Shown here: positions 1-46,570 of the stretch, one piece after another | Position numbering within the stretch: position 1 is the first letter of the stretch | Layout of the letters: each line of letters opens with the position of its first letter | Assembly (NCBI GenBank): GCA_903901045.1 | Contig: CAIUPP010000080.1 | Location: forward strand, 1-46,570 | Source: an uncultured Planctomycetota bacterium | Lineage (GTDB): Bacteria > Planctomycetota > Brocadiia > CAIUPP01 | Direction of reading: 5' to 3' | DNA length: 46,570 nt | Position numbers and translations under genes: made by a program | The notes under the pieces: model-generated | The model's input: the letters and a program-made list of their open reading frames with translations, nothing else | What the model was told of the DNA's origin: nothing | Database searches by the model: none

Positions 1-82
1 CGGCAATCTCCTGGCGGGTTCCTTCTTTCGTGTCATACGACGCGAGAACCCGTTCGCGCAGGTCGATCGATAGAGTTTTCAT
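1..82 (-). mobile_element. IS630-type transposase, N-terminal part, cut by window edge
   Basis: Reading the minus strand from the ATG at 82-80 gives 27 codons that start MKTLSIDLRERVLAS and run off the window. The phrase LSIDLRERV followed by a Tyr/Asp-rich turn is the usual opening of IS630/Tc1-type transposases, at the start of the N-terminal helix-turn-helix. Only the first helix is visible, so the DDE catalytic domain cannot be checked and it is unknown whether the copy is intact. The terminal inverted repeat should lie just upstream of the start, near 95-115, where an ATAACCGCGGATAA near-palindrome sits, but without the other end this cannot be assigned. Confidence 0.65.
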
Positions 83-444
83 GTCCGCAGTCTACCAAAT
101 AACCGCGGATAAGGCCACAGTATTTCTTAATATGCTCTAGTGAGGGGATCGAGTCCCGTGCTGTTGTTTGGCTGGAGATCGTCAATGACCACAAGCAAGC
201 TCGCATCTGCCCATCTCGGAGTAGTAGCGCTGGGTAGAAGTGCCCCACACAGAAAAATTCTTTTCAAATCATGTCTTTTCCGAAGGGCTTAAACGTACTT
301 TAACCCTTGGCGGGAGGAAGGCGGACGCGCGGTGTTCCTTCCGTCCAGCGCAATGTCTAACCAACGGGAGGATAGTAGCTTACGACGTGACCCGGTTACG
401 CCGATGGCACATCTTGTAGGAAGCGCGGATTTGGGGGCCTGTCA
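83..444. other. Gene-free stretch, nothing assigned
   Basis: No reading frame here has a plausible start, ribosome-binding site and protein-like composition. It links the transposase fragment to the repeat region that follows. The part next to the transposase should contain the end of the insertion sequence. Confidence 0.5.
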
Positions 445-1670
445 CTTGGCCACTCGCGGCCTATATAGAGGCAGGAGGGCAGGACACGGAAGCCGGGTAT
501 TTCCGCCGGTGCTTCGGTGATCCCGAGCACTCATGAGAAACAGGCGGTTGAACGATGCCTGGCATGGCCCCATTACTGGGAAAACGATTCTGGAAGAACG
601 CCCGCGCATCTCGTGCGCGCCAGGAATGAAGGGGAAAAACAACAGCCTGCGCAATGGCCATTAAAGAAATATGGCGCGCGCCCCGTCACTTTGCCTTCCG
701 CGCGGTTATGTAAGCAGTAGGCACATTGAATGGTATGACCTGCGGAGGGAGCGATTTTGGGAAATGGATACAAATTGCGGTTACCGCTTGGCTGGTCACG
801 GCCTATATAGCGACAGGAGGACAGGGTGAACGGCATGGCCACGGTTTGGCGGTAACTATTGCGATTCTTCTCGGATTCAACTTCCGATTTAGGGGGGCAT
901 GGCATTTAAGACAGTGAACAGGCAAATGGCAGGGACACGGCAAACGGCGTGGGCCGGTCACGCCAGTGGCTCGATTTCCCGCGTGCCGGGACGTTGCCGG
1001 ACTATTTCGGCCCAGCCTGGCCATGTAGAAGCAGAAAAACTGGGCGCTCACCCGGGTCAATTCAGGTATGGCGGCAAATAGAGAGAGGGGGAGCATGGCG
1101 AACCGCAGAAACCTCCGGCATGGGGGAGACCTGGCGTTCGGCATGATCCCGTTGCGCCGGTGAAGCAGTTTCTTGGGTAATGCAGATTCTCTCTACTGCG
1201 GCCGATTCCCGTTTCGTATGTATACAGTAGAGGCATGGTGCTGGCGATTGCCGGAAATAAATGTCACACCACGTCGAAAACTCCGGTATGTAACTAATAG
1301 GGGGCGTTAGGAGGAATCTGGTGTTTAGCTTGCCACTTCGCACCTTGGCGGACTGTGTGAGTGGAGGCATGGCGTGTGACAACACGGCCTTTTTGAGTGG
1401 ATGTAGGACATCTTTCCGGAAAATCTTCCGACACTTTGAGGTTCCGCGGAGTAAGTAACTAATAGGAGGATCACGCAGATCAAGTGGACGGCGCCAGAAA
1501 AGGCGTAAGGTGCTATTCGAATGAGTGTTAGAACAAACGTCGACTTGCTTATGCAGTTGCGGCCTGGAATCGGCACTCCGGTAGCCACGCTCAGTTTTAT
1601 AGTCGGCATGAAAAAAACTACTTGCCCGCCGACGTTTTGGCGAAAACGCCGGTATGTAAGGGGTGAGGGG
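445..1670. repeat. Degenerate direct-repeat region upstream of the integrative element genes
   Basis: No credible gene is present over about 1.2 kb, but several direct repeats are. 445-483 and 787-825 match at 32 of 39 positions and share the core CGGCCTATATAG followed by CAGGAGG. 1275-1293 and 1641-1659 match at 18 of 19 positions (CGAAAAC, then CCGGTATGTAA). GTAACTAATAGG occurs exactly at 1290-1301 and 1455-1466. Offsets of 342, 366 and 165 bases fit a decayed unit of about 165-185 bases. Weaker relatives of the TATGTAA/AGGAGG pattern occur near 705, 1020, 1065 and 1216. Many copies pair an AT-rich TATA-like hexamer with a downstream GGAGG-like run. Function is unknown: binding sites for the adjacent HTH protein, tandem promoters or a structured RNA are all possible. 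Confidence 0.55.
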
Positions 1671-1719
1671 AATGATCAGCGTCAAGGGTCGTCTTCTTAG
1701 TGCAGGAGGTGAATCAGCC

Positions 1720-1995
1720 ATGTCGGAGTCGCGGGCGACGGTGATGAGCAAGGTGTTTTCGACGGCGGACGTCGCATTTGTCCTGGGGATGCGCACGGGG
1801 ACGTTGTCCAGGGCTATATGGGAGCGGCGCGTGGCGGCCCCGCCGAAAGGCCCCGGCGGAGCGTACCACTGGACGCAGGAGGACGTTGAGCGGGCGAGCT
1901 GTCGGCTCTTGGGCCACGATCTGAGCGACGCAGCTCAGCGCCGGCTGGATGACCTTAGGAATGGCCGCAAGGAACAGACCGGAGGGATCCGATGA
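1720..1995 (+). CDS. Small MerR-like helix-turn-helix protein of the integrative element
   Basis: A 91-residue protein. Residues about 12-60 read as a MerR/excisionase-type winged helix: FSTADVAFVLGM for the first helices, GTLSRAIWERRV for the recognition part, then a short wing with AYHWTQEDVERA. The ATG at 1720 is preceded by AGGAGG at ideal spacing, so it is preferred over the in-frame ATG at 1663. The stop overlaps the next start (ATGA), which indicates translational coupling with the two genes downstream. Proteins of this kind head replication or excision modules in phage satellites and integrative elements, as excisionase or repressor. It is the natural candidate to bind the repeats just upstream; that link is inference. 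Confidence 0.7.
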   Translation: MSESRATVMSKVFSTADVAFVLGMRTGTLSRAIWERRVAAPPKGPGGAYHWTQEDVERASCRLLGHDLSDAAQRRLDDLRNGRKEQTGGIR

Positions 1996-2270
1996 GCCAG
2001 GACAGAATGGGATGGGAGCTATGGGCCCAGGAACAGGTTGCCGCAGGGGATCTGCGCAATAGCCTTGAGAACGCCCGCCGCTGGCGCCAGGAGAAAGGTG
2101 AGAACCTCTCGGCGCAGGAAGCGGTGCGGCACCACTGCCTGGCGTGCATGAGCTACTGCGTTAGGTCTGTTCAGCGCTGCGCGGCAACCGAGTGCTGGCT
2201 TCATCCCTGGCGGACGGGGCGGCTTGAGAAGGACCTTGGCGGCGCGCGCAAACCTGCCGCATGCAGTTGA
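1992..2270 (+). CDS. Small Cys-rich putative zinc-binding protein, mobile-element type
   Basis: A 92-residue protein that overlaps the HTH gene by four bases and has GGAGGG in front of its ATG. The C-terminal half carries HHCLACMSYC, then RCAATEC and LHPWRTGR. A pattern of C-x2-C followed by C-x4-C and L-H/W-P-x-R-x-G recurs in small proteins of prophages and integrative elements, usually next to replication genes, and suggests a compact zinc knuckle. Biochemical function is not established for that family. The position between an HTH protein and a primase-helicase suggests an accessory DNA-binding or regulatory role. The N-terminal half is polar and helical with no recognisable domain. Confidence 0.65.
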   Translation: MSQDRMGWELWAQEQVAAGDLRNSLENARRWRQEKGENLSAQEAVRHHCLACMSYCVRSVQRCAATECWLHPWRTGRLEKDLGGARKPAACS

Positions 2271-2293
2271 CCCATGGACCATCGGGAGAGCAT

Positions 2294-4972
2294 ATGAGCG
2301 AGCTTCTTGATGCGGCACGGAAATATCTCAGGCGGGGCTGGATGCCAGTCTACGTCCCCTTGGGGACGAAGGGGCCGACGCGCAAGGGGTGGCGGAAGCT
2401 GCGCCTGACCCAGGAGGACCTGCCCAAGCATTTCGACCGGTCCGGCAACATCGGGATCGTCCTGGGGGAGGCCAGCCACAACCTGGTGGACGTGGACCTG
2501 GACTGCCCCGAAGCCATCGAGTTGGCCGATCAGTACCTGCCGGCCACCCCTGCGGTGACCGGGCGTCCGAGCGCTCAGCGTTCGCATCGCTGGTATTACG
2601 CCGACGTGCCGGCCATAAAGCAGTTTCACGATCCCAAGACCAACGAGATGATCGTGGAGCTCCGGAGCAACGGCGGTCAGACGCTGGTGGGTCCGAGCCG
2701 GCACAATGAGACCGATGAGCCGTATGACTATCTCGAAGGCGAACCGGCGCGCGTGGATGCCGAGCGCTTGCACGCCTGTGTGAAGGCGCTGTACGAGGAG
2801 GTCGTCCGAAGGCGTTATGGCGCGCTGCCGGAGAAGGAGAAGAAGAAAGCGCCGGCCACTCCAGCGGCGCGACCGCAGGTGGACAGCGATGCCTGTGAGC
2901 GGCGCGCCCTGGCGTACCTGGAGAAGATGCCGGCGGCGGTCAGCGGCAGCGGCGGCCATCGCGCCGCGTATGCGGCGGCGACGGCAATGGTCCACGGGGT
3001 CGGCCTGACGCAGGGGCGCGCACTCCAGATACTCATGGACCACTATAACTCGCGTTGCCAGCCGCCGTGGTCAGAGAAGGAGCTTCTTCACAAGGTGAAG
3101 GATGCGGCCACGAAGGCTCACAGCCGGCCCTTCGGCTGGCTGCGTGACCAGGAGCAATCCCAGGAGAAGAGCGACGAGGTCAACATCGAGCGTATTGTCG
3201 AGAAGGCGCAAGGGGGCGCGCGGAAGGATGCCCCAACGCAGCCGGAGCCCACGCCCCTGGCCGAGGAGGAGCCCCCAAACGACGAACCGCCGACAGAGGT
3301 CGCCCCCTACGACCGCTGCCTTAAGGCCATGCGCCGGATGAAAGCAGCGGCGACGCCGGACGGATCGCTGCGGCTTTTCAAGATGGTCTGCCGCTGCATC
3401 GAGCACGGACTCGGCGATGAAGAAGCTGTTGCCTGTATCCGGGAGTGCGCCACTTCGGAGCCGTTCCCCGGCACCTTCACCGACGCGGACATCCTCAAGC
3501 GCATCCGCGCCGCCGAAAAGCATTGCGAGCGCGGGTCGGCCTTGGAGACCGACCAGGACGGACTCATTGCCCTGGGGTGTCGCGACCCGGAGACGGGGAA
3601 GCTGGTGCTGGCACCCAGGCGGACGCTACCGACAGCACAGGCGCACGTGCGGGAGTTTCAGATGCATCCGGAGGGGCGCACGCTCCACAACTACGCCGGC
3701 CTCTTAATGGAATGGCACGATAATCACTATGTGGTGGTCGAGGACGCCGCGCTGAAGAAGCGGCTCCAGCCCTGGCTGCACGACGCGCTGCGCTACCTCT
3801 GCGACAAGCGCAGCGGCAACATGCTCCTGGTCCCCTTCGAATCCAACCCCGGCACGGTCAACGCGGCTCTGGAGACGCTCCGAAACTACGTCTATCTACC
3901 TGCGGACCTGACCCCGCCGGTCTGGCTCCCCAACGGTTCAGGGCAGCTGGACCCCAGGGAAATCCTCTCCTGCAAGACCCACAACCTGCACATCCCCACG
4001 GGGAGGATCATCCCAGCCACGCCGGCGTTGTTTACCACCACCGCCCTGGACTTCGACCATGACGCCAACGCCACGGCGCCGGTGGCGTGGATCGGATTTC
4101 TGAAACAGCTCTTCGGTGACGACGTGGAGAGCATGGCGCTGCTCCAGGACTGGTTTGGCTACTGCCTGACTCCGGATACCGCGCAGCAGAAGATGCTCCT
4201 GGTGGTCGGACCCAAACGCAGCGGCAAGGGGACCATCGGGCGTGTCCTGCGCGAGCTCATCGGCCACGACAACGTCGTGGGGCCGACCACCTCCGGCCTG
4301 GCGGGTCAGTTCGGGCTTCAGCCCCTCATCGGCAAGAGTCTGGCCATCGTCTCTGACGCGCGGTTCAGCGGACAGGATATCCAGACCGTAATCGAGCGGC
4401 TGCTGTGCATCTCCGGGGAGGACATCCTGACCGTCGACCGCAAGCACCTGAGCGCCGTCACCATGCGGCTGGCCGCGCGGTTCATGTTTCTCACCAACGA
4501 GCTCCCGAAGCTCAACGACGCCTCCGGCGCGCTGGCCGGCCGCTTCGTGATCCTGTGGCTGACGGAGACATTCTACGGGCGCGAGGATCACGGTCTGACC
4601 GACCGCCTGCTCAAGGAGTTGCCCGGCATCCTGCTCTGGGCTTTGCAGGGCTGGTCCCGCCTGCATACGCGCGGATATTTCGTACAGCCCAAGAGCGTAG
4701 ATGAGGCGGTCCTCGACCTCGAGGACCTGGCCAGCCCCGTGGGAGCGTTTGTGCGTGATCGCTGCATAGTGGCGCCGGGGCTAACCATAGAAGCCAGCCA
4801 GCTCTACGAAACGTGGAAGGCGTACTGCGAGGAAATGGGCCGCGATCATGCCGGCACACGGCAAAGCTTCGGGCGCAATCTCCGCGCCGCCGTGCCGAGC
4901 ATTACGAGTTCCAACAGGCGGGGCGATGACGGGCGAGATCGCTTCTATGAAGGGATTGCTCTGAAACCATGA
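2294..4972 (+). CDS. Prim-Pol primase fused to SF3 (D5/P4-type) helicase
   Basis: An 892-residue replication protein. Residues about 1-180 form a bifunctional primase-polymerase (Prim-Pol) domain with the metal-binding DVDLD at 66-70, SHRW near 97-100 and the LVGPSRH strand near 131-137. Around 195-430 are linker and primase-C-like regions rich in charged residues. The C-terminal part is a superfamily 3 helicase: Walker A GPKRSGKGT at 639-647, Walker B SLAIVSDA at 682-689 and motif C FMFLTNELP at 730-738, followed by the LAGRF arginine region. The ATG at 2294 is chosen because the Prim-Pol fold starts at once and GGGAGAG precedes it; an in-frame ATG at 2261 would overlap the previous gene. 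Such proteins start replication of phage satellites, plasmids and integrative elements. The iteron cluster directly after its stop is a likely origin. Confidence 0.9.
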   Translation: MSELLDAARKYLRRGWMPVYVPLGTKGPTRKGWRKLRLTQEDLPKHFDRSGNIGIVLGEASHNLVDVDLDCPEAIELADQYLPATPAVTGRPSAQRSHRWYYADVPAIKQFHDPKTNEMIVELRSNGGQTLVGPSRHNETDEPYDYLEGEPARVDAERLHACVKALYEEVVRRRYGALPEKEKKKAPATPAARPQVDSDACERRALAYLEKMPAAVSGSGGHRAAYAAATAMVHGVGLTQGRALQILMDHYNSRCQPPWSEKELLHKVKDAATKAHSRPFGWLRDQEQSQEKSDEVNIERIVEKAQGGARKDAPTQPEPTPLAEEEPPNDEPPTEVAPYDRCLKAMRRMKAAATPDGSLRLFKMVCRCIEHGLGDEEAVACIRECATSEPFPGTFTDADILKRIRAAEKHCERGSALETDQDGLIALGCRDPETGKLVLAPRRTLPTAQAHVREFQMHPEGRTLHNYAGLLMEWHDNHYVVVEDAALKKRLQPWLHDALRYLCDKRSGNMLLVPFESNPGTVNAALETLRNYVYLPADLTPPVWLPNGSGQLDPREILSCKTHNLHIPTGRIIPATPALFTTTALDFDHDANATAPVAWIGFLKQLFGDDVESMALLQDWFGYCLTPDTAQQKMLLVVGPKRSGKGTIGRVLRELIGHDNVVGPTTSGLAGQFGLQPLIGKSLAIVSDARFSGQDIQTVIERLLCISGEDILTVDRKHLSAVTMRLAARFMFLTNELPKLNDASGALAGRFVILWLTETFYGREDHGLTDRLLKELPGILLWALQGWSRLHTRGYFVQPKSVDEAVLDLEDLASPVGAFVRDRCIVAPGLTIEASQLYETWKAYCEEMGRDHAGTRQSFGRNLRAAVPSITSSNRRGDDGRDRFYEGIALKP

Positions 4973-4974
4973 GT

Positions 4975-5274
4975 GGAACGCGTACCGGAACGCGATTGGA
5001 ACGCACATTCGGTGGGTCGTAATTCACCTCACCAACACCGTTTATCGCAAGTGGAACGCATTGGAACGCGTATTTTACCCACTTAGCGCGCGCGAGAATC
5101 AAGATGATCATCACCGATGGAGAAGGAGGAAGGGGAAGTATGAGATACACAGGAGCCTGCAATGGGGGTGGAACGCGTTCCAATGCGTTCCACATCCTAA
5201 CCCACTGCATATCAGTATATTACAACGCGGCAACGGTCGAGCCTTATGCGTTCCATCGCGTTCCAGTGCGTTCC
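4975..5274. repeat. GGAACGC iteron cluster, candidate replication origin
   Basis: Eleven exact copies of the heptamer GGAACGC lie within 300 bases. Forward copies start at 4975, 4987, 4998, 5053, 5063 and 5170; reverse-complement copies start at 5175, 5185, 5248, 5258 and 5268. Spacing inside groups is 10-12 bases, one helical turn, so neighbouring sites face the same side of the DNA. The copies at 5170-5181 form a perfect GGAACGCGTTCC palindrome. AT-richer DNA lies between groups, for example 5200-5225. Clustered, phased iterons directly after a primase-helicase gene are typical of replication origins of plasmids and integrative elements. Operator or partition function is the alternative. 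Confidence 0.75.
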
Positions 5275-5295
5275 ACCTGAGAGGAAACGACCGTC

Positions 5296-5520
5296 ATGTA
5301 CGAATTCCACAGCTGGCCGACGCCGCAGGAAGCGGGGATCACCGACCCCGACATCATTTATGTGTGGGAAGAACGCGTGGCCATCTGCGTGGCCGACGGC
5401 GGATTGGCGGAACAGGATGCGCGGCGGGTCGCGTGGGAGCAGATCGGTGGCATGGCTGTGACTGCTGGCGTGAAACGCGGGCAAAAAGAAAGTGCCTTGA
5501 TTCGCCCCCTTTTTCAATAG
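5296..5520 (+). CDS. Small hypothetical protein after the iterons
   Basis: A 74-residue acidic-to-neutral protein whose ATG follows GAGAGG with acceptable spacing and begins immediately after the last iterons. Composition is protein-like (aromatic and acidic residues in the first half, then GGLAEQDARRVAWEQIG, which looks like an amphipathic helix). No domain is recognised. It lies between the primase-helicase and the recombinase on the same strand and is probably an accessory gene of the element whose expression could respond to iteron occupancy. The reading frame is short and could still be chance. Confidence 0.5.
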   Translation: MYEFHSWPTPQEAGITDPDIIYVWEERVAICVADGGLAEQDARRVAWEQIGGMAVTAGVKRGQKESALIRPLFQ

Positions 5521-5590
5521 GTACTTGGAAAAAGAAAATCTTTTCGACCGCGCGCGAATCCGTAGCGCTATTAGACAGAGTTTGTTTTAG

Positions 5591-6031
5591 GTGTCCGACA
5601 TTTTGGGATGGTCCAGGAACCTTATGCGGCAGAGCATGTTAGCGACCCACGCCGGCCCGATAGCGACGCCCCCCAGGGTGTCCGGCGCCTCTGGGCCTGG
5701 AAACCAGCCAGGCAGGCGGCGGAAGGGGGCATCGCTGGGGGGCGGGGCTGATGGGCGGCACCGTTGCCCCATTGGGCGTCCGGCGGGGGCCGTCCCTGTT
5801 GCGCAAGGCGTTTTCGTGGTCGAGGAATACGAGGTGGAGTCCGAATCATCGGCTGACAGCGTGGCGCTGGCGGAAGGTGCCCTTGCCAGGCTTATGGTGA
5901 AGCTCTGGCGCGCCCGGCAGGCTGGCCTGCCAGGCGGAGTGGCGGCAGCAGATTGCAGCGAAGAAGGCCTTGACTTCCGTGGCCCTCAGTGCCCTGATGT
6001 GTCAGAACAGCGTATGTCAGAGGACCAGTAG
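5591..6031 (+). CDS. Uncertain ORF just upstream of the serine recombinase
   Basis: The open frame gives 146 residues. Only the second half, from about residue 76 (an in-frame GTG at 5816), looks like a real protein: it starts VFVVEEYEVESESS and continues with an Ala/Leu/Arg-rich helix. The first half is Gly/Pro/Arg-rich and looks like read-through of non-coding GC-rich DNA. It ends 19 bases before the recombinase start. Small proteins next to large serine integrases are sometimes recombination directionality factors, but nothing in this sequence identifies it as one. Start site and reality are both uncertain. Confidence 0.35.
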   Translation: MSDILGWSRNLMRQSMLATHAGPIATPPRVSGASGPGNQPGRRRKGASLGGGADGRHRCPIGRPAGAVPVAQGVFVVEEYEVESESSADSVALAEGALARLMVKLWRARQAGLPGGVAAADCSEEGLDFRGPQCPDVSEQRMSEDQ

Positions 6032-6050
6032 GCTATACGAGGTATCATCT

Positions 6051-7919
6051 GTGGCTGATGTAGGTTATGACAGGCTTGGCGTTGGCTGCGTCCGGGTGTC
6101 CACGGATCGGCAGGAACGCTCCATTGACGAGCAGAAGGAGTGTATCCGGGCGGCGGCGCAACGCGATGGGGTGGGCCTGTTGGACAATGGGATGTGGTGC
6201 GAGGACGAGGGGATCAGCGGCAGCATTCTGGACCGGCCCGGCATGAGGAAGCTGTTGAACCTCTGCCGCACCCGCCAGGACATCACGGATGTCTACTTCT
6301 GGAAGCGCAACCGCCTGGCGCGCTCGATTGACCCCCTGGATGGCATGAACATTGAGCGGGAAATCGAGAAATGCGGCAAGCGCGTCCATTTTGTCCAGGG
6401 CATCCAGAAGACCGGCAATAAGATGCTGGACTTCATAGCCAGCGGTCTGGAATACGCCGAGGCAGGGCAGTACCTGGTCAACCTGTCCGCCGACACCAGC
6501 CGGGGGCTGATTCCATTGACCCGGCAGGGCTTCGATGCGGGCCGCCCGACTCCCTATGGCTATGACAGGCAGGTGGTGGCCAGGAACGGGGATGCGCTCT
6601 ATACGGTGCGCGACCTCGGTGGGGGGGCCTGCCAGCAGATCTTCCCGGACGGCCAGGTGCAGACCTATGCCGAGGGGGTGCGTCCGGTCAAGGACAGCAC
6701 GGCGCACTCCACGCTGGTCCTGGGGTTGCCGGAGCGCGTTGAGGTGGTGCGCCGGATCTTCGAGTCCTATGCCCGCAAGGAGAAGGGAATCCGCACCCTC
6801 GTTGAGGAACTCAACTCAGACGGTATTCCCTCGCCGCGGGGCGGGAAGTGGAGCGTTGGCACGGTCCGGTCCATCCTGGTCAATCCGCTATACCATGGCG
6901 CCAACATCTGGAATGTCCGGAACTTCAGTCAATATCACCGGATCGCGGGCGGAACCGTCCAGGAGATTGACGAGGCGGAGGCAATCGGCCTGCGCCGGAA
7001 CAAGGAAAACGACTGGATCGTGGCCGACGATGAGCACGGGTTTGACGCACTCATCTCGAAGGAACTGTTCGACCTTGCCCAGACCAAACGCGGCGAGAAG
7101 AAACTGCCTTTCCGTAGGGGCAAGGCCGTTGTTTCCCCGTACTACCTTTCCGGTCTGGCAGTCTGCACCTGCGGGCATAAGCTTCACGGACTGACGAAGA
7201 CCAGCGGCAAGAAGAAGGGGTATCGCAAGTACTCCTACTACATCTGCGGCGGCTACCAAATGAAGGGCCGCACTGTTTGTCCGCACCGCCTTATGGCACG
7301 CGAGCACTTGGAGAAGCCCGTCCTGGACGCCTTGGGCAGGCGGCTCCGGGAAATGGCCGACGCAGACCGCCTGCGCGCGAAGATTGCCGAGGAACTCCTT
7401 GCCGGCATGGAATCCAACGGCGGCGACGCTGAATCGCTTCCTTCGAAGATCGCCGACGTGGAGACGCGCATCAAACGGTGGGAAGAGGCGATTGAAAAGG
7501 GCGTGAATGTGGACATGGCCGTTGGGAAGCTCAATGAGTTGGTCGAGGAAAAGAAGCGGTTGGAGGCCAAGCTGCGCGCGATCAAGGCGGCACGCCAGCC
7601 GGTGGCGGACGTGCAAGCCCTCGCCGAGTCCATTCTCAAGGGCCTCGACGAATTGGAGCAGGTGTTGGCGCAGGGAAGCGTGGTGGAGGTGCGGGCGCTG
7701 TTGCGGACTTACATCGGGCGAATCGAGGTGGACCCGAAAAACGGCAAGGCCCGAATCGGTTTCATTCGTCTGCCGATCCGGGCCTTGCTATCCGCTCCCG
7801 CACAAGAAAGTGTGAGAATTAAGATGGTAGCGGGGGCCCGCTACATGCTGTACACGCGACTTCGCAACTTCAAGGCACCGCGTTATGTTACGAGTACGCC
7901 CGCATACGTGGCCGCGTAG
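6051..7919 (+). CDS. Large serine recombinase (integrase of the element)
   Basis: A 622-residue large serine recombinase. The N-terminal resolvase domain has the catalytic serine in CVRVSTDRQ (Ser17) and the following arginine-containing stretch KRNRLARS. A recombinase DNA-binding domain follows (GYDRQ to HGANIWN, about 180-290). Then comes a zinc-ribbon with Cys372, Cys374, Cys399 and Cys410, and a long coiled coil (IADVETRIKRWEEAIEKG onward, about 465-515) typical of integrases that control synapsis. The GTG at 6051 is chosen because ACGAGGT lies seven bases upstream and the catalytic core begins directly; in-frame codons further upstream lack similarity. It is probably the integrase that inserted this element, so an attachment site is expected just after its stop. 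Confidence 0.9.
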   Translation: MADVGYDRLGVGCVRVSTDRQERSIDEQKECIRAAAQRDGVGLLDNGMWCEDEGISGSILDRPGMRKLLNLCRTRQDITDVYFWKRNRLARSIDPLDGMNIEREIEKCGKRVHFVQGIQKTGNKMLDFIASGLEYAEAGQYLVNLSADTSRGLIPLTRQGFDAGRPTPYGYDRQVVARNGDALYTVRDLGGGACQQIFPDGQVQTYAEGVRPVKDSTAHSTLVLGLPERVEVVRRIFESYARKEKGIRTLVEELNSDGIPSPRGGKWSVGTVRSILVNPLYHGANIWNVRNFSQYHRIAGGTVQEIDEAEAIGLRRNKENDWIVADDEHGFDALISKELFDLAQTKRGEKKLPFRRGKAVVSPYYLSGLAVCTCGHKLHGLTKTSGKKKGYRKYSYYICGGYQMKGRTVCPHRLMAREHLEKPVLDALGRRLREMADADRLRAKIAEELLAGMESNGGDAESLPSKIADVETRIKRWEEAIEKGVNVDMAVGKLNELVEEKKRLEAKLRAIKAARQPVADVQALAESILKGLDELEQVLAQGSVVEVRALLRTYIGRIEVDPKNGKARIGFIRLPIRALLSAPAQESVRIKMVAGARYMLYTRLRNFKAPRYVTSTPAYVAA

Positions 7920-7989
7920 CTTGAGCCTTGTTTTTGTGGCCCATGAACCGTGGCTGGATATCCGGACAGCACGGGCAATGGCAAACGAG

Positions 7990-8276
7990 CCGTGGCGAGA
8001 GAGCGCATCCACGCAGCGGAAGCGCTCCTTGCCGGCATAGTCGGGGGAGCGAAAGTTGATGTATTCGTACGCTTCGCGGAAGACGTCGAACGGAACGCGC
8101 TGGAACTCTCGCAGGTGCAGGAACAGCGCGGTGAACATGATCTGATGCTTATGCTTGGTGAAGAGCTTGCAGACGCCGTCGAAGTCCAGGGCGATGGCGA
8201 CATCGTGGCGGCGCTGGGCGCAGAGGGCGGCGGCCAGTTCCTGGACGCGCAGGTCGTTGACGGGCTGATGGGTCAT
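7990..8276 (-). pseudogene. HAD-family hydrolase, N-terminal fragment
   Basis: On the minus strand the ATG at 8276-8274 starts a protein with ALDFDGVCKLF, the motif I nucleophile loop of haloacid-dehalogenase-like hydrolases, continuing through FDVFREAYEYINFRS to about residue 95. The similarity-like composition then stops and the frame runs into the recombinase 3' end. The gene has therefore lost its C-terminal part next to the integrase, as expected if the element inserted into it or a deletion started there. No matching C-terminal half was found at the left end of the element. It begins only seven bases after the GH3 fragment, so the two were once an operon. Confidence 0.6.
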
Positions 8277-8283
8277 GGTTTGC

Positions 8284-8571
8284 TCACTTCGGAATCTGGA
8301 ATGTGATCGGCCAGACCCCTTCGGCAGAGGTCTTGCCGAAAAGGACCGCCGCCGCGGCGCGCAGGCTCTCCGGCGAGCAGCAGAACGTCACCAGCGCGCA
8401 GTCCACGCTGTCGGGGATGCTGAGGGCCGGATACGGAGTGTTGGTGACGATGGCCAGCGGCTTGCCGGACTTCGCGATGGTCTCAACCAGCGCATTGCCT
8501 GAGAGCTTGCTGCGATCGTAGTAATTCGTCATGATCACCCCGTCCACGCGCGGCAGTTCGGCCTGGGTGTG
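8284..8571 (-). pseudogene. GH3 family (beta-N-acetylhexosaminidase-like) C-terminal fragment
   Basis: About 95 codons on the minus strand end at the stop 8286-8284 and read as the end of a GH3-type exoglycosidase second domain: GVIMTNYYDRSKLSG, then KPLAIVTNTPYPALSIPDS, then AAAAVLFGKTSAEGVWPI. That last pattern, a Rossmann-like strand followed by FGK-x2-AEGVWP, is typical of the C-terminus of GH3 enzymes. Upstream of about 8571 the frame continues but loses this character, so the catalytic TIM barrel is missing. It is a decayed remnant and not a functional gene. Confidence 0.6.
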
Positions 8572-8813
8572 GTGGGATTCATCAACGGCGGCAAGATGTG
8601 GAAGAAGGAGGAGATGTGACGGTGGGCGGAAGTGGTGGGCTCCGTGGGGGGCGGAACCTTGCGGGGCGCCCATCCGTGGATCGCCTGGGACTACAACGAG
8701 TCCGTTCATCAGGGGCGCTGCTACCAGGAAATATTCAAGCTTGCGAAGGCCAACCGCACAGAATTGACTACGCTGCACGGCGACACCGCCAAGCCGGTTA
8801 CTTCAGTGGCGCG
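8572..8813. other. Unassigned debris between gene fragments
   Basis: Short plus-strand stretches have protein-like composition (for example a frame over about 8660-8790 with HPWIAWDYNES and YQEIFKLAKANR), but each is cut by stops or frame changes and none could be assigned. Together with the flanking fragments this looks like a scar of repeated insertion and deletion. Confidence 0.35.
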
Positions 8814-8863
8814 CCAGCCTGGGGATCTGGAGGTCGCGGGTTCAAGTCCCACCGCACTCCACC
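8814..8863 (+). tRNA. tRNA-Pro(GGG)-like 3' fragment, possibly an old attachment site
   Basis: 8814-8830 folds as an anticodon arm with stem CCAG/CTGG and loop CTGGGGA, giving T33, anticodon GGG and G37, as in proline tRNAs. A five-base variable loop and a T arm follow, with loop TTCAAGT at 8841-8847 and stem GCGGG/CCCAC (one mismatch). The stretch GGAGGTCGCGGGTTCAAG is very close to the matching part of bacterial tRNA-Pro. A matching 5' half (acceptor strand and D arm) is absent, so this is a fragment and not a gene. Integrases often target this part of tRNAs, so it may mark an old integration event. Confidence 0.35.
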
Positions 8864-9016
8864 CCCGGCGCACGGTAGCCCTGGAAGATATCTTTCGCGT
8901 GAGACCGGGCGGCACACTCGCTACAGCAGAACACATCCGTCATCAAGTCATGAAAGTGAGCCGGCCTCGAACGCTTATGCTGGCCTCGGTAATGCAATAA
9001 ATATGCAGTAGTGCTA

Positions 9017-9045
9017 TTGACAACCGCAAATAGATTGCCTACACT
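9017..9045 (+). promoter_or_regulatory. Sigma70-type promoter of the RpiR/RuBisCO-like operon
   Basis: TTGACA at 9017-9022 and TACACT at 9040-9045 are separated by exactly 17 bases. This is a perfect -35 box and a good -10 box at optimal spacing. Transcription would start near 9052, about 40 bases before the regulator start codon. It lies just past the debris region and appears to drive the operon from 9090 onward. Confidence 0.75.
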
Positions 9046-9089
9046 GCCATCGGCGTGTTCAGAGCGCTGCCCCGGCGGAGGAAAAGACA

Positions 9090-9965
9090 GTGGCCCCAGG
9101 AGAAATGAATGGCTCGTGCCTCTCACGGTTGAGAGCGAAGGTGCGGGACGGGTCCGCGGCCGGCCGCAGGATATCCCAGGTGATCTTGGATTCGTCGGCC
9201 CAATGGCGCGACGTGCCCATTGCCACTCTGGCGAAGGCGTGCGGCGTTAATCCCTCTACCATCACCCGCTTCTGCAGGGGGCTGGGCTATCGGAGCTACA
9301 AAGGATTTCAACTCGACCTAGCCGTGGCGGCGGCGCAGCCGGATTCCTTGAAAAGCAACGACCTTTTCAAGGGGTCTACTCCGACGACCATCCGGCGCGC
9401 GGTGTTCGAGAGCAACCGGCGTAGTTTGTTGGAAACGGAGAAGCTCCTCGATGACCGCGTGCTTGACCAGATCTCTGAGTTGCTTCGTCGATCGCGCCGT
9501 ATTTTCTTTCTGGGCATCGGATCCTCGGGCCAAGTGGCGCATCAAGGAGCGGATCGGTTCATGAGCCTGGGCCTGTCAGCAAATGCCGTCACCGATCCCT
9601 ATGAGCAGATTTTTGCGACGGCGAACACAAGCCGAAGCGACGTGGTGGTGGGAATCAGCCACACCGGCCTAACCGCGCACGTCACCGAAGCCCTCCGCAT
9701 GGCGCGCGACGGCGGTGCTCGGACGGTGTGCATTACGAATTATCCGGATTCCCCCATCGCGGAGGCGAGTGAGTTTTGTCTGATCACATCTTTTCGGGAG
9801 CACCGCATTAATGCGGCGGTCTCTTCCTCGCACATTGCGCAATTGTGCGTCATCGACACGCTGTATTTCCTTGTGGCGAGTTCGTTGGGCAGGCGCGCGC
9901 GCAAGCTTGCTGACAGTGCCGAAGACCGTGTGCAGAAAATGCTTCGGGCGAAGAATCATTCTTGA
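9090..9965 (+). CDS. RpiR-family transcriptional regulator (HTH + SIS)
   Basis: A 291-residue RpiR-type regulator. The N-terminal HTH_6 domain covers roughly residues 15-80, with IATLAKACGVNPSTITRFCR as the helix-turn-helix and GYRSYKGFQLDL after it. The SIS domain covers about 120-255 and begins RRIFFLGIGSSGQVAHQGA; SIS domains bind phosphorylated sugars. The GTG at 9090 is preferred because GGAGG sits eight bases upstream; an ATG at 9105 has poorer spacing. It is the first gene after the promoter and 27 bases before the RuBisCO-like gene, so it probably controls the operon in response to a sugar phosphate, perhaps the kinase product or a later intermediate. Confidence 0.9.
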   Translation: MAPGEMNGSCLSRLRAKVRDGSAAGRRISQVILDSSAQWRDVPIATLAKACGVNPSTITRFCRGLGYRSYKGFQLDLAVAAAQPDSLKSNDLFKGSTPTTIRRAVFESNRRSLLETEKLLDDRVLDQISELLRRSRRIFFLGIGSSGQVAHQGADRFMSLGLSANAVTDPYEQIFATANTSRSDVVVGISHTGLTAHVTEALRMARDGGARTVCITNYPDSPIAEASEFCLITSFREHRINAAVSSSHIAQLCVIDTLYFLVASSLGRRARKLADSAEDRVQKMLRAKNHS

Positions 9966-9992
9966 GGTCTACAGAGAGAGGTAGGAGCCGAC

Positions 9993-11342
9993 ATGATCAC
10001 GCGGTACTATGATCCGGAAATATTCGTGCAGACGTTTGACGGCATTGACCGGGCTAACCATATTGTGGCCACCTATTACATGGACGACGTCTTACCGGGC
10101 GAGGACTTCATAGACCATTTTGCGCTGATCCAGGCGATGGCGCTGGAAGGTTCGACAGGCACGTGGGAGAAGGTTGCCGAGGACACCGAAGAGGTCCGCA
10201 AGAAGCTGAGCGGCAAGATGGTGAATTACTTCGAGGTCCCCAGCGATGACCCGTTCCGGCGCAAGGCCGTTGTCCAACTGGCGTTTCCGATAGATGCCTG
10301 GGTGGACAACGTTCCCATGATGCTCCTGAGCATTGCGGGCAACTGCTTTGCCTACAGCGACAAGCTGCGGCTTCTCGACGTCTATCTGCCGGACAACCTT
10401 CTGGCGAAGTTCAAGGGGCCGAAGTTCGGCGTGCCGGGAATCCGGAAACTCACCGGCGTCCAGGGACGGCCGCTGTCCCTCCACATCATCAAGCCGAAAA
10501 TGGGCATGACGCCGAAGCAGGTGGCCAACCAGTGCTACCAGACCGCCATGGGCGGCGTGGATATGATGAAGGACGACGAGATGACGTCCGACGTCTACAA
10601 CAGCACCTATGAGGACCGGCTCAAGGCCGTGATGGAGTCTCTCGAAAAGGCCAAGGCGAAGACGGGGAAGAAGCCGATCTACTTGCTGAGCATCACCGAC
10701 GAGCCGCGACGAATCTTCGACAAAGCCCGGCGCGCGGTCGAACTGGGCGCCAACGGGCTTCTGGTCTGTTACTCGGCCGGTCTTCCAGTCCTGCGGCAGT
10801 TGGCCGAAGACCCCGCGATCAACGTGCCGATCATGCTGCACTGCTCGCACATGATCGCCGCGCAGCCACGCATCGCGTGGCCGGTCTTCGCCAAGCTCAT
10901 CCGTGTCTGCGGGGCGGACATGATGCTTACACCGACCTACTGGTCGAGCATCCCGATGGCCAGCCTCGAAGAAGGTATCCGCACCTCGCACGTCAAGCTC
11001 GCGCCGATGGGCCACATCAAGCCGATGTTCCCCATGCCCTGCGCGGGGGTCTACCCCGGTCTGGCTCCGATCATCATCGGCGAGTACGGGCCGGACATCG
11101 TCATTCCGGCCGGCGGCGGCATGCTGGGCCACCCGGATGGCTACACGGCCGGCGCCAAGTCCTGGCAGCAGGCCATTGCTGCCGCCATGTCGGACGAGGA
11201 CTTCATCGAGTACGCCAAGAAACCGAAGAACAAGGAACTGCGGCGCGCCCTGGAAAAGTGGGGTTACATCGAGCGGCCCAAGACACCGTGGCTCCGCATT
11301 GCCCCGAAGTTCCATCCGAAGCGGATGAAGTTCGACGCGTAA
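9993..11342 (+). CDS. RuBisCO-like protein (form IV type), not a carboxylase
   Basis: A 449-residue protein with the RuBisCO large-subunit fold. The C-terminal barrel begins at the KPKMGMT motif (Lys167, Lys169). The metal site MMKDDE is complete: Lys193, the lysine carbamylated in RuBisCO, with Asp195 and Glu196. LHCSH (283 region) and the phosphate-binding GGG at 374-376 are present. Loop 6, where true RuBisCO has the essential lysine, reads LTPTYWSSIP, so carboxylation is not expected. RuBisCO-like proteins enolise sugar phosphates or decarboxylate and isomerise branched acids; examples are 5-methylthioribulose-1-phosphate isomerases and enzymes of apionate catabolism. The start ATG follows GGTAGGAG. 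The rhamnulokinase-like gene directly downstream suggests a ketose 1-phosphate substrate; this is inference. Confidence 0.88.
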   Translation: MITRYYDPEIFVQTFDGIDRANHIVATYYMDDVLPGEDFIDHFALIQAMALEGSTGTWEKVAEDTEEVRKKLSGKMVNYFEVPSDDPFRRKAVVQLAFPIDAWVDNVPMMLLSIAGNCFAYSDKLRLLDVYLPDNLLAKFKGPKFGVPGIRKLTGVQGRPLSLHIIKPKMGMTPKQVANQCYQTAMGGVDMMKDDEMTSDVYNSTYEDRLKAVMESLEKAKAKTGKKPIYLLSITDEPRRIFDKARRAVELGANGLLVCYSAGLPVLRQLAEDPAINVPIMLHCSHMIAAQPRIAWPVFAKLIRVCGADMMLTPTYWSSIPMASLEEGIRTSHVKLAPMGHIKPMFPMPCAGVYPGLAPIIIGEYGPDIVIPAGGGMLGHPDGYTAGAKSWQQAIAAAMSDEDFIEYAKKPKNKELRRALEKWGYIERPKTPWLRIAPKFHPKRMKFDA

Positions 11343-11369
11343 CGTTTGTTTTCAGCGAGGCCCAAAACA

Positions 11370-12845
11370 ATGGCACCATCACGTTTCCTGGCCTTCGATA
11401 TCGGCGCAGAGAGCGGCCGAGCGGTCGTGGGAACGCTTGATTGCGGAAAGCTGTCGCTGGAGGAAATCCACCGGTTCCCGAACGAGCCGGCGGAGGTGTG
11501 CGGCGTCCTGCATTGGGACGTCCTGAGCCTGTACGACAACGTGCTCAAGGGACTTGAAGCGTATGTACAGCGGTTCGGCGACTCCGTGGATGGAATTGGC
11601 ATCGACACGTGGGGAGTCGACTTCGGCCTCCTGGCCCGAGACGGTGCGCTCCTTCAGAGCCCGGTGCACTATCGAGATCGCCGGACGACCGGGATGCCGG
11701 AGCAAATCCTCCGGAAAATCTCACCGGAGAAGGTCTTCGAGCGGAGCGGCCTGCCCCTGTCCCGAATCGACACGCTCTGCCAGATGCTATCCCTGCGGCT
11801 GAACCACAGCCCCGTTCTGGATTCGGCGGCGACGTTTCTAATGATGCCGGATCTTCTCGCGTATTTTTTGACAGGTGTGAAGCGCTGCGAGCGCACGAAC
11901 GCGGCGACGACGCAGCTTTACGACGTTCCGGCGGGCCGGTGGAGCGACGAGATGTTCCACCTCTTCAATCTGCCGCGCTCGATCATGCCAGAGATCGTGG
12001 ACCCGGGCGCGGTGCTGGGTGAACTGAGCGAATCGGTGAGGCGGGGCTGCGGCCTGTCGGAAGGCATCGTCATCGCGCCCTGCACACATGACACCGCCTC
12101 GGCAGTGGCGGCCGTGCCGGGTCACGGCGACAACTGGGCGTTCATCAATTCCGGAACATGGTCTATCATCGGGGCGATGACGGAGCGACCCGTCGCGTCT
12201 GCTGAGGCGTTCACCGCCGGGCTGTGCAACGAACTCACGCTTCAGAGTTTCTTCCTGTGCCACAATATCATGGGGCTGTGGATCCTTCAGCAAACCCGCT
12301 CGTCCTGGGCGCGTCAGGGCGAGATCTATTCGTATGCGGAATTGGCGCAGTTTGCGGAAAAGGCGCAGGCCGGGGGGCCGTTGATCCGGCCGGATGATCC
12401 GAGCTTCCTGGCCCCCGCCGACATGGTTGCGGCCATTCGGGACTACTGCCGTAGGACGGACCAGCGCCCGCCCGAAGGGCCGGTCGCCGTCACGCGGTGC
12501 ATTCTGGAAAGCCTGGCGTGTTCCTATCGCCTCACGCTGGACGCGCTCGGGCGAATCCTGGGCCGCCGGTTCGAGGTCCTTCACATCGTGGGAGGTGGTT
12601 CGCTGAACACGCTGCTGTGCCAACTGACCGCCGACGCAACCGCTCTCCGCGTGGTGGCTGGCCCTGTGGAAGCGACCGTCTGCGGGAACGTTCTCGTCCA
12701 GGCCATGGCACGGGCCGCCGTCGGTTCGGCGCTGGAGATTCGGGACGTGGTGCGAACGTCGTCGGCCTTGGTCGAGTACCAGCCGCGCGGCGCCGGGCCA
12801 TCGCTGGAGCTTTACTGTGGTCTTTCGACGCGCACAGAGAGTTAG
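11370..12845 (+). CDS. rhaB: L-rhamnulokinase-like FGGY sugar kinase
   Basis: A 491-residue FGGY-family kinase that follows E. coli RhaB closely in layout and in motif wording. The N-terminal phosphate-1 loop is DIGAESGR (10-17), substrate-side motif GIDTWGVDFGLL, MPDLLAYFLTG and TNAATTQL in the middle, catalytic base Asp241 in THDTASAV, phosphate-2 motif NSGTWSI and adenosine motif VGGGSLN. RhaB phosphorylates L-rhamnulose to L-rhamnulose 1-phosphate, in the cytoplasm. The ATG at 11370 follows GCGAGG and is preferred to an in-frame TTG at 11346. The usual partners RhaA and RhaD are not recognised in the window. The closeness to a RuBisCO-like protein is unusual for this kinase. A related ketose could be the true substrate. 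Confidence 0.85.
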   Translation: MAPSRFLAFDIGAESGRAVVGTLDCGKLSLEEIHRFPNEPAEVCGVLHWDVLSLYDNVLKGLEAYVQRFGDSVDGIGIDTWGVDFGLLARDGALLQSPVHYRDRRTTGMPEQILRKISPEKVFERSGLPLSRIDTLCQMLSLRLNHSPVLDSAATFLMMPDLLAYFLTGVKRCERTNAATTQLYDVPAGRWSDEMFHLFNLPRSIMPEIVDPGAVLGELSESVRRGCGLSEGIVIAPCTHDTASAVAAVPGHGDNWAFINSGTWSIIGAMTERPVASAEAFTAGLCNELTLQSFFLCHNIMGLWILQQTRSSWARQGEIYSYAELAQFAEKAQAGGPLIRPDDPSFLAPADMVAAIRDYCRRTDQRPPEGPVAVTRCILESLACSYRLTLDALGRILGRRFEVLHIVGGGSLNTLLCQLTADATALRVVAGPVEATVCGNVLVQAMARAAVGSALEIRDVVRTSSALVEYQPRGAGPSLELYCGLSTRTES

Positions 12846-12996
12846 ATCGCATTCTTCCATCAGTGACGAGGAGACAGCGCATGAATCCGGTGCGTGAGAA
12901 GAGTTTCAACCTGAGCGAGTTAGGTCGCACTCTTCCATCAGTGACGAGAAAACAGCGCATGGATCCGTTACTTGAGAAGATTTTCAACTTGAGCGA
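12841..12996 (+). repeat. 78-base tandem duplication carrying a ribosome-binding site and start codon
   Basis: 12841-12918 and 12919-12996 match at 68 of 78 positions. Each copy contains the end-of-kinase motif GTTAG, a ribosome-binding region and an ATG (12881 and 12959). The period is 26 codons, so both starts are in the same frame. The first copy has GACGAGGAG before its ATG; in the second this has become GACGAGAAA, a weaker site. Confidence 0.9.
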
Positions 12997-14293
12997 TGCG
13001 GACCGTGCGGAGTGCGCCAAGCACGTCATGCTGGGCGGCGGGACGCGCGGCGGCCCTGTGATTGTCCGGGGCGAAGGCATCCGGTTGTACGACACGACAG
13101 GCAAGAGCTACATAGACTGCACCTCACAGAGCTGGGCCATGTACCTCGGATTCGCCAATGAGGCCATCAACCGGATCGTCGCCGAACACATGCAGAGCCT
13201 CTCCCACGTCCATCAGGGATTCGACACACTGCCGCGGTACTACTTGGCACGGAAGCTGGCGCAACTGGCGCCGGGCGACCTCAATCGCGTCTCGTTCACC
13301 GTCGGTGGCGGCCCGGCCATCGAGGCGGCCATGAAGATCGCCTACAAGAACACGCAACCGTCTCGCGATTTCATCTGCCTCTACGACAGCTACCACGGCA
13401 CGACCCTGGGCACGATGGGCGCCTCCTGGATCTCCACGCGGTCCGCCGGCAAACTCGCCGGTGGCAGCCGGTTCCTTGGGCTGACACGGCCGTTCATCCG
13501 CGTCCCGAATCCATACTGCTATCGCTGCCCGTTGGGCTTGAGCCGCGAGAATTGCTCCCTGGCCTGCGCCCAAGCGCTTCGAGTGACGCTGGAGAAGGGC
13601 ATCGCGGGCAATGTGGCCGGCCTCATTGTCGAGCCGATTCAGGCCAGCGGCGGCCAGATCATCCCGCCGAAGGAATACCTTCAGGCCGTCCGGCGGATTT
13701 GCGACGAGTTCGGCGTGCCGCTCATTTTCGACGAGATACAGACCTATGCGCGGATCGGACGCTTTTTTGCCGCGGAGTATTTCGACGTGACGCCGGACAT
13801 CATTGTGCTGGGAAAGGGCTTCGGTGCGGGTCTGCCCATCGCGGCCATCATCATTTCGGACCGCCTCACGGGGTTTGAGCAGGACGGCGAGGAGCTTCAC
13901 ACCTTTGCGAACTCGTCTGTTGGTCAGGTGGCCGCCGCCAAGCAGATTGAGCTTCTGGAGAACGGCATCCTTGACAACACGGCCCAGATGGGCGAGTACC
14001 TGCGCGCGCGCCTGGAGGAGATGCGGAACGAATTTCCGGAGATGGGAGACATCCGCGTCGCCGGGCTGCACGTCGGAATCGAATTTGTGCGTGACCCGCG
14101 GTCGAAGGAACCCCTGAACGCCGAAGGCAAAGCGATCCGCGACGAAGGGATCAAACTGGGCGTGATTTTCGGCCTGGCCGGCGTCCGCACGAACGTCTTG
14201 AAAATCAAGCCGCCGCTGATCGTCACGCAGGCGGAGTGCGACGAGATATTGGACAAGCTGCGCAGCGCTATGACGCGCGTGCTGCGGCGTTGA
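12881..14293 (+). CDS. Class III PLP-dependent aminotransferase
   Basis: A 470-residue fold-type I, class III aminotransferase (the family of 4-aminobutyrate, ornithine and dialkylglycine enzymes). Visible marks are the GG-x-AIEAAMK cofactor phosphate region, YDSYHGTTLGTMG, the DEIQT aspartate that contacts the pyridine ring, and the Schiff-base lysine Lys312 in VLGKGFGAGLP. An insertion with YCYRCPLG and NCSLAC adds a cysteine-rich loop. The amino donor and acceptor cannot be told from sequence. The start at 12881 has the better ribosome-binding site; the ATG at 12959, in the second half of a 78-base duplication, was probably the ancestral start. The preceding stop is 35 bases upstream. In this operon it might aminate a keto sugar or its degradation product. 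Confidence 0.85.
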   Translation: MNPVREKSFNLSELGRTLPSVTRKQRMDPLLEKIFNLSDADRAECAKHVMLGGGTRGGPVIVRGEGIRLYDTTGKSYIDCTSQSWAMYLGFANEAINRIVAEHMQSLSHVHQGFDTLPRYYLARKLAQLAPGDLNRVSFTVGGGPAIEAAMKIAYKNTQPSRDFICLYDSYHGTTLGTMGASWISTRSAGKLAGGSRFLGLTRPFIRVPNPYCYRCPLGLSRENCSLACAQALRVTLEKGIAGNVAGLIVEPIQASGGQIIPPKEYLQAVRRICDEFGVPLIFDEIQTYARIGRFFAAEYFDVTPDIIVLGKGFGAGLPIAAIIISDRLTGFEQDGEELHTFANSSVGQVAAAKQIELLENGILDNTAQMGEYLRARLEEMRNEFPEMGDIRVAGLHVGIEFVRDPRSKEPLNAEGKAIRDEGIKLGVIFGLAGVRTNVLKIKPPLIVTQAECDEILDKLRSAMTRVLRR

Positions 14294-14305
14294 AGGGACT
14301 CCGGA

Positions 14306-15115
14306 TTGACTTCGATTGAAGAACAGATCAAGGAAATGGCGGACCGGAGACGCGAGGTAGCTGAAAAGCTCCGGTTCTTCGACGCGGGCATCTGGCTGGG
14401 AGAGCCGGCCGGATTTCCTCTCGCCCACGAGTTGCCGCTTGGACGGTTGGGCGAAGCGCTCCGAGAGCGGTTCCTCTCAGGCGGCTTGGTCTCGCACTGG
14501 TACGGCAAGGTTTCGGCCCAGGATGGGAATGCTGTTCTGATGCAGGCCATGGAGGGATGTCAGGAAGATGTCTATGCCGCATGGACCGCGCTGCCTCTCC
14601 TGCCGGGCGAGAGCGGGCGGTTGCCCGGAGCGGGCTCGGTTCCCAGCAAGGTGAAAGCGGCGCGCATTTTCCCCAAGACGCACAACTTCTCGCTGACTTC
14701 CTGGTGCGTCGGCGGGCTTTGCGAGTGGCTTGTGAGTCGGCATATGCCCCTGTTCATCTGGCATGTCGAGACGGACTGGAAATCCGTGTACGAGCTTGCC
14801 CGGACATTTCCGAAGCTGGAGATCGTGGTCGAGACGCAGACGCAGAAAATCCTGTACCACACGCGGCCGGTCTTCGCGCTGATGTGCGATTGCTGCAACG
14901 TGCGCCTGGAGCTATCCAATTTTGCTGGCCAGGGCTTCATCGAATACGCCGTCCGCGAATTCGGCGCCGAGAGGCTGATTTTCGGCTCCTTCCTCCCGGT
15001 GAACGACCCGCTGGTTCCTATGGGCATGATCCTCGACGCGAAGATATCCGAGACCGAGAAATCCCTTATCGCCGGCGGCAACCTGCGGCGGATCGTGAAC
15101 GAGGTGACGTCATGA
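14306..15115 (+). CDS. Amidohydrolase-fold protein lacking metal ligands
   Basis: A 269-residue protein related to the one encoded right after it, with the amidohydrolase-2 TIM-barrel pattern but a damaged active site. Where the partner has DAHAHH, this one has FDAGIWLG (26-32), so the HxH pair is gone. Where the partner has GSDAPW, this one has GSFLPVND, so the barrel-end aspartate is gone. A histidine in FIWHVETD is kept. It is therefore probably not a metal-dependent hydrolase; a structural or regulatory subunit of its partner is likely. The TTG start at 14306 has GAAGGGA at suitable spacing and no better start is present. The stop overlaps the partner start by ATGA, so the two are translated together. 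Confidence 0.7.
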   Translation: MTSIEEQIKEMADRRREVAEKLRFFDAGIWLGEPAGFPLAHELPLGRLGEALRERFLSGGLVSHWYGKVSAQDGNAVLMQAMEGCQEDVYAAWTALPLLPGESGRLPGAGSVPSKVKAARIFPKTHNFSLTSWCVGGLCEWLVSRHMPLFIWHVETDWKSVYELARTFPKLEIVVETQTQKILYHTRPVFALMCDCCNVRLELSNFAGQGFIEYAVREFGAERLIFGSFLPVNDPLVPMGMILDAKISETEKSLIAGGNLRRIVNEVTS

Positions 15116-15906
15116 GCGACGCATTCATTGTTGACGCCCACGCGCACCACGGACGCCCGGGCGCGTTCTTCGCGCCTGAGTCGGAGCCGGAGGCCCTGCT
15201 GAAGCTGATGGACCAGTTGGGAATCGAACGCGCCATCGGCACGGACCATGTGTCCGTTTTCGAAGGATGCGAACGGACTCTCCCGATGCTGCGCAGCGTC
15301 TTCGAGCAGTCGGGCGGCCGTCTGCATTACCTGGCGGTCTTCAACCCGAAGCGTGCCTCCGGTTGCGTGGAAGCCCTGAAACAGGCGATGAACTGGCCAG
15401 GATTTGCGGGGTTGAAGATCCATCCGTCGTTTCACGGCGTGTCCGCTGAAGACGCGCGGTACGAACCGGCATGGCGGTTCGCCGCGGAGCGGGACGTGCC
15501 CATCCTCACGCACAGTTGGAGCGCCTCGGACTACAACCCGGCTCAACAGCTTTCGACGCCGGGGCGGTTCGAGCCACTGGTCGGGAAGTTTCCGAAAGTC
15601 CGTTTGGTGCTGGGCCATGCCGGAGGCCGCGGGGCGGGCAGGCATGAAGCCGTCCGTCTGGCGCGCGACTACGAGAATGTGTTCCTCGACCTGGCCGGCG
15701 ACATTTTCTGCTATCGGCTGGTCGAGAGCCTGGTGGATTCCGTTCCCGTGGAGAAGATACTCTTCGGGTCCGATGCCCCGTGGCTGGACCCGCGCAGCCG
15801 CCTTTCGCACGTGCTCTTGGCTGATGTCCCGGCCTCGGCCAAGGCGAGAATTCTTCGCGAAAACGCGCTTCACGTCTATCGCATTGGAGCGAAGAAAACT
15901 TGCTGA
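15112..15906 (+). CDS. Metal-dependent amidohydrolase-2 family hydrolase or decarboxylase
   Basis: A 264-residue amidohydrolase-2 protein with all expected ligands: His10 and His12 in DAHAHH, LKIHPSF (His104), THSW (His134), LGHAGG (His169) and Asp221 in FGSDAPW. The family includes lactonases, hydrolases and non-oxidative decarboxylases of small organic acids. Lactone opening of a sugar lactone is a reasonable guess in a sugar-oxidation operon, but the substrate cannot be read from the sequence. The ATG overlaps the stop of the degenerate partner gene (ATGA), and the stop overlaps the next gene by seven bases, so expression is tightly linked on both sides. Confidence 0.82.
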   Translation: MSDAFIVDAHAHHGRPGAFFAPESEPEALLKLMDQLGIERAIGTDHVSVFEGCERTLPMLRSVFEQSGGRLHYLAVFNPKRASGCVEALKQAMNWPGFAGLKIHPSFHGVSAEDARYEPAWRFAAERDVPILTHSWSASDYNPAQQLSTPGRFEPLVGKFPKVRLVLGHAGGRGAGRHEAVRLARDYENVFLDLAGDIFCYRLVESLVDSVPVEKILFGSDAPWLDPRSRLSHVLLADVPASAKARILRENALHVYRIGAKKTC

Positions 15907-16673
15907 CGATTGACCTCAAAGACAGCGTGACTCTCGTCGTTGGCGGATCGCGCGGAATCGGCGGTGCCATCACGCAAGCACTGGCCGCAGCCGGAGCGAC
16001 GGTCACGTTCACGCACACCGGCGCTGCGCAACGACAGGACCAGGTCGCGGCGCTGGTCACCGCGATCCGGAAGGAGGGCGGTCGGGTTGAGGCTGTGGCA
16101 CTGGATGCTTGCGACGCCCAGAGGACGGCGTCCGTTGTGGACGCACTCGCGCGGGAAAGTGGACGGATTGACCTCTTGGTCCATAACGTCGGCCAGAATG
16201 CGGCCCGCCCCGCGGAGCAAGTCACCGACGAGGACTGGACGCGGTTCCTCGACATCAATCTCACCTCCGCCTTCAACAGTGTCCGCGCGGTCCTGCCGCA
16301 CATGGTCAAGGCGCGTTACGGACGGATCATTCTCATCGGTTCGTCCGCCGTCTATTCGGGCGGTGGCGGCGCGATCGACTACGCTGCCGGAAAGGCGGGA
16401 CTGACGGGAATGATGATGTACCTGTGCAGAGAATACGCGCGGAAAGGCATCCTGACCAACATCATCCATCCCTGCGTCATCGAGACCAATCTGCTGCGCG
16501 AGCGGTATCGCGATGGCGCGGCGCGGCAAAAGCTGGTTGCGCAGATTCCAGTTGGCCGCCTGGGCAAGCCTGAGGATATCGCCGGACTCGTGGCATATCT
16601 GGCGAGTCCGTGGGGCGACTATATCTGCGGCCAGTCGGTCCTGCTCGATGGCGGCCGCACATTCTTCCAATAG
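15900..16673 (+). CDS. Short-chain dehydrogenase/reductase
   Basis: A 257-residue classical SDR. The nucleotide motif is VGGSRGIGG (14-22), the structural HNVG replaces the usual NNAG, the catalytic serine lies in IGSSAVYSG and the YxxxK pair in DYAAGKAG. The C-terminus DYICGQSVLLDGGRTF matches the family end. The TTG start is supported by GGAGCGAAG just upstream and by the position of the Rossmann fold ten residues later; the gene overlaps the amidohydrolase by seven bases. It probably oxidises or reduces a hydroxyl of the sugar or sugar acid handled by this operon. Confidence 0.85.
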   Translation: MLTIDLKDSVTLVVGGSRGIGGAITQALAAAGATVTFTHTGAAQRQDQVAALVTAIRKEGGRVEAVALDACDAQRTASVVDALARESGRIDLLVHNVGQNAARPAEQVTDEDWTRFLDINLTSAFNSVRAVLPHMVKARYGRIILIGSSAVYSGGGGAIDYAAGKAGLTGMMMYLCREYARKGILTNIIHPCVIETNLLRERYRDGAARQKLVAQIPVGRLGKPEDIAGLVAYLASPWGDYICGQSVLLDGGRTFFQ

Positions 16674-16695
16674 GACGGCGAAGAAAGGATTTCCG

Positions 16696-17670
16696 ATGAG
16701 CGATGACTTCAAGTTGGCTTCAAACCTGGCCCCGTTCTCCCGCTTGAGCGATCGTTTTGTGCCGACTGGATATTGCGCCGGCCTGAAAATGGACAAGCAA
16801 CTGGAGAGACTCTCGAAAGTGCGCGGGATCTCCGGGACCGGCTTTGCCTGGCCGGGGCCGTTCAAGCGAGGGCGGGATATCCGGAAGGCGCTCAACCGGC
16901 ACGGTCTCCGGCTCTGCACGCTGGATACCGACATCTACACCGACCCGATGTTCAAGTACGGTTCGCTCTCGAACCGAGATCCCAAGATCCGGCGCGCCGC
17001 CATCGCCCGCGCGAAGGGGGCCATGGACGCCGCGCTGGAAGCCGGCTCGCCGGACATTAACTTCTGGATGGGGCACGACGGCTTCGAGTATTTCTTCCAG
17101 GGGCACTACGCCGACGCTTGGAATTGGATCGAGGATGGACTGCGGGAGATCAGCGAACATGAGCCTTCTGTGCCGATCAGCATCGAGCCGAAATGCAAGG
17201 AACCTCGCGCCAACTCCTACCTGGCCAACATGGGCAAGGCGCTCCTCCTGGTCAACAAGATTAACAAACCGCACGTCGGCGTCACGCTGGACTTCGGGCA
17301 CAGCCTTGCTGCGCTGGAGAACCCGGCCGAGGTCGCTGTCCTAGCCCACCGCGAGGGCCGACTTCAGCAGATTCACTTGAACGACAATTACCGCGACTGG
17401 GACCATGACCTGATTCCCGGGGCTGTCAACGTCTGGGACCACGTCGAGTTCTTTTACTGGGTGCGCAAGCTCGGCTACAAAGGTTGGTTTGTCCTGGATA
17501 TTTATCCTTACCGGGACGAGGGCGTTGAAGTGCTGAAGCGCAGCGTGCAGGTCTGCCAGAAATGCCGCCGCATGGCGGACAAACTCATTGAGATGAACGT
17601 CGAGCAGCTCCAGCGGGATGGGCGACATCTGGAAGTGATGCGGCTGCTTTGGGATATGGTGGGCGATTGA
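16696..17670 (+). CDS. Xylose-isomerase-like TIM barrel protein (sugar isomerase or epimerase family)
   Basis: A 324-residue AP-endonuclease-2/xylose-isomerase-type TIM barrel. Metal-binding candidates are the glutamate in ISIEPKCKEP, the aspartate and histidine in TLDFGHS, the HLNDNYRDWDHD segment and the final acidic strand DIYPYRDE. The family interconverts aldoses and ketoses or epimerises ketoses in the cytoplasm. As the isomerase next to a rhamnulokinase-like gene it could replace RhaA by turning L-rhamnose into L-rhamnulose; this is inference. The ATG at 16696 follows GAAAGGA. A paralogue lies at 45206-46192 and a deleted copy follows immediately downstream. Confidence 0.78.
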   Translation: MSDDFKLASNLAPFSRLSDRFVPTGYCAGLKMDKQLERLSKVRGISGTGFAWPGPFKRGRDIRKALNRHGLRLCTLDTDIYTDPMFKYGSLSNRDPKIRRAAIARAKGAMDAALEAGSPDINFWMGHDGFEYFFQGHYADAWNWIEDGLREISEHEPSVPISIEPKCKEPRANSYLANMGKALLLVNKINKPHVGVTLDFGHSLAALENPAEVAVLAHREGRLQQIHLNDNYRDWDHDLIPGAVNVWDHVEFFYWVRKLGYKGWFVLDIYPYRDEGVEVLKRSVQVCQKCRRMADKLIEMNVEQLQRDGRHLEVMRLLWDMVGD

Positions 17671-17692
17671 AGGGCTGCCTTGGAGGGAAGCC

Positions 17693-18109
17693 ATGCTGGC
17701 AAACCATAACATCGGCGCATGCCTGCCGACGTTCAGAAAACGCGGGGACCGCTATTGCCTGAACGGTCATGGCGGCGGGAAGACCATGCAGGAGATGCTG
17801 GACCTCACGAAAAAGGTCAAAGGCTTGGACGGCCCAAAGATGGTAGGCGACGTCCGCCTTGTTGAATACATTGAACTCGCTTACTGGCTCAAGCGCCTCG
17901 ACTACAAAGGCTGGCTGACGCGGGGCATCTTCCCCTACCGTGAGGATAAAGTCCCGGCGGCGACACACACAATGCTGCGAATGGACAGAGGTGTTTTTCC
18001 GGGCAGTGGAGCGTACCGAGATGAGGGAGGTCGGTTCAAGAATATAATCTCGTGCTTGCAAGGCGCCTGTCCTTTGGAGGACGGGCAAGTGAGAAGTCCC
18101 TGTTATTAG
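17693..18109 (+). pseudogene. Internally deleted copy of the isomerase-like TIM barrel
   Basis: The frame opens with GGAGG and an ATG at 17693. About 50 residues match the N-terminus of the family (GDRYCLNGHGGGKTMQEM, compare the start of the 45206-46192 protein). It then jumps in frame to the end of the family: VEYIELAYWLKRLDYKGW and FPYRED. Roughly 190 internal codons are missing, including all metal ligands except the last strand. After about residue 92 the sequence no longer resembles the family and runs on to a chance stop. It cannot be a working isomerase. The joint lies at a Val-Gly present at both ends of the missing part in the paralogue, which fits recombination across a short repeat. 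Confidence 0.7.
18043..18090 (+). promoter_or_regulatory. -10 box and hairpin leader before the prepilin-like gene
   Basis: A perfect TATAAT lies at 18043-18048, without a convincing -35 box. It is followed by a leader whose segment 18055-18090 can fold: CTTG pairs with CAAG outside, and CCTGTCCT pairs with AGGACGGG around a TTGG loop (one G-T pair). The ribosome-binding site of the next gene lies 15-20 bases after the hairpin. There is no T tract, so it is not a terminator. It could be a simple mRNA-stabilising or regulatory leader. Confidence 0.45.
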
Positions 18110-18120
18110 GAGGGTTGGGC

Positions 18121-19590
18121 ATGTTGCGCAAACTTCGCAAAGTCGGGGAAGGGATGATGCGGGGGCTGTCGGCATTTACGTTGATCGAACTGCTCGTGGT
18201 GATAGCGATCATCGCTATCCTGGCCGGAATGCTGTTGCCGGCGCTGGCAGCGGCCAGGGAGAAGGCTCGCCGGACGGCCTGCATGAACAACTTCAGCCAG
18301 ATGGGAAAGGCGCTGGAGTCCTATTGCGGCGACTACAACAGCTATTTCCCCAGTTGGGCGGGTTGGCCCGGCCCGGAACTCACCTGGTGCAACACGGCTT
18401 ACGACGGGAACTACTGGGGAACCGGAACTTGGTTGTATGGAGCGAATGCTTCAGCCGCGGGCGGATGCGTGGCCACCCATTCTAGTCGCAACATCAACCT
18501 CGCCGATCCGCTGTACAATAACATGGTTAGGGCGAACGTCATATTCATGCCGTCTCAGAATACCGCGGCCCCCGCTGGTGAAAGCGGGGGTTCGACCGTG
18601 CGTTGGATCAGCGTTGATCAGCTGGGGAGCGTGGGCTTTTCCTCGCGCAGCATCGGGTTTGGTTGGATATGCGGGAACGGCACATCCACCAGCACCCCCC
18701 CCAATCACCGTTCTAGCGCTAGGGTTCCGGCTGGATACCTGAACTGTGCACCGGATCAGTTGGGGTACCTTCTGTATTGCGGCTATCTCGCGGATGCCGG
18801 TTCGTACTACTGTCCGAGCGCGTCGAACATGCCCGCCGACGCCGCCAACTCTACCTCCGAGTACGACAACACGAATCCGCGCACCAGGCCCGCTGCGAGC
18901 CTAGGCGACTGGAACACCATGGGAGGGCGTGACGCGAAGGCTCTCATCTATGGATATTACGGCCGTTACGGTGCAGCGGGTGTCGACTCCGGACATTCGT
19001 TCACTTTCTCTTCTGGTGGCAGTTCCGGTGAGGCAACGATGGTGCAATCCACGTACCATTACCGCGACGCGCCGCTGGGTGTTACCGGTGGGTGGCACCG
19101 CAATGAGGACGGTAATCCCACCCTGCACTGGTTGCCCGGCACCAGCCCCAAGATTAGCGCCCGTGTGGGCCAGCCGCTCTTCCGCACACAGAAGGAACTC
19201 GGCAATCGCTCTTTTGTAGCCGACACGTTCAGCAAAGGCGGCAGGTACGATGCTAACGGCAAACTCACGGCCGCGGTAGCCGGCGACGCCACCGCTGGCA
19301 TGCTGTACGCAGGCTTTGGGCTTTTGGCCCATAAAGATGGCTACAATGTGCTCTACGGCGACTGGAGCGCCCGGTGGTACGGCGACCCGAATCAGGCGAA
19401 CATCTGGCATAAGCAAAGTCAATGGACAAGCACCACTGGCGGGAGCTGGGCGGCGCACATTCTGGCCAACAACTGGTACGTTACCGCAACGTTCACTGAC
19501 ACCGTCTCCGGCCCCTACTTCTCAACGTCGCAACTCGGCGTTTGGCATGATTTTGACGTCGCCAACGGCGTGGACGTAAGCGCCCAGTGA
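18121..19590 (+). CDS. Prepilin-like protein with type IV N-methylation signal
   Basis: A 489-residue protein with a short basic leader, the processing signal [11 protein letters not shown] at 17-27 (alanine instead of the usual glycine before the cleaved bond), a hydrophobic helix to about residue 45 and [19 protein letters not shown] after it. The long C-terminal domain ends with a Gly/Trp-rich section ([14 protein letters not shown]). Proteins of this kind are strongly expanded in Lentisphaerota and Planctomycetota and are thought to be exported pseudopilins; their role is not settled. The ATG has AGGAGGG eight bases upstream. It precedes a secreted polysaccharide lyase-like gene, which fits a role at the cell surface during polymer use. 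Confidence 0.88.
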
Positions 19591-19875
19591 TTCACCGCCG
19601 CAGACGCGGGCCTGTTGGCATATCGTGAGTTGGACGAAGCGATGGGGTTGACAGTGATGGCGGTAGAAGACTCACGGTCTTGAGGAAGGGAGCACCGTTA
19701 ATGGCATACCGCCATGTGGACGGCGGCTATCTGAAGAATTCGGGCGATGAAGGTATTCTCCGAGAAAGGACGGGACTGATTGATGGAAACATCGATAGAT
19801 TTCCTGTGCGGACTCCCTGGCGTATCGGGATGCGCTAAGACGCATGTGCGAAGGCAAATCTGGGGAGGGAGAGCG
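19591..19875. other. Intergenic leader, no gene seen
   Basis: 285 bases between the prepilin-like gene and the lyase-like gene. A TTGACA occurs at 19648-19653, but no -10 box lies at the right distance. No hairpin with a T tract was found. The promoter of the lyase-like gene is probably here but was not identified. Confidence 0.4.
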
Positions 19876-22800
19876 ATGTTCAGGACTGGACTTGCAGTCG
19901 TGGTCGTGTCGGTCATCGTGGCATGGGCCGGCGTGCGATGCGCGGCAGCGGCCGAACCCGCAAAGGACGCGGGCAAGACGACGGTGCGATTCTCGGAGGA
20001 CTACGGCAAGGGTGAGGGCAAGGTTGGGGAGTCGAAAATATGGAAACAGGTCGACTTGGCGGCGTACAAGGACTGCACGCTGAAGCGGGAACTCACGGAC
20101 GACGCCCTGGTCTTCACCTGTCCTCCTCCGCCGGAAAACACCCGTGGCTTCGGCTTCCTGGATGGAAACGTGGGCGCGGCCAACGCGGAGCTGCCGCTCA
20201 CTCTCGAGATGCGCATGAAGTGCTCCTTCACGCCGCGCGGCATGGTGCAGCTTTACTACTGCTTCAAGCCGAACGGATGGCTGGTCACCTGGGACGAGAA
20301 CGGCGTCTCGAGCCCCGGCGCCCCGGACAAGGTTCTGAAGGTGAATACCACGGAGTGGCAGACCTATCGCCTGGTGGCGAAGAGCGCCGATGACGTTCGC
20401 ATATTCGTCGAGGGTGTTCCCGGCAACGGCTTGGCGATCCCGAGCTTCAAGCATGAGGGCAAGTATTTCCAGTTGCGCGTCTGCCGGGCCGGCGGTTTCG
20501 TGGAAATTGACCGCAGCACCCTGAGCGCTGGAGCGGTCTCGGCTGCCGGGCCGGCGCCTGTGGCCGCCGATGACCTCCGAACCGTTCGCGGCGACGAGAA
20601 ACCGTTGGTCGCGCGACAGGAGTCCCGGATGAATATGAAGCAAACCGGCGACTCTGTCGAGGTTGACACCGGGGGCATGCAGTTCACCCTCGATCAGCGC
20701 ACCGGCGCGCTGAATCAGCTTTCCATCGGCCCGAAGACGGTGATTGCGGCGAACTCCGTCCCTCCGCTTTTCGCAACGCTGATGGAAAGCGCCGCTTACG
20801 ACGGTGCGGTCGACTACGCTCCCCGGACGATGCTGCCCGGCAAATATACATTCCGAGGCATTCAGCCCAAGGTCACCGAACAGGAGTTCTCGGCCAGCGG
20901 GCAAGGGACCATCGAGTTTCCCGGAGGCGACGCCATTGATTTCACGCTGACCTGGACGGCGGCCAAGGACAGCTCTCACCTCAAGACCGCCGTGTCGATC
21001 AATCCCCGGGGCGAATTCCGGAACCGCTTCATACGCGAAATCGGCTTGCGTCAGCCCCTGAGCCTGAACTTCCGCAAACGCGTCATGCAGGCGGGCGATC
21101 AGGGGATGTGGTGGGACACTCGATATCATTATGACTTCACCAAGCACGTGGTATTCTTCGAACACCCGGACACGAACTGGTGGCGGCATTTCTACGTCGA
21201 CCAGGACACCGACCATAGCTATGGCCTTTGGCGCTCGGAGAGCGAGGATACGAGCGGGCTGTACGCCTTCCGGGGGCGCAAGGCGGCCGGTTGGGTGATG
21301 GCCTACGACGAGACCGGCGGGGCGCTGATGGCTTGCCGCCAACTGGCGGAACGCGCCCCGAAATGCCTTTACGTCAACGCCGACGGCGGCGCGGAAGGCG
21401 TGCTCTATCTGCATGGCCCGATGCACGCCGCGCGATCCATGAACGATCCGGCTCTCCGCAAGTCGCTCTTCGGCGCTGCGCACGAGGTGGACTGGGTCTT
21501 CTTCTCCGGCCAGCAGGAATTGGAGCAGCCGGACCGCGTCCTGGCGAAGGCCTGGGGCGTTACTGCGCTGCCCAGCGACGGCCCGCTGAAGTTCGCCCCC
21601 GTGGACGACGAGATCAACCTCCTGAACGCCGGGGAGGCGCAGGGCTCGCTGGCGCCGCTGGTGGCGGGCGGAGCGCCGTTGCCGCGCGGCGCGGTAAAGG
21701 ACGCCCGCAACGTGCGTCTCTTCGTGCGCGGACAGGAGACGCCCGTCCAGGCTCAACCGCTGGCGTATTGGCCGGATCGGTCTGTCAAGTGGGTGCTGCT
21801 GGTCTTTCCGCTCAACGGCCGGGGCGGGTACGGTTTCGAACCCGGGACGGGGGAAGGGGACGAGACGGCCTTCCGCGTGACATTACGCCAGGGCGAACCT
21901 GTGCCCTGTGCGCTGAAGTACGGAGTGAATGTCAAGCCCGGGAAAGTGACCTCCCCTCTTTCCGCCAAGATCGATGGCGACGCCGTGTCCATCGAGACCG
22001 GACCGCTCTCAATGCGCTTGGGCAAAGGCGAGCAATGGCTGTCCGAAGTGAAGCTTGATGGGAAGCCGGTTTTGCGCGCCGACAAAGCGCCTCAGGCGTA
22101 CGTTGACTTCTTCAGGCCCGCAGGGGTCTATCCGGTGGGAACCACCCACCCAGAGGGCGCGCTCGATCCTGGTCCGGTCCAGATTGAAAAGGTCGAACTC
22201 GAGGAATCCGGCTCGCTACGGACCGTGGTGCGGCTCGAAGGACGCGCGATGGCACAGGAACCTGCGCGCGTGATCCTGCGGCTGGAGGCTTACGCCGGAA
22301 AGCCTTTCGTTCGGCTCTACTACACCACCGAGTTCATGCAAAGAGACCCGCGCCAGGTTTTTGTACGACGGATGGGGCTTCGCCTGCCGCTGGCTGCGCA
22401 GGGCGGGATAATCGCGACCGTCGCGGGTGGACAGGGTGGCCCTGTGGCGCTGCAACCGGCGGCGGTTACCGGCTTGCAACAAACGAGCCATCTCAATTAT
22501 GAGCTTTGGCAGGCAGAGCGCGACCATCCCTGGCGCGAGGTGCGGGAAAGCGGCTTCCGCTCGCGCGGATGGCTCTCCGCCGGCGACACGCAGGCCGGCA
22601 TGGCGGTGGTTGTGCGCGACATGTGGCAGGAGTTCCCAAAGGAACTCGTCTTCCGGCAGGAAGACGGGGCCTTCGAAATCGGCCTCTGGCCGGAGAACGC
22701 CCCGCTGATGGATGTGCGGCGCTACTCCAACTATGGCCATATAGGCCAAGGCGAGAGTGCGGGGGAAGATCCGAGCTGGGTTGTCGACCGGTACTACGCG

Positions 22801-24309
22801 AAGGATTTCGCGAGGGGTCCGTTCGTCGGCGTCAGCAAAACGGATGAACTGCTGCTGCTCTTCCATCGCGGCGCGTCGCCGTCACAACTGGATGCCGTGG
22901 CGGCAGACTTCCAGAGCCGGCCGCTGGTCTACGCGGGGTGGGATACCTATGCGCGCACCGGGATCACCATGCCGATGAACTCGCCGGACGACCCAAAGTT
23001 CGCGCGATTGAACGCCAACCTGATCAATGCCGCCGACTGGTGGCTCTTCCACCAGCGCTGCTATGGATGGTACGGCATGTGGAACTACGGCGACGTCCAG
23101 CATATGTTCCATGGCGGTTACGGACAAATCTACACCTCGGACGCGCTGGCGAAGATACTGCAACTCCCCGCGGCGAAGCGCACGCCGGAGAATCTTAGCG
23201 GGTACGCCGCGAAAGCTGATTACTTCTGCCAGAACGACTGGGCCTACGATAACGGTCGCTGGGGGTGGGGCAACACGGAAGGACTGCCGAACCACTTCAT
23301 GTCGCTGAGCTACCTGCGCACCGGAAGACGGGATCTCTTCTTCTTCATGGAAGCCAACGCCCGGCATTCGCGGGACGTGGTCGCGCGCCATGCGGGTGGG
23401 TGGCTCGGGGCGGGTACGCGCCACGGCGTGCAGCCCTGGAGCGACGGCAACCACGAGGAACGCCAGACCGTCTTCAGCGAGCAGCGCTTCCACTACCTGC
23501 TGACAGGAGAGCATCGAACGCGCGAGTGGATTCGAGCCCTTGCGGAAAAAGTCTATCTCGTGTCACCGAGCAACAACTATGCCGCTCACTGTGCACGCAG
23601 CTACAATCTACTGTTCTTCTGGGAGATCACCGGCGATCCCGACGTCGGCGCGACACTCCAACAGTACATGCACTGTCTGGCGCAACCCGAGGGGATTGTC
23701 GTCAATGCCAACGTGAGGTTCCCGCAGGGGACCCTGATCGACAAGTCGGGCGTCCCCCATGTGGCCAACTGGATGTTCACCAACTTCGGCGCCATGCACG
23801 CCATGCTCGAGTACTACTACCTCACGCAGGACGCGCAGGTGCGCGACGCCTTCCTGCACGAGGCCGAGTTCATTCTGAAGACGGAGAACCCGCCACTGGA
23901 TAAATCATACGGTATGATGAGCAAGGTAATGGCCTTCGCCGCGCGCCACGCGCCGGATGGGACCCCTTACCGGAACGCGATTCGGGAGTGGATGACCGGA
24001 TTCGGACTGCGCCGTGCCTTCCAGGCGGTCACGACAAACCGGGCGCACTGGGCCGGCGAAACGGCTTTCTTCGGCAGCGGTCTGGTTTCCGCCCAATTGT
24101 TCTGGCTCAACGACGCGATGTACGTGGCCGGGGCCCTGCCGGAGGAACCTGCGCTCACGCCGAAGGATCTCGCGGCGTTCAAGCAAGCTGAGGACCGTCC
24201 TGTTATCGCGCGACCGAGGGCGCCCAGGGACAGTTGGCAGAGCGAATACGACCGTCCGGAGTTCAAGGAGTATTTCAAGGAACACCTAAGGCCGGAAACC
24301 GGGAAATAG
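19876..24309 (+). CDS. Secreted PcRGLX/YetA-like (PL26-type) rhamnogalacturonan exolyase-like protein
   Basis: A 1477-residue protein with a signal peptide (MFRTGLAVVVV to about residue 27, cleavage near AAAA-EP). Residues about 30-240 look like a beta-sandwich, LamG-like domain. A beta-rich region follows to about 570. Near residue 575 a PcRGLX/YetA-type domain begins: APLPRGAVKDARNVRLF, then PLAYWPDRSVKWVLLVF. The central sandwich follows, then a C-terminal alpha/alpha toroid with WNYGDVQHMF, GWGNTEGLPNHFMSLSYL and FFFMEANARHSRDV. This order matches exo-rhamnogalacturonan lyases of PL26 with an added N-terminal half. It would release unsaturated galacturonosyl-rhamnose units outside the cytoplasm. 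The ATG at 19876 has GGGGAGGGAG before it and starts the signal peptide. Confidence 0.8.
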   Translation: MFRTGLAVVVVSVIVAWAGVRCAAAAEPAKDAGKTTVRFSEDYGKGEGKVGESKIWKQVDLAAYKDCTLKRELTDDALVFTCPPPPENTRGFGFLDGNVGAANAELPLTLEMRMKCSFTPRGMVQLYYCFKPNGWLVTWDENGVSSPGAPDKVLKVNTTEWQTYRLVAKSADDVRIFVEGVPGNGLAIPSFKHEGKYFQLRVCRAGGFVEIDRSTLSAGAVSAAGPAPVAADDLRTVRGDEKPLVARQESRMNMKQTGDSVEVDTGGMQFTLDQRTGALNQLSIGPKTVIAANSVPPLFATLMESAAYDGAVDYAPRTMLPGKYTFRGIQPKVTEQEFSASGQGTIEFPGGDAIDFTLTWTAAKDSSHLKTAVSINPRGEFRNRFIREIGLRQPLSLNFRKRVMQAGDQGMWWDTRYHYDFTKHVVFFEHPDTNWWRHFYVDQDTDHSYGLWRSESEDTSGLYAFRGRKAAGWVMAYDETGGALMACRQLAERAPKCLYVNADGGAEGVLYLHGPMHAARSMNDPALRKSLFGAAHEVDWVFFSGQQELEQPDRVLAKAWGVTALPSDGPLKFAPVDDEINLLNAGEAQGSLAPLVAGGAPLPRGAVKDARNVRLFVRGQETPVQAQPLAYWPDRSVKWVLLVFPLNGRGGYGFEPGTGEGDETAFRVTLRQGEPVPCALKYGVNVKPGKVTSPLSAKIDGDAVSIETGPLSMRLGKGEQWLSEVKLDGKPVLRADKAPQAYVDFFRPAGVYPVGTTHPEGALDPGPVQIEKVELEESGSLRTVVRLEGRAMAQEPARVILRLEAYAGKPFVRLYYTTEFMQRDPRQVFVRRMGLRLPLAAQGGIIATVAGGQGGPVALQPAAVTGLQQTSHLNYELWQAERDHPWREVRESGFRSRGWLSAGDTQAGMAVVVRDMWQEFPKELVFRQEDGAFEIGLWPENAPLMDVRRYSNYGHIGQGESAGEDPSWVVDRYYAKDFARGPFVGVSKTDELLLLFHRGASPSQLDAVAADFQSRPLVYAGWDTYARTGITMPMNSPDDPKFARLNANLINAADWWLFHQRCYGWYGMWNYGDVQHMFHGGYGQIYTSDALAKILQLPAAKRTPENLSGYAAKADYFCQNDWAYDNGRWGWGNTEGLPNHFMSLSYLRTGRRDLFFFMEANARHSRDVVARHAGGWLGAGTRHGVQPWSDGNHEERQTVFSEQRFHYLLTGEHRTREWIRALAEKVYLVSPSNNYAAHCARSYNLLFFWEITGDPDVGATLQQYMHCLAQPEGIVVNANVRFPQGTLIDKSGVPHVANWMFTNFGAMHAMLEYYYLTQDAQVRDAFLHEAEFILKTENPPLDKSYGMMSKVMAFAARHAPDGTPYRNAIREWMTGFGLRRAFQAVTTNRAHWAGETAFFGSGLVSAQLFWLNDAMYVAGALPEEPALTPKDLAAFKQAEDRPVIARPRAPRDSWQSEYDRPEFKEYFKEHLRPETGK

Positions 24310-24496
24310 AGCTTCAAGTGCGCCAGCCCGGCATCGGTCGCCTGGGTAGTGGACACGCAGAATAGAAAGCGTCCATCGCGTCGGATCAACGGTGAAGTGT
24401 TCGTTGTGCCGGGTCCGCCGTGTCCGTCGTGTCGTCGTGGTGGAAAAGTACATTCCATTGCTTTCGCGAACGTCAATAATAGAGGGAACTGACATT

Positions 24497-26836
24497 GTGA
24501 CCTGGAAGGCGAAATGGATATGGCTCCCGGACCTGTCGGACACACCCAACCGCTATGCGCTCTTCCGCCGGACCTTCTCGATCTCCGCGACGAAGGCGCG
24601 CGGCAAGGCGCTGCTGCGGGTGACCGCCGGACATTTCTATCGCGTGTTTCTCAATGGCCGGCTTCTCGGCCGGGGTCCGGACCGCTGCTACTTCCGCGAG
24701 AAGATTTACCACACGTACGACGTGAGCGGCCTCCTGCGGCGCGGTGAGAATGTGCTGGCGATCGAGGTCCACTACCTTGGACAAGGCATCACGAACCTTA
24801 TGGAGCGCCATGCCGCAGGTCCCGCCGGGTGCCTGGCCGAACTCGAACTTGGCGGCAAGTCGTTCCTCAGAAGCGACGAGCAGTGGAAGGTGATCGAGGA
24901 TCCGGCGTATTCCATAAAAACCGAGCCGGCCTCGATACACCGTGAATGGCGCGAGGAATTTTACGCGGCCCGGGCGATCTCAAACTGGACGGCCGGGCGC
25001 TTCGACGATTCCCTCTGGCCAGCTGCACGGGTCGTTGCGCCGGCCGAAGGGGGGCCTTGGACCACGCTGGTCGCCAAGGAGACGCTGGAGATGACGGACG
25101 AGGTACTCCGCCCGCTCAACTGCTACCTGACCAACGCCGGCGGAAACCAGTCGGGCGAATGCGATGAGTACCATATCTATAATATGATCAGCGAAAAGCC
25201 ACTGTGGCTTGCCGGTGACTTCACTGTCTGGAACGATCGTCATGAGCGCCAGGAACTTCTCTTTGACATGGGCCGAGTCGTGGCCGGCTATCCCCGCATC
25301 GAGATCACCCAGAGCACCGGCGGGACCATCGAGATTTATTACGGGGATTCTTTGAACCTGAGCCACTGGGATACGATTCACCTGGGTCGGGGGCCGCTGA
25401 CCTGGACGCCTTTCACCACGCGCGGCGGGCGGTACTTCAAACTCGTCATCCGCGGTGCGCGCAATCCCGTCACCCTCCGCTCGGTCCGCTGGATCCGCGC
25501 CAACTACCCCGTGGCGCACCGAGGTTCCTTCACCTGTTCCGACGCGAAGCTGGACGCCATCTGGAAGATGTGTGCCCTCACAGCCGAGACCTGCGGGATG
25601 GAGCATTTCGTGGACTGCGTCGGGCGCGAACAAGTGCTCTGGATGGGGGACTTCCGGTTCCAGGCGCTGCAGCACTATTACTACTTCGGCGACACGGCCC
25701 TCGCGCGGAAGTGCTTCCACCAATTGGCCACCCTCCAACTCGACAACGGGCATATCCTGGGCTACGGCCCGAGTTGCCGGCCGAAGGAGACGCTCCTCTC
25801 CGACAAGGGAGGCGTGCGCAAGGCATACGATTGGTTCAACTTCAACTTCTACTTCATCCTGGCGGCTCAGGAACATTACCAGTACGCGCAGGACCGACGT
25901 TTTCTGAAAGAGATGTACCCGGTCTGGACTCGGGCTATGGAATATTACGCACGCGCCGAGCGCGACGGATTTGCAGCCGTCGGCGAAGTGCTCGGATCAA
26001 ACTTCATTGAGTGGGGATACCAGGGCTACCAGCAATCGGATCGCGCGCACTACAGCTTCACGCAGGCGGTCTATTACGGCGCGCTGAAGGCGCAGAGTGC
26101 CCTGGCTGCGGCCGTGGGCAGGAAGGCGGAATCGAGCGCCCTTGACCGCAAGGCGGCATCTCTGGAGCGGCGGATTCTCAAGACCTTTCTCGATCGTCGG
26201 ACCGGGCACCTGGCAGACTGCGTAATCGGGCGCAAGCAGATCAACTGCAACTCCATGGCGCCGCACATCGCGGCCTTGCGGTTCCTCGACCACCTGCCCG
26301 AATCGGTGCGCAAGCAAAGCCTGGACGTGATCATCCAGCGCCGGGCCAAGCCTCCGCGCACGGGCATCGGCATCGCCCTGGCGGCGGAGGCGCTCTTCCG
26401 CCACAACGAGAGTGGAGCGGCGGTGCGCCTGATTCGCGATTATTACGGAGCGATCCTTGATGCGGGTCTCAAGCAAGTGCCGGAGTACTTCGACATGGAA
26501 GGCCCGCCGGGAGCGGATTGCCGCTGGCACCCGACCTATTCGCGATGCCATTCCTACGCCTCCCTCTCCGGCGTCCTCATGCAAAAGTACCTCCTCGGCG
26601 CCACGGTGGTGGGAAAGACGGTGCGTCTCTCCCCCTGCTTCGCCGGGCTGGAGCGTGCCTCCGGCGTGGCGCCGACGCCCGCCGGCGATGTGAAGATCGC
26701 CTGGGCGCGCGGGCCCAAGGGCATTGATCTGAAGGTCGCGGCCCCGCCGACCGTGGACGTCCGGTTCGAGCCGCGCGACCCGAAAGAGCCCGTGCGGTTC
26801 CGACTCGAGCGCTCTGACGATCGGGCGCTTCAATAG
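24497..26836 (+). CDS. GH78-like alpha-L-rhamnosidase, cytoplasmic
   Basis: A 779-residue protein without signal peptide. The N-terminal sandwich (WKAKWIWLPD, YRVFLNGRLLGRGP) and the following beta domains are those of bacterial alpha-L-rhamnosidases. The (alpha/alpha)6 catalytic barrel starts near residue 345 and contains DCVGREQVLWMGDFRF, which matches the GH78 acid motif D-x-x-x-R-E-x-x-x-W-x-GD. A C-terminal beta domain ends the protein. The expected reaction is inverting release of L-rhamnose from oligosaccharides imported after extracellular lyase action. The GTG start has AGAGGGA nine bases upstream and is preferred over an ATG 105 bases earlier. The gene is closed by a strong terminator, so it ends the transcription unit of the lyase. 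Confidence 0.82.
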   Translation: MTWKAKWIWLPDLSDTPNRYALFRRTFSISATKARGKALLRVTAGHFYRVFLNGRLLGRGPDRCYFREKIYHTYDVSGLLRRGENVLAIEVHYLGQGITNLMERHAAGPAGCLAELELGGKSFLRSDEQWKVIEDPAYSIKTEPASIHREWREEFYAARAISNWTAGRFDDSLWPAARVVAPAEGGPWTTLVAKETLEMTDEVLRPLNCYLTNAGGNQSGECDEYHIYNMISEKPLWLAGDFTVWNDRHERQELLFDMGRVVAGYPRIEITQSTGGTIEIYYGDSLNLSHWDTIHLGRGPLTWTPFTTRGGRYFKLVIRGARNPVTLRSVRWIRANYPVAHRGSFTCSDAKLDAIWKMCALTAETCGMEHFVDCVGREQVLWMGDFRFQALQHYYYFGDTALARKCFHQLATLQLDNGHILGYGPSCRPKETLLSDKGGVRKAYDWFNFNFYFILAAQEHYQYAQDRRFLKEMYPVWTRAMEYYARAERDGFAAVGEVLGSNFIEWGYQGYQQSDRAHYSFTQAVYYGALKAQSALAAAVGRKAESSALDRKAASLERRILKTFLDRRTGHLADCVIGRKQINCNSMAPHIAALRFLDHLPESVRKQSLDVIIQRRAKPPRTGIGIALAAEALFRHNESGAAVRLIRDYYGAILDAGLKQVPEYFDMEGPPGADCRWHPTYSRCHSYASLSGVLMQKYLLGATVVGKTVRLSPCFAGLERASGVAPTPAGDVKIAWARGPKGIDLKVAAPPTVDVRFEPRDPKEPVRFRLERSDDRALQ

Positions 26837-26855
26837 GAGATTGGAAAAGTAAGCA

Positions 26856-26882
26856 GCCGCCCGCAGAGCGGGCGGCTTTATT
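26856..26882 (+). terminator. Rho-independent terminator after the GH78-like gene
   Basis: GCCGCCCGC at 26856-26864 pairs perfectly with GCGGGCGGC at 26868-26876 around an AGA loop and is followed by TTTATT. The nine-base GC-only stem twenty bases after the stop codon is a textbook intrinsic terminator. Confidence 0.9.
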
Positions 26883-27276
26883 GAGGATTGCAGAAGTAAT
26901 GGAATGCACTTGGCGTAGGGTGGGGCCGGTTTTCAGGCATTTTCCAGCACTCAGGCATTCCATTCCTTATGCAAAGGTCAATAGGAAGCTCCCCAGAGCG
27001 GGGCGTGAGGTCGCCGTGGCATGGCAGCACATCTTGCGCCACAACGCGCACATCACTTCGGCATCGTCTACGGCACGGCGGGTTTCGTTTGTGTGCCTTG
27101 CTTCTTGCCGCCCGTAAGAGTCTCACGCTTCGGGCCGTCCCTCACACGGATGGGGGAACGACTTCACCCCGGATCGCTCGAAGCTCTCCGGATCCTCCAC
27201 CATTAGGTGGCGGGTTTCGGAACGGTAAGCTAAACGGCCGAAGGTGTCACAGAAGAAATGGAGGCGAAGCAGGCGC
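26883..27276. other. Intergenic region before the dehydrogenase operon
   Basis: No supported gene. CAGGCATT occurs at 26934 and 26952, 18 bases apart, and GGAATGC at 26901 mirrors GCATTCC at 26955; these could be operator half-sites. A minus-strand frame over about 27126-27250 has protein-like wording (HLMVEDPESF) but no start or recognisable family and may be a remnant. The promoter of the following operon should lie here. Confidence 0.35.
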
Positions 27277-28416
27277 ATGGCAATCGCGATACGAATGCCG
27301 GACTTGGGGACGACGGTTGAAGAAATCGAGCTGGTGGCTTGGCTGGTGAAAGAGGGCGACCGGATCAAGCGCGGGGACGTCATTGCGGAGATCAAGACCG
27401 ATAAAGCGGCGAGCGAACTGGAATCCGTGGCGGAAGGCGTGGTGCTGAAGCTTGTGGTGGCTCTGGGCACGGCGGCGACGAAGGGCGATGTTCTCGCTTA
27501 TGTGGGGCAGCCGGGCGAGGCGTTGCCGGACTTTCTCGCAGCCGATTCCGACGCGGGGGACGCTACCGGGCCTTTGGCCCCGCCGACGCGGGCGGCCGCG
27601 AAGGGGGCGCGGATCTCGCCGATGGTCCGGAACCTGGCCGCGAAGCTGGGCGTTGATCCGGCGACGTTGCGCGGGACCGGACAGGACGGGACGATCACGC
27701 GCGAGGACGTCATCCAAGCGAGCCAAGGCCCCACTTCACAGGCGGTGCCGGCTGAAGGTGAGAAGCTTTTGCGGTCCCAGGCGGCCGTGGCGAGGGCCGT
27801 GTTGAAGAGCGCGCGGGAGATTCCGCACCTGCGCGTCACGGCGGCGATGGAGATGTCCGCGGTGGACCGCGCGCGCGCCGAGAGCGCCAGGGCCGGCCGG
27901 AAGATCAGTTATGACGCGTTCTTCCTGAAGGCGCTGGCGGCGGGGATTCAAGCCGTGCCGTTGGTGGCGGCGCGACTGGATGGGGAGCGGCTGGTGCGTC
28001 CAACCGGGATTCACATCGCGGTAGCCATCGGGATTGAGAATGAGCTTTCCCTTCCGGTCATACGTGATGTTGACCGCAAGGGCCTCGCGCAACTGCAGGA
28101 GGAAATCGAGGCAGTCGCGGCGCAGGTGAAGTCGGGGAAGTTGGCGGGGGAGCATCTGAGCGGCGGCTGCATGACGTTGAGCAACCTCGGGATGTACCCG
28201 ATCGAGTCTTTCGATGCGATCATCTTCCCCGGACACAGCGCCATCCTGGCCCTCGGCGCAGTGCAGAAGAGGCCGATGGCCGCCGGAGACCGGATCGAAA
28301 TTCGGCCGGTGGCCACGGCGACGCTGGCGGTGGACCATCGGCTGATCAACGGGCGCACCGCCGCGTTGTTTCTGAGCAAGGTCAAAGAGGCCATTGAGTC
28401 GGGAGCGTTCAAATGA
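27277..28416 (+). CDS. Dihydrolipoamide acyltransferase (E2) of a 2-oxoacid/acetoin-type dehydrogenase
   Basis: A 379-residue E2. The lipoyl domain spans about 1-80 with the lipoylated Lys43 in IKTDKAASELES. The peripheral subunit-binding domain (ISPMVRNLAAKLGVDP, then GTGQDGTITREDV) spans about 112-145. The catalytic domain ends with DHRLINGR (353-360), which holds the active histidine His354. It accepts the acyl group from E1 on lipoate and transfers it to CoA. It is shorter than pyruvate dehydrogenase E2 and closer in size to acetoin or branched-chain types. The start ATG is 13 bases after GGAGG, slightly long. E1-alpha overlaps it by four bases. No E3 gene is seen here, so a shared E3 must serve it. 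Confidence 0.9.
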   Translation: MAIAIRMPDLGTTVEEIELVAWLVKEGDRIKRGDVIAEIKTDKAASELESVAEGVVLKLVVALGTAATKGDVLAYVGQPGEALPDFLAADSDAGDATGPLAPPTRAAAKGARISPMVRNLAAKLGVDPATLRGTGQDGTITREDVIQASQGPTSQAVPAEGEKLLRSQAAVARAVLKSAREIPHLRVTAAMEMSAVDRARAESARAGRKISYDAFFLKALAAGIQAVPLVAARLDGERLVRPTGIHIAVAIGIENELSLPVIRDVDRKGLAQLQEEIEAVAAQVKSGKLAGEHLSGGCMTLSNLGMYPIESFDAIIFPGHSAILALGAVQKRPMAAGDRIEIRPVATATLAVDHRLINGRTAALFLSKVKEAIESGAFK

Positions 28417-29372
28417 GTCAAGATGCGAAATTCCTGCTGTCACTGTATCGCACGATGCTGCTGATCCGTCAGTTCGAGGAGCGGGTGAAATTCCTGTTTC
28501 TCGAAGGGAGCATGCCCGGGACGATCCACCAATACCAGGGGCAGGAGGCGGTGGCCACGGGAGTATGCGCCGCGCTGAATGCCGGCGACGTGATCACCAG
28601 CACCCACCGCCCGCACGGACACGCGATTGCCCGGGGGGTCGGGGTGGAGCCGATGATGCATGAGCTGTTCGGAAAGGTCACCGGTTGCTGCCACGGCAAG
28701 GGCGGCTCGATGCACATCGGCGACCTGGAGAAAGGAATGGTCCCGGCGATTGCGATTGTGGGAGGCAACGTGCCGATCGCGACGGGGATTGCGCTGGCGT
28801 TCAAGATGCGCAAGGAGAAGCGCGTCGCCGTGTCCTTCATGGGGGACGGCGCGATCAACGAGGGGGCGTTCCACGAGGCGGTCAACATGGGGGCGATCTG
28901 GAGCCTGCCGGTGGTGTACGTCATCGAGAACAACCTGTACTCCGCCTCGACGCCGATTGCTCAGACGGTGAAGTTGAAGCACCTGTCCGACCGCTCGGCC
29001 GGGTATGGGATTCCGGGGGTGACGGTGGACGGCAATGACGTGCTGGCGGTCTTTGAGGCCGCGAAGACAGCGGTGGCTCGCGCGCGGGCGGGAGAGGGGC
29101 CGACGCTGCTGGAATGCGTCACGTACCGGATTACGGGACACTCGCGGCGCGACCCGTGCCACTACCAGCCGGAGGCGGAGCGCAAGCAGGCGCTGCTCAA
29201 GGAGCCCATAGGCCGGTTCGCCAAACATCTGATGGCCGCTGGAATCGCCGGCCAGACGGCGCTGGATGGCATTCGGCGGGAGGTGGACGCCGAGATTGAG
29301 GCGTCCGTGAAATCCGCGATGGCGGCGGCGGACCCGAAACCGGAAGATGCGCTGAACGACGTATTTGCCTGA
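28413..29372 (+). CDS. Dehydrogenase E1 component, alpha subunit (TPP-dependent)
   Basis: A 319-residue E1-alpha. The TPP/magnesium motif runs from GDGAINEG at 144-151 to ENN at 172-174. GCCHGKGGSMHIGD and the phosphorylation-loop-like SGHSRRDP equivalent (ITGHSRRDPCHY) follow family order. Together with the beta subunit it decarboxylates or cleaves a 2-oxo compound on thiamine diphosphate and passes the acyl group to E2. The size and wording resemble acetoin dehydrogenase and pyruvate dehydrogenase E1-alpha subunits, which cannot be separated by eye. The ATGA overlap with the E2 stop shows coupled translation; E2 before E1 is an unusual order for this type of complex. Confidence 0.9.
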   Translation: MSQDAKFLLSLYRTMLLIRQFEERVKFLFLEGSMPGTIHQYQGQEAVATGVCAALNAGDVITSTHRPHGHAIARGVGVEPMMHELFGKVTGCCHGKGGSMHIGDLEKGMVPAIAIVGGNVPIATGIALAFKMRKEKRVAVSFMGDGAINEGAFHEAVNMGAIWSLPVVYVIENNLYSASTPIAQTVKLKHLSDRSAGYGIPGVTVDGNDVLAVFEAAKTAVARARAGEGPTLLECVTYRITGHSRRDPCHYQPEAERKQALLKEPIGRFAKHLMAAGIAGQTALDGIRREVDAEIEASVKSAMAAADPKPEDALNDVFA

Positions 29373-29389
29373 AAGTGAGGAGCCGGACT

Positions 29390-30403
29390 GTGGAACGAAA
29401 GACAATAGCCGAAGCGCTGCGCGACGGCCTTCGCGAGGAAATGACGAGGGATGAGCGGGTCTTCTGCATCGGCGAGGACATTGCCATTCCCGGCGGATGG
29501 GGCGGGGCGTTCACCGTCACGCTGGGGCTGGAGAAGGAGTTCCCGGAGCGGATGATCAACACCCCCATTTCGGAGGCGGGGTTGTTTGGCGCGGCGCTGG
29601 GCGCGGCGATGATGGGGATGCACCCCGTGGCGGACGTGCAGTACGGCGATTTCCTTCTGTGCGCGATGGACCAGATCGTGGACCAGATCGCCAAGATGCG
29701 CTACATGTCCGGGGGGAGGATCAAGGTGCCCATCACCATGCGCGCGCCGGTGGGCGCGACAGGGCGCGGCGCGCAGCACGCGCAGAATCTCGAATCCATC
29801 TTCTTCAGCGTGCCGGGGATCAAGATCGTCTGCCCCGCCACGGCGTATGACGCCAAGGGGCTGCTCAAGGCGGCGATTCGCGACGAAAACCCGGTCCTGA
29901 TATTTGAGCACAAACTGCTCTACGGCTCCAAAGGCGCGCGCGCCGAATCGGGCGCCGTGGACGCCTCCAGCGAGATTCCGGAGCAGGACTACATCGTCCC
30001 CATCGGCAAGGGGGTTGTCCGGCGCGAAGGAACGGACGTGACGGTCATCGGCACGCTGATGATGATGCACCGGGCGCTTCAGGCGGCGGAGCAACTCGCC
30101 GGGGAGGGGATCAGCGTGGAGGTGATTGACCCGCGCAGTCTCGTCCCATTCGACTGGGAACTGGTGGAGGCCTCGGTGCGAAAGACGGGGCGCGCAGTGG
30201 TGGTCGAAGAGGGGCCGCGGCGCGGCGGGGTGGGGGCGGAGATCGCGGCGGAGTTGGCCGAACGAGTGAGCGATTACCTGACGGCGCCGGTCAAGCGCGT
30301 GGCTTCGCCGGACATTCCGGTGCCGTTCTCGCCGCCGATGGAGGATTTCTATCGTCCGGATGCCGCCCGGATTGTCGAGGCGGTGCGCAAGATTGTGTCC
30401 TGA
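29390..30403 (+). CDS. Dehydrogenase E1 component, beta subunit
   Basis: A 337-residue E1-beta. It opens with TIAEALRDGLREEM and FCIGEDIAIPGG, contains NTPISEAGLFGAALGAAM and PVGATGRGAQHAQNLE in the TPP-binding half, and ends with the transketolase C-terminal domain (VEVIDPRSLVPFDWE, then GRAVVVEEGPRRGGVG). The GTG start at 29390 is chosen because GAGGAG lies seven bases upstream; an in-frame GTG at 29375 has no such site. It follows E1-alpha by 17 bases. It forms an alpha2-beta2 heterotetramer with the previous gene product. The natural substrate is open: pyruvate, acetoin-like or a diketone from the downstream enzymes. Confidence 0.9.
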   Translation: MERKTIAEALRDGLREEMTRDERVFCIGEDIAIPGGWGGAFTVTLGLEKEFPERMINTPISEAGLFGAALGAAMMGMHPVADVQYGDFLLCAMDQIVDQIAKMRYMSGGRIKVPITMRAPVGATGRGAQHAQNLESIFFSVPGIKIVCPATAYDAKGLLKAAIRDENPVLIFEHKLLYGSKGARAESGAVDASSEIPEQDYIVPIGKGVVRREGTDVTVIGTLMMMHRALQAAEQLAGEGISVEVIDPRSLVPFDWELVEASVRKTGRAVVVEEGPRRGGVGAEIAAELAERVSDYLTAPVKRVASPDIPVPFSPPMEDFYRPDAARIVEAVRKIVS

Positions 30404-30427
30404 ATCCCATTACTTGGAGGTTTCACC

Positions 30428-31324
30428 ATGCCGGAAGCCGATGCCAGCAGCAAGGAGAAGCAGTATCACGCCGACGTGCCGCAGCAGACGCCGGGATTCT
30501 TCCTCAAGGGGGCGGGATCGTACGACTGGGGGATGAAGAACCGGCTGGCGCGGGTGTTCAATCCGGAGACGGGGCGCGCCGTGATGCTGGCAGTGGACCA
30601 CGGCTACTTCCAGGGGCCGACGACGGGGCTGGAGCGGATTGACCTGAACATCGTCCCGCTGGTGCCGTACTGCGACGCGCTCTTCTGCACGCGCGGCGTG
30701 CTGCGCACGATGGTGCCGCCGAGCAGCCAGAAGCCGATGGTGCTCCGCGCCAGCGGCGGGCCGAGCATCCTCAAGGAACTATCGAACGAAGAGATCGCAA
30801 TGGACATGGAAGACGCGGTGCGCCTCAACGCCGCCGGCGTCGGAATCCAGGTGTTCATCGGCGGGGAATTCGAAACGCGCTCGGTGCACAACATGACGCG
30901 CCTGGTGGACGCGGGGTATCGCGTCGGGATGCCAGTCATGGGCGTCACCGCTGTCGGCAAGGACATGGTGCGCGACGCGAAGTACTTCCGGCTGGCGTGC
31001 CGCATTTGCGCGGAACTCGGCGCGCAGTACGTCAAGACCTACTACGTGGCGGAGGAGTTCGAGACCGTCACAGCCTCCTGCCCGGTGCCGATCGTCATGG
31101 CCGGCGGCAAGAAGCTCCCCGAACTCGAAGCGCTCACCATGGCGTATAACGCCGTCCAGCAGGGCGCGGCGGGGGTGGACATGGGGCGCAACATCTTCCA
31201 GACCGACGCGCCGATTGCCATGATTCAGGCGGTCAACGCGGTGGTCCACAAGAACCTGAAGCCGGCCAAGGCGCTGGAGATGTACAATACGCTCAAGGCG
31301 CAGATGAAGAAGGAGTGCAAGTAA
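30428..31324 (+). CDS. lsrF: LsrF-type 3-hydroxy-2,4-pentanedione 5-phosphate thiolase/aldolase
   Basis: A 298-residue class I aldolase-fold protein that follows E. coli LsrF from end to end: [20 protein letters not shown], then [18 protein letters not shown], then [26 protein letters not shown] and the active-site segment VKTYYV with Lys203, the same number as in LsrF. LsrF transfers the acetyl group of phosphorylated 3-hydroxy-2,4-pentanedione to CoA, giving acetyl-CoA and dihydroxyacetone phosphate, the last step of autoinducer-2 use. No LsrK, LsrR, LsrG or Lsr transporter is present here, so a sugar-derived beta-diketone phosphate is more likely than autoinducer-2. The ATG has TTGGAGG in front. 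Confidence 0.88.
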
Positions 31325-31326
31325 AG

Positions 31327-32040
31327 ATGCCGACGCCCACTGTCCTGGCTCGTTTGCAGGAAATGGTTCCCACCATCAGCGTGGGGATGCTCACGGCGGA
31401 CTTGATGTCGCTGGGGGGCGACCTGCGCTTGCTCGAACAGTCCGGGGTCGGCCTTGTGCACTTCGACGTGATGGATGGCTGTTTCGTCCCCTCAATGACC
31501 TTCGGCCCGCCGCTGATCAAGGGGATGAAGACCCCCCTGCTCAAGGACGTGCACCTGATGGTGCAGGAGCCGCTGGAGAAAGTGGCGGAGTATGTCGCCG
31601 CCGGCGCGGACATGGTGACGGTGCATGTCGAATCGAGCAGGCATATCCATCGCGTCCTGCAGCTCCTCGGGAAGATGGCCAACGCCAACGACCCGCAGGC
31701 GGGGATTGCGCGGGGTATTGCGCTGAACCCGGGGACGCCGGTCGAGGCGATCGAGCCGCTCCTGGAGGAAGTGGACATGGTCTTCCTTCTGGCCATCAAC
31801 CCCGGCTGGGGCGGGCAGAAGTTTCTCGCCTCAACGCAGCGGCGGATCGGCCAGGTCAAGGAGTTGGCCGGCCGCTTGAACCGCCCGATCCTGATCGGCG
31901 TGGATGGGGGGATCACACGCGACAACATCGTTCCGGTCGCGCGCATGGGCGAGGACATCATCGTCACGGGCAGCGCCGTCTTTGACGGGAAAGACCCCGC
32001 GGGCAATGCCCGATTCATGCTGAACACCATTAAGGGCTGA
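31327..32040 (+). CDS. Ribulose-phosphate 3-epimerase family protein (Rpe/LsrE-like)
   Basis: A 237-residue TIM barrel of the pentulose-phosphate 3-epimerase family. HFDVMDGCFVPSMTFGP holds the metal-binding histidine and first catalytic aspartate, VHLMV the next histidine, INPGWGGQKF the flexible phosphate-side loop, and GVDGGIT with VTGSAVF the second aspartate and phosphate-binding end. The usual PSILSADF start is altered to SVGMLTADL. The ATG at 31327 lies two bases after the LsrF-like gene stop, with AAGGAG upstream; an in-frame GTG at 31315 is possible. Salmonella lsr loci also carry an epimerase-like gene (lsrE). Here it may invert C3 of a ketose phosphate for the flanking enzymes. Confidence 0.85.
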   Translation: MPTPTVLARLQEMVPTISVGMLTADLMSLGGDLRLLEQSGVGLVHFDVMDGCFVPSMTFGPPLIKGMKTPLLKDVHLMVQEPLEKVAEYVAAGADMVTVHVESSRHIHRVLQLLGKMANANDPQAGIARGIALNPGTPVEAIEPLLEEVDMVFLLAINPGWGGQKFLASTQRRIGQVKELAGRLNRPILIGVDGGITRDNIVPVARMGEDIIVTGSAVFDGKDPAGNARFMLNTIKG

Positions 32041-32045
32041 CCCCT

Positions 32046-32876
32046 GTGAACAACCCCCAGAAAGAGAACCGGCCCCTTCACGACAGAGTCGCCCTAGTCA
32101 CCGGCGCGGCGGGAGCGATTGGCTATGGCGTCTGCAAGGCGCTGCTGGCCAACGGCTACCGCGTGGCCGCGAGCGACTTGCCGGGCGCGAAGCTGGACGG
32201 GTTCGTCCGCGACGTGGGCGGCGCCGCGCCGGGCCGCGTCATGGGCGTGGCGCTGGACGTCACGAACAGGGAGTCGGTGAAAGAGGGCTTCCGAAGCGTA
32301 GCGAAGGAATGGGGGGCGGTGAACGCCGTCGTGCATAACGCCGGCATCGCCCTGGTCTCGAAACTGGTGGACATGGATCTGGAGGCGTTCCGCAGGCTGG
32401 AGCGGGTGAACATCGAAGGGACGCTGCTGGTTCTGGCCGAAGGGGGGCGGTTCCTTATCGAACAGGGAAGCGGTGGAGACATCGTCATCATGTCCACCAA
32501 GAATGTCCCCTCCCCCAGCGCGGGGTTCGGGGCGTACAGCGCGACCAAGGCGGCCTGCCACCAGTTGGGGCGCATCGCGAGCCTGGAATTTGCGGCGCAT
32601 GATATCCGCGTCAACATGGTCGCCCCGGACGCCGTCTTCTCCGAGGGGGCGTACAAATCGGGGCTGTGGGAGGAAGTCGGCGCGGACCGCATGAAGGCGC
32701 GGGGGCTGAACGAGGAGGAGCTGCACGCCTACTATCGCAGCCGCAACCTGCTGAAAGCCGCCGTGACCGGAGAGCACGTCGCCAACGCGGTGCTCTTCTT
32801 CCTCACGCGTCAAACCCCTACCACGGGGGCCACGATCCCCGTGGATGGTGGCCTGCCGGAGGCCACGCCCAGGTGA
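32046..32876 (+). CDS. SDR resembling the dehydrogenase domain of rhamnulose-1-phosphate aldolase/dehydrogenase fusions
   Basis: A 276-residue SDR with VTGAAGAIGYG, HNAG, serine in IMSTKN, YSATK, and the end TTGATIPVDGGLPEATPR. The C-terminal third (NMVAPDAVFSEGAYKSG, then YYRSRNLLKAAVTGEHVA) has the particular wording of the SDR half of bifunctional rhamnulose-1-phosphate aldolase/lactaldehyde dehydrogenase proteins, here present alone without the aldolase half. That half normally oxidises L-lactaldehyde. It starts with GTG five bases after the epimerase stop, with little ribosome-binding sequence, so translation is probably coupled. It ties this operon to 6-deoxyhexose catabolism. Confidence 0.82.
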   Translation: MNNPQKENRPLHDRVALVTGAAGAIGYGVCKALLANGYRVAASDLPGAKLDGFVRDVGGAAPGRVMGVALDVTNRESVKEGFRSVAKEWGAVNAVVHNAGIALVSKLVDMDLEAFRRLERVNIEGTLLVLAEGGRFLIEQGSGGDIVIMSTKNVPSPSAGFGAYSATKAACHQLGRIASLEFAAHDIRVNMVAPDAVFSEGAYKSGLWEEVGADRMKARGLNEEELHAYYRSRNLLKAAVTGEHVANAVLFFLTRQTPTTGATIPVDGGLPEATPR

Positions 32877-32947
32877 CGTCTGGAAACTCGATAATGACCG
32901 GGCTGGAGAATGCACGGACGAATCATGACGTTCGAGCCGGCGGGGAT

Positions 32948-32995
32948 AAGTTAATCAAGAAATGAAAAAGGTATGCGGTAACAAGTTACAACGGT
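32948..32995 (+). repeat. Leader sequence shared with 36756-36800
   Basis: GTTAATCAAGAAATGAAAAA and the following GGTATGCGG, then AAGTTACAAC, closely match the stretch before the TIM-barrel gene at 36779 (TTTAATCAAGAAAGAAGAAG, GGTATGCAG, AAGTTATAAC). Here it leads only to a short frame and a gene fragment. It looks like the 5' end of a duplicated gene whose body has been lost. Confidence 0.5.
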
Positions 32996-33364
32996 ATGTT
33001 TTGTGACCTGCATTTGGAGTTGGGCGCGTTGGCACTCCGGGACACGCTCGTTTTCTTTGCCGGTCGTCTGCAGTATGCCGAACCGATGATGTTGGCGGCT
33101 CGGCTGGGCTATGACGGGCCGGTAAAACTGTGGCTTGACCGCAAGCAGTTGTTTCATGACCCTGCCGGCACAAACCCGGGTACGCCGGACCGCGCGTACG
33201 TTCCGTTCCATGCCGGCGTAGGTTGCCACGATGTGGTCGTGGCTCTGGGCTCGAATCAGGGCCGGGCTTGGGGGATATGTTTACGATTCAAACGGTTGGA
33301 TGTATCCAGGCAATTGCTCCGGCAAGGGCCGGATTTTTACCGGATGCCGGATTTGTCGGCATAG
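32996..33364 (+). pseudogene. C-terminal sugar-binding-type domain fragment
   Basis: A 122-codon frame whose middle (LAARLGYDGPVKLWLDRKQLFHDP, shown here only in part, then RAYVPFHAGVGCHDVVVAL and GRAWGICLRF) reads like the beta-sandwich end domain found at the C-terminus of many glycosidases of this bacterial group. There is no proper ribosome-binding site, and the catalytic part that should precede it is missing. It is preceded by a leader like that at 36757, so it is probably what remains of a deleted glycosidase gene. The true end of the fragment near 33310-33364 is uncertain. Confidence 0.5.
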
Positions 33365-33439
33365 TACAACGTTCTTTAAATAACGAGGAATCGGATTTCA
33401 AGGCGCGGGATGAGCGCGGATTAACGAAAAGGAAGAATG

Positions 33440-34045
33440 ATGAGTGCGCCAAAAAACGAAGAGCGCAACAAGACAGTGGACTTGTCCCTGCCGGCGGAGT
33501 GGCAGGTGATCGGCCCCATTGAAAAAGATCACCAGTTATCTCCGGAGATGCTCAAGCAAGTTCCTGGGTCGCTTGTGGCGTTTGGTAAAAAATGCGCGCC
33601 CCAAAAAGTAAAAGTGGAAAACGGTCGCCTGGATTTGGGAACGATTCTGCCCGTAATAGGAGGGATAGTCTTGGTTTACATCCCTTTCACGTCGGATCGC
33701 CGCCAGACCGTGATTTTCGGCTTTGGCGCCGACTGGTTGTTCGACGCGTATCTGGATGGCGGGCGTGTGTTAGACACTCTGGCGGAAGGCAACCGTTATC
33801 ACCCGCCGAGTGTGGCCGATCACGTCAAAATAGTTGATTTGGCGGAGGGCAACCATCTGCTGGTGATTCATTTCACAAGGGGCGGCGGGTCTGCGGTTCT
33901 GTGTGCCGCTTGCTCCAATGATATGGATGCTTTGCATGTCGCCATCGCGCGAAAACATTCGACCCGCGCGATCCTGTCGCTGACAACATGGCAAAGCCGG
34001 GCTTCTTTACGGGAACTGCTCATGGGAAGCGGACTGGAATATTAA
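33440..34045 (+). CDS. Hypothetical beta-sandwich protein (PA14/GH-accessory-like)
   Basis: A 201-residue soluble protein. It opens with LPAEWQVIGPIEKD, contains VLVYIPFTSDRRQTVIFGFG, ADWLFDAYLDGGRVLDTL and EGNHLLVIHFTRGGGSAVL, which together resemble the N-terminal accessory sandwich domain of GH78 and related glycosidases (strand, short ornament loop, strand). It lacks a catalytic domain and ends 47 bases before the GH78-like gene. It may be a separate accessory subunit of that enzyme, or a former part of it. The ATG at 33440 is chosen for spacing to AAAGGAAG; an adjacent ATG at 33437 is also possible. Confidence 0.6.
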   Translation: MSAPKNEERNKTVDLSLPAEWQVIGPIEKDHQLSPEMLKQVPGSLVAFGKKCAPQKVKVENGRLDLGTILPVIGGIVLVYIPFTSDRRQTVIFGFGADWLFDAYLDGGRVLDTLAEGNRYHPPSVADHVKIVDLAEGNHLLVIHFTRGGGSAVLCAACSNDMDALHVAIARKHSTRAILSLTTWQSRASLRELLMGSGLEY

Positions 34046-34092
34046 CGCCACATGCAGTCCAAAAAGTCAATTTCAGTCAAGGAGCACAGCAC

Positions 34093-36756
34093 ATGTCCAA
34101 TTCACCCAGCGCGAATCCGGGCCGTCCGGTGCGGGTGGCGAAATCGCACCAGGGTCTGTTGAGCAACCGTCCGGTTCAAGGATTTCCCGGCCACCTGTTC
34201 GGTCATTACATCTGGGACAAGGAGCTGTCGGATCGCTTCCTGGTCCTGCGCAAGCGCTTCGAATGCGACAGAGCGCCCGAGCGGGCCTTGCTGCACATCA
34301 CGGCCGCCCACAGATACCAGCTCTTTATGAACGGGGAATACATCGGACGCGGCCCCTGCCGCAACGTGCACCCCGATTGGACCCGGTACGACACGCACGA
34401 CATCACCGCCCGCCTCCGCCCTGGAGCGAACAGCATCGTGGTTCTGGCCTTTGTCTTAATGAAGGGTATCGGTCGCTATCCCGACACTTTTTCTTCGCAG
34501 CGCATCGGCGGCCTGTTCGTCCAGGCGGAGTTGTTCGACGGCGACACGTGCACGGTGGTTGCCACCGATGACACCTGGCGGGTGAGGCGGCCGGACCGGT
34601 ACCGTTGCGACACACCGACGGCGTCCGGCTACATGAACATTCCGACGGAATATGTCGAGGCGGACAAGGATCAGGGCGAATGGGTGAAGATCGACTTCGA
34701 CGACCGCGCATGGCCGACGGCCTTCATACATCCGGCGACGCCCAAAGTATCGAACGGCCGCAAGGACTTGATTTGCTGTCTGGAGCCGCGCCCCACGCCG
34801 CTCTTGCGTGAGCGCGGGCTGGTTCCGACGGCGATTGTCCAAGCCGGCGAGATCGACTCCGCTGTCGTCGCGCAGTTGAATGACATTGCGCCGTTCGGCG
34901 AGATGGAAACGGCGAAGCGCCTGTGGTATTCGCCGCTGCTGCCTTTGGAACTGGCATCCATCACGGACATCAACAACCTGCTCGGTCAGCAGGGCAATGG
35001 CGTCGTCATGCGGAGTTATGCCGGCGAGGGCGGCACAGCGCGGGATCCTGTCGTCATTCTCGACTTCGGACGCCCGGTGGTGGGAATGCCGGAATTGATC
35101 TTTGAAACGGAGCCGGGCGCGGTGGTGGAGATCGCCTACGCCGAAAGTATGCGGGATGGAAAAGTGCAGTTTTATTGCGACAGCGGGGTTCACGCCAGGC
35201 GCCTCGCCGACCGTTACGTGGCCGGCGCGGGACGGCAGACATGGAAGATATTCGAGCCGCGGATGGCCATTCGTTATCTGCAGGTGGTTTCCCGGACCGG
35301 CGGGCGCCCCGCCCGCCTGCTTTCCGCGCGAATCGTGGCGCTGGAATATCCGGTTGAGGAGCGGGGGCGGTTCGAATGTTCGGACGAGACGCTGACGCGC
35401 CTCTGGCGGGCGGCGGTGGACACGGTCTTCCTAGCAATGGAGGATGTCTTATGCATATGCTCGATCCGCGAGCGACAGTACATGATGCTAATCGATGAAA
35501 TAGAGCAGCAGCATCTGACAGTGTATGCGGCATATGGCGATCTTGCCATCACCGAGGCAGGTTTCACCGATACGGCCAGAGGTCAGGATGCCAGTGGCAA
35601 TTGGCCGGGGGCTAATATAATCAACCATGAGGGCCCCATCAAGAATGGCGCGCTCTACTATCCGTCCTCCGTTTTACGGAGGCATCAACACTTCGGCAAG
35701 GACGGGTTTGTCGAAGCGCAATATCCTGCCATCGTCCGCCTGCTGGGTTGGTTCGAACGCCACAGCGACGCCGACGGACTGCTCTACAATTTGACCCCCA
35801 TGTTATGGACGGACTCAAGTGATACGGAGCTGAACGGCGCGAATCTGGAAATCAACGCACTGTACGCTAAGTCGCTCATGGATGCGGCGGTCATCGCCGA
35901 CGAATTGGGCCGGACGCGGGAGGCCGGGGCGTGGCGGCGGCAGGCGGAGAAAATCCGTACATTCATCCGGCAGCAGCATTGGGACGAGGCCAACGGCTGT
36001 TTCCGCGACAGCATTATTGACGGGCGTCAATCCAGGCACATCACGGAATTGTCCAACGCCATGGCGCTGCTGTTCGGCATCGCCTCGGAGAGTCAGTCGG
36101 CGCGTGTGGCGGAAAACCTGGTCACATGGTCGAAATTGCCGGCAACGCCGGATGCGGATGCGGACGTCTCTTCTTTACGTTGTTTTGCGACCATGCTGGA
36201 GAACGGATTGAAGATCTCCCGCGTGTCACCGCTGTATCTATGGCATGTCATCGACGCCATGGTGCAGGCCGGAAGGGAGGCCGAGGCATGGGCCTATCTC
36301 TCCGCGCGCTACGGATGGCTGCTTGAAGGGACAGGCCCCCATTGCCTTCATGAATCATGGGCTGACATGCGGAAGGGGGCACTAAACGCCTCGTCTTCCA
36401 TCCATGGCGGCGGAGCGGGAGTCGCATTCCTGCTCTCCTGTCAGGCGCTGGGTGTGCAGCCGCTGGAGCCGGGGTTCAAGCGCGCCATGATCGAGCCGCG
36501 GATCGGCCTGTTGAAATGGGCCAGGGGCGTCTTCCCCTCCGCGCGCGGTGATATCGCGGTGGACTGGAGGCGCAACGGCAAGAAGTTCGAACTTGACGTC
36601 ACATTGCCGGCTGGAATGGACTGCGAGCTGGTGGTTCCGGTTTTGGATGGCTCATCCTCGGTCACCCATAACGGCGCATCCTGCGCCGTGACCGGCGACG
36701 GACGGACGCTCATCAAGGTCTGCGGCGGAAAACATAACGTGTCCAGTGGGCGGTAG
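34093..36756 (+). CDS. GH78-like alpha-L-rhamnosidase family protein, altered motif
   Basis: An 887-residue protein with the same layout as the 24497 protein: N-terminal sandwich (FECDRAPERALLHITAAHRY, FMNGEYIGRGPCRN), beta domains, an (alpha/alpha)6 barrel and a C-terminal sandwich. There is no signal peptide. The motif that reads DCVGREQVLWMGD in the other protein is here CICSIRERQYMMLIDE: arginine, glutamate and the aspartate position remain but the W-x-GD pattern is lost, so specificity or activity may differ. Later LYNLTPMLWTDSSDTELNGAN replaces the usual acidic segment. The ATG follows AAGGAG by eight bases. The small sandwich protein just upstream is a likely partner. Confidence 0.75.
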   Translation: MSNSPSANPGRPVRVAKSHQGLLSNRPVQGFPGHLFGHYIWDKELSDRFLVLRKRFECDRAPERALLHITAAHRYQLFMNGEYIGRGPCRNVHPDWTRYDTHDITARLRPGANSIVVLAFVLMKGIGRYPDTFSSQRIGGLFVQAELFDGDTCTVVATDDTWRVRRPDRYRCDTPTASGYMNIPTEYVEADKDQGEWVKIDFDDRAWPTAFIHPATPKVSNGRKDLICCLEPRPTPLLRERGLVPTAIVQAGEIDSAVVAQLNDIAPFGEMETAKRLWYSPLLPLELASITDINNLLGQQGNGVVMRSYAGEGGTARDPVVILDFGRPVVGMPELIFETEPGAVVEIAYAESMRDGKVQFYCDSGVHARRLADRYVAGAGRQTWKIFEPRMAIRYLQVVSRTGGRPARLLSARIVALEYPVEERGRFECSDETLTRLWRAAVDTVFLAMEDVLCICSIRERQYMMLIDEIEQQHLTVYAAYGDLAITEAGFTDTARGQDASGNWPGANIINHEGPIKNGALYYPSSVLRRHQHFGKDGFVEAQYPAIVRLLGWFERHSDADGLLYNLTPMLWTDSSDTELNGANLEINALYAKSLMDAAVIADELGRTREAGAWRRQAEKIRTFIRQQHWDEANGCFRDSIIDGRQSRHITELSNAMALLFGIASESQSARVAENLVTWSKLPATPDADADVSSLRCFATMLENGLKISRVSPLYLWHVIDAMVQAGREAEAWAYLSARYGWLLEGTGPHCLHESWADMRKGALNASSSIHGGGAGVAFLLSCQALGVQPLEPGFKRAMIEPRIGLLKWARGVFPSARGDIAVDWRRNGKKFELDVTLPAGMDCELVVPVLDGSSSVTHNGASCAVTGDGRTLIKVCGGKHNVSSGR

Positions 36757-36778
36757 TTTAATCAAGAAAGAAGAAGGT

Positions 36779-39052
36779 ATGCAGCCAAAAGTTATAACAG
36801 GCCCCTTGAAGGAGTTACTAAAGACAGGGTTCAGCAAAGGGGGATTCCCTTCCGACTGGACTATGTATAGGGCGAATCACGCCTTCAAGGATGGAATACT
36901 TCTGAGCGGTTCGGAGACACGGGGCGGCTTCACGCTTCCCGGTAAGGGATGGAATCACCTCAGGATCGATGTTCTGGCAAAGGCCGGGAAGGGTTTTCTG
37001 ATCGGATGCGGCGACGGGAAGGTCAAGGCCTACGCGGACATCGCCCGCTCCCAATTCTGGGTGCATTACGCGTCTTCTTGCGAATTGGCCCGGAAATCAT
37101 TTGAAATCCCGCCCAAGGCTGGCCCGTCATTGATATCGTTCGATTTCAACCGGGGCCGTATAGTCATCTCCGTGGATAATCGGGAAATCCTCTCCGTTTC
37201 AGAACCATCGTTTGTGCCCTTTTCCGGTAATGTTGACGTGGAATTCTGGGATGACTGCAAGATTTACGAGGTTTCGATTAGAGGAGGGGACGAGGACAAG
37301 AAATACGGCGTCGGCATAACCCGTAAACCCAAAGATGATTTTTTTCTGGATGTGAATGTCGACTTTCCGACGGACTTGGCTCAGGCTCCTTTCACGCGGG
37401 AGATGTTTGATCAGTTTTTTGCCGAGCTCAAAAGTTGGGGGGTGAGCCGGTGCCACTGGATCTATTATGGCGGGAAGAACTGCGGGATGTGGGATCACTC
37501 CCTCTGGGGACAGCCCCAAATACATGAGAACGCTATTAAGACGTTCGAAAATGTGGGGGAGATATTCCCTGCCGTGGTGCAGGCGGCGCACAAACAAGGA
37601 ATAAAGATGTATGGAGTGCTGAAACCTTTTGACTTTATGGGGCATAAATTCAGCGTTGGCGAGTCCGATCCTGAGGCCAAAACCAATGGAAAACTGGAAC
37701 GTGTAGGCGGTCCGGTCATCTGGATGGCTGATTTCGTGGCAAAGCACCGAGAGCTTTGCATGAGCCGAAAGCCTTCCGCGTTCGGAGCCGCGGGTGGGGG
37801 CAGTTTCACGCGTATTGACATTGTGAAGGAGGATGCCAAGGCCATTCCGTTTGGAGTCAAAGACCTTAAACTCTATGTCAGCAACGACAACACAACCTAT
37901 CGCGAGTATGCCGGGGTCGTTGAACGCGATGAGGTGATCGAGGATTATCCGGTTTGGGAACACACCTCGTCCGGGGGCAGGATGACGAAGGAAAAGCGCC
38001 GTTCGAGGGTGCTGAGACTGAAAAATCTGAATATCGAGGAGAAGTACTTCGTTGTTAAAGTCGAAGGCCAGGCGCGTTCGTTTGCCAACACATTGATCGA
38101 TCTTATCCACGTTTTCGGAGAAAAGGGGGAGGAGCGTCTTCTTACTTACGGAGTGCAGTCGCGGTTTTATTATGCCTTTTCGGAAAAAGATGGCGGGTTC
38201 CCTCGAATTGGCATGGACTTCCGTGAAAAGGGCGTGGAGTTCGACCAGTTACCGGGTGTGCCTACTGCCGTTATGCCAGGATATGACGCCATTTCTGCAC
38301 GGTTCGTTTTCGACGGCAAGGAGGGGATGCTTGCCGTTGCGCGCGGGAAGGACCGTGATGTCCTGGCGGGCCTGAGCCCGTCATTCCCGGAGACACACGA
38401 ATGGTGGCTTTCCATGGTCAGGGAATTGCTCGAGGCCGGGTGCGATGGGGTCGAGATGCGGGTCCGCAACCATCATGCCCATCTGGTCTGGGCGGAATAC
38501 GGGTTTGAAAAACCGGTGCGCGAGGAATTTCTGAAACGATATGGCGTCGATCTCTGGGCAACAGACGACTTTGACAAGGACGCCTGGCGGAAACTGAGAG
38601 GGGAAGGATACACTGAATTTTACCGGAAGGCCAAAAAGCTGACGCATTCATACGGAAAACCCCTGGGCCTTCATATAAGCCCGACCTTCTTGGATCCCGG
38701 CCTGGGAGCCGGCATGCAAATCCACTGGGATTGGAAGACCTGGCTCAAAGAAGGACTGGCTGACAGCATCATGCTCAAGGAGGTCTGGCCGTTCACCAGG
38801 CTTGAAATGGAAATCCTTGACTGCATAAAAGGAAAAGAGATTGAGACGATATTCTGTCCGCATGCCGATAAGTATGTGGGCCCTCCGAGGGGTGAGCAGG
38901 TGGTGAAGGGATTCATTGACCTCGCCAGGAAGGCCGGACACAGCGGATACCAGTTTTATGAGAGCTTTGCGCTGATCAAGGCATCCCCCGGCAGGATAAC
39001 CATGCCCCACCCAGCCTTCAAAGAGGTATTCCGAAAAGAGTTTGTGAGTTGA
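36779..39052 (+). CDS. Large TIM-barrel glycosidase-like protein of unknown specificity
   Basis: A 757-residue cytoplasmic protein. Residues about 1-180 look like a beta-sandwich, LamG-like domain. From about 190 a TIM barrel starts: FLDVNVDFPTDLAQ, WGVSRCHWIYYGGKNCGMWD, HKQGIKMYGVLKPFD. It is interrupted by an inserted beta domain (IPFGVKDLKLYVSNDN) and resumes with LLEAGCDGVEMRVRNHHAH and GKPLGLHISPTF. This order resembles GH10-like (GHL10) hypothetical glycosidases. Acid and nucleophile residues cannot be assigned by eye. Start is uncertain: the ATG at 36779 is very close to AGAAGAAGG, and a GTG at 36746 would overlap the previous stop and allow coupling. Confidence 0.6.
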   Translation: MQPKVITGPLKELLKTGFSKGGFPSDWTMYRANHAFKDGILLSGSETRGGFTLPGKGWNHLRIDVLAKAGKGFLIGCGDGKVKAYADIARSQFWVHYASSCELARKSFEIPPKAGPSLISFDFNRGRIVISVDNREILSVSEPSFVPFSGNVDVEFWDDCKIYEVSIRGGDEDKKYGVGITRKPKDDFFLDVNVDFPTDLAQAPFTREMFDQFFAELKSWGVSRCHWIYYGGKNCGMWDHSLWGQPQIHENAIKTFENVGEIFPAVVQAAHKQGIKMYGVLKPFDFMGHKFSVGESDPEAKTNGKLERVGGPVIWMADFVAKHRELCMSRKPSAFGAAGGGSFTRIDIVKEDAKAIPFGVKDLKLYVSNDNTTYREYAGVVERDEVIEDYPVWEHTSSGGRMTKEKRRSRVLRLKNLNIEEKYFVVKVEGQARSFANTLIDLIHVFGEKGEERLLTYGVQSRFYYAFSEKDGGFPRIGMDFREKGVEFDQLPGVPTAVMPGYDAISARFVFDGKEGMLAVARGKDRDVLAGLSPSFPETHEWWLSMVRELLEAGCDGVEMRVRNHHAHLVWAEYGFEKPVREEFLKRYGVDLWATDDFDKDAWRKLRGEGYTEFYRKAKKLTHSYGKPLGLHISPTFLDPGLGAGMQIHWDWKTWLKEGLADSIMLKEVWPFTRLEMEILDCIKGKEIETIFCPHADKYVGPPRGEQVVKGFIDLARKAGHSGYQFYESFALIKASPGRITMPHPAFKEVFRKEFVS

Positions 39053-39137
39053 AGATTGCATGAAATGTTAACAAGGAAGGCGGGCGCTGCCTTAGGAAGA
39101 CAGTGGTGGATTGCGGATTGAAAGGTTGCCGCAGCTC

Positions 39138-40256
39138 ATGAAGAAAGACATCATCGCCTGGAGCCTGGGCCTGGAACCGGGCAAGATCATCACGAAAGAA
39201 ACGCTGAATCATCCGGGTATCATCGCATGGGTGAGTGGCCTGGACGTGTACGCCCATACGGCGCAGGCGTACAGAACAGCGTATGCAGCGCTGGGTATCG
39301 ATATCATTAATCGCGTTCCCCTGCATAACGCGCCGGCCCCGACCGGCCCCGGCAAGAGCCGGCATCATCACACCCGCCCCTACATTTACCAGCCGCTGGG
39401 AGTATTCGATACGGCGTACCGCCACCACTTCGAGTGCGCCAGCGTGGATGAGGCGTGGAAATTGGATGTTGAGCGTCTTCAGTATGATGATCTTATCACG
39501 CCGGTCCCACACCCGTGCCGCGGCGAGGACATATGCCAGCGCGAGGCATTTATCGGTGACGTCGGGATGTACTACCCGATGCTCTACACGACGCTCTTCA
39601 TGTGGGGGGTCGAAGTGTTCGGGTGGGAAATCTTCATGGAGGCGGCCTTTACGGAATCGGATCGCTTTCATGAGCATTTCCTGGAGCCGTGTGCCAAGAA
39701 GTCCATCTCGATTGTAGAGGAGATGGCTGTTTCAAGCACAGCTCCCTTTGTGTTTCTGCACGATGATTTGGCCTCTGCTTCGGGTCCGGTGTTCCCCCCA
39801 TCCTGGTACGAGGAGTATATCTTTCCTCATTACAAGGAGATCTTCGAGCCGGCCAAACGATCCGGGAAGAAGATCATCTTTGTGGCGGACGGGAATATCT
39901 CCACGTTTCTTCCGCGCCTCGCGGCTCTGGGCGTTGACGGCATCATGTTCGAGAGTCCCGCCACCCCGCTGGAACCCGTGATGGAGCACTTTGGCGGAAG
40001 CGGGAAGTTCTTCATCGGTGGAATAGCCAGCGTCGTGCTGAGTCGGGGAACCCCTCGTGACGTGCAAGCGATGGTCCATGAACTGGCCGCGAGTGTGGAG
40101 ACATTCCCGGGGTTCGCTATGGCGTCCGGCGGCGGCCTGCATGGCGATATCCCCCTGGAGAATCTGATTGGTTACTTTGACGCGCGCGCCGACGTCGGCG
40201 CCACGCCGAAGGAGTGGAAGCGACTCAGGTCTAGCGCAAGGAGGGGCATCCCATGA
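39138..40256 (+). CDS. Uroporphyrinogen-decarboxylase-like protein 1
   Basis: A 372-residue protein of the URO-D/methyltransferase-like TIM-barrel superfamily: FVFLHDDLASASGPVFPPSWYEEYIFPHYKE is only partly quoted here (the DDLA-x-S-x-GP-x-FPPSWY pattern is the guide), followed by KKIIFVADGNI and FASGGGLHGDIP-type end. Members in sugar operons are not heme enzymes; some relatives are corrinoid methyltransferases, but no corrinoid protein is encoded nearby. Function unknown. The ATG at 39138 starts directly at the family-like MKKDIIAWSLG; an in-frame TTG at 39111 has a better-placed AGGAAG. The stop overlaps the second URO-D-like gene (ATGA), so the two may form a heteromer. Confidence 0.7.
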   Translation: MKKDIIAWSLGLEPGKIITKETLNHPGIIAWVSGLDVYAHTAQAYRTAYAALGIDIINRVPLHNAPAPTGPGKSRHHHTRPYIYQPLGVFDTAYRHHFECASVDEAWKLDVERLQYDDLITPVPHPCRGEDICQREAFIGDVGMYYPMLYTTLFMWGVEVFGWEIFMEAAFTESDRFHEHFLEPCAKKSISIVEEMAVSSTAPFVFLHDDLASASGPVFPPSWYEEYIFPHYKEIFEPAKRSGKKIIFVADGNISTFLPRLAALGVDGIMFESPATPLEPVMEHFGGSGKFFIGGIASVVLSRGTPRDVQAMVHELAASVETFPGFAMASGGGLHGDIPLENLIGYFDARADVGATPKEWKRLRSSARRGIP

Positions 40257-41350
40257 ATGCGCAAGGGGAGTTTCGACGACTCTGCGCCTTTCAAGCCGGC
40301 GGGAAGACCCTGGTCGACTACCTGGCGCATCCCCAGACTGATGCGAGACTTCGCCGGTCCCTTGGCATCGAAAGCGAGGGGGAACTTCTCGACTATCTCG
40401 ACTGCGACTTTTTCTACCTGCCGGGGCGGGACATCTCTCAGAATGAGGGGATTGTGCCTTTTTACAAGGGAAGCCTGCCGCCTATGTCAGACACGGAACG
40501 AGTTTGTCCGTTGGGCATCCGATGGCGGCGCGGGGCCTATGACAGCAAGTTCAGTGTCGATGAAGCTGTCAGCGGGCCGTTTCAGGATGCCTTGATCTCG
40601 GAGGAAGCGATCCTTCGTCATCCGTGGCCCAAGGCACGAGACTTCGACTTCTCGCCCCTCGTGGAGGAGGCACAGGCCCACTCGGACCGCGTCCGCATCG
40701 GCGGACTTTGGACCGGGATCATGGGCGACAGTTACCGTATGATGGGGTTCGAGAACTTCTTGCTGAACATCGCCACGCACCCCGAGTTGATCCGGGCGCT
40801 GATCAACCGAATGACCGAGATGTACCTGGAGTTGAACGACCACTACTTCGCCGCGCTTAAAGGCAAGATGGAAATGTGGTTCTTCGGCAACGATTTCGGC
40901 AGTCAGGATGGCCTGCTCATCAGCCCTGGGATGTGGTCAGAGTTCTTCTCCGAACCCATTCGGAAACTCTGTGCACTCGCACACTCGTATGACCTGAAAG
41001 TGATGATGCATTCGTGCGGCGCCATCGTGCCGCTGATCCCCATGCTGATTGAAGCCGATGTAGACATCCTGGACCCGATCCAGGTCACCGCCAGGGGAAT
41101 GTCGCCGGGACGCCTGGCGGGCGAGTTTGGAGGGAAGATCGTCTTCCACGGCGGCATCGACACGCAACACGTGTTGCCACAGAGCACGCCGGCGCAGGTG
41201 AAGGACCATGTTCGTGCGACCGTTGCGGCACTGGGTGAAGGCAATGGCTACATCTGCGCGCCCAGCCAGACTCTTGGTCCGGATATCCCCCTCGCGAACA
41301 TCCTCTCCGTGTACCAAACAATGAAGGAGATCAACGCACATGAGAAATAA
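40253..41350 (+). CDS. Uroporphyrinogen-decarboxylase-like protein 2
   Basis: A 365-residue URO-D-like barrel. WFFGNDFGSQDGLLISPGMW and SYDLKVMMHSCGAIVPLIP are the typical middle and late motifs; HSCG carries a histidine-cysteine pair that binds zinc in the methyltransferase branch of the superfamily. DILDPIQVTARGM and GGKIVFHGGIDTQHVLP follow family order to the end. GGAGGG precedes its ATG, and it overlaps the first URO-D-like gene by four bases and the following aldolase gene by eleven, so the three are co-translated. Placement with an aldolase and a hydroxyacid dehydrogenase suggests a step in sugar-acid breakdown, but no reaction can be named. Confidence 0.75.
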   Translation: MNAQGEFRRLCAFQAGGKTLVDYLAHPQTDARLRRSLGIESEGELLDYLDCDFFYLPGRDISQNEGIVPFYKGSLPPMSDTERVCPLGIRWRRGAYDSKFSVDEAVSGPFQDALISEEAILRHPWPKARDFDFSPLVEEAQAHSDRVRIGGLWTGIMGDSYRMMGFENFLLNIATHPELIRALINRMTEMYLELNDHYFAALKGKMEMWFFGNDFGSQDGLLISPGMWSEFFSEPIRKLCALAHSYDLKVMMHSCGAIVPLIPMLIEADVDILDPIQVTARGMSPGRLAGEFGGKIVFHGGIDTQHVLPQSTPAQVKDHVRATVAALGEGNGYICAPSQTLGPDIPLANILSVYQTMKEINAHEK

Positions 41351-42089
41351 ACTGCTCAGACGGGAACTGTGTATTGGCTCGTGGATACAAGTCGGCCATC
41401 CGGGTAACGCAGAGATTCTGGCACGGGCCGGCTTCGCCTGGATTGCCGCCGATTGTGAACACGGTGAAGTCGAGGACGCCGACCTCGGGAATCTTTTCCG
41501 TGCGATCCGACAGTTTGGGGTCGTTCCGCTGGTGCGCGTCAGGGAGAACGCCGTTCTGTGCATTCGCCGCGCATTGGACCTCGGCGCCATGGGGATCATC
41601 GTACCCCTTGTGAACTCGCCGGACGAGGCCCAGCGGGCCGTCAGGGCGGCGCGATATCCTCCGGATGGGGTGCGCGGTTTCGCGTATCAACGCGCGAACA
41701 ATTGGGGCGCGGATTGCGATAACTACATCAAACACACGAGCCGGGACATTGCCGTGATCGTGATGATCGAAAGCAAGGAGGCTGTAGAGGACATTGGCTC
41801 TATCCTGGCGGTCGATGGCGTAGACGCTGTTTTCGTGGGGCCCTACGACATGAGCGGCTCCTACGGCATCGCCGGCCAGATCGAGCACCCGATCATTCGG
41901 GACGCCTGCCGCTCAGTTGCGGAAGCCTGCCGACGAGCGGGCAAATCCGCCGGGCTGCACTTGGTGACCCCGACATCGGAAAATAGCCGGCAGGCCATCG
42001 AACAGGGCTTCACACTCCTTGCCCTGGGCATGGACACGGTGTTCCTTGCCGAAGGAGCCAAAAAATGCTTGGAGCTTGCCAAGTCATGA
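41340..42089 (+). CDS. HpcH/HpaI-family class II aldolase (2-keto-3-deoxy sugar acid type)
   Basis: A 249-residue metal-dependent aldolase. GSWIQVGHPGNAEILARAG starts the barrel, ADCEHGEVED has the general-base histidine, PLVRVREN the pyruvate-binding arginine, MIESKEA the metal-binding glutamate and GPYDMSGSYG the metal-binding aspartate. The family splits 2-keto-3-deoxy acids such as 2-keto-3-deoxy-L-rhamnonate into pyruvate and an aldehyde. In this locus a rhamnonate-type or other sugar-acid substrate is plausible. The ATG at 41340 has AAGGAG eleven bases upstream; the gene overlaps both neighbours, including 25 bases with the dehydrogenase gene downstream. Confidence 0.85.
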   Translation: MRNKLLRRELCIGSWIQVGHPGNAEILARAGFAWIAADCEHGEVEDADLGNLFRAIRQFGVVPLVRVRENAVLCIRRALDLGAMGIIVPLVNSPDEAQRAVRAARYPPDGVRGFAYQRANNWGADCDNYIKHTSRDIAVIVMIESKEAVEDIGSILAVDGVDAVFVGPYDMSGSYGIAGQIEHPIIRDACRSVAEACRRAGKSAGLHLVTPTSENSRQAIEQGFTLLALGMDTVFLAEGAKKCLELAKS

Positions 42090-43045
42090 TCCCCGTCATT
42101 GTCACTGAACTCGAATACCACAAAGGCGAAGAGGTCTTCACGAGCGCAGATGGATTCAGGTGCATTGCCACCCCATCCAACGAGGAGGCTCTGGCGGAGC
42201 AAGTTCGCAGAACTGGCGCGAAGTACGTCATCATCGGTTTTGATAAGTATGTGGGGCCGCTTTACGACGCCTTGCCCAGAGGGGGTGTGATCGCCCGTTT
42301 CGGTGTCGGGCACGATGGTGTGGACAAGAAGAAGGCCAACGCCAAGGGCATTTACTGCACAAATACCCCAGGCGTCCTCGATCAATCCGTAGCCGAATGC
42401 GGTATTGGGTTGATTCTCAACGCCGCGCGCCACATCCCCACCTGTGCAGAGGACAACCGAAAGGGCGTGTGGCAAGCGCGCATCGGGTTGGAGTTGTCCG
42501 GCAAGACATTAGCAATCATCGGCTGCGGCGCCATCGGAAAGCGCACGGCTTCCATCGCGACCTTTGGCTTTGGCATGGTCGTTATCGGCTTTGACATTGT
42601 CGAACCGGTAGACGGGCCGAAATATGGCATAGGGAACTTCACTACTGATTTCGCCCGAGCGGTGAACAACGCCGATTTCGTGTCATTGCACATCCCGGAT
42701 ATGACAACCACGAAGAACTTCATCAATGACGCACGACTAGCCGACATGCCAAGGAGAGCGGTGCTGATCAACACGGCGCGGGGCGGCGTGGTGGACGAAG
42801 ACGCTCTCTATGATGCGATAGTCGCCGGACGGATCGCCGGCGCAGCGTTGGATGTTTTCAAAACCGAGCCGTATGTGCCGCAATCGCCGGCAAAGGACTT
42901 GCGAACGCTGGATCGTGTCATCATGACGCCCCACATCGGCAGCAGCACGAAAGAAGCCTGCCGGCGTATGGCCCGGGCAGCGTTGGGAAACATCGAACAT
43001 GCCGTTGCCGGAGAGCACGGGAGGATGAGCATCGTTACGCGCTGA
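42065..43045 (+). CDS. D-isomer-specific 2-hydroxyacid dehydrogenase
   Basis: A 326-residue dehydrogenase of the phosphoglycerate/hydroxypyruvate reductase family. The NAD-binding motif is GCGAIGKRTAS. The catalytic arginine lies in NTARGGVVDE, the glutamate in FKTEPYV and the histidine in TPHIGSSTKE, so the active site is complete. It interconverts a 2-hydroxy acid and a 2-oxo acid with NAD(H). The ATG at 42065 has AAGGAG eight bases before it, inside the end of the aldolase gene; an ATG at 42086 is less well placed. Next to a pyruvate-forming aldolase it could reduce the hydroxyacid or glyoxylate-like product. Confidence 0.88.
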   Translation: MLGACQVMIPVIVTELEYHKGEEVFTSADGFRCIATPSNEEALAEQVRRTGAKYVIIGFDKYVGPLYDALPRGGVIARFGVGHDGVDKKKANAKGIYCTNTPGVLDQSVAECGIGLILNAARHIPTCAEDNRKGVWQARIGLELSGKTLAIIGCGAIGKRTASIATFGFGMVVIGFDIVEPVDGPKYGIGNFTTDFARAVNNADFVSLHIPDMTTTKNFINDARLADMPRRAVLINTARGGVVDEDALYDAIVAGRIAGAALDVFKTEPYVPQSPAKDLRTLDRVIMTPHIGSSTKEACRRMARAALGNIEHAVAGEHGRMSIVTR

Positions 43046-43069
43046 ATCCATTTATGCTTCACCCCATGG

Positions 43070-43251
43070 GTGACGCCGGAAAAGGAGCCGGTCTTGGACA
43101 GACGGGCTTTCTGCAATCCCCCGATGACCTGCAGAGCGGCGCCATTCTGGTCATGGAACGGTACGCTGAAACCGGACGAAACGCGCTGGCAGGTACGCGA
43201 GATGGTGAACAAGGGCATGCAGGCGGTGCCTTCATGCATGCGCGCCTATGA
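43070..43251 (+). pseudogene. GH106-like glycosidase N-terminal fragment with frameshift
   Basis: The first frame reads FCNPPMTCRAAPFWSWNGTL, then KPDETRWQVREMVNKGM, which is the opening of GH106-type rhamnosidases and related enzymes (NPP, PFWSWN, EVRRQIREM-like). At about 43217 the similarity moves to another frame, GGAFMHARL, the expected continuation, and a stop ends it at 43251. Only about 60 codons of a protein that normally exceeds 800 residues remain. It lies between the dehydrogenase and the third URO-D-like gene on the same strand. Confidence 0.6.
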
Positions 43252-43265
43252 GAGGAGACTGCTCC

Positions 43266-44387
43266 ATGAACGACCGTGAACGCTTTCGCGCCTGCATGAC
43301 ATTCCAGGCGGTGGACCGCATGCCCCGCTGGGAATGGGGGTTCCGGAGCGATACCACGAGCCGCTGGTATGGCGAGGGGTTGCCCGCCAGTGTGCCGGAT
43401 ACGGTGGGCTGGGCGCAGTACTTCGGGCTGGACCGGGGGTGTGGGTATGCCAACGGCGCCATGGCCGAGAGACTGAACGTGAACGTCGAGTTGCTGCCCG
43501 GCTTTGAAAACGCCGTGATCGAAGAAGATGATCGCACCGTGTTGAGTCGCAACCGATGGGGGGCGCTGACGCGGAGTTCCAAGGTCGGGCAAAGCATTCC
43601 GCAATACCTGTCCTTCGGCGTTCGTACGCGCGACGATTTGCGCAAGTATCGTTCTGCATGGGATGCCGCCGCACCGCAACGCTATCCGGCTGACTGGGAT
43701 GATCGCAAACGGCGCTGGCGCGGCCGCGATTTTCCCGTTGCCGGCTGGACCTACGGATGGTACGGTCTGCTGCGCGAGTTGATGGGGGTCGAAGAACTTT
43801 CCGTGGCCTTCCACGAAGACGAAGCGCTCATCGATGAAGTCTGCGAATTCTGGGGCGATTTCATCATCCAGGCGTTCCATCGTGCACTGGTGGAGGCCAC
43901 TCCCGACTACGTCCTCTTCTGGGAGGATCTGGCCTTCAAGACCGGCCCGCCGCTTTCACCGCGGCACTTCCGGCGGTTCTTCCTGCCCCACTATAAGCGG
44001 GTTATTGAAGACTTCCGCCGACATGGCGTGACTCTTTTCATGGTCGATTCAGACGGCAATATCAATGACATCATCCCACTATGGATTGAGGCGGGGGTCA
44101 ATATTCTCGCACCATTTGAGGTTGCGGCGGGTATGGACGTGGTGCAGGTCGGCAGGCAGTACGGTCGCGACCTTGCCATGATCGGAGGTGTTGACAAGAT
44201 GGAGGTCGCCAAGGGGAGACTGGCCATGGAGGCCGAAGTCTGGCGCCATGTCGTGCCGCTCCTGGATCGCGGCGGCTACATCCCGACGCTCGATCATGCC
44301 GTTCTGCCGGAAACATCACTGGGTGACTACCGAAACTATTTGTCGCACTTGCGCTCTACCTGTGAGTCCGGCAAAGGGCAGCCCTGA
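43266..44387 (+). CDS. Uroporphyrinogen-decarboxylase-like protein 3
   Basis: A 373-residue URO-D-like barrel starting MNDRERFRACMTFQAVDRMP, the usual opening of this family. YVLFWEDLAFKTGPPLSPRH is the DLA-x-K-x-GP motif, and RRHGVTLFMVDSDGNINDII holds the late DSDGN motif that replaces HSCG of protein 2; thus the cysteine of the methyltransferase branch is absent. IPTLDHAVLPETSLGDYRNY closes the barrel. The ATG at 43266 has AGAGGAG eight bases upstream. It is more like protein 1 than protein 2 in its late motif. Function unknown; sugar-operon context is its only clue. Confidence 0.75.
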   Translation: MNDRERFRACMTFQAVDRMPRWEWGFRSDTTSRWYGEGLPASVPDTVGWAQYFGLDRGCGYANGAMAERLNVNVELLPGFENAVIEEDDRTVLSRNRWGALTRSSKVGQSIPQYLSFGVRTRDDLRKYRSAWDAAAPQRYPADWDDRKRRWRGRDFPVAGWTYGWYGLLRELMGVEELSVAFHEDEALIDEVCEFWGDFIIQAFHRALVEATPDYVLFWEDLAFKTGPPLSPRHFRRFFLPHYKRVIEDFRRHGVTLFMVDSDGNINDIIPLWIEAGVNILAPFEVAAGMDVVQVGRQYGRDLAMIGGVDKMEVAKGRLAMEAEVWRHVVPLLDRGGYIPTLDHAVLPETSLGDYRNYLSHLRSTCESGKGQP

Positions 44388-44467
44388 ACGCGACTAGTTG
44401 CATAAGTGCGTTGTCCGTGGCGCCGGGCACTGAGTCCGGCACTGAACATATATCCGGAGAGGATCCT

Positions 44468-45202
44468 ATGCCGCACAGAGACTCCTTTGCCATCCTGATG
44501 AATAAGCTTCGGAACATCACGGCGACAACCGTCAATGGTCGCGTCACGATGGTTGCGTTTGGTGATAGCGTCACGCTGGGATTGACGACGAACCCCGAGT
44601 TGCTCCATGAGCAAACGTATCACGCGTGCCTGCGCGCCGAGTTGGCTCGGGAGTTTCCCACCACGGCGTTCAGCACGATCAACGCCGGGGTCAACGGCGA
44701 TTCCACGGCCGGGGCTTTGCGTCGCATCCAGAGCGATGTGCTGGACCATCACCCGGACCTGGTGATCGTTGCCTTCGGCCTGAACGACAGCGGCGGGGGG
44801 AAAGAGGGGCTGCCCCGATTCACAGAGAATCTCGAGACCATTGTCCGGCAGTCTCAGAACGCTGGCGCGGGCGTGATCCTCCTGACGCCGAACCTGATGG
44901 CCACGCACGACAACGGCCACGTGGACCCGAACTACCGCCACGTGTTGACGGCGTTCATCGAACGGCAGAAAAGTGGGGCGCTGGCCCTCTACGCGGAGCG
45001 GATACGCCAGGTTGGAACAGCCACTGGCGCACCGGTTGCTGATGTGTACGCGGAATGGGAACGTCGGCAGGCACGGGGAGAGGACATGATCGCGCACCTC
45101 GCCAACGGCCTTAATCATCCCGATGCATTTGGCCACCAGATAGCTGCCGCGCTTCTATGGCAGGCCGTCCTCAGGCAACTGGAACAGAAGGAGGAGAAAT
45201 AG
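44468..45202 (+). CDS. SGNH/GDSL-family hydrolase (esterase)
   Basis: A 244-residue SGNH hydrolase. Block I FGDSVTLGL carries the nucleophile Ser34, block II is INAGVNGDST, block III FGLND and block V NHPDAFGH with the catalytic aspartate and histidine. There is no signal peptide. The family removes acyl groups, often acetyl esters, from sugars or small molecules; deacetylation of pectic oligosaccharides would fit the locus. The ATG at 44468 follows GGAGAGG and is preferred over an ATG 57 bases earlier. The stop is three bases before the following isomerase-like gene. Confidence 0.85.
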   Translation: MPHRDSFAILMNKLRNITATTVNGRVTMVAFGDSVTLGLTTNPELLHEQTYHACLRAELAREFPTTAFSTINAGVNGDSTAGALRRIQSDVLDHHPDLVIVAFGLNDSGGGKEGLPRFTENLETIVRQSQNAGAGVILLTPNLMATHDNGHVDPNYRHVLTAFIERQKSGALALYAERIRQVGTATGAPVADVYAEWERRQARGEDMIAHLANGLNHPDAFGHQIAAALLWQAVLRQLEQKEEK

Positions 45203-45205
45203 TCC

Positions 45206-46192
45206 ATGTCAGTGAAACAGTATGCGATCATCCTGGGGAACCTCGGCAACACCTGCGACCGTTTCTGCTCGGGCGGCTACAAGGACAACCCCGATACCAT
45301 GACCATGCTCAAGTCCGCAGCGGGCATTCCAGGGGTCACCGGCGTGGAACTGGTCGGGACGTGGGACATCCGGCCGGACAACGTGACCGACATGGCTCGG
45401 GCTCTGTCGGACCTTCACCTCCAGTGCGTCTCGATTATTCCGGACCATTTTTCTCAGAAGATCTGGGGGCGTGGCGCCTTCACGTCCCGCGATGCGACCG
45501 TCCGATGCAAGGCGGTTGATGCGACGCTGGAAACCTGCGAGATGGCGAAACGCCTCAGTTGTAGCCTGATCAATATCTGGAACGGCCAGGACGGCTACGA
45601 CTATCCCCTCCAAGCCGACTACATGCAGGAACGTGATTGGCTCACAGAGGGAATCCGCCAGTGCGCCACGCGGTTCCCGGACATGCGCTTCGCTCTGGAG
45701 TACAAAATGAAGGAGCCGCGCACGCACAGCTACCTGGCGCGAATGGCCGACACGCTGCTGGTTTGCGGGGAGACCGGGTGTGCCAATGTCGGTGTCACGA
45801 TTGACGTAGGGCACTCCTTCCTCGCCTATGAGAACGTGGCCGAGGCGGTCGTGCTGGCGAAGCGCGCGGGGGACAAGCTGTTTCACATGCACTTCAACGA
45901 CAATTACCGTTCGTGGGACGACGACATGATCGTCGGCTCCATTCACACCGTGGAGTACGTGGAGTTGCTTTACTGGCTTGACCGCATCGCTTACGCCGGG
46001 TGGTTCTCCATGGACCAGTATCCCTACCGCGAAGACGCGCGCGCCGCGCTGGCGGAGAGCGTGGCCTTCCTGCGAACTATCGAAGACCGAATGGAGCGGT
46101 ATCGCGGCCGGCTTGACGAGCTTCTGCGCCTGGGGGACGCCACCAGGAGCGCCGCCCTGATGCGCCAGATGCTCCTTGAGCATCAGAATTGA
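45206..46192 (+). CDS. Xylose-isomerase-like TIM barrel protein, second paralogue
   Basis: A 328-residue paralogue of the 16696 protein. Matching elements are FALEYKMKEPRTHSYLARMA with the metal-binding glutamate, TIDVGHSFLAYENVAEA, MHFNDNYRSWDDDM and the final QYPYRED. The N-terminal part (GNLGNTCDRFCSGGYKDN) also matches the start of the deleted copy at 17693, showing that copy was of this subtype. GGAGGAG precedes the ATG and the gene follows the SGNH hydrolase by three bases. A sugar isomerase or 3-epimerase role is expected; substrate unknown. Confidence 0.8.
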   Translation: MSVKQYAIILGNLGNTCDRFCSGGYKDNPDTMTMLKSAAGIPGVTGVELVGTWDIRPDNVTDMARALSDLHLQCVSIIPDHFSQKIWGRGAFTSRDATVRCKAVDATLETCEMAKRLSCSLINIWNGQDGYDYPLQADYMQERDWLTEGIRQCATRFPDMRFALEYKMKEPRTHSYLARMADTLLVCGETGCANVGVTIDVGHSFLAYENVAEAVVLAKRAGDKLFHMHFNDNYRSWDDDMIVGSIHTVEYVELLYWLDRIAYAGWFSMDQYPYREDARAALAESVAFLRTIEDRMERYRGRLDELLRLGDATRSAALMRQMLLEHQN

Positions 46193-46205
46193 GAGGCACC
46201 TTCGT

Positions 46206-46412
46206 ATGGTAAATAGACCTGCAACATCCGTCGCCGATCTCGTGGGCGATGTGTTCACGCCGGACATGGCGGTGAGCGCCACGTGGGCGGCCCGCTGGAT
46301 CGCCCCGTCGGGCGCGAAACACGAGAATTATTCCTTCCTTGCGCGCAAGGCTTTCACCCTGTCTTCCGTTCCCGCGAAGGCCATTCTGCGCATCGCGGCT
46401 ACTCTGCTGTGA
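46206..46412 (+). pseudogene. GH78-like rhamnosidase N-terminal fragment
   Basis: A 68-codon frame starting at the ATG 46206 reads WAARWIAPSGAKHENYSF, then LARKAFTLSSVPAKAILRIAA, which corresponds to the first sandwich strand of the GH78-like protein at 24497 (WKAKWIWLPD, FRRTFSIS, ALLRVTAG). A stop follows at once, where the family would continue with the FLNG motif, and the DNA beyond no longer resembles the family. It is a truncated remnant. Confidence 0.6.
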
Positions 46413-46570
46413 ACTGATGCTTCAAAATTAATCTTTTCGAAACAGCGGCGGAACGGCGGTTTTGATGCCCGAGTTCCATAGAAATCACCGTGCATTGGGC
46501 AAAGCGGGCTTTTGAAACAGTTGTAGAAGGCAGGGACAAGCAAGATTGGGGTGGTAGAAAGGACGAGGAA
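46413..46570. other. Unassigned window end
   Basis: 158 bases without a supported gene, terminator or repeat. The sequence after the rhamnosidase fragment could be the start of another insertion or deletion scar. Confidence 0.4.

Follow-up and report, generated by a model that had tools for sequence, protein, structure and literature searches.

A gene set conserved across several phyla joins a RuBisCO-like protein to a rhamnulokinase-type kinase and a dedicated E1/E2 complex, and may serve the breakdown of rhamnose-type sugars

We describe a gene set, found across several phyla, that looks like an undescribed pathway for the breakdown of rhamnose-type sugars without the usual aldolase. It is seen here in a 46,570-nucleotide contig of an uncultured Planctomycetota bacterium (the window, meaning the whole stretch analysed; all of its genes given with coordinates below lie on the forward strand). 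At its core is a RuBisCO-like protein (RLP; 9993..11342, 449 aa from an ATG start) that, in our best reading of its sequence, is a catabolic enzyme of the RuBisCO superfamily and not a carboxylase. The most conserved partner of the RLP, missed in a first-pass annotation of the window, is a dedicated TPP-dependent E1/E2 complex, and this changes the likely pathway. Few RuBisCO-like proteins have an assigned function. Here one form IV clade becomes tractable, since its conserved operon points to likely partners and to a substrate class open to test. Published accounts of Chloroflexota RLPs class them as form IV and leave their role unclear (PMC8067394, PMC11650866). In full-text searches of the openly licensed literature, no paper brought a RuBisCO-like protein and rhamnulokinase together, which is weak evidence, and RuBisCO with rhamnulose 1-phosphate returned only a paper on 5-deoxyribose salvage.

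The RLP belongs to the RuBisCO superfamily, with RuBisCO_large and RuBisCO_large_N domains that both exceed the Pfam cut-offs and with both the MMKDDE and KPK motifs. Against NCBIfam it stays under the cut-off of every named equivalog: the two MtnW models give 276 bits (cut-off 409) and 227 bits (cut-off 514), the type III RuBisCO model 222 bits (cut-off 497) and the OiaX model 145 bits (cut-off 700). In a tree of 25 sequences, the RLP and six relatives of 67-84% identity (from Armatimonadota, Latescibacterota, Omnitrophota, Acidobacteriota, Chloroflexota and one bin without phylum assignment) form a single clade with support of 100/100, sister to MtnW. This clade is separate from the characterised clades placed in the tree, namely MtnW, OiaX, the carboxylases and form IV-photo; the trees leave out the R. 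rubrum-type 5-methylthioribulose-1-phosphate isomerase and several form IV clades. The first-pass annotation had left room for a place within a characterised family, and none of those included holds the RLP. Membership of MtnW or OiaX was rejected on the scores and the separate clade, and for OiaX also on the partner, an FGGY kinase instead of an acid sugar kinase. Among 396 genomes sampled from the class of an Anaerolineales bin that has the RLP (G396; class Anaerolineae), 23 more genomes hold copies 51-56% identical, and more distant groups occur at 31-42%. A tree of 45 sequences unites the close RLP groups (100/99) and puts MtnW together with the more distant ones. No further clade member was found in 392 genomes sampled from the window's own phylum, and a plasmid collection held no match above 60% identity; the sugar-type RLPs annotated in that collection adjoin four-carbon acid sugar kinases. 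Many of the genomes are fragmented metagenome bins, and several loci end at contig edges. A structure prediction from seven sequences reached a pLDDT of 71, with some active-site loops poor, and was left out of our conclusions.

The active site was compared in an alignment of 25 sequences, with MtnW, OiaX-type RLPs, forms I and III and form IV-photo for comparison (spinach numbering); the roles of the residues in carbamylation, C1-phosphate binding and second-phosphate binding are those we assume from general RuBisCO knowledge. The RLP clade keeps E60, W66, N123, K175, K177, K201, D203, E204, H294, G381, G403 and G404, and has Thr or Ser at T65. In the window RLP the carbamylation lysine and metal ligands are K193, D195 and E196, and H283 stands in the H294 column. 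Three residues are lost in all members: R295 is replaced by Cys, Ala, Gly, Pro or Val, H327 by Leu, and the loop-6 lysine K334 by Ser (once Ala). The window RLP has Cys, Leu and Ser at these positions and so departs from the CO2-fixing RuBisCOs of forms I-III. Pfam and the alignment thus agree with the first-pass annotation, which had read a retained carbamylation lysine, metal ligands and KPK motif beside a missing loop-6 lysine. The loss of K334 argues against carboxylation. R295 and H327, the second-phosphate residues, are gone from a site that keeps its C1-phosphate residues, namely Thr or Ser at T65, W66, G381, G403 and G404, and this argues for a monophosphate substrate, as a C1 kinase would make. 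Such a site suits an enzyme that enolises a sugar monophosphate, putatively a ketose 1-phosphate, the kind of substrate first suggested for it. It is very improbable that the RLP is an MtnW-like enzyme or another enzyme of thio- or deoxyribose salvage. MtnW is the closest named family by both HMM and tree, and its sequences in the alignment also lack R295, H327 and K334, but they additionally lack E60, N123 and K177, which leaves the RLP clade closer to RuBisCO in catalytic residues; the bit scores given above and the lack of any recognised mtn partner gene beside the RLP speak against this role as well.

The RLP is followed by a RhaB-type FGGY kinase (11370..12845), whose open reading frame begins at a TTG at 11346 and whose likely start is the ATG at 11370, 28 bases past the RLP stop, as had been noted at first. 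Its best model is the rhamnulokinase TIGR02627, at 410 bits against a cut-off of 528 that only 3 of 202 matching genomes in the Anaerolineae sample pass. The FGGY domains and the DTWG and HDT motifs of E. coli RhaB are present, and the best PDB sequence matches are S. pneumoniae FucK (4c23) and E. coli RhaB (2cgj). The pairing suspected from the window alone is conserved in several phyla and far beyond chance: the kinase comes directly after the RLP in three loci (L001, L004 and L005), and 12 of the 17 Anaerolineae loci with enough sequence have it downstream of the RLP within one operon. We considered, and dropped, the idea that RhaB-type kinases had been recruited to the RLP twice independently; a 10-sequence kinase tree had rejected a single RLP-linked clade (AU p 0.0019), and a 22-sequence tree does not (p 0.157).

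A change in kinase specificity is part of one alternative, which we consider unlikely: the RLP would act on another ketose 1-phosphate (from a branched, methylated or other deoxy sugar of pectin), while a canonical RhaB with an aldolase handles rhamnose elsewhere. A second RhaB does occur with a class II aldolase and a short-chain dehydrogenase (SDR) in the window's genome and with a RhaD-like protein in G396. An operon from Omnitrophota (L003) includes an Apiosidase-domain glycosidase, the more distant RLP clades pair with a XylB-like FGGY kinase, and in one locus (L116) the RLP adjoins a PTS galactitol IIC and a zinc ADH. Against another sugar, the kinase sequence is still closest to rhamnulokinase, in the 22-sequence tree a RhaD-linked kinase (L023) takes a position close to or within the RLP-linked group, and the window holds GH78 and PcRGLX-type genes. 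We regard a 6-deoxyketohexose 1-phosphate as the likely substrate class of the RLP.

The gene set extends well beyond the RLP and the kinase. In L001, from Armatimonadota, these two are accompanied by a class III PLP enzyme, two amidohydrolase-like genes, an SDR, two TIM barrels, E2, E1 alpha and E1 beta. The gene order matches that of the window, where the set is split by a prepilin-like gene, a PcRGLX-type (rhamnogalacturonan exolyase-like) protein (19780..24309; Pfam PcRGLX second and third domains) and a GH78-type alpha-L-rhamnosidase (24392..26836; Bac_rhamnosid6H). A MurR/RpiR-type regulator (9090..9965; Pfam HTH_6 and SIS) precedes the window RLP, with homologues directly upstream of the RLP in L002, L003 and L006. 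Behind the kinase come a class III PLP enzyme of the aminotransferase family (12959..14293; Aminotran_3, 77% identical in L001 and 61% in L103, with copies of about 40% identity adjoining a more distant RLP clade), a protein without a Pfam match (14306..15115; 61% identical in L001), an Amidohydro_2 protein (15112..15906; 56%) and an SDR (15900..16673; 61%). Next is a xylose-isomerase-like TIM barrel (16696..17670; AP_endonuc_2, 64% in L001), a candidate sugar isomerase with weak RhaI and xylA matches. It is followed by the remnant of a second TIM-barrel gene (17690..18044) that has lost about 170 internal codons; what is left corresponds to residues 3-57 and 228-310 of its intact counterpart at the same operon position in L001. 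An intact second xylose-isomerase-like TIM barrel lies at 45206..46192, and in 17 of 18 Anaerolineae loci a homologue of it stands upstream of the RLP.

The complex itself consists of an E2 dihydrolipoyl acyltransferase (27244..28416; 52% identical in L001 and 47% in L004), the TPP dehydrogenase E1 alpha (28413..29372; 73-76% in L001 and L004, 54% in L003) and E1 beta (29375..30403). The same kinds of partner recur in Armatimonadota, Acidobacteriota and Omnitrophota. The order in L004, from Acidobacteriota, is E2-E1 alpha-E1 beta-RLP-kinase, and that in L003 is RpiR-RLP-E1 alpha-Apiosidase domain-E1 beta, in a bin of 0.9 Mb in which no RhaB was found. The usual Anaerolineae order is GntR-TIM barrel-RLP-E1 alpha-E1 beta-E2-kinase; by tblastn, among the 17 or 18 loci with enough sequence, both E1 genes lie downstream of the RLP in 15 of 17 and E2 in 11 of 17. 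The RLP-linked E1 beta sequences group in a single clade (100/99) that excludes the paralogues these genomes also carry and includes the copy of G396, where E1 beta does not adjoin the RLP. We take this single clade to mean that E1 travels with the RLP. The complex could also be a standard pyruvate dehydrogenase that the operon has retained.

Based on these data, we tentatively propose that the RLP would shift the carbonyl of a 6-deoxyketohexose 1-phosphate and that E1/E2 would split the product to an acyl-CoA. The TIM-barrel isomerase would supply the ketose, for which L-rhamnulose or a similar 6-deoxyketohexose is the most likely candidate. Phosphorylation at C1 by the RhaB-type kinase would follow, and the RLP would bind the resulting 1-phosphate. 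With its carbamylated lysine and Mg2+, the RLP may then remove the C3 proton to give a 2,3-enediolate and move the carbonyl off C2, to yield an internal acyloin. By analogy with acetoin dehydrogenase acting on acetoin, the TPP-dependent E1 alpha/beta and the lipoyl E2 might split this acyloin oxidatively into an acyl-CoA and an aldehyde. With the carbonyl at C4 the products would be lactoyl-CoA and glyceraldehyde 3-phosphate, and with the carbonyl at C3 a phosphoglyceroyl thioester and lactaldehyde. If the 2-ketose 1-phosphate were split without a shift, phosphoglycolate would result, and this would account for the need for an isomerising RLP. What the RLP binds, the shift of the carbonyl and the part played by E1/E2 are inferred, and the exact RLP reaction in particular is a possibility that we would not yet call probable. 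The smallest recurring set (isomerase, kinase, RLP and E1/E2) would suffice to take a free sugar to acyl-CoA. An aldolase-free L-rhamnose-type route of this kind, with an isomerase, a C1 kinase, a carbonyl-shifting RLP and a TPP/lipoyl complex that cuts the sugar phosphate to acyl-CoA, is plausible if short of probable. If true, it would add a new reaction to the RuBisCO superfamily, give rhamnulose-type 1-phosphates a third fate beside RhaD and RhaEW, and extend the 2-oxoacid dehydrogenase family to a new type of substrate.

Several observations touch on the identity of the sugar. Rhamnosidases and the PcRGLX-type protein in and around the gene set, including a further GH78-type alpha-L-rhamnosidase (33988..36756; Bac_rhamnosid6H and C domains), count for a rhamnose-type substrate. 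The isomerases of the window match RhaI weakly (72-76 bits, cut-off 531), which counts against the proposed pathway, and the second RhaB beside aldolase genes in the window's genome and in G396 means that the sugar may differ from rhamnose. Behind E1 beta, the window has an LsrF-type thiolase (30428..31324; PRK08227, 498 bits, cut-off 297), a ribulose-phosphate 3-epimerase-like (RPE-like) protein (31315..32040; also following LsrF in L045, L046 and L047) and an SDR (32046..32876) that matches NF006194 with 353 bits over the C-terminal part only. RhaEW is a bifunctional rhamnulose-1-phosphate aldolase/lactaldehyde dehydrogenase (PMC3870299), and this SDR is related to its dehydrogenase half, RhaW, with the aldolase half absent. 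Four other RLP genomes have LsrF copies 67-75% identical, with the RPE-like protein and SDR adjoining in three and the SDR alone in L048. The SDRs of L045 and L046 start inside the RhaEW linker and lack the aldolase half; L047 has a RhaEW-type fusion as far as its contig reaches, and in L113 LsrF and a RhaEW-like fusion stand beside TIM barrel, RLP and kinase. LsrF was rejected as an obligate step and is treated as accessory, as it was not found in the RLP genomes G392 and G396. None of the two RhaI-like TIM barrels, the E2/E1 genes, the LsrF-RPE-SDR group, the two rhamnosidases and the PcRGLX-type protein had appeared in the first-pass annotation.

The suggestion that the RLP replaces the RhaD aldolase holds in part. 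In the Anaerolineae sample, a RhaB-type kinase (TIGR02627 at E up to 1e-70) is found in 23 of 24 RLP genomes versus 179 of 372 others, and RhaEW above its cut-off in 0 of 24 versus 86 of 372. Among kinase-bearing genomes, RhaEW occurs in none of the 23 with the RLP and in 82 of the 179 without it (Fisher p 4e-6, from counts uncorrected for relatedness), an exclusion that could in part be a lineage effect. No RhaD was recognised in the window, as noted at first, and a profile search with TIGR02624 found none in its genome; RhaD-like proteins are nevertheless present in 7 of 24 RLP genomes versus 37 of 372 others. In the window's genome, moreover, the second RhaB (47% identical) lies on contig 21, where its neighbours are an SDR, a PHP-like gene and a class II aldolase that resembles the RhaE half of RhaEW, and in G396 a RhaD-like gene adjoins the second RhaB. 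In both genomes the RLP route is thus additional to an aldolase route; a simple replacement of RhaD in the window's genome was rejected, and the lack of an aldolase alone does not account for the RLP. The sample also has 74 kinase-bearing genomes without RLP, RhaEW or RhaD, so other cleavage enzymes exist.

These counts also bear on the main mechanistic rival, unlikely in our judgment, in which the RLP is itself the aldolase: Mg2+ would stabilise the 2,3-enediolate of DHAP after a C3-C4 break in the 6-deoxyketohexose 1-phosphate, which would release DHAP and lactaldehyde. Dehydrogenases, the RhaW-like SDR among them, would then consume the lactaldehyde, and E1/E2 would act later, on pyruvate. 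The absence of RhaEW from RLP genomes that keep RhaB fits this scheme, and it explains well the orphan RhaW-like SDRs of the window, L045, L046 and L048, as well as the lactaldehyde-reductase-like iron ADH and aldehyde dehydrogenase in L103 and L094. OiaX decarboxylation would go through an enediolate at the same position, a further point in its favour. Yet it leaves E1/E2 as the nearest partner unexplained: most Anaerolineae operons hold E1/E2 with no recognised lactaldehyde or lactate dehydrogenase adjoining, so E1/E2 looks like the next step. Class II aldolases are also found in several RLP genomes, and we know of no aldolase in the RuBisCO superfamily.

The proposed carbonyl-shifting RLP has several characterised counterparts. 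MtnW (2,3-diketo-5-methylthiopentyl-1-phosphate enolase, form IV-YkrW), the nearest characterised clade in the 25-sequence tree at about 33% identity, shares the RuBisCO fold, the carbamylation lysine, the loss of R295, H327 and K334 and a single C1 phosphate; it differs in the residues noted above and in that the RLP has an FGGY kinase, E1/E2 and an isomerase as partners. OiaX and OiaT are the 3-oxo-isoapionate-4-phosphate decarboxylase and transcarboxylase RLPs of D-apionate pathways (PMC6302742, citing Carter et al. 2018). They too are sugar-catabolic with an adjoining sugar kinase, but they keep R295 and K334 and their partners are four-carbon acid sugar kinases, not FGGY kinases. The Rhodospirillum-type RLP is a 5-methylthioribulose-1-phosphate isomerase, which shifts the carbonyl of a ketose 1-phosphate. 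It resembles the proposed chemistry, whereas its partners and sugar differ from those proposed here. The RhaA-RhaB-RhaD or RhaEW pathway (PMC3870299) likewise has an isomerase and a RhaB-type kinase, and several RLP genomes share its RhaW-like dehydrogenase, but here the RLP and E1/E2 stand in the place of the aldolase. Finally, the acetoin and 2-oxoacid dehydrogenase complexes are built from the same E1 alpha/beta and E2 protein families, from which the RLP-linked E1 is set apart by its separate clade and by its putative sugar-phosphate substrate.

A class III PLP-dependent enzyme of the aminotransferase family is encoded in the window (12959-14293) and at five RuBisCO-like protein (RLP) loci of other genomes (L117, L118, L119, L124 and L126). 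This enzyme accompanies RLPs of two separate clades and, in the distant clade, is joined by a XylB-like FGGY kinase. The window also carries a TIM-barrel isomerase-like gene remnant (17690-18044) with an internal deletion of about 170 codons. In the Armatimonadota locus (L001) an intact gene occupies the same place, and an intact relative lies within the window itself at 45206-46192.

To the left of the window operon we recognized by eye a primase/helicase-like ORF (2261-4972) and a large serine-recombinase-like ORF (5970-7919), which suggests an integrated mobile element. Also by eye, a minus-strand fragment (8284-8600) looks like a GH3 glycosidase C-terminus and is probably a gene remnant. 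On the right, the second rhamnosidase (33988-36756) adjoins a 768-aa protein (36746-39052) for which Pfam returned no match. Further along are three uroporphyrinogen-decarboxylase/MtaA-like methyltransferase-type genes (39111-41350 and 43248-44387), with an HpaI-type aldolase and a PGDH-like gene close by; UroD-type genes also adjoin the RLPs of L005, L127 and L128.

Several further protein types recur around RLPs, encoded between the RLP and E1 alpha genes in L099, L101, L104 and L106. Class II FBA-like aldolases and a PEP-hydrolase-like protein, the L106 copy of which is confirmed by Pfam, are shared by some Anaerolineae operons. UPF0261/Tm-1-like proteins recur close to RLPs of two clades (L099, L106, L127 and L128). 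Lastly, at L116 (5930-9827) an RLP 41% identical to that of the window adjoins a PTS galactitol IIC component and a zinc alcohol dehydrogenase, suggesting that its substrate is a ketose phosphate produced by the PTS plus the dehydrogenase.
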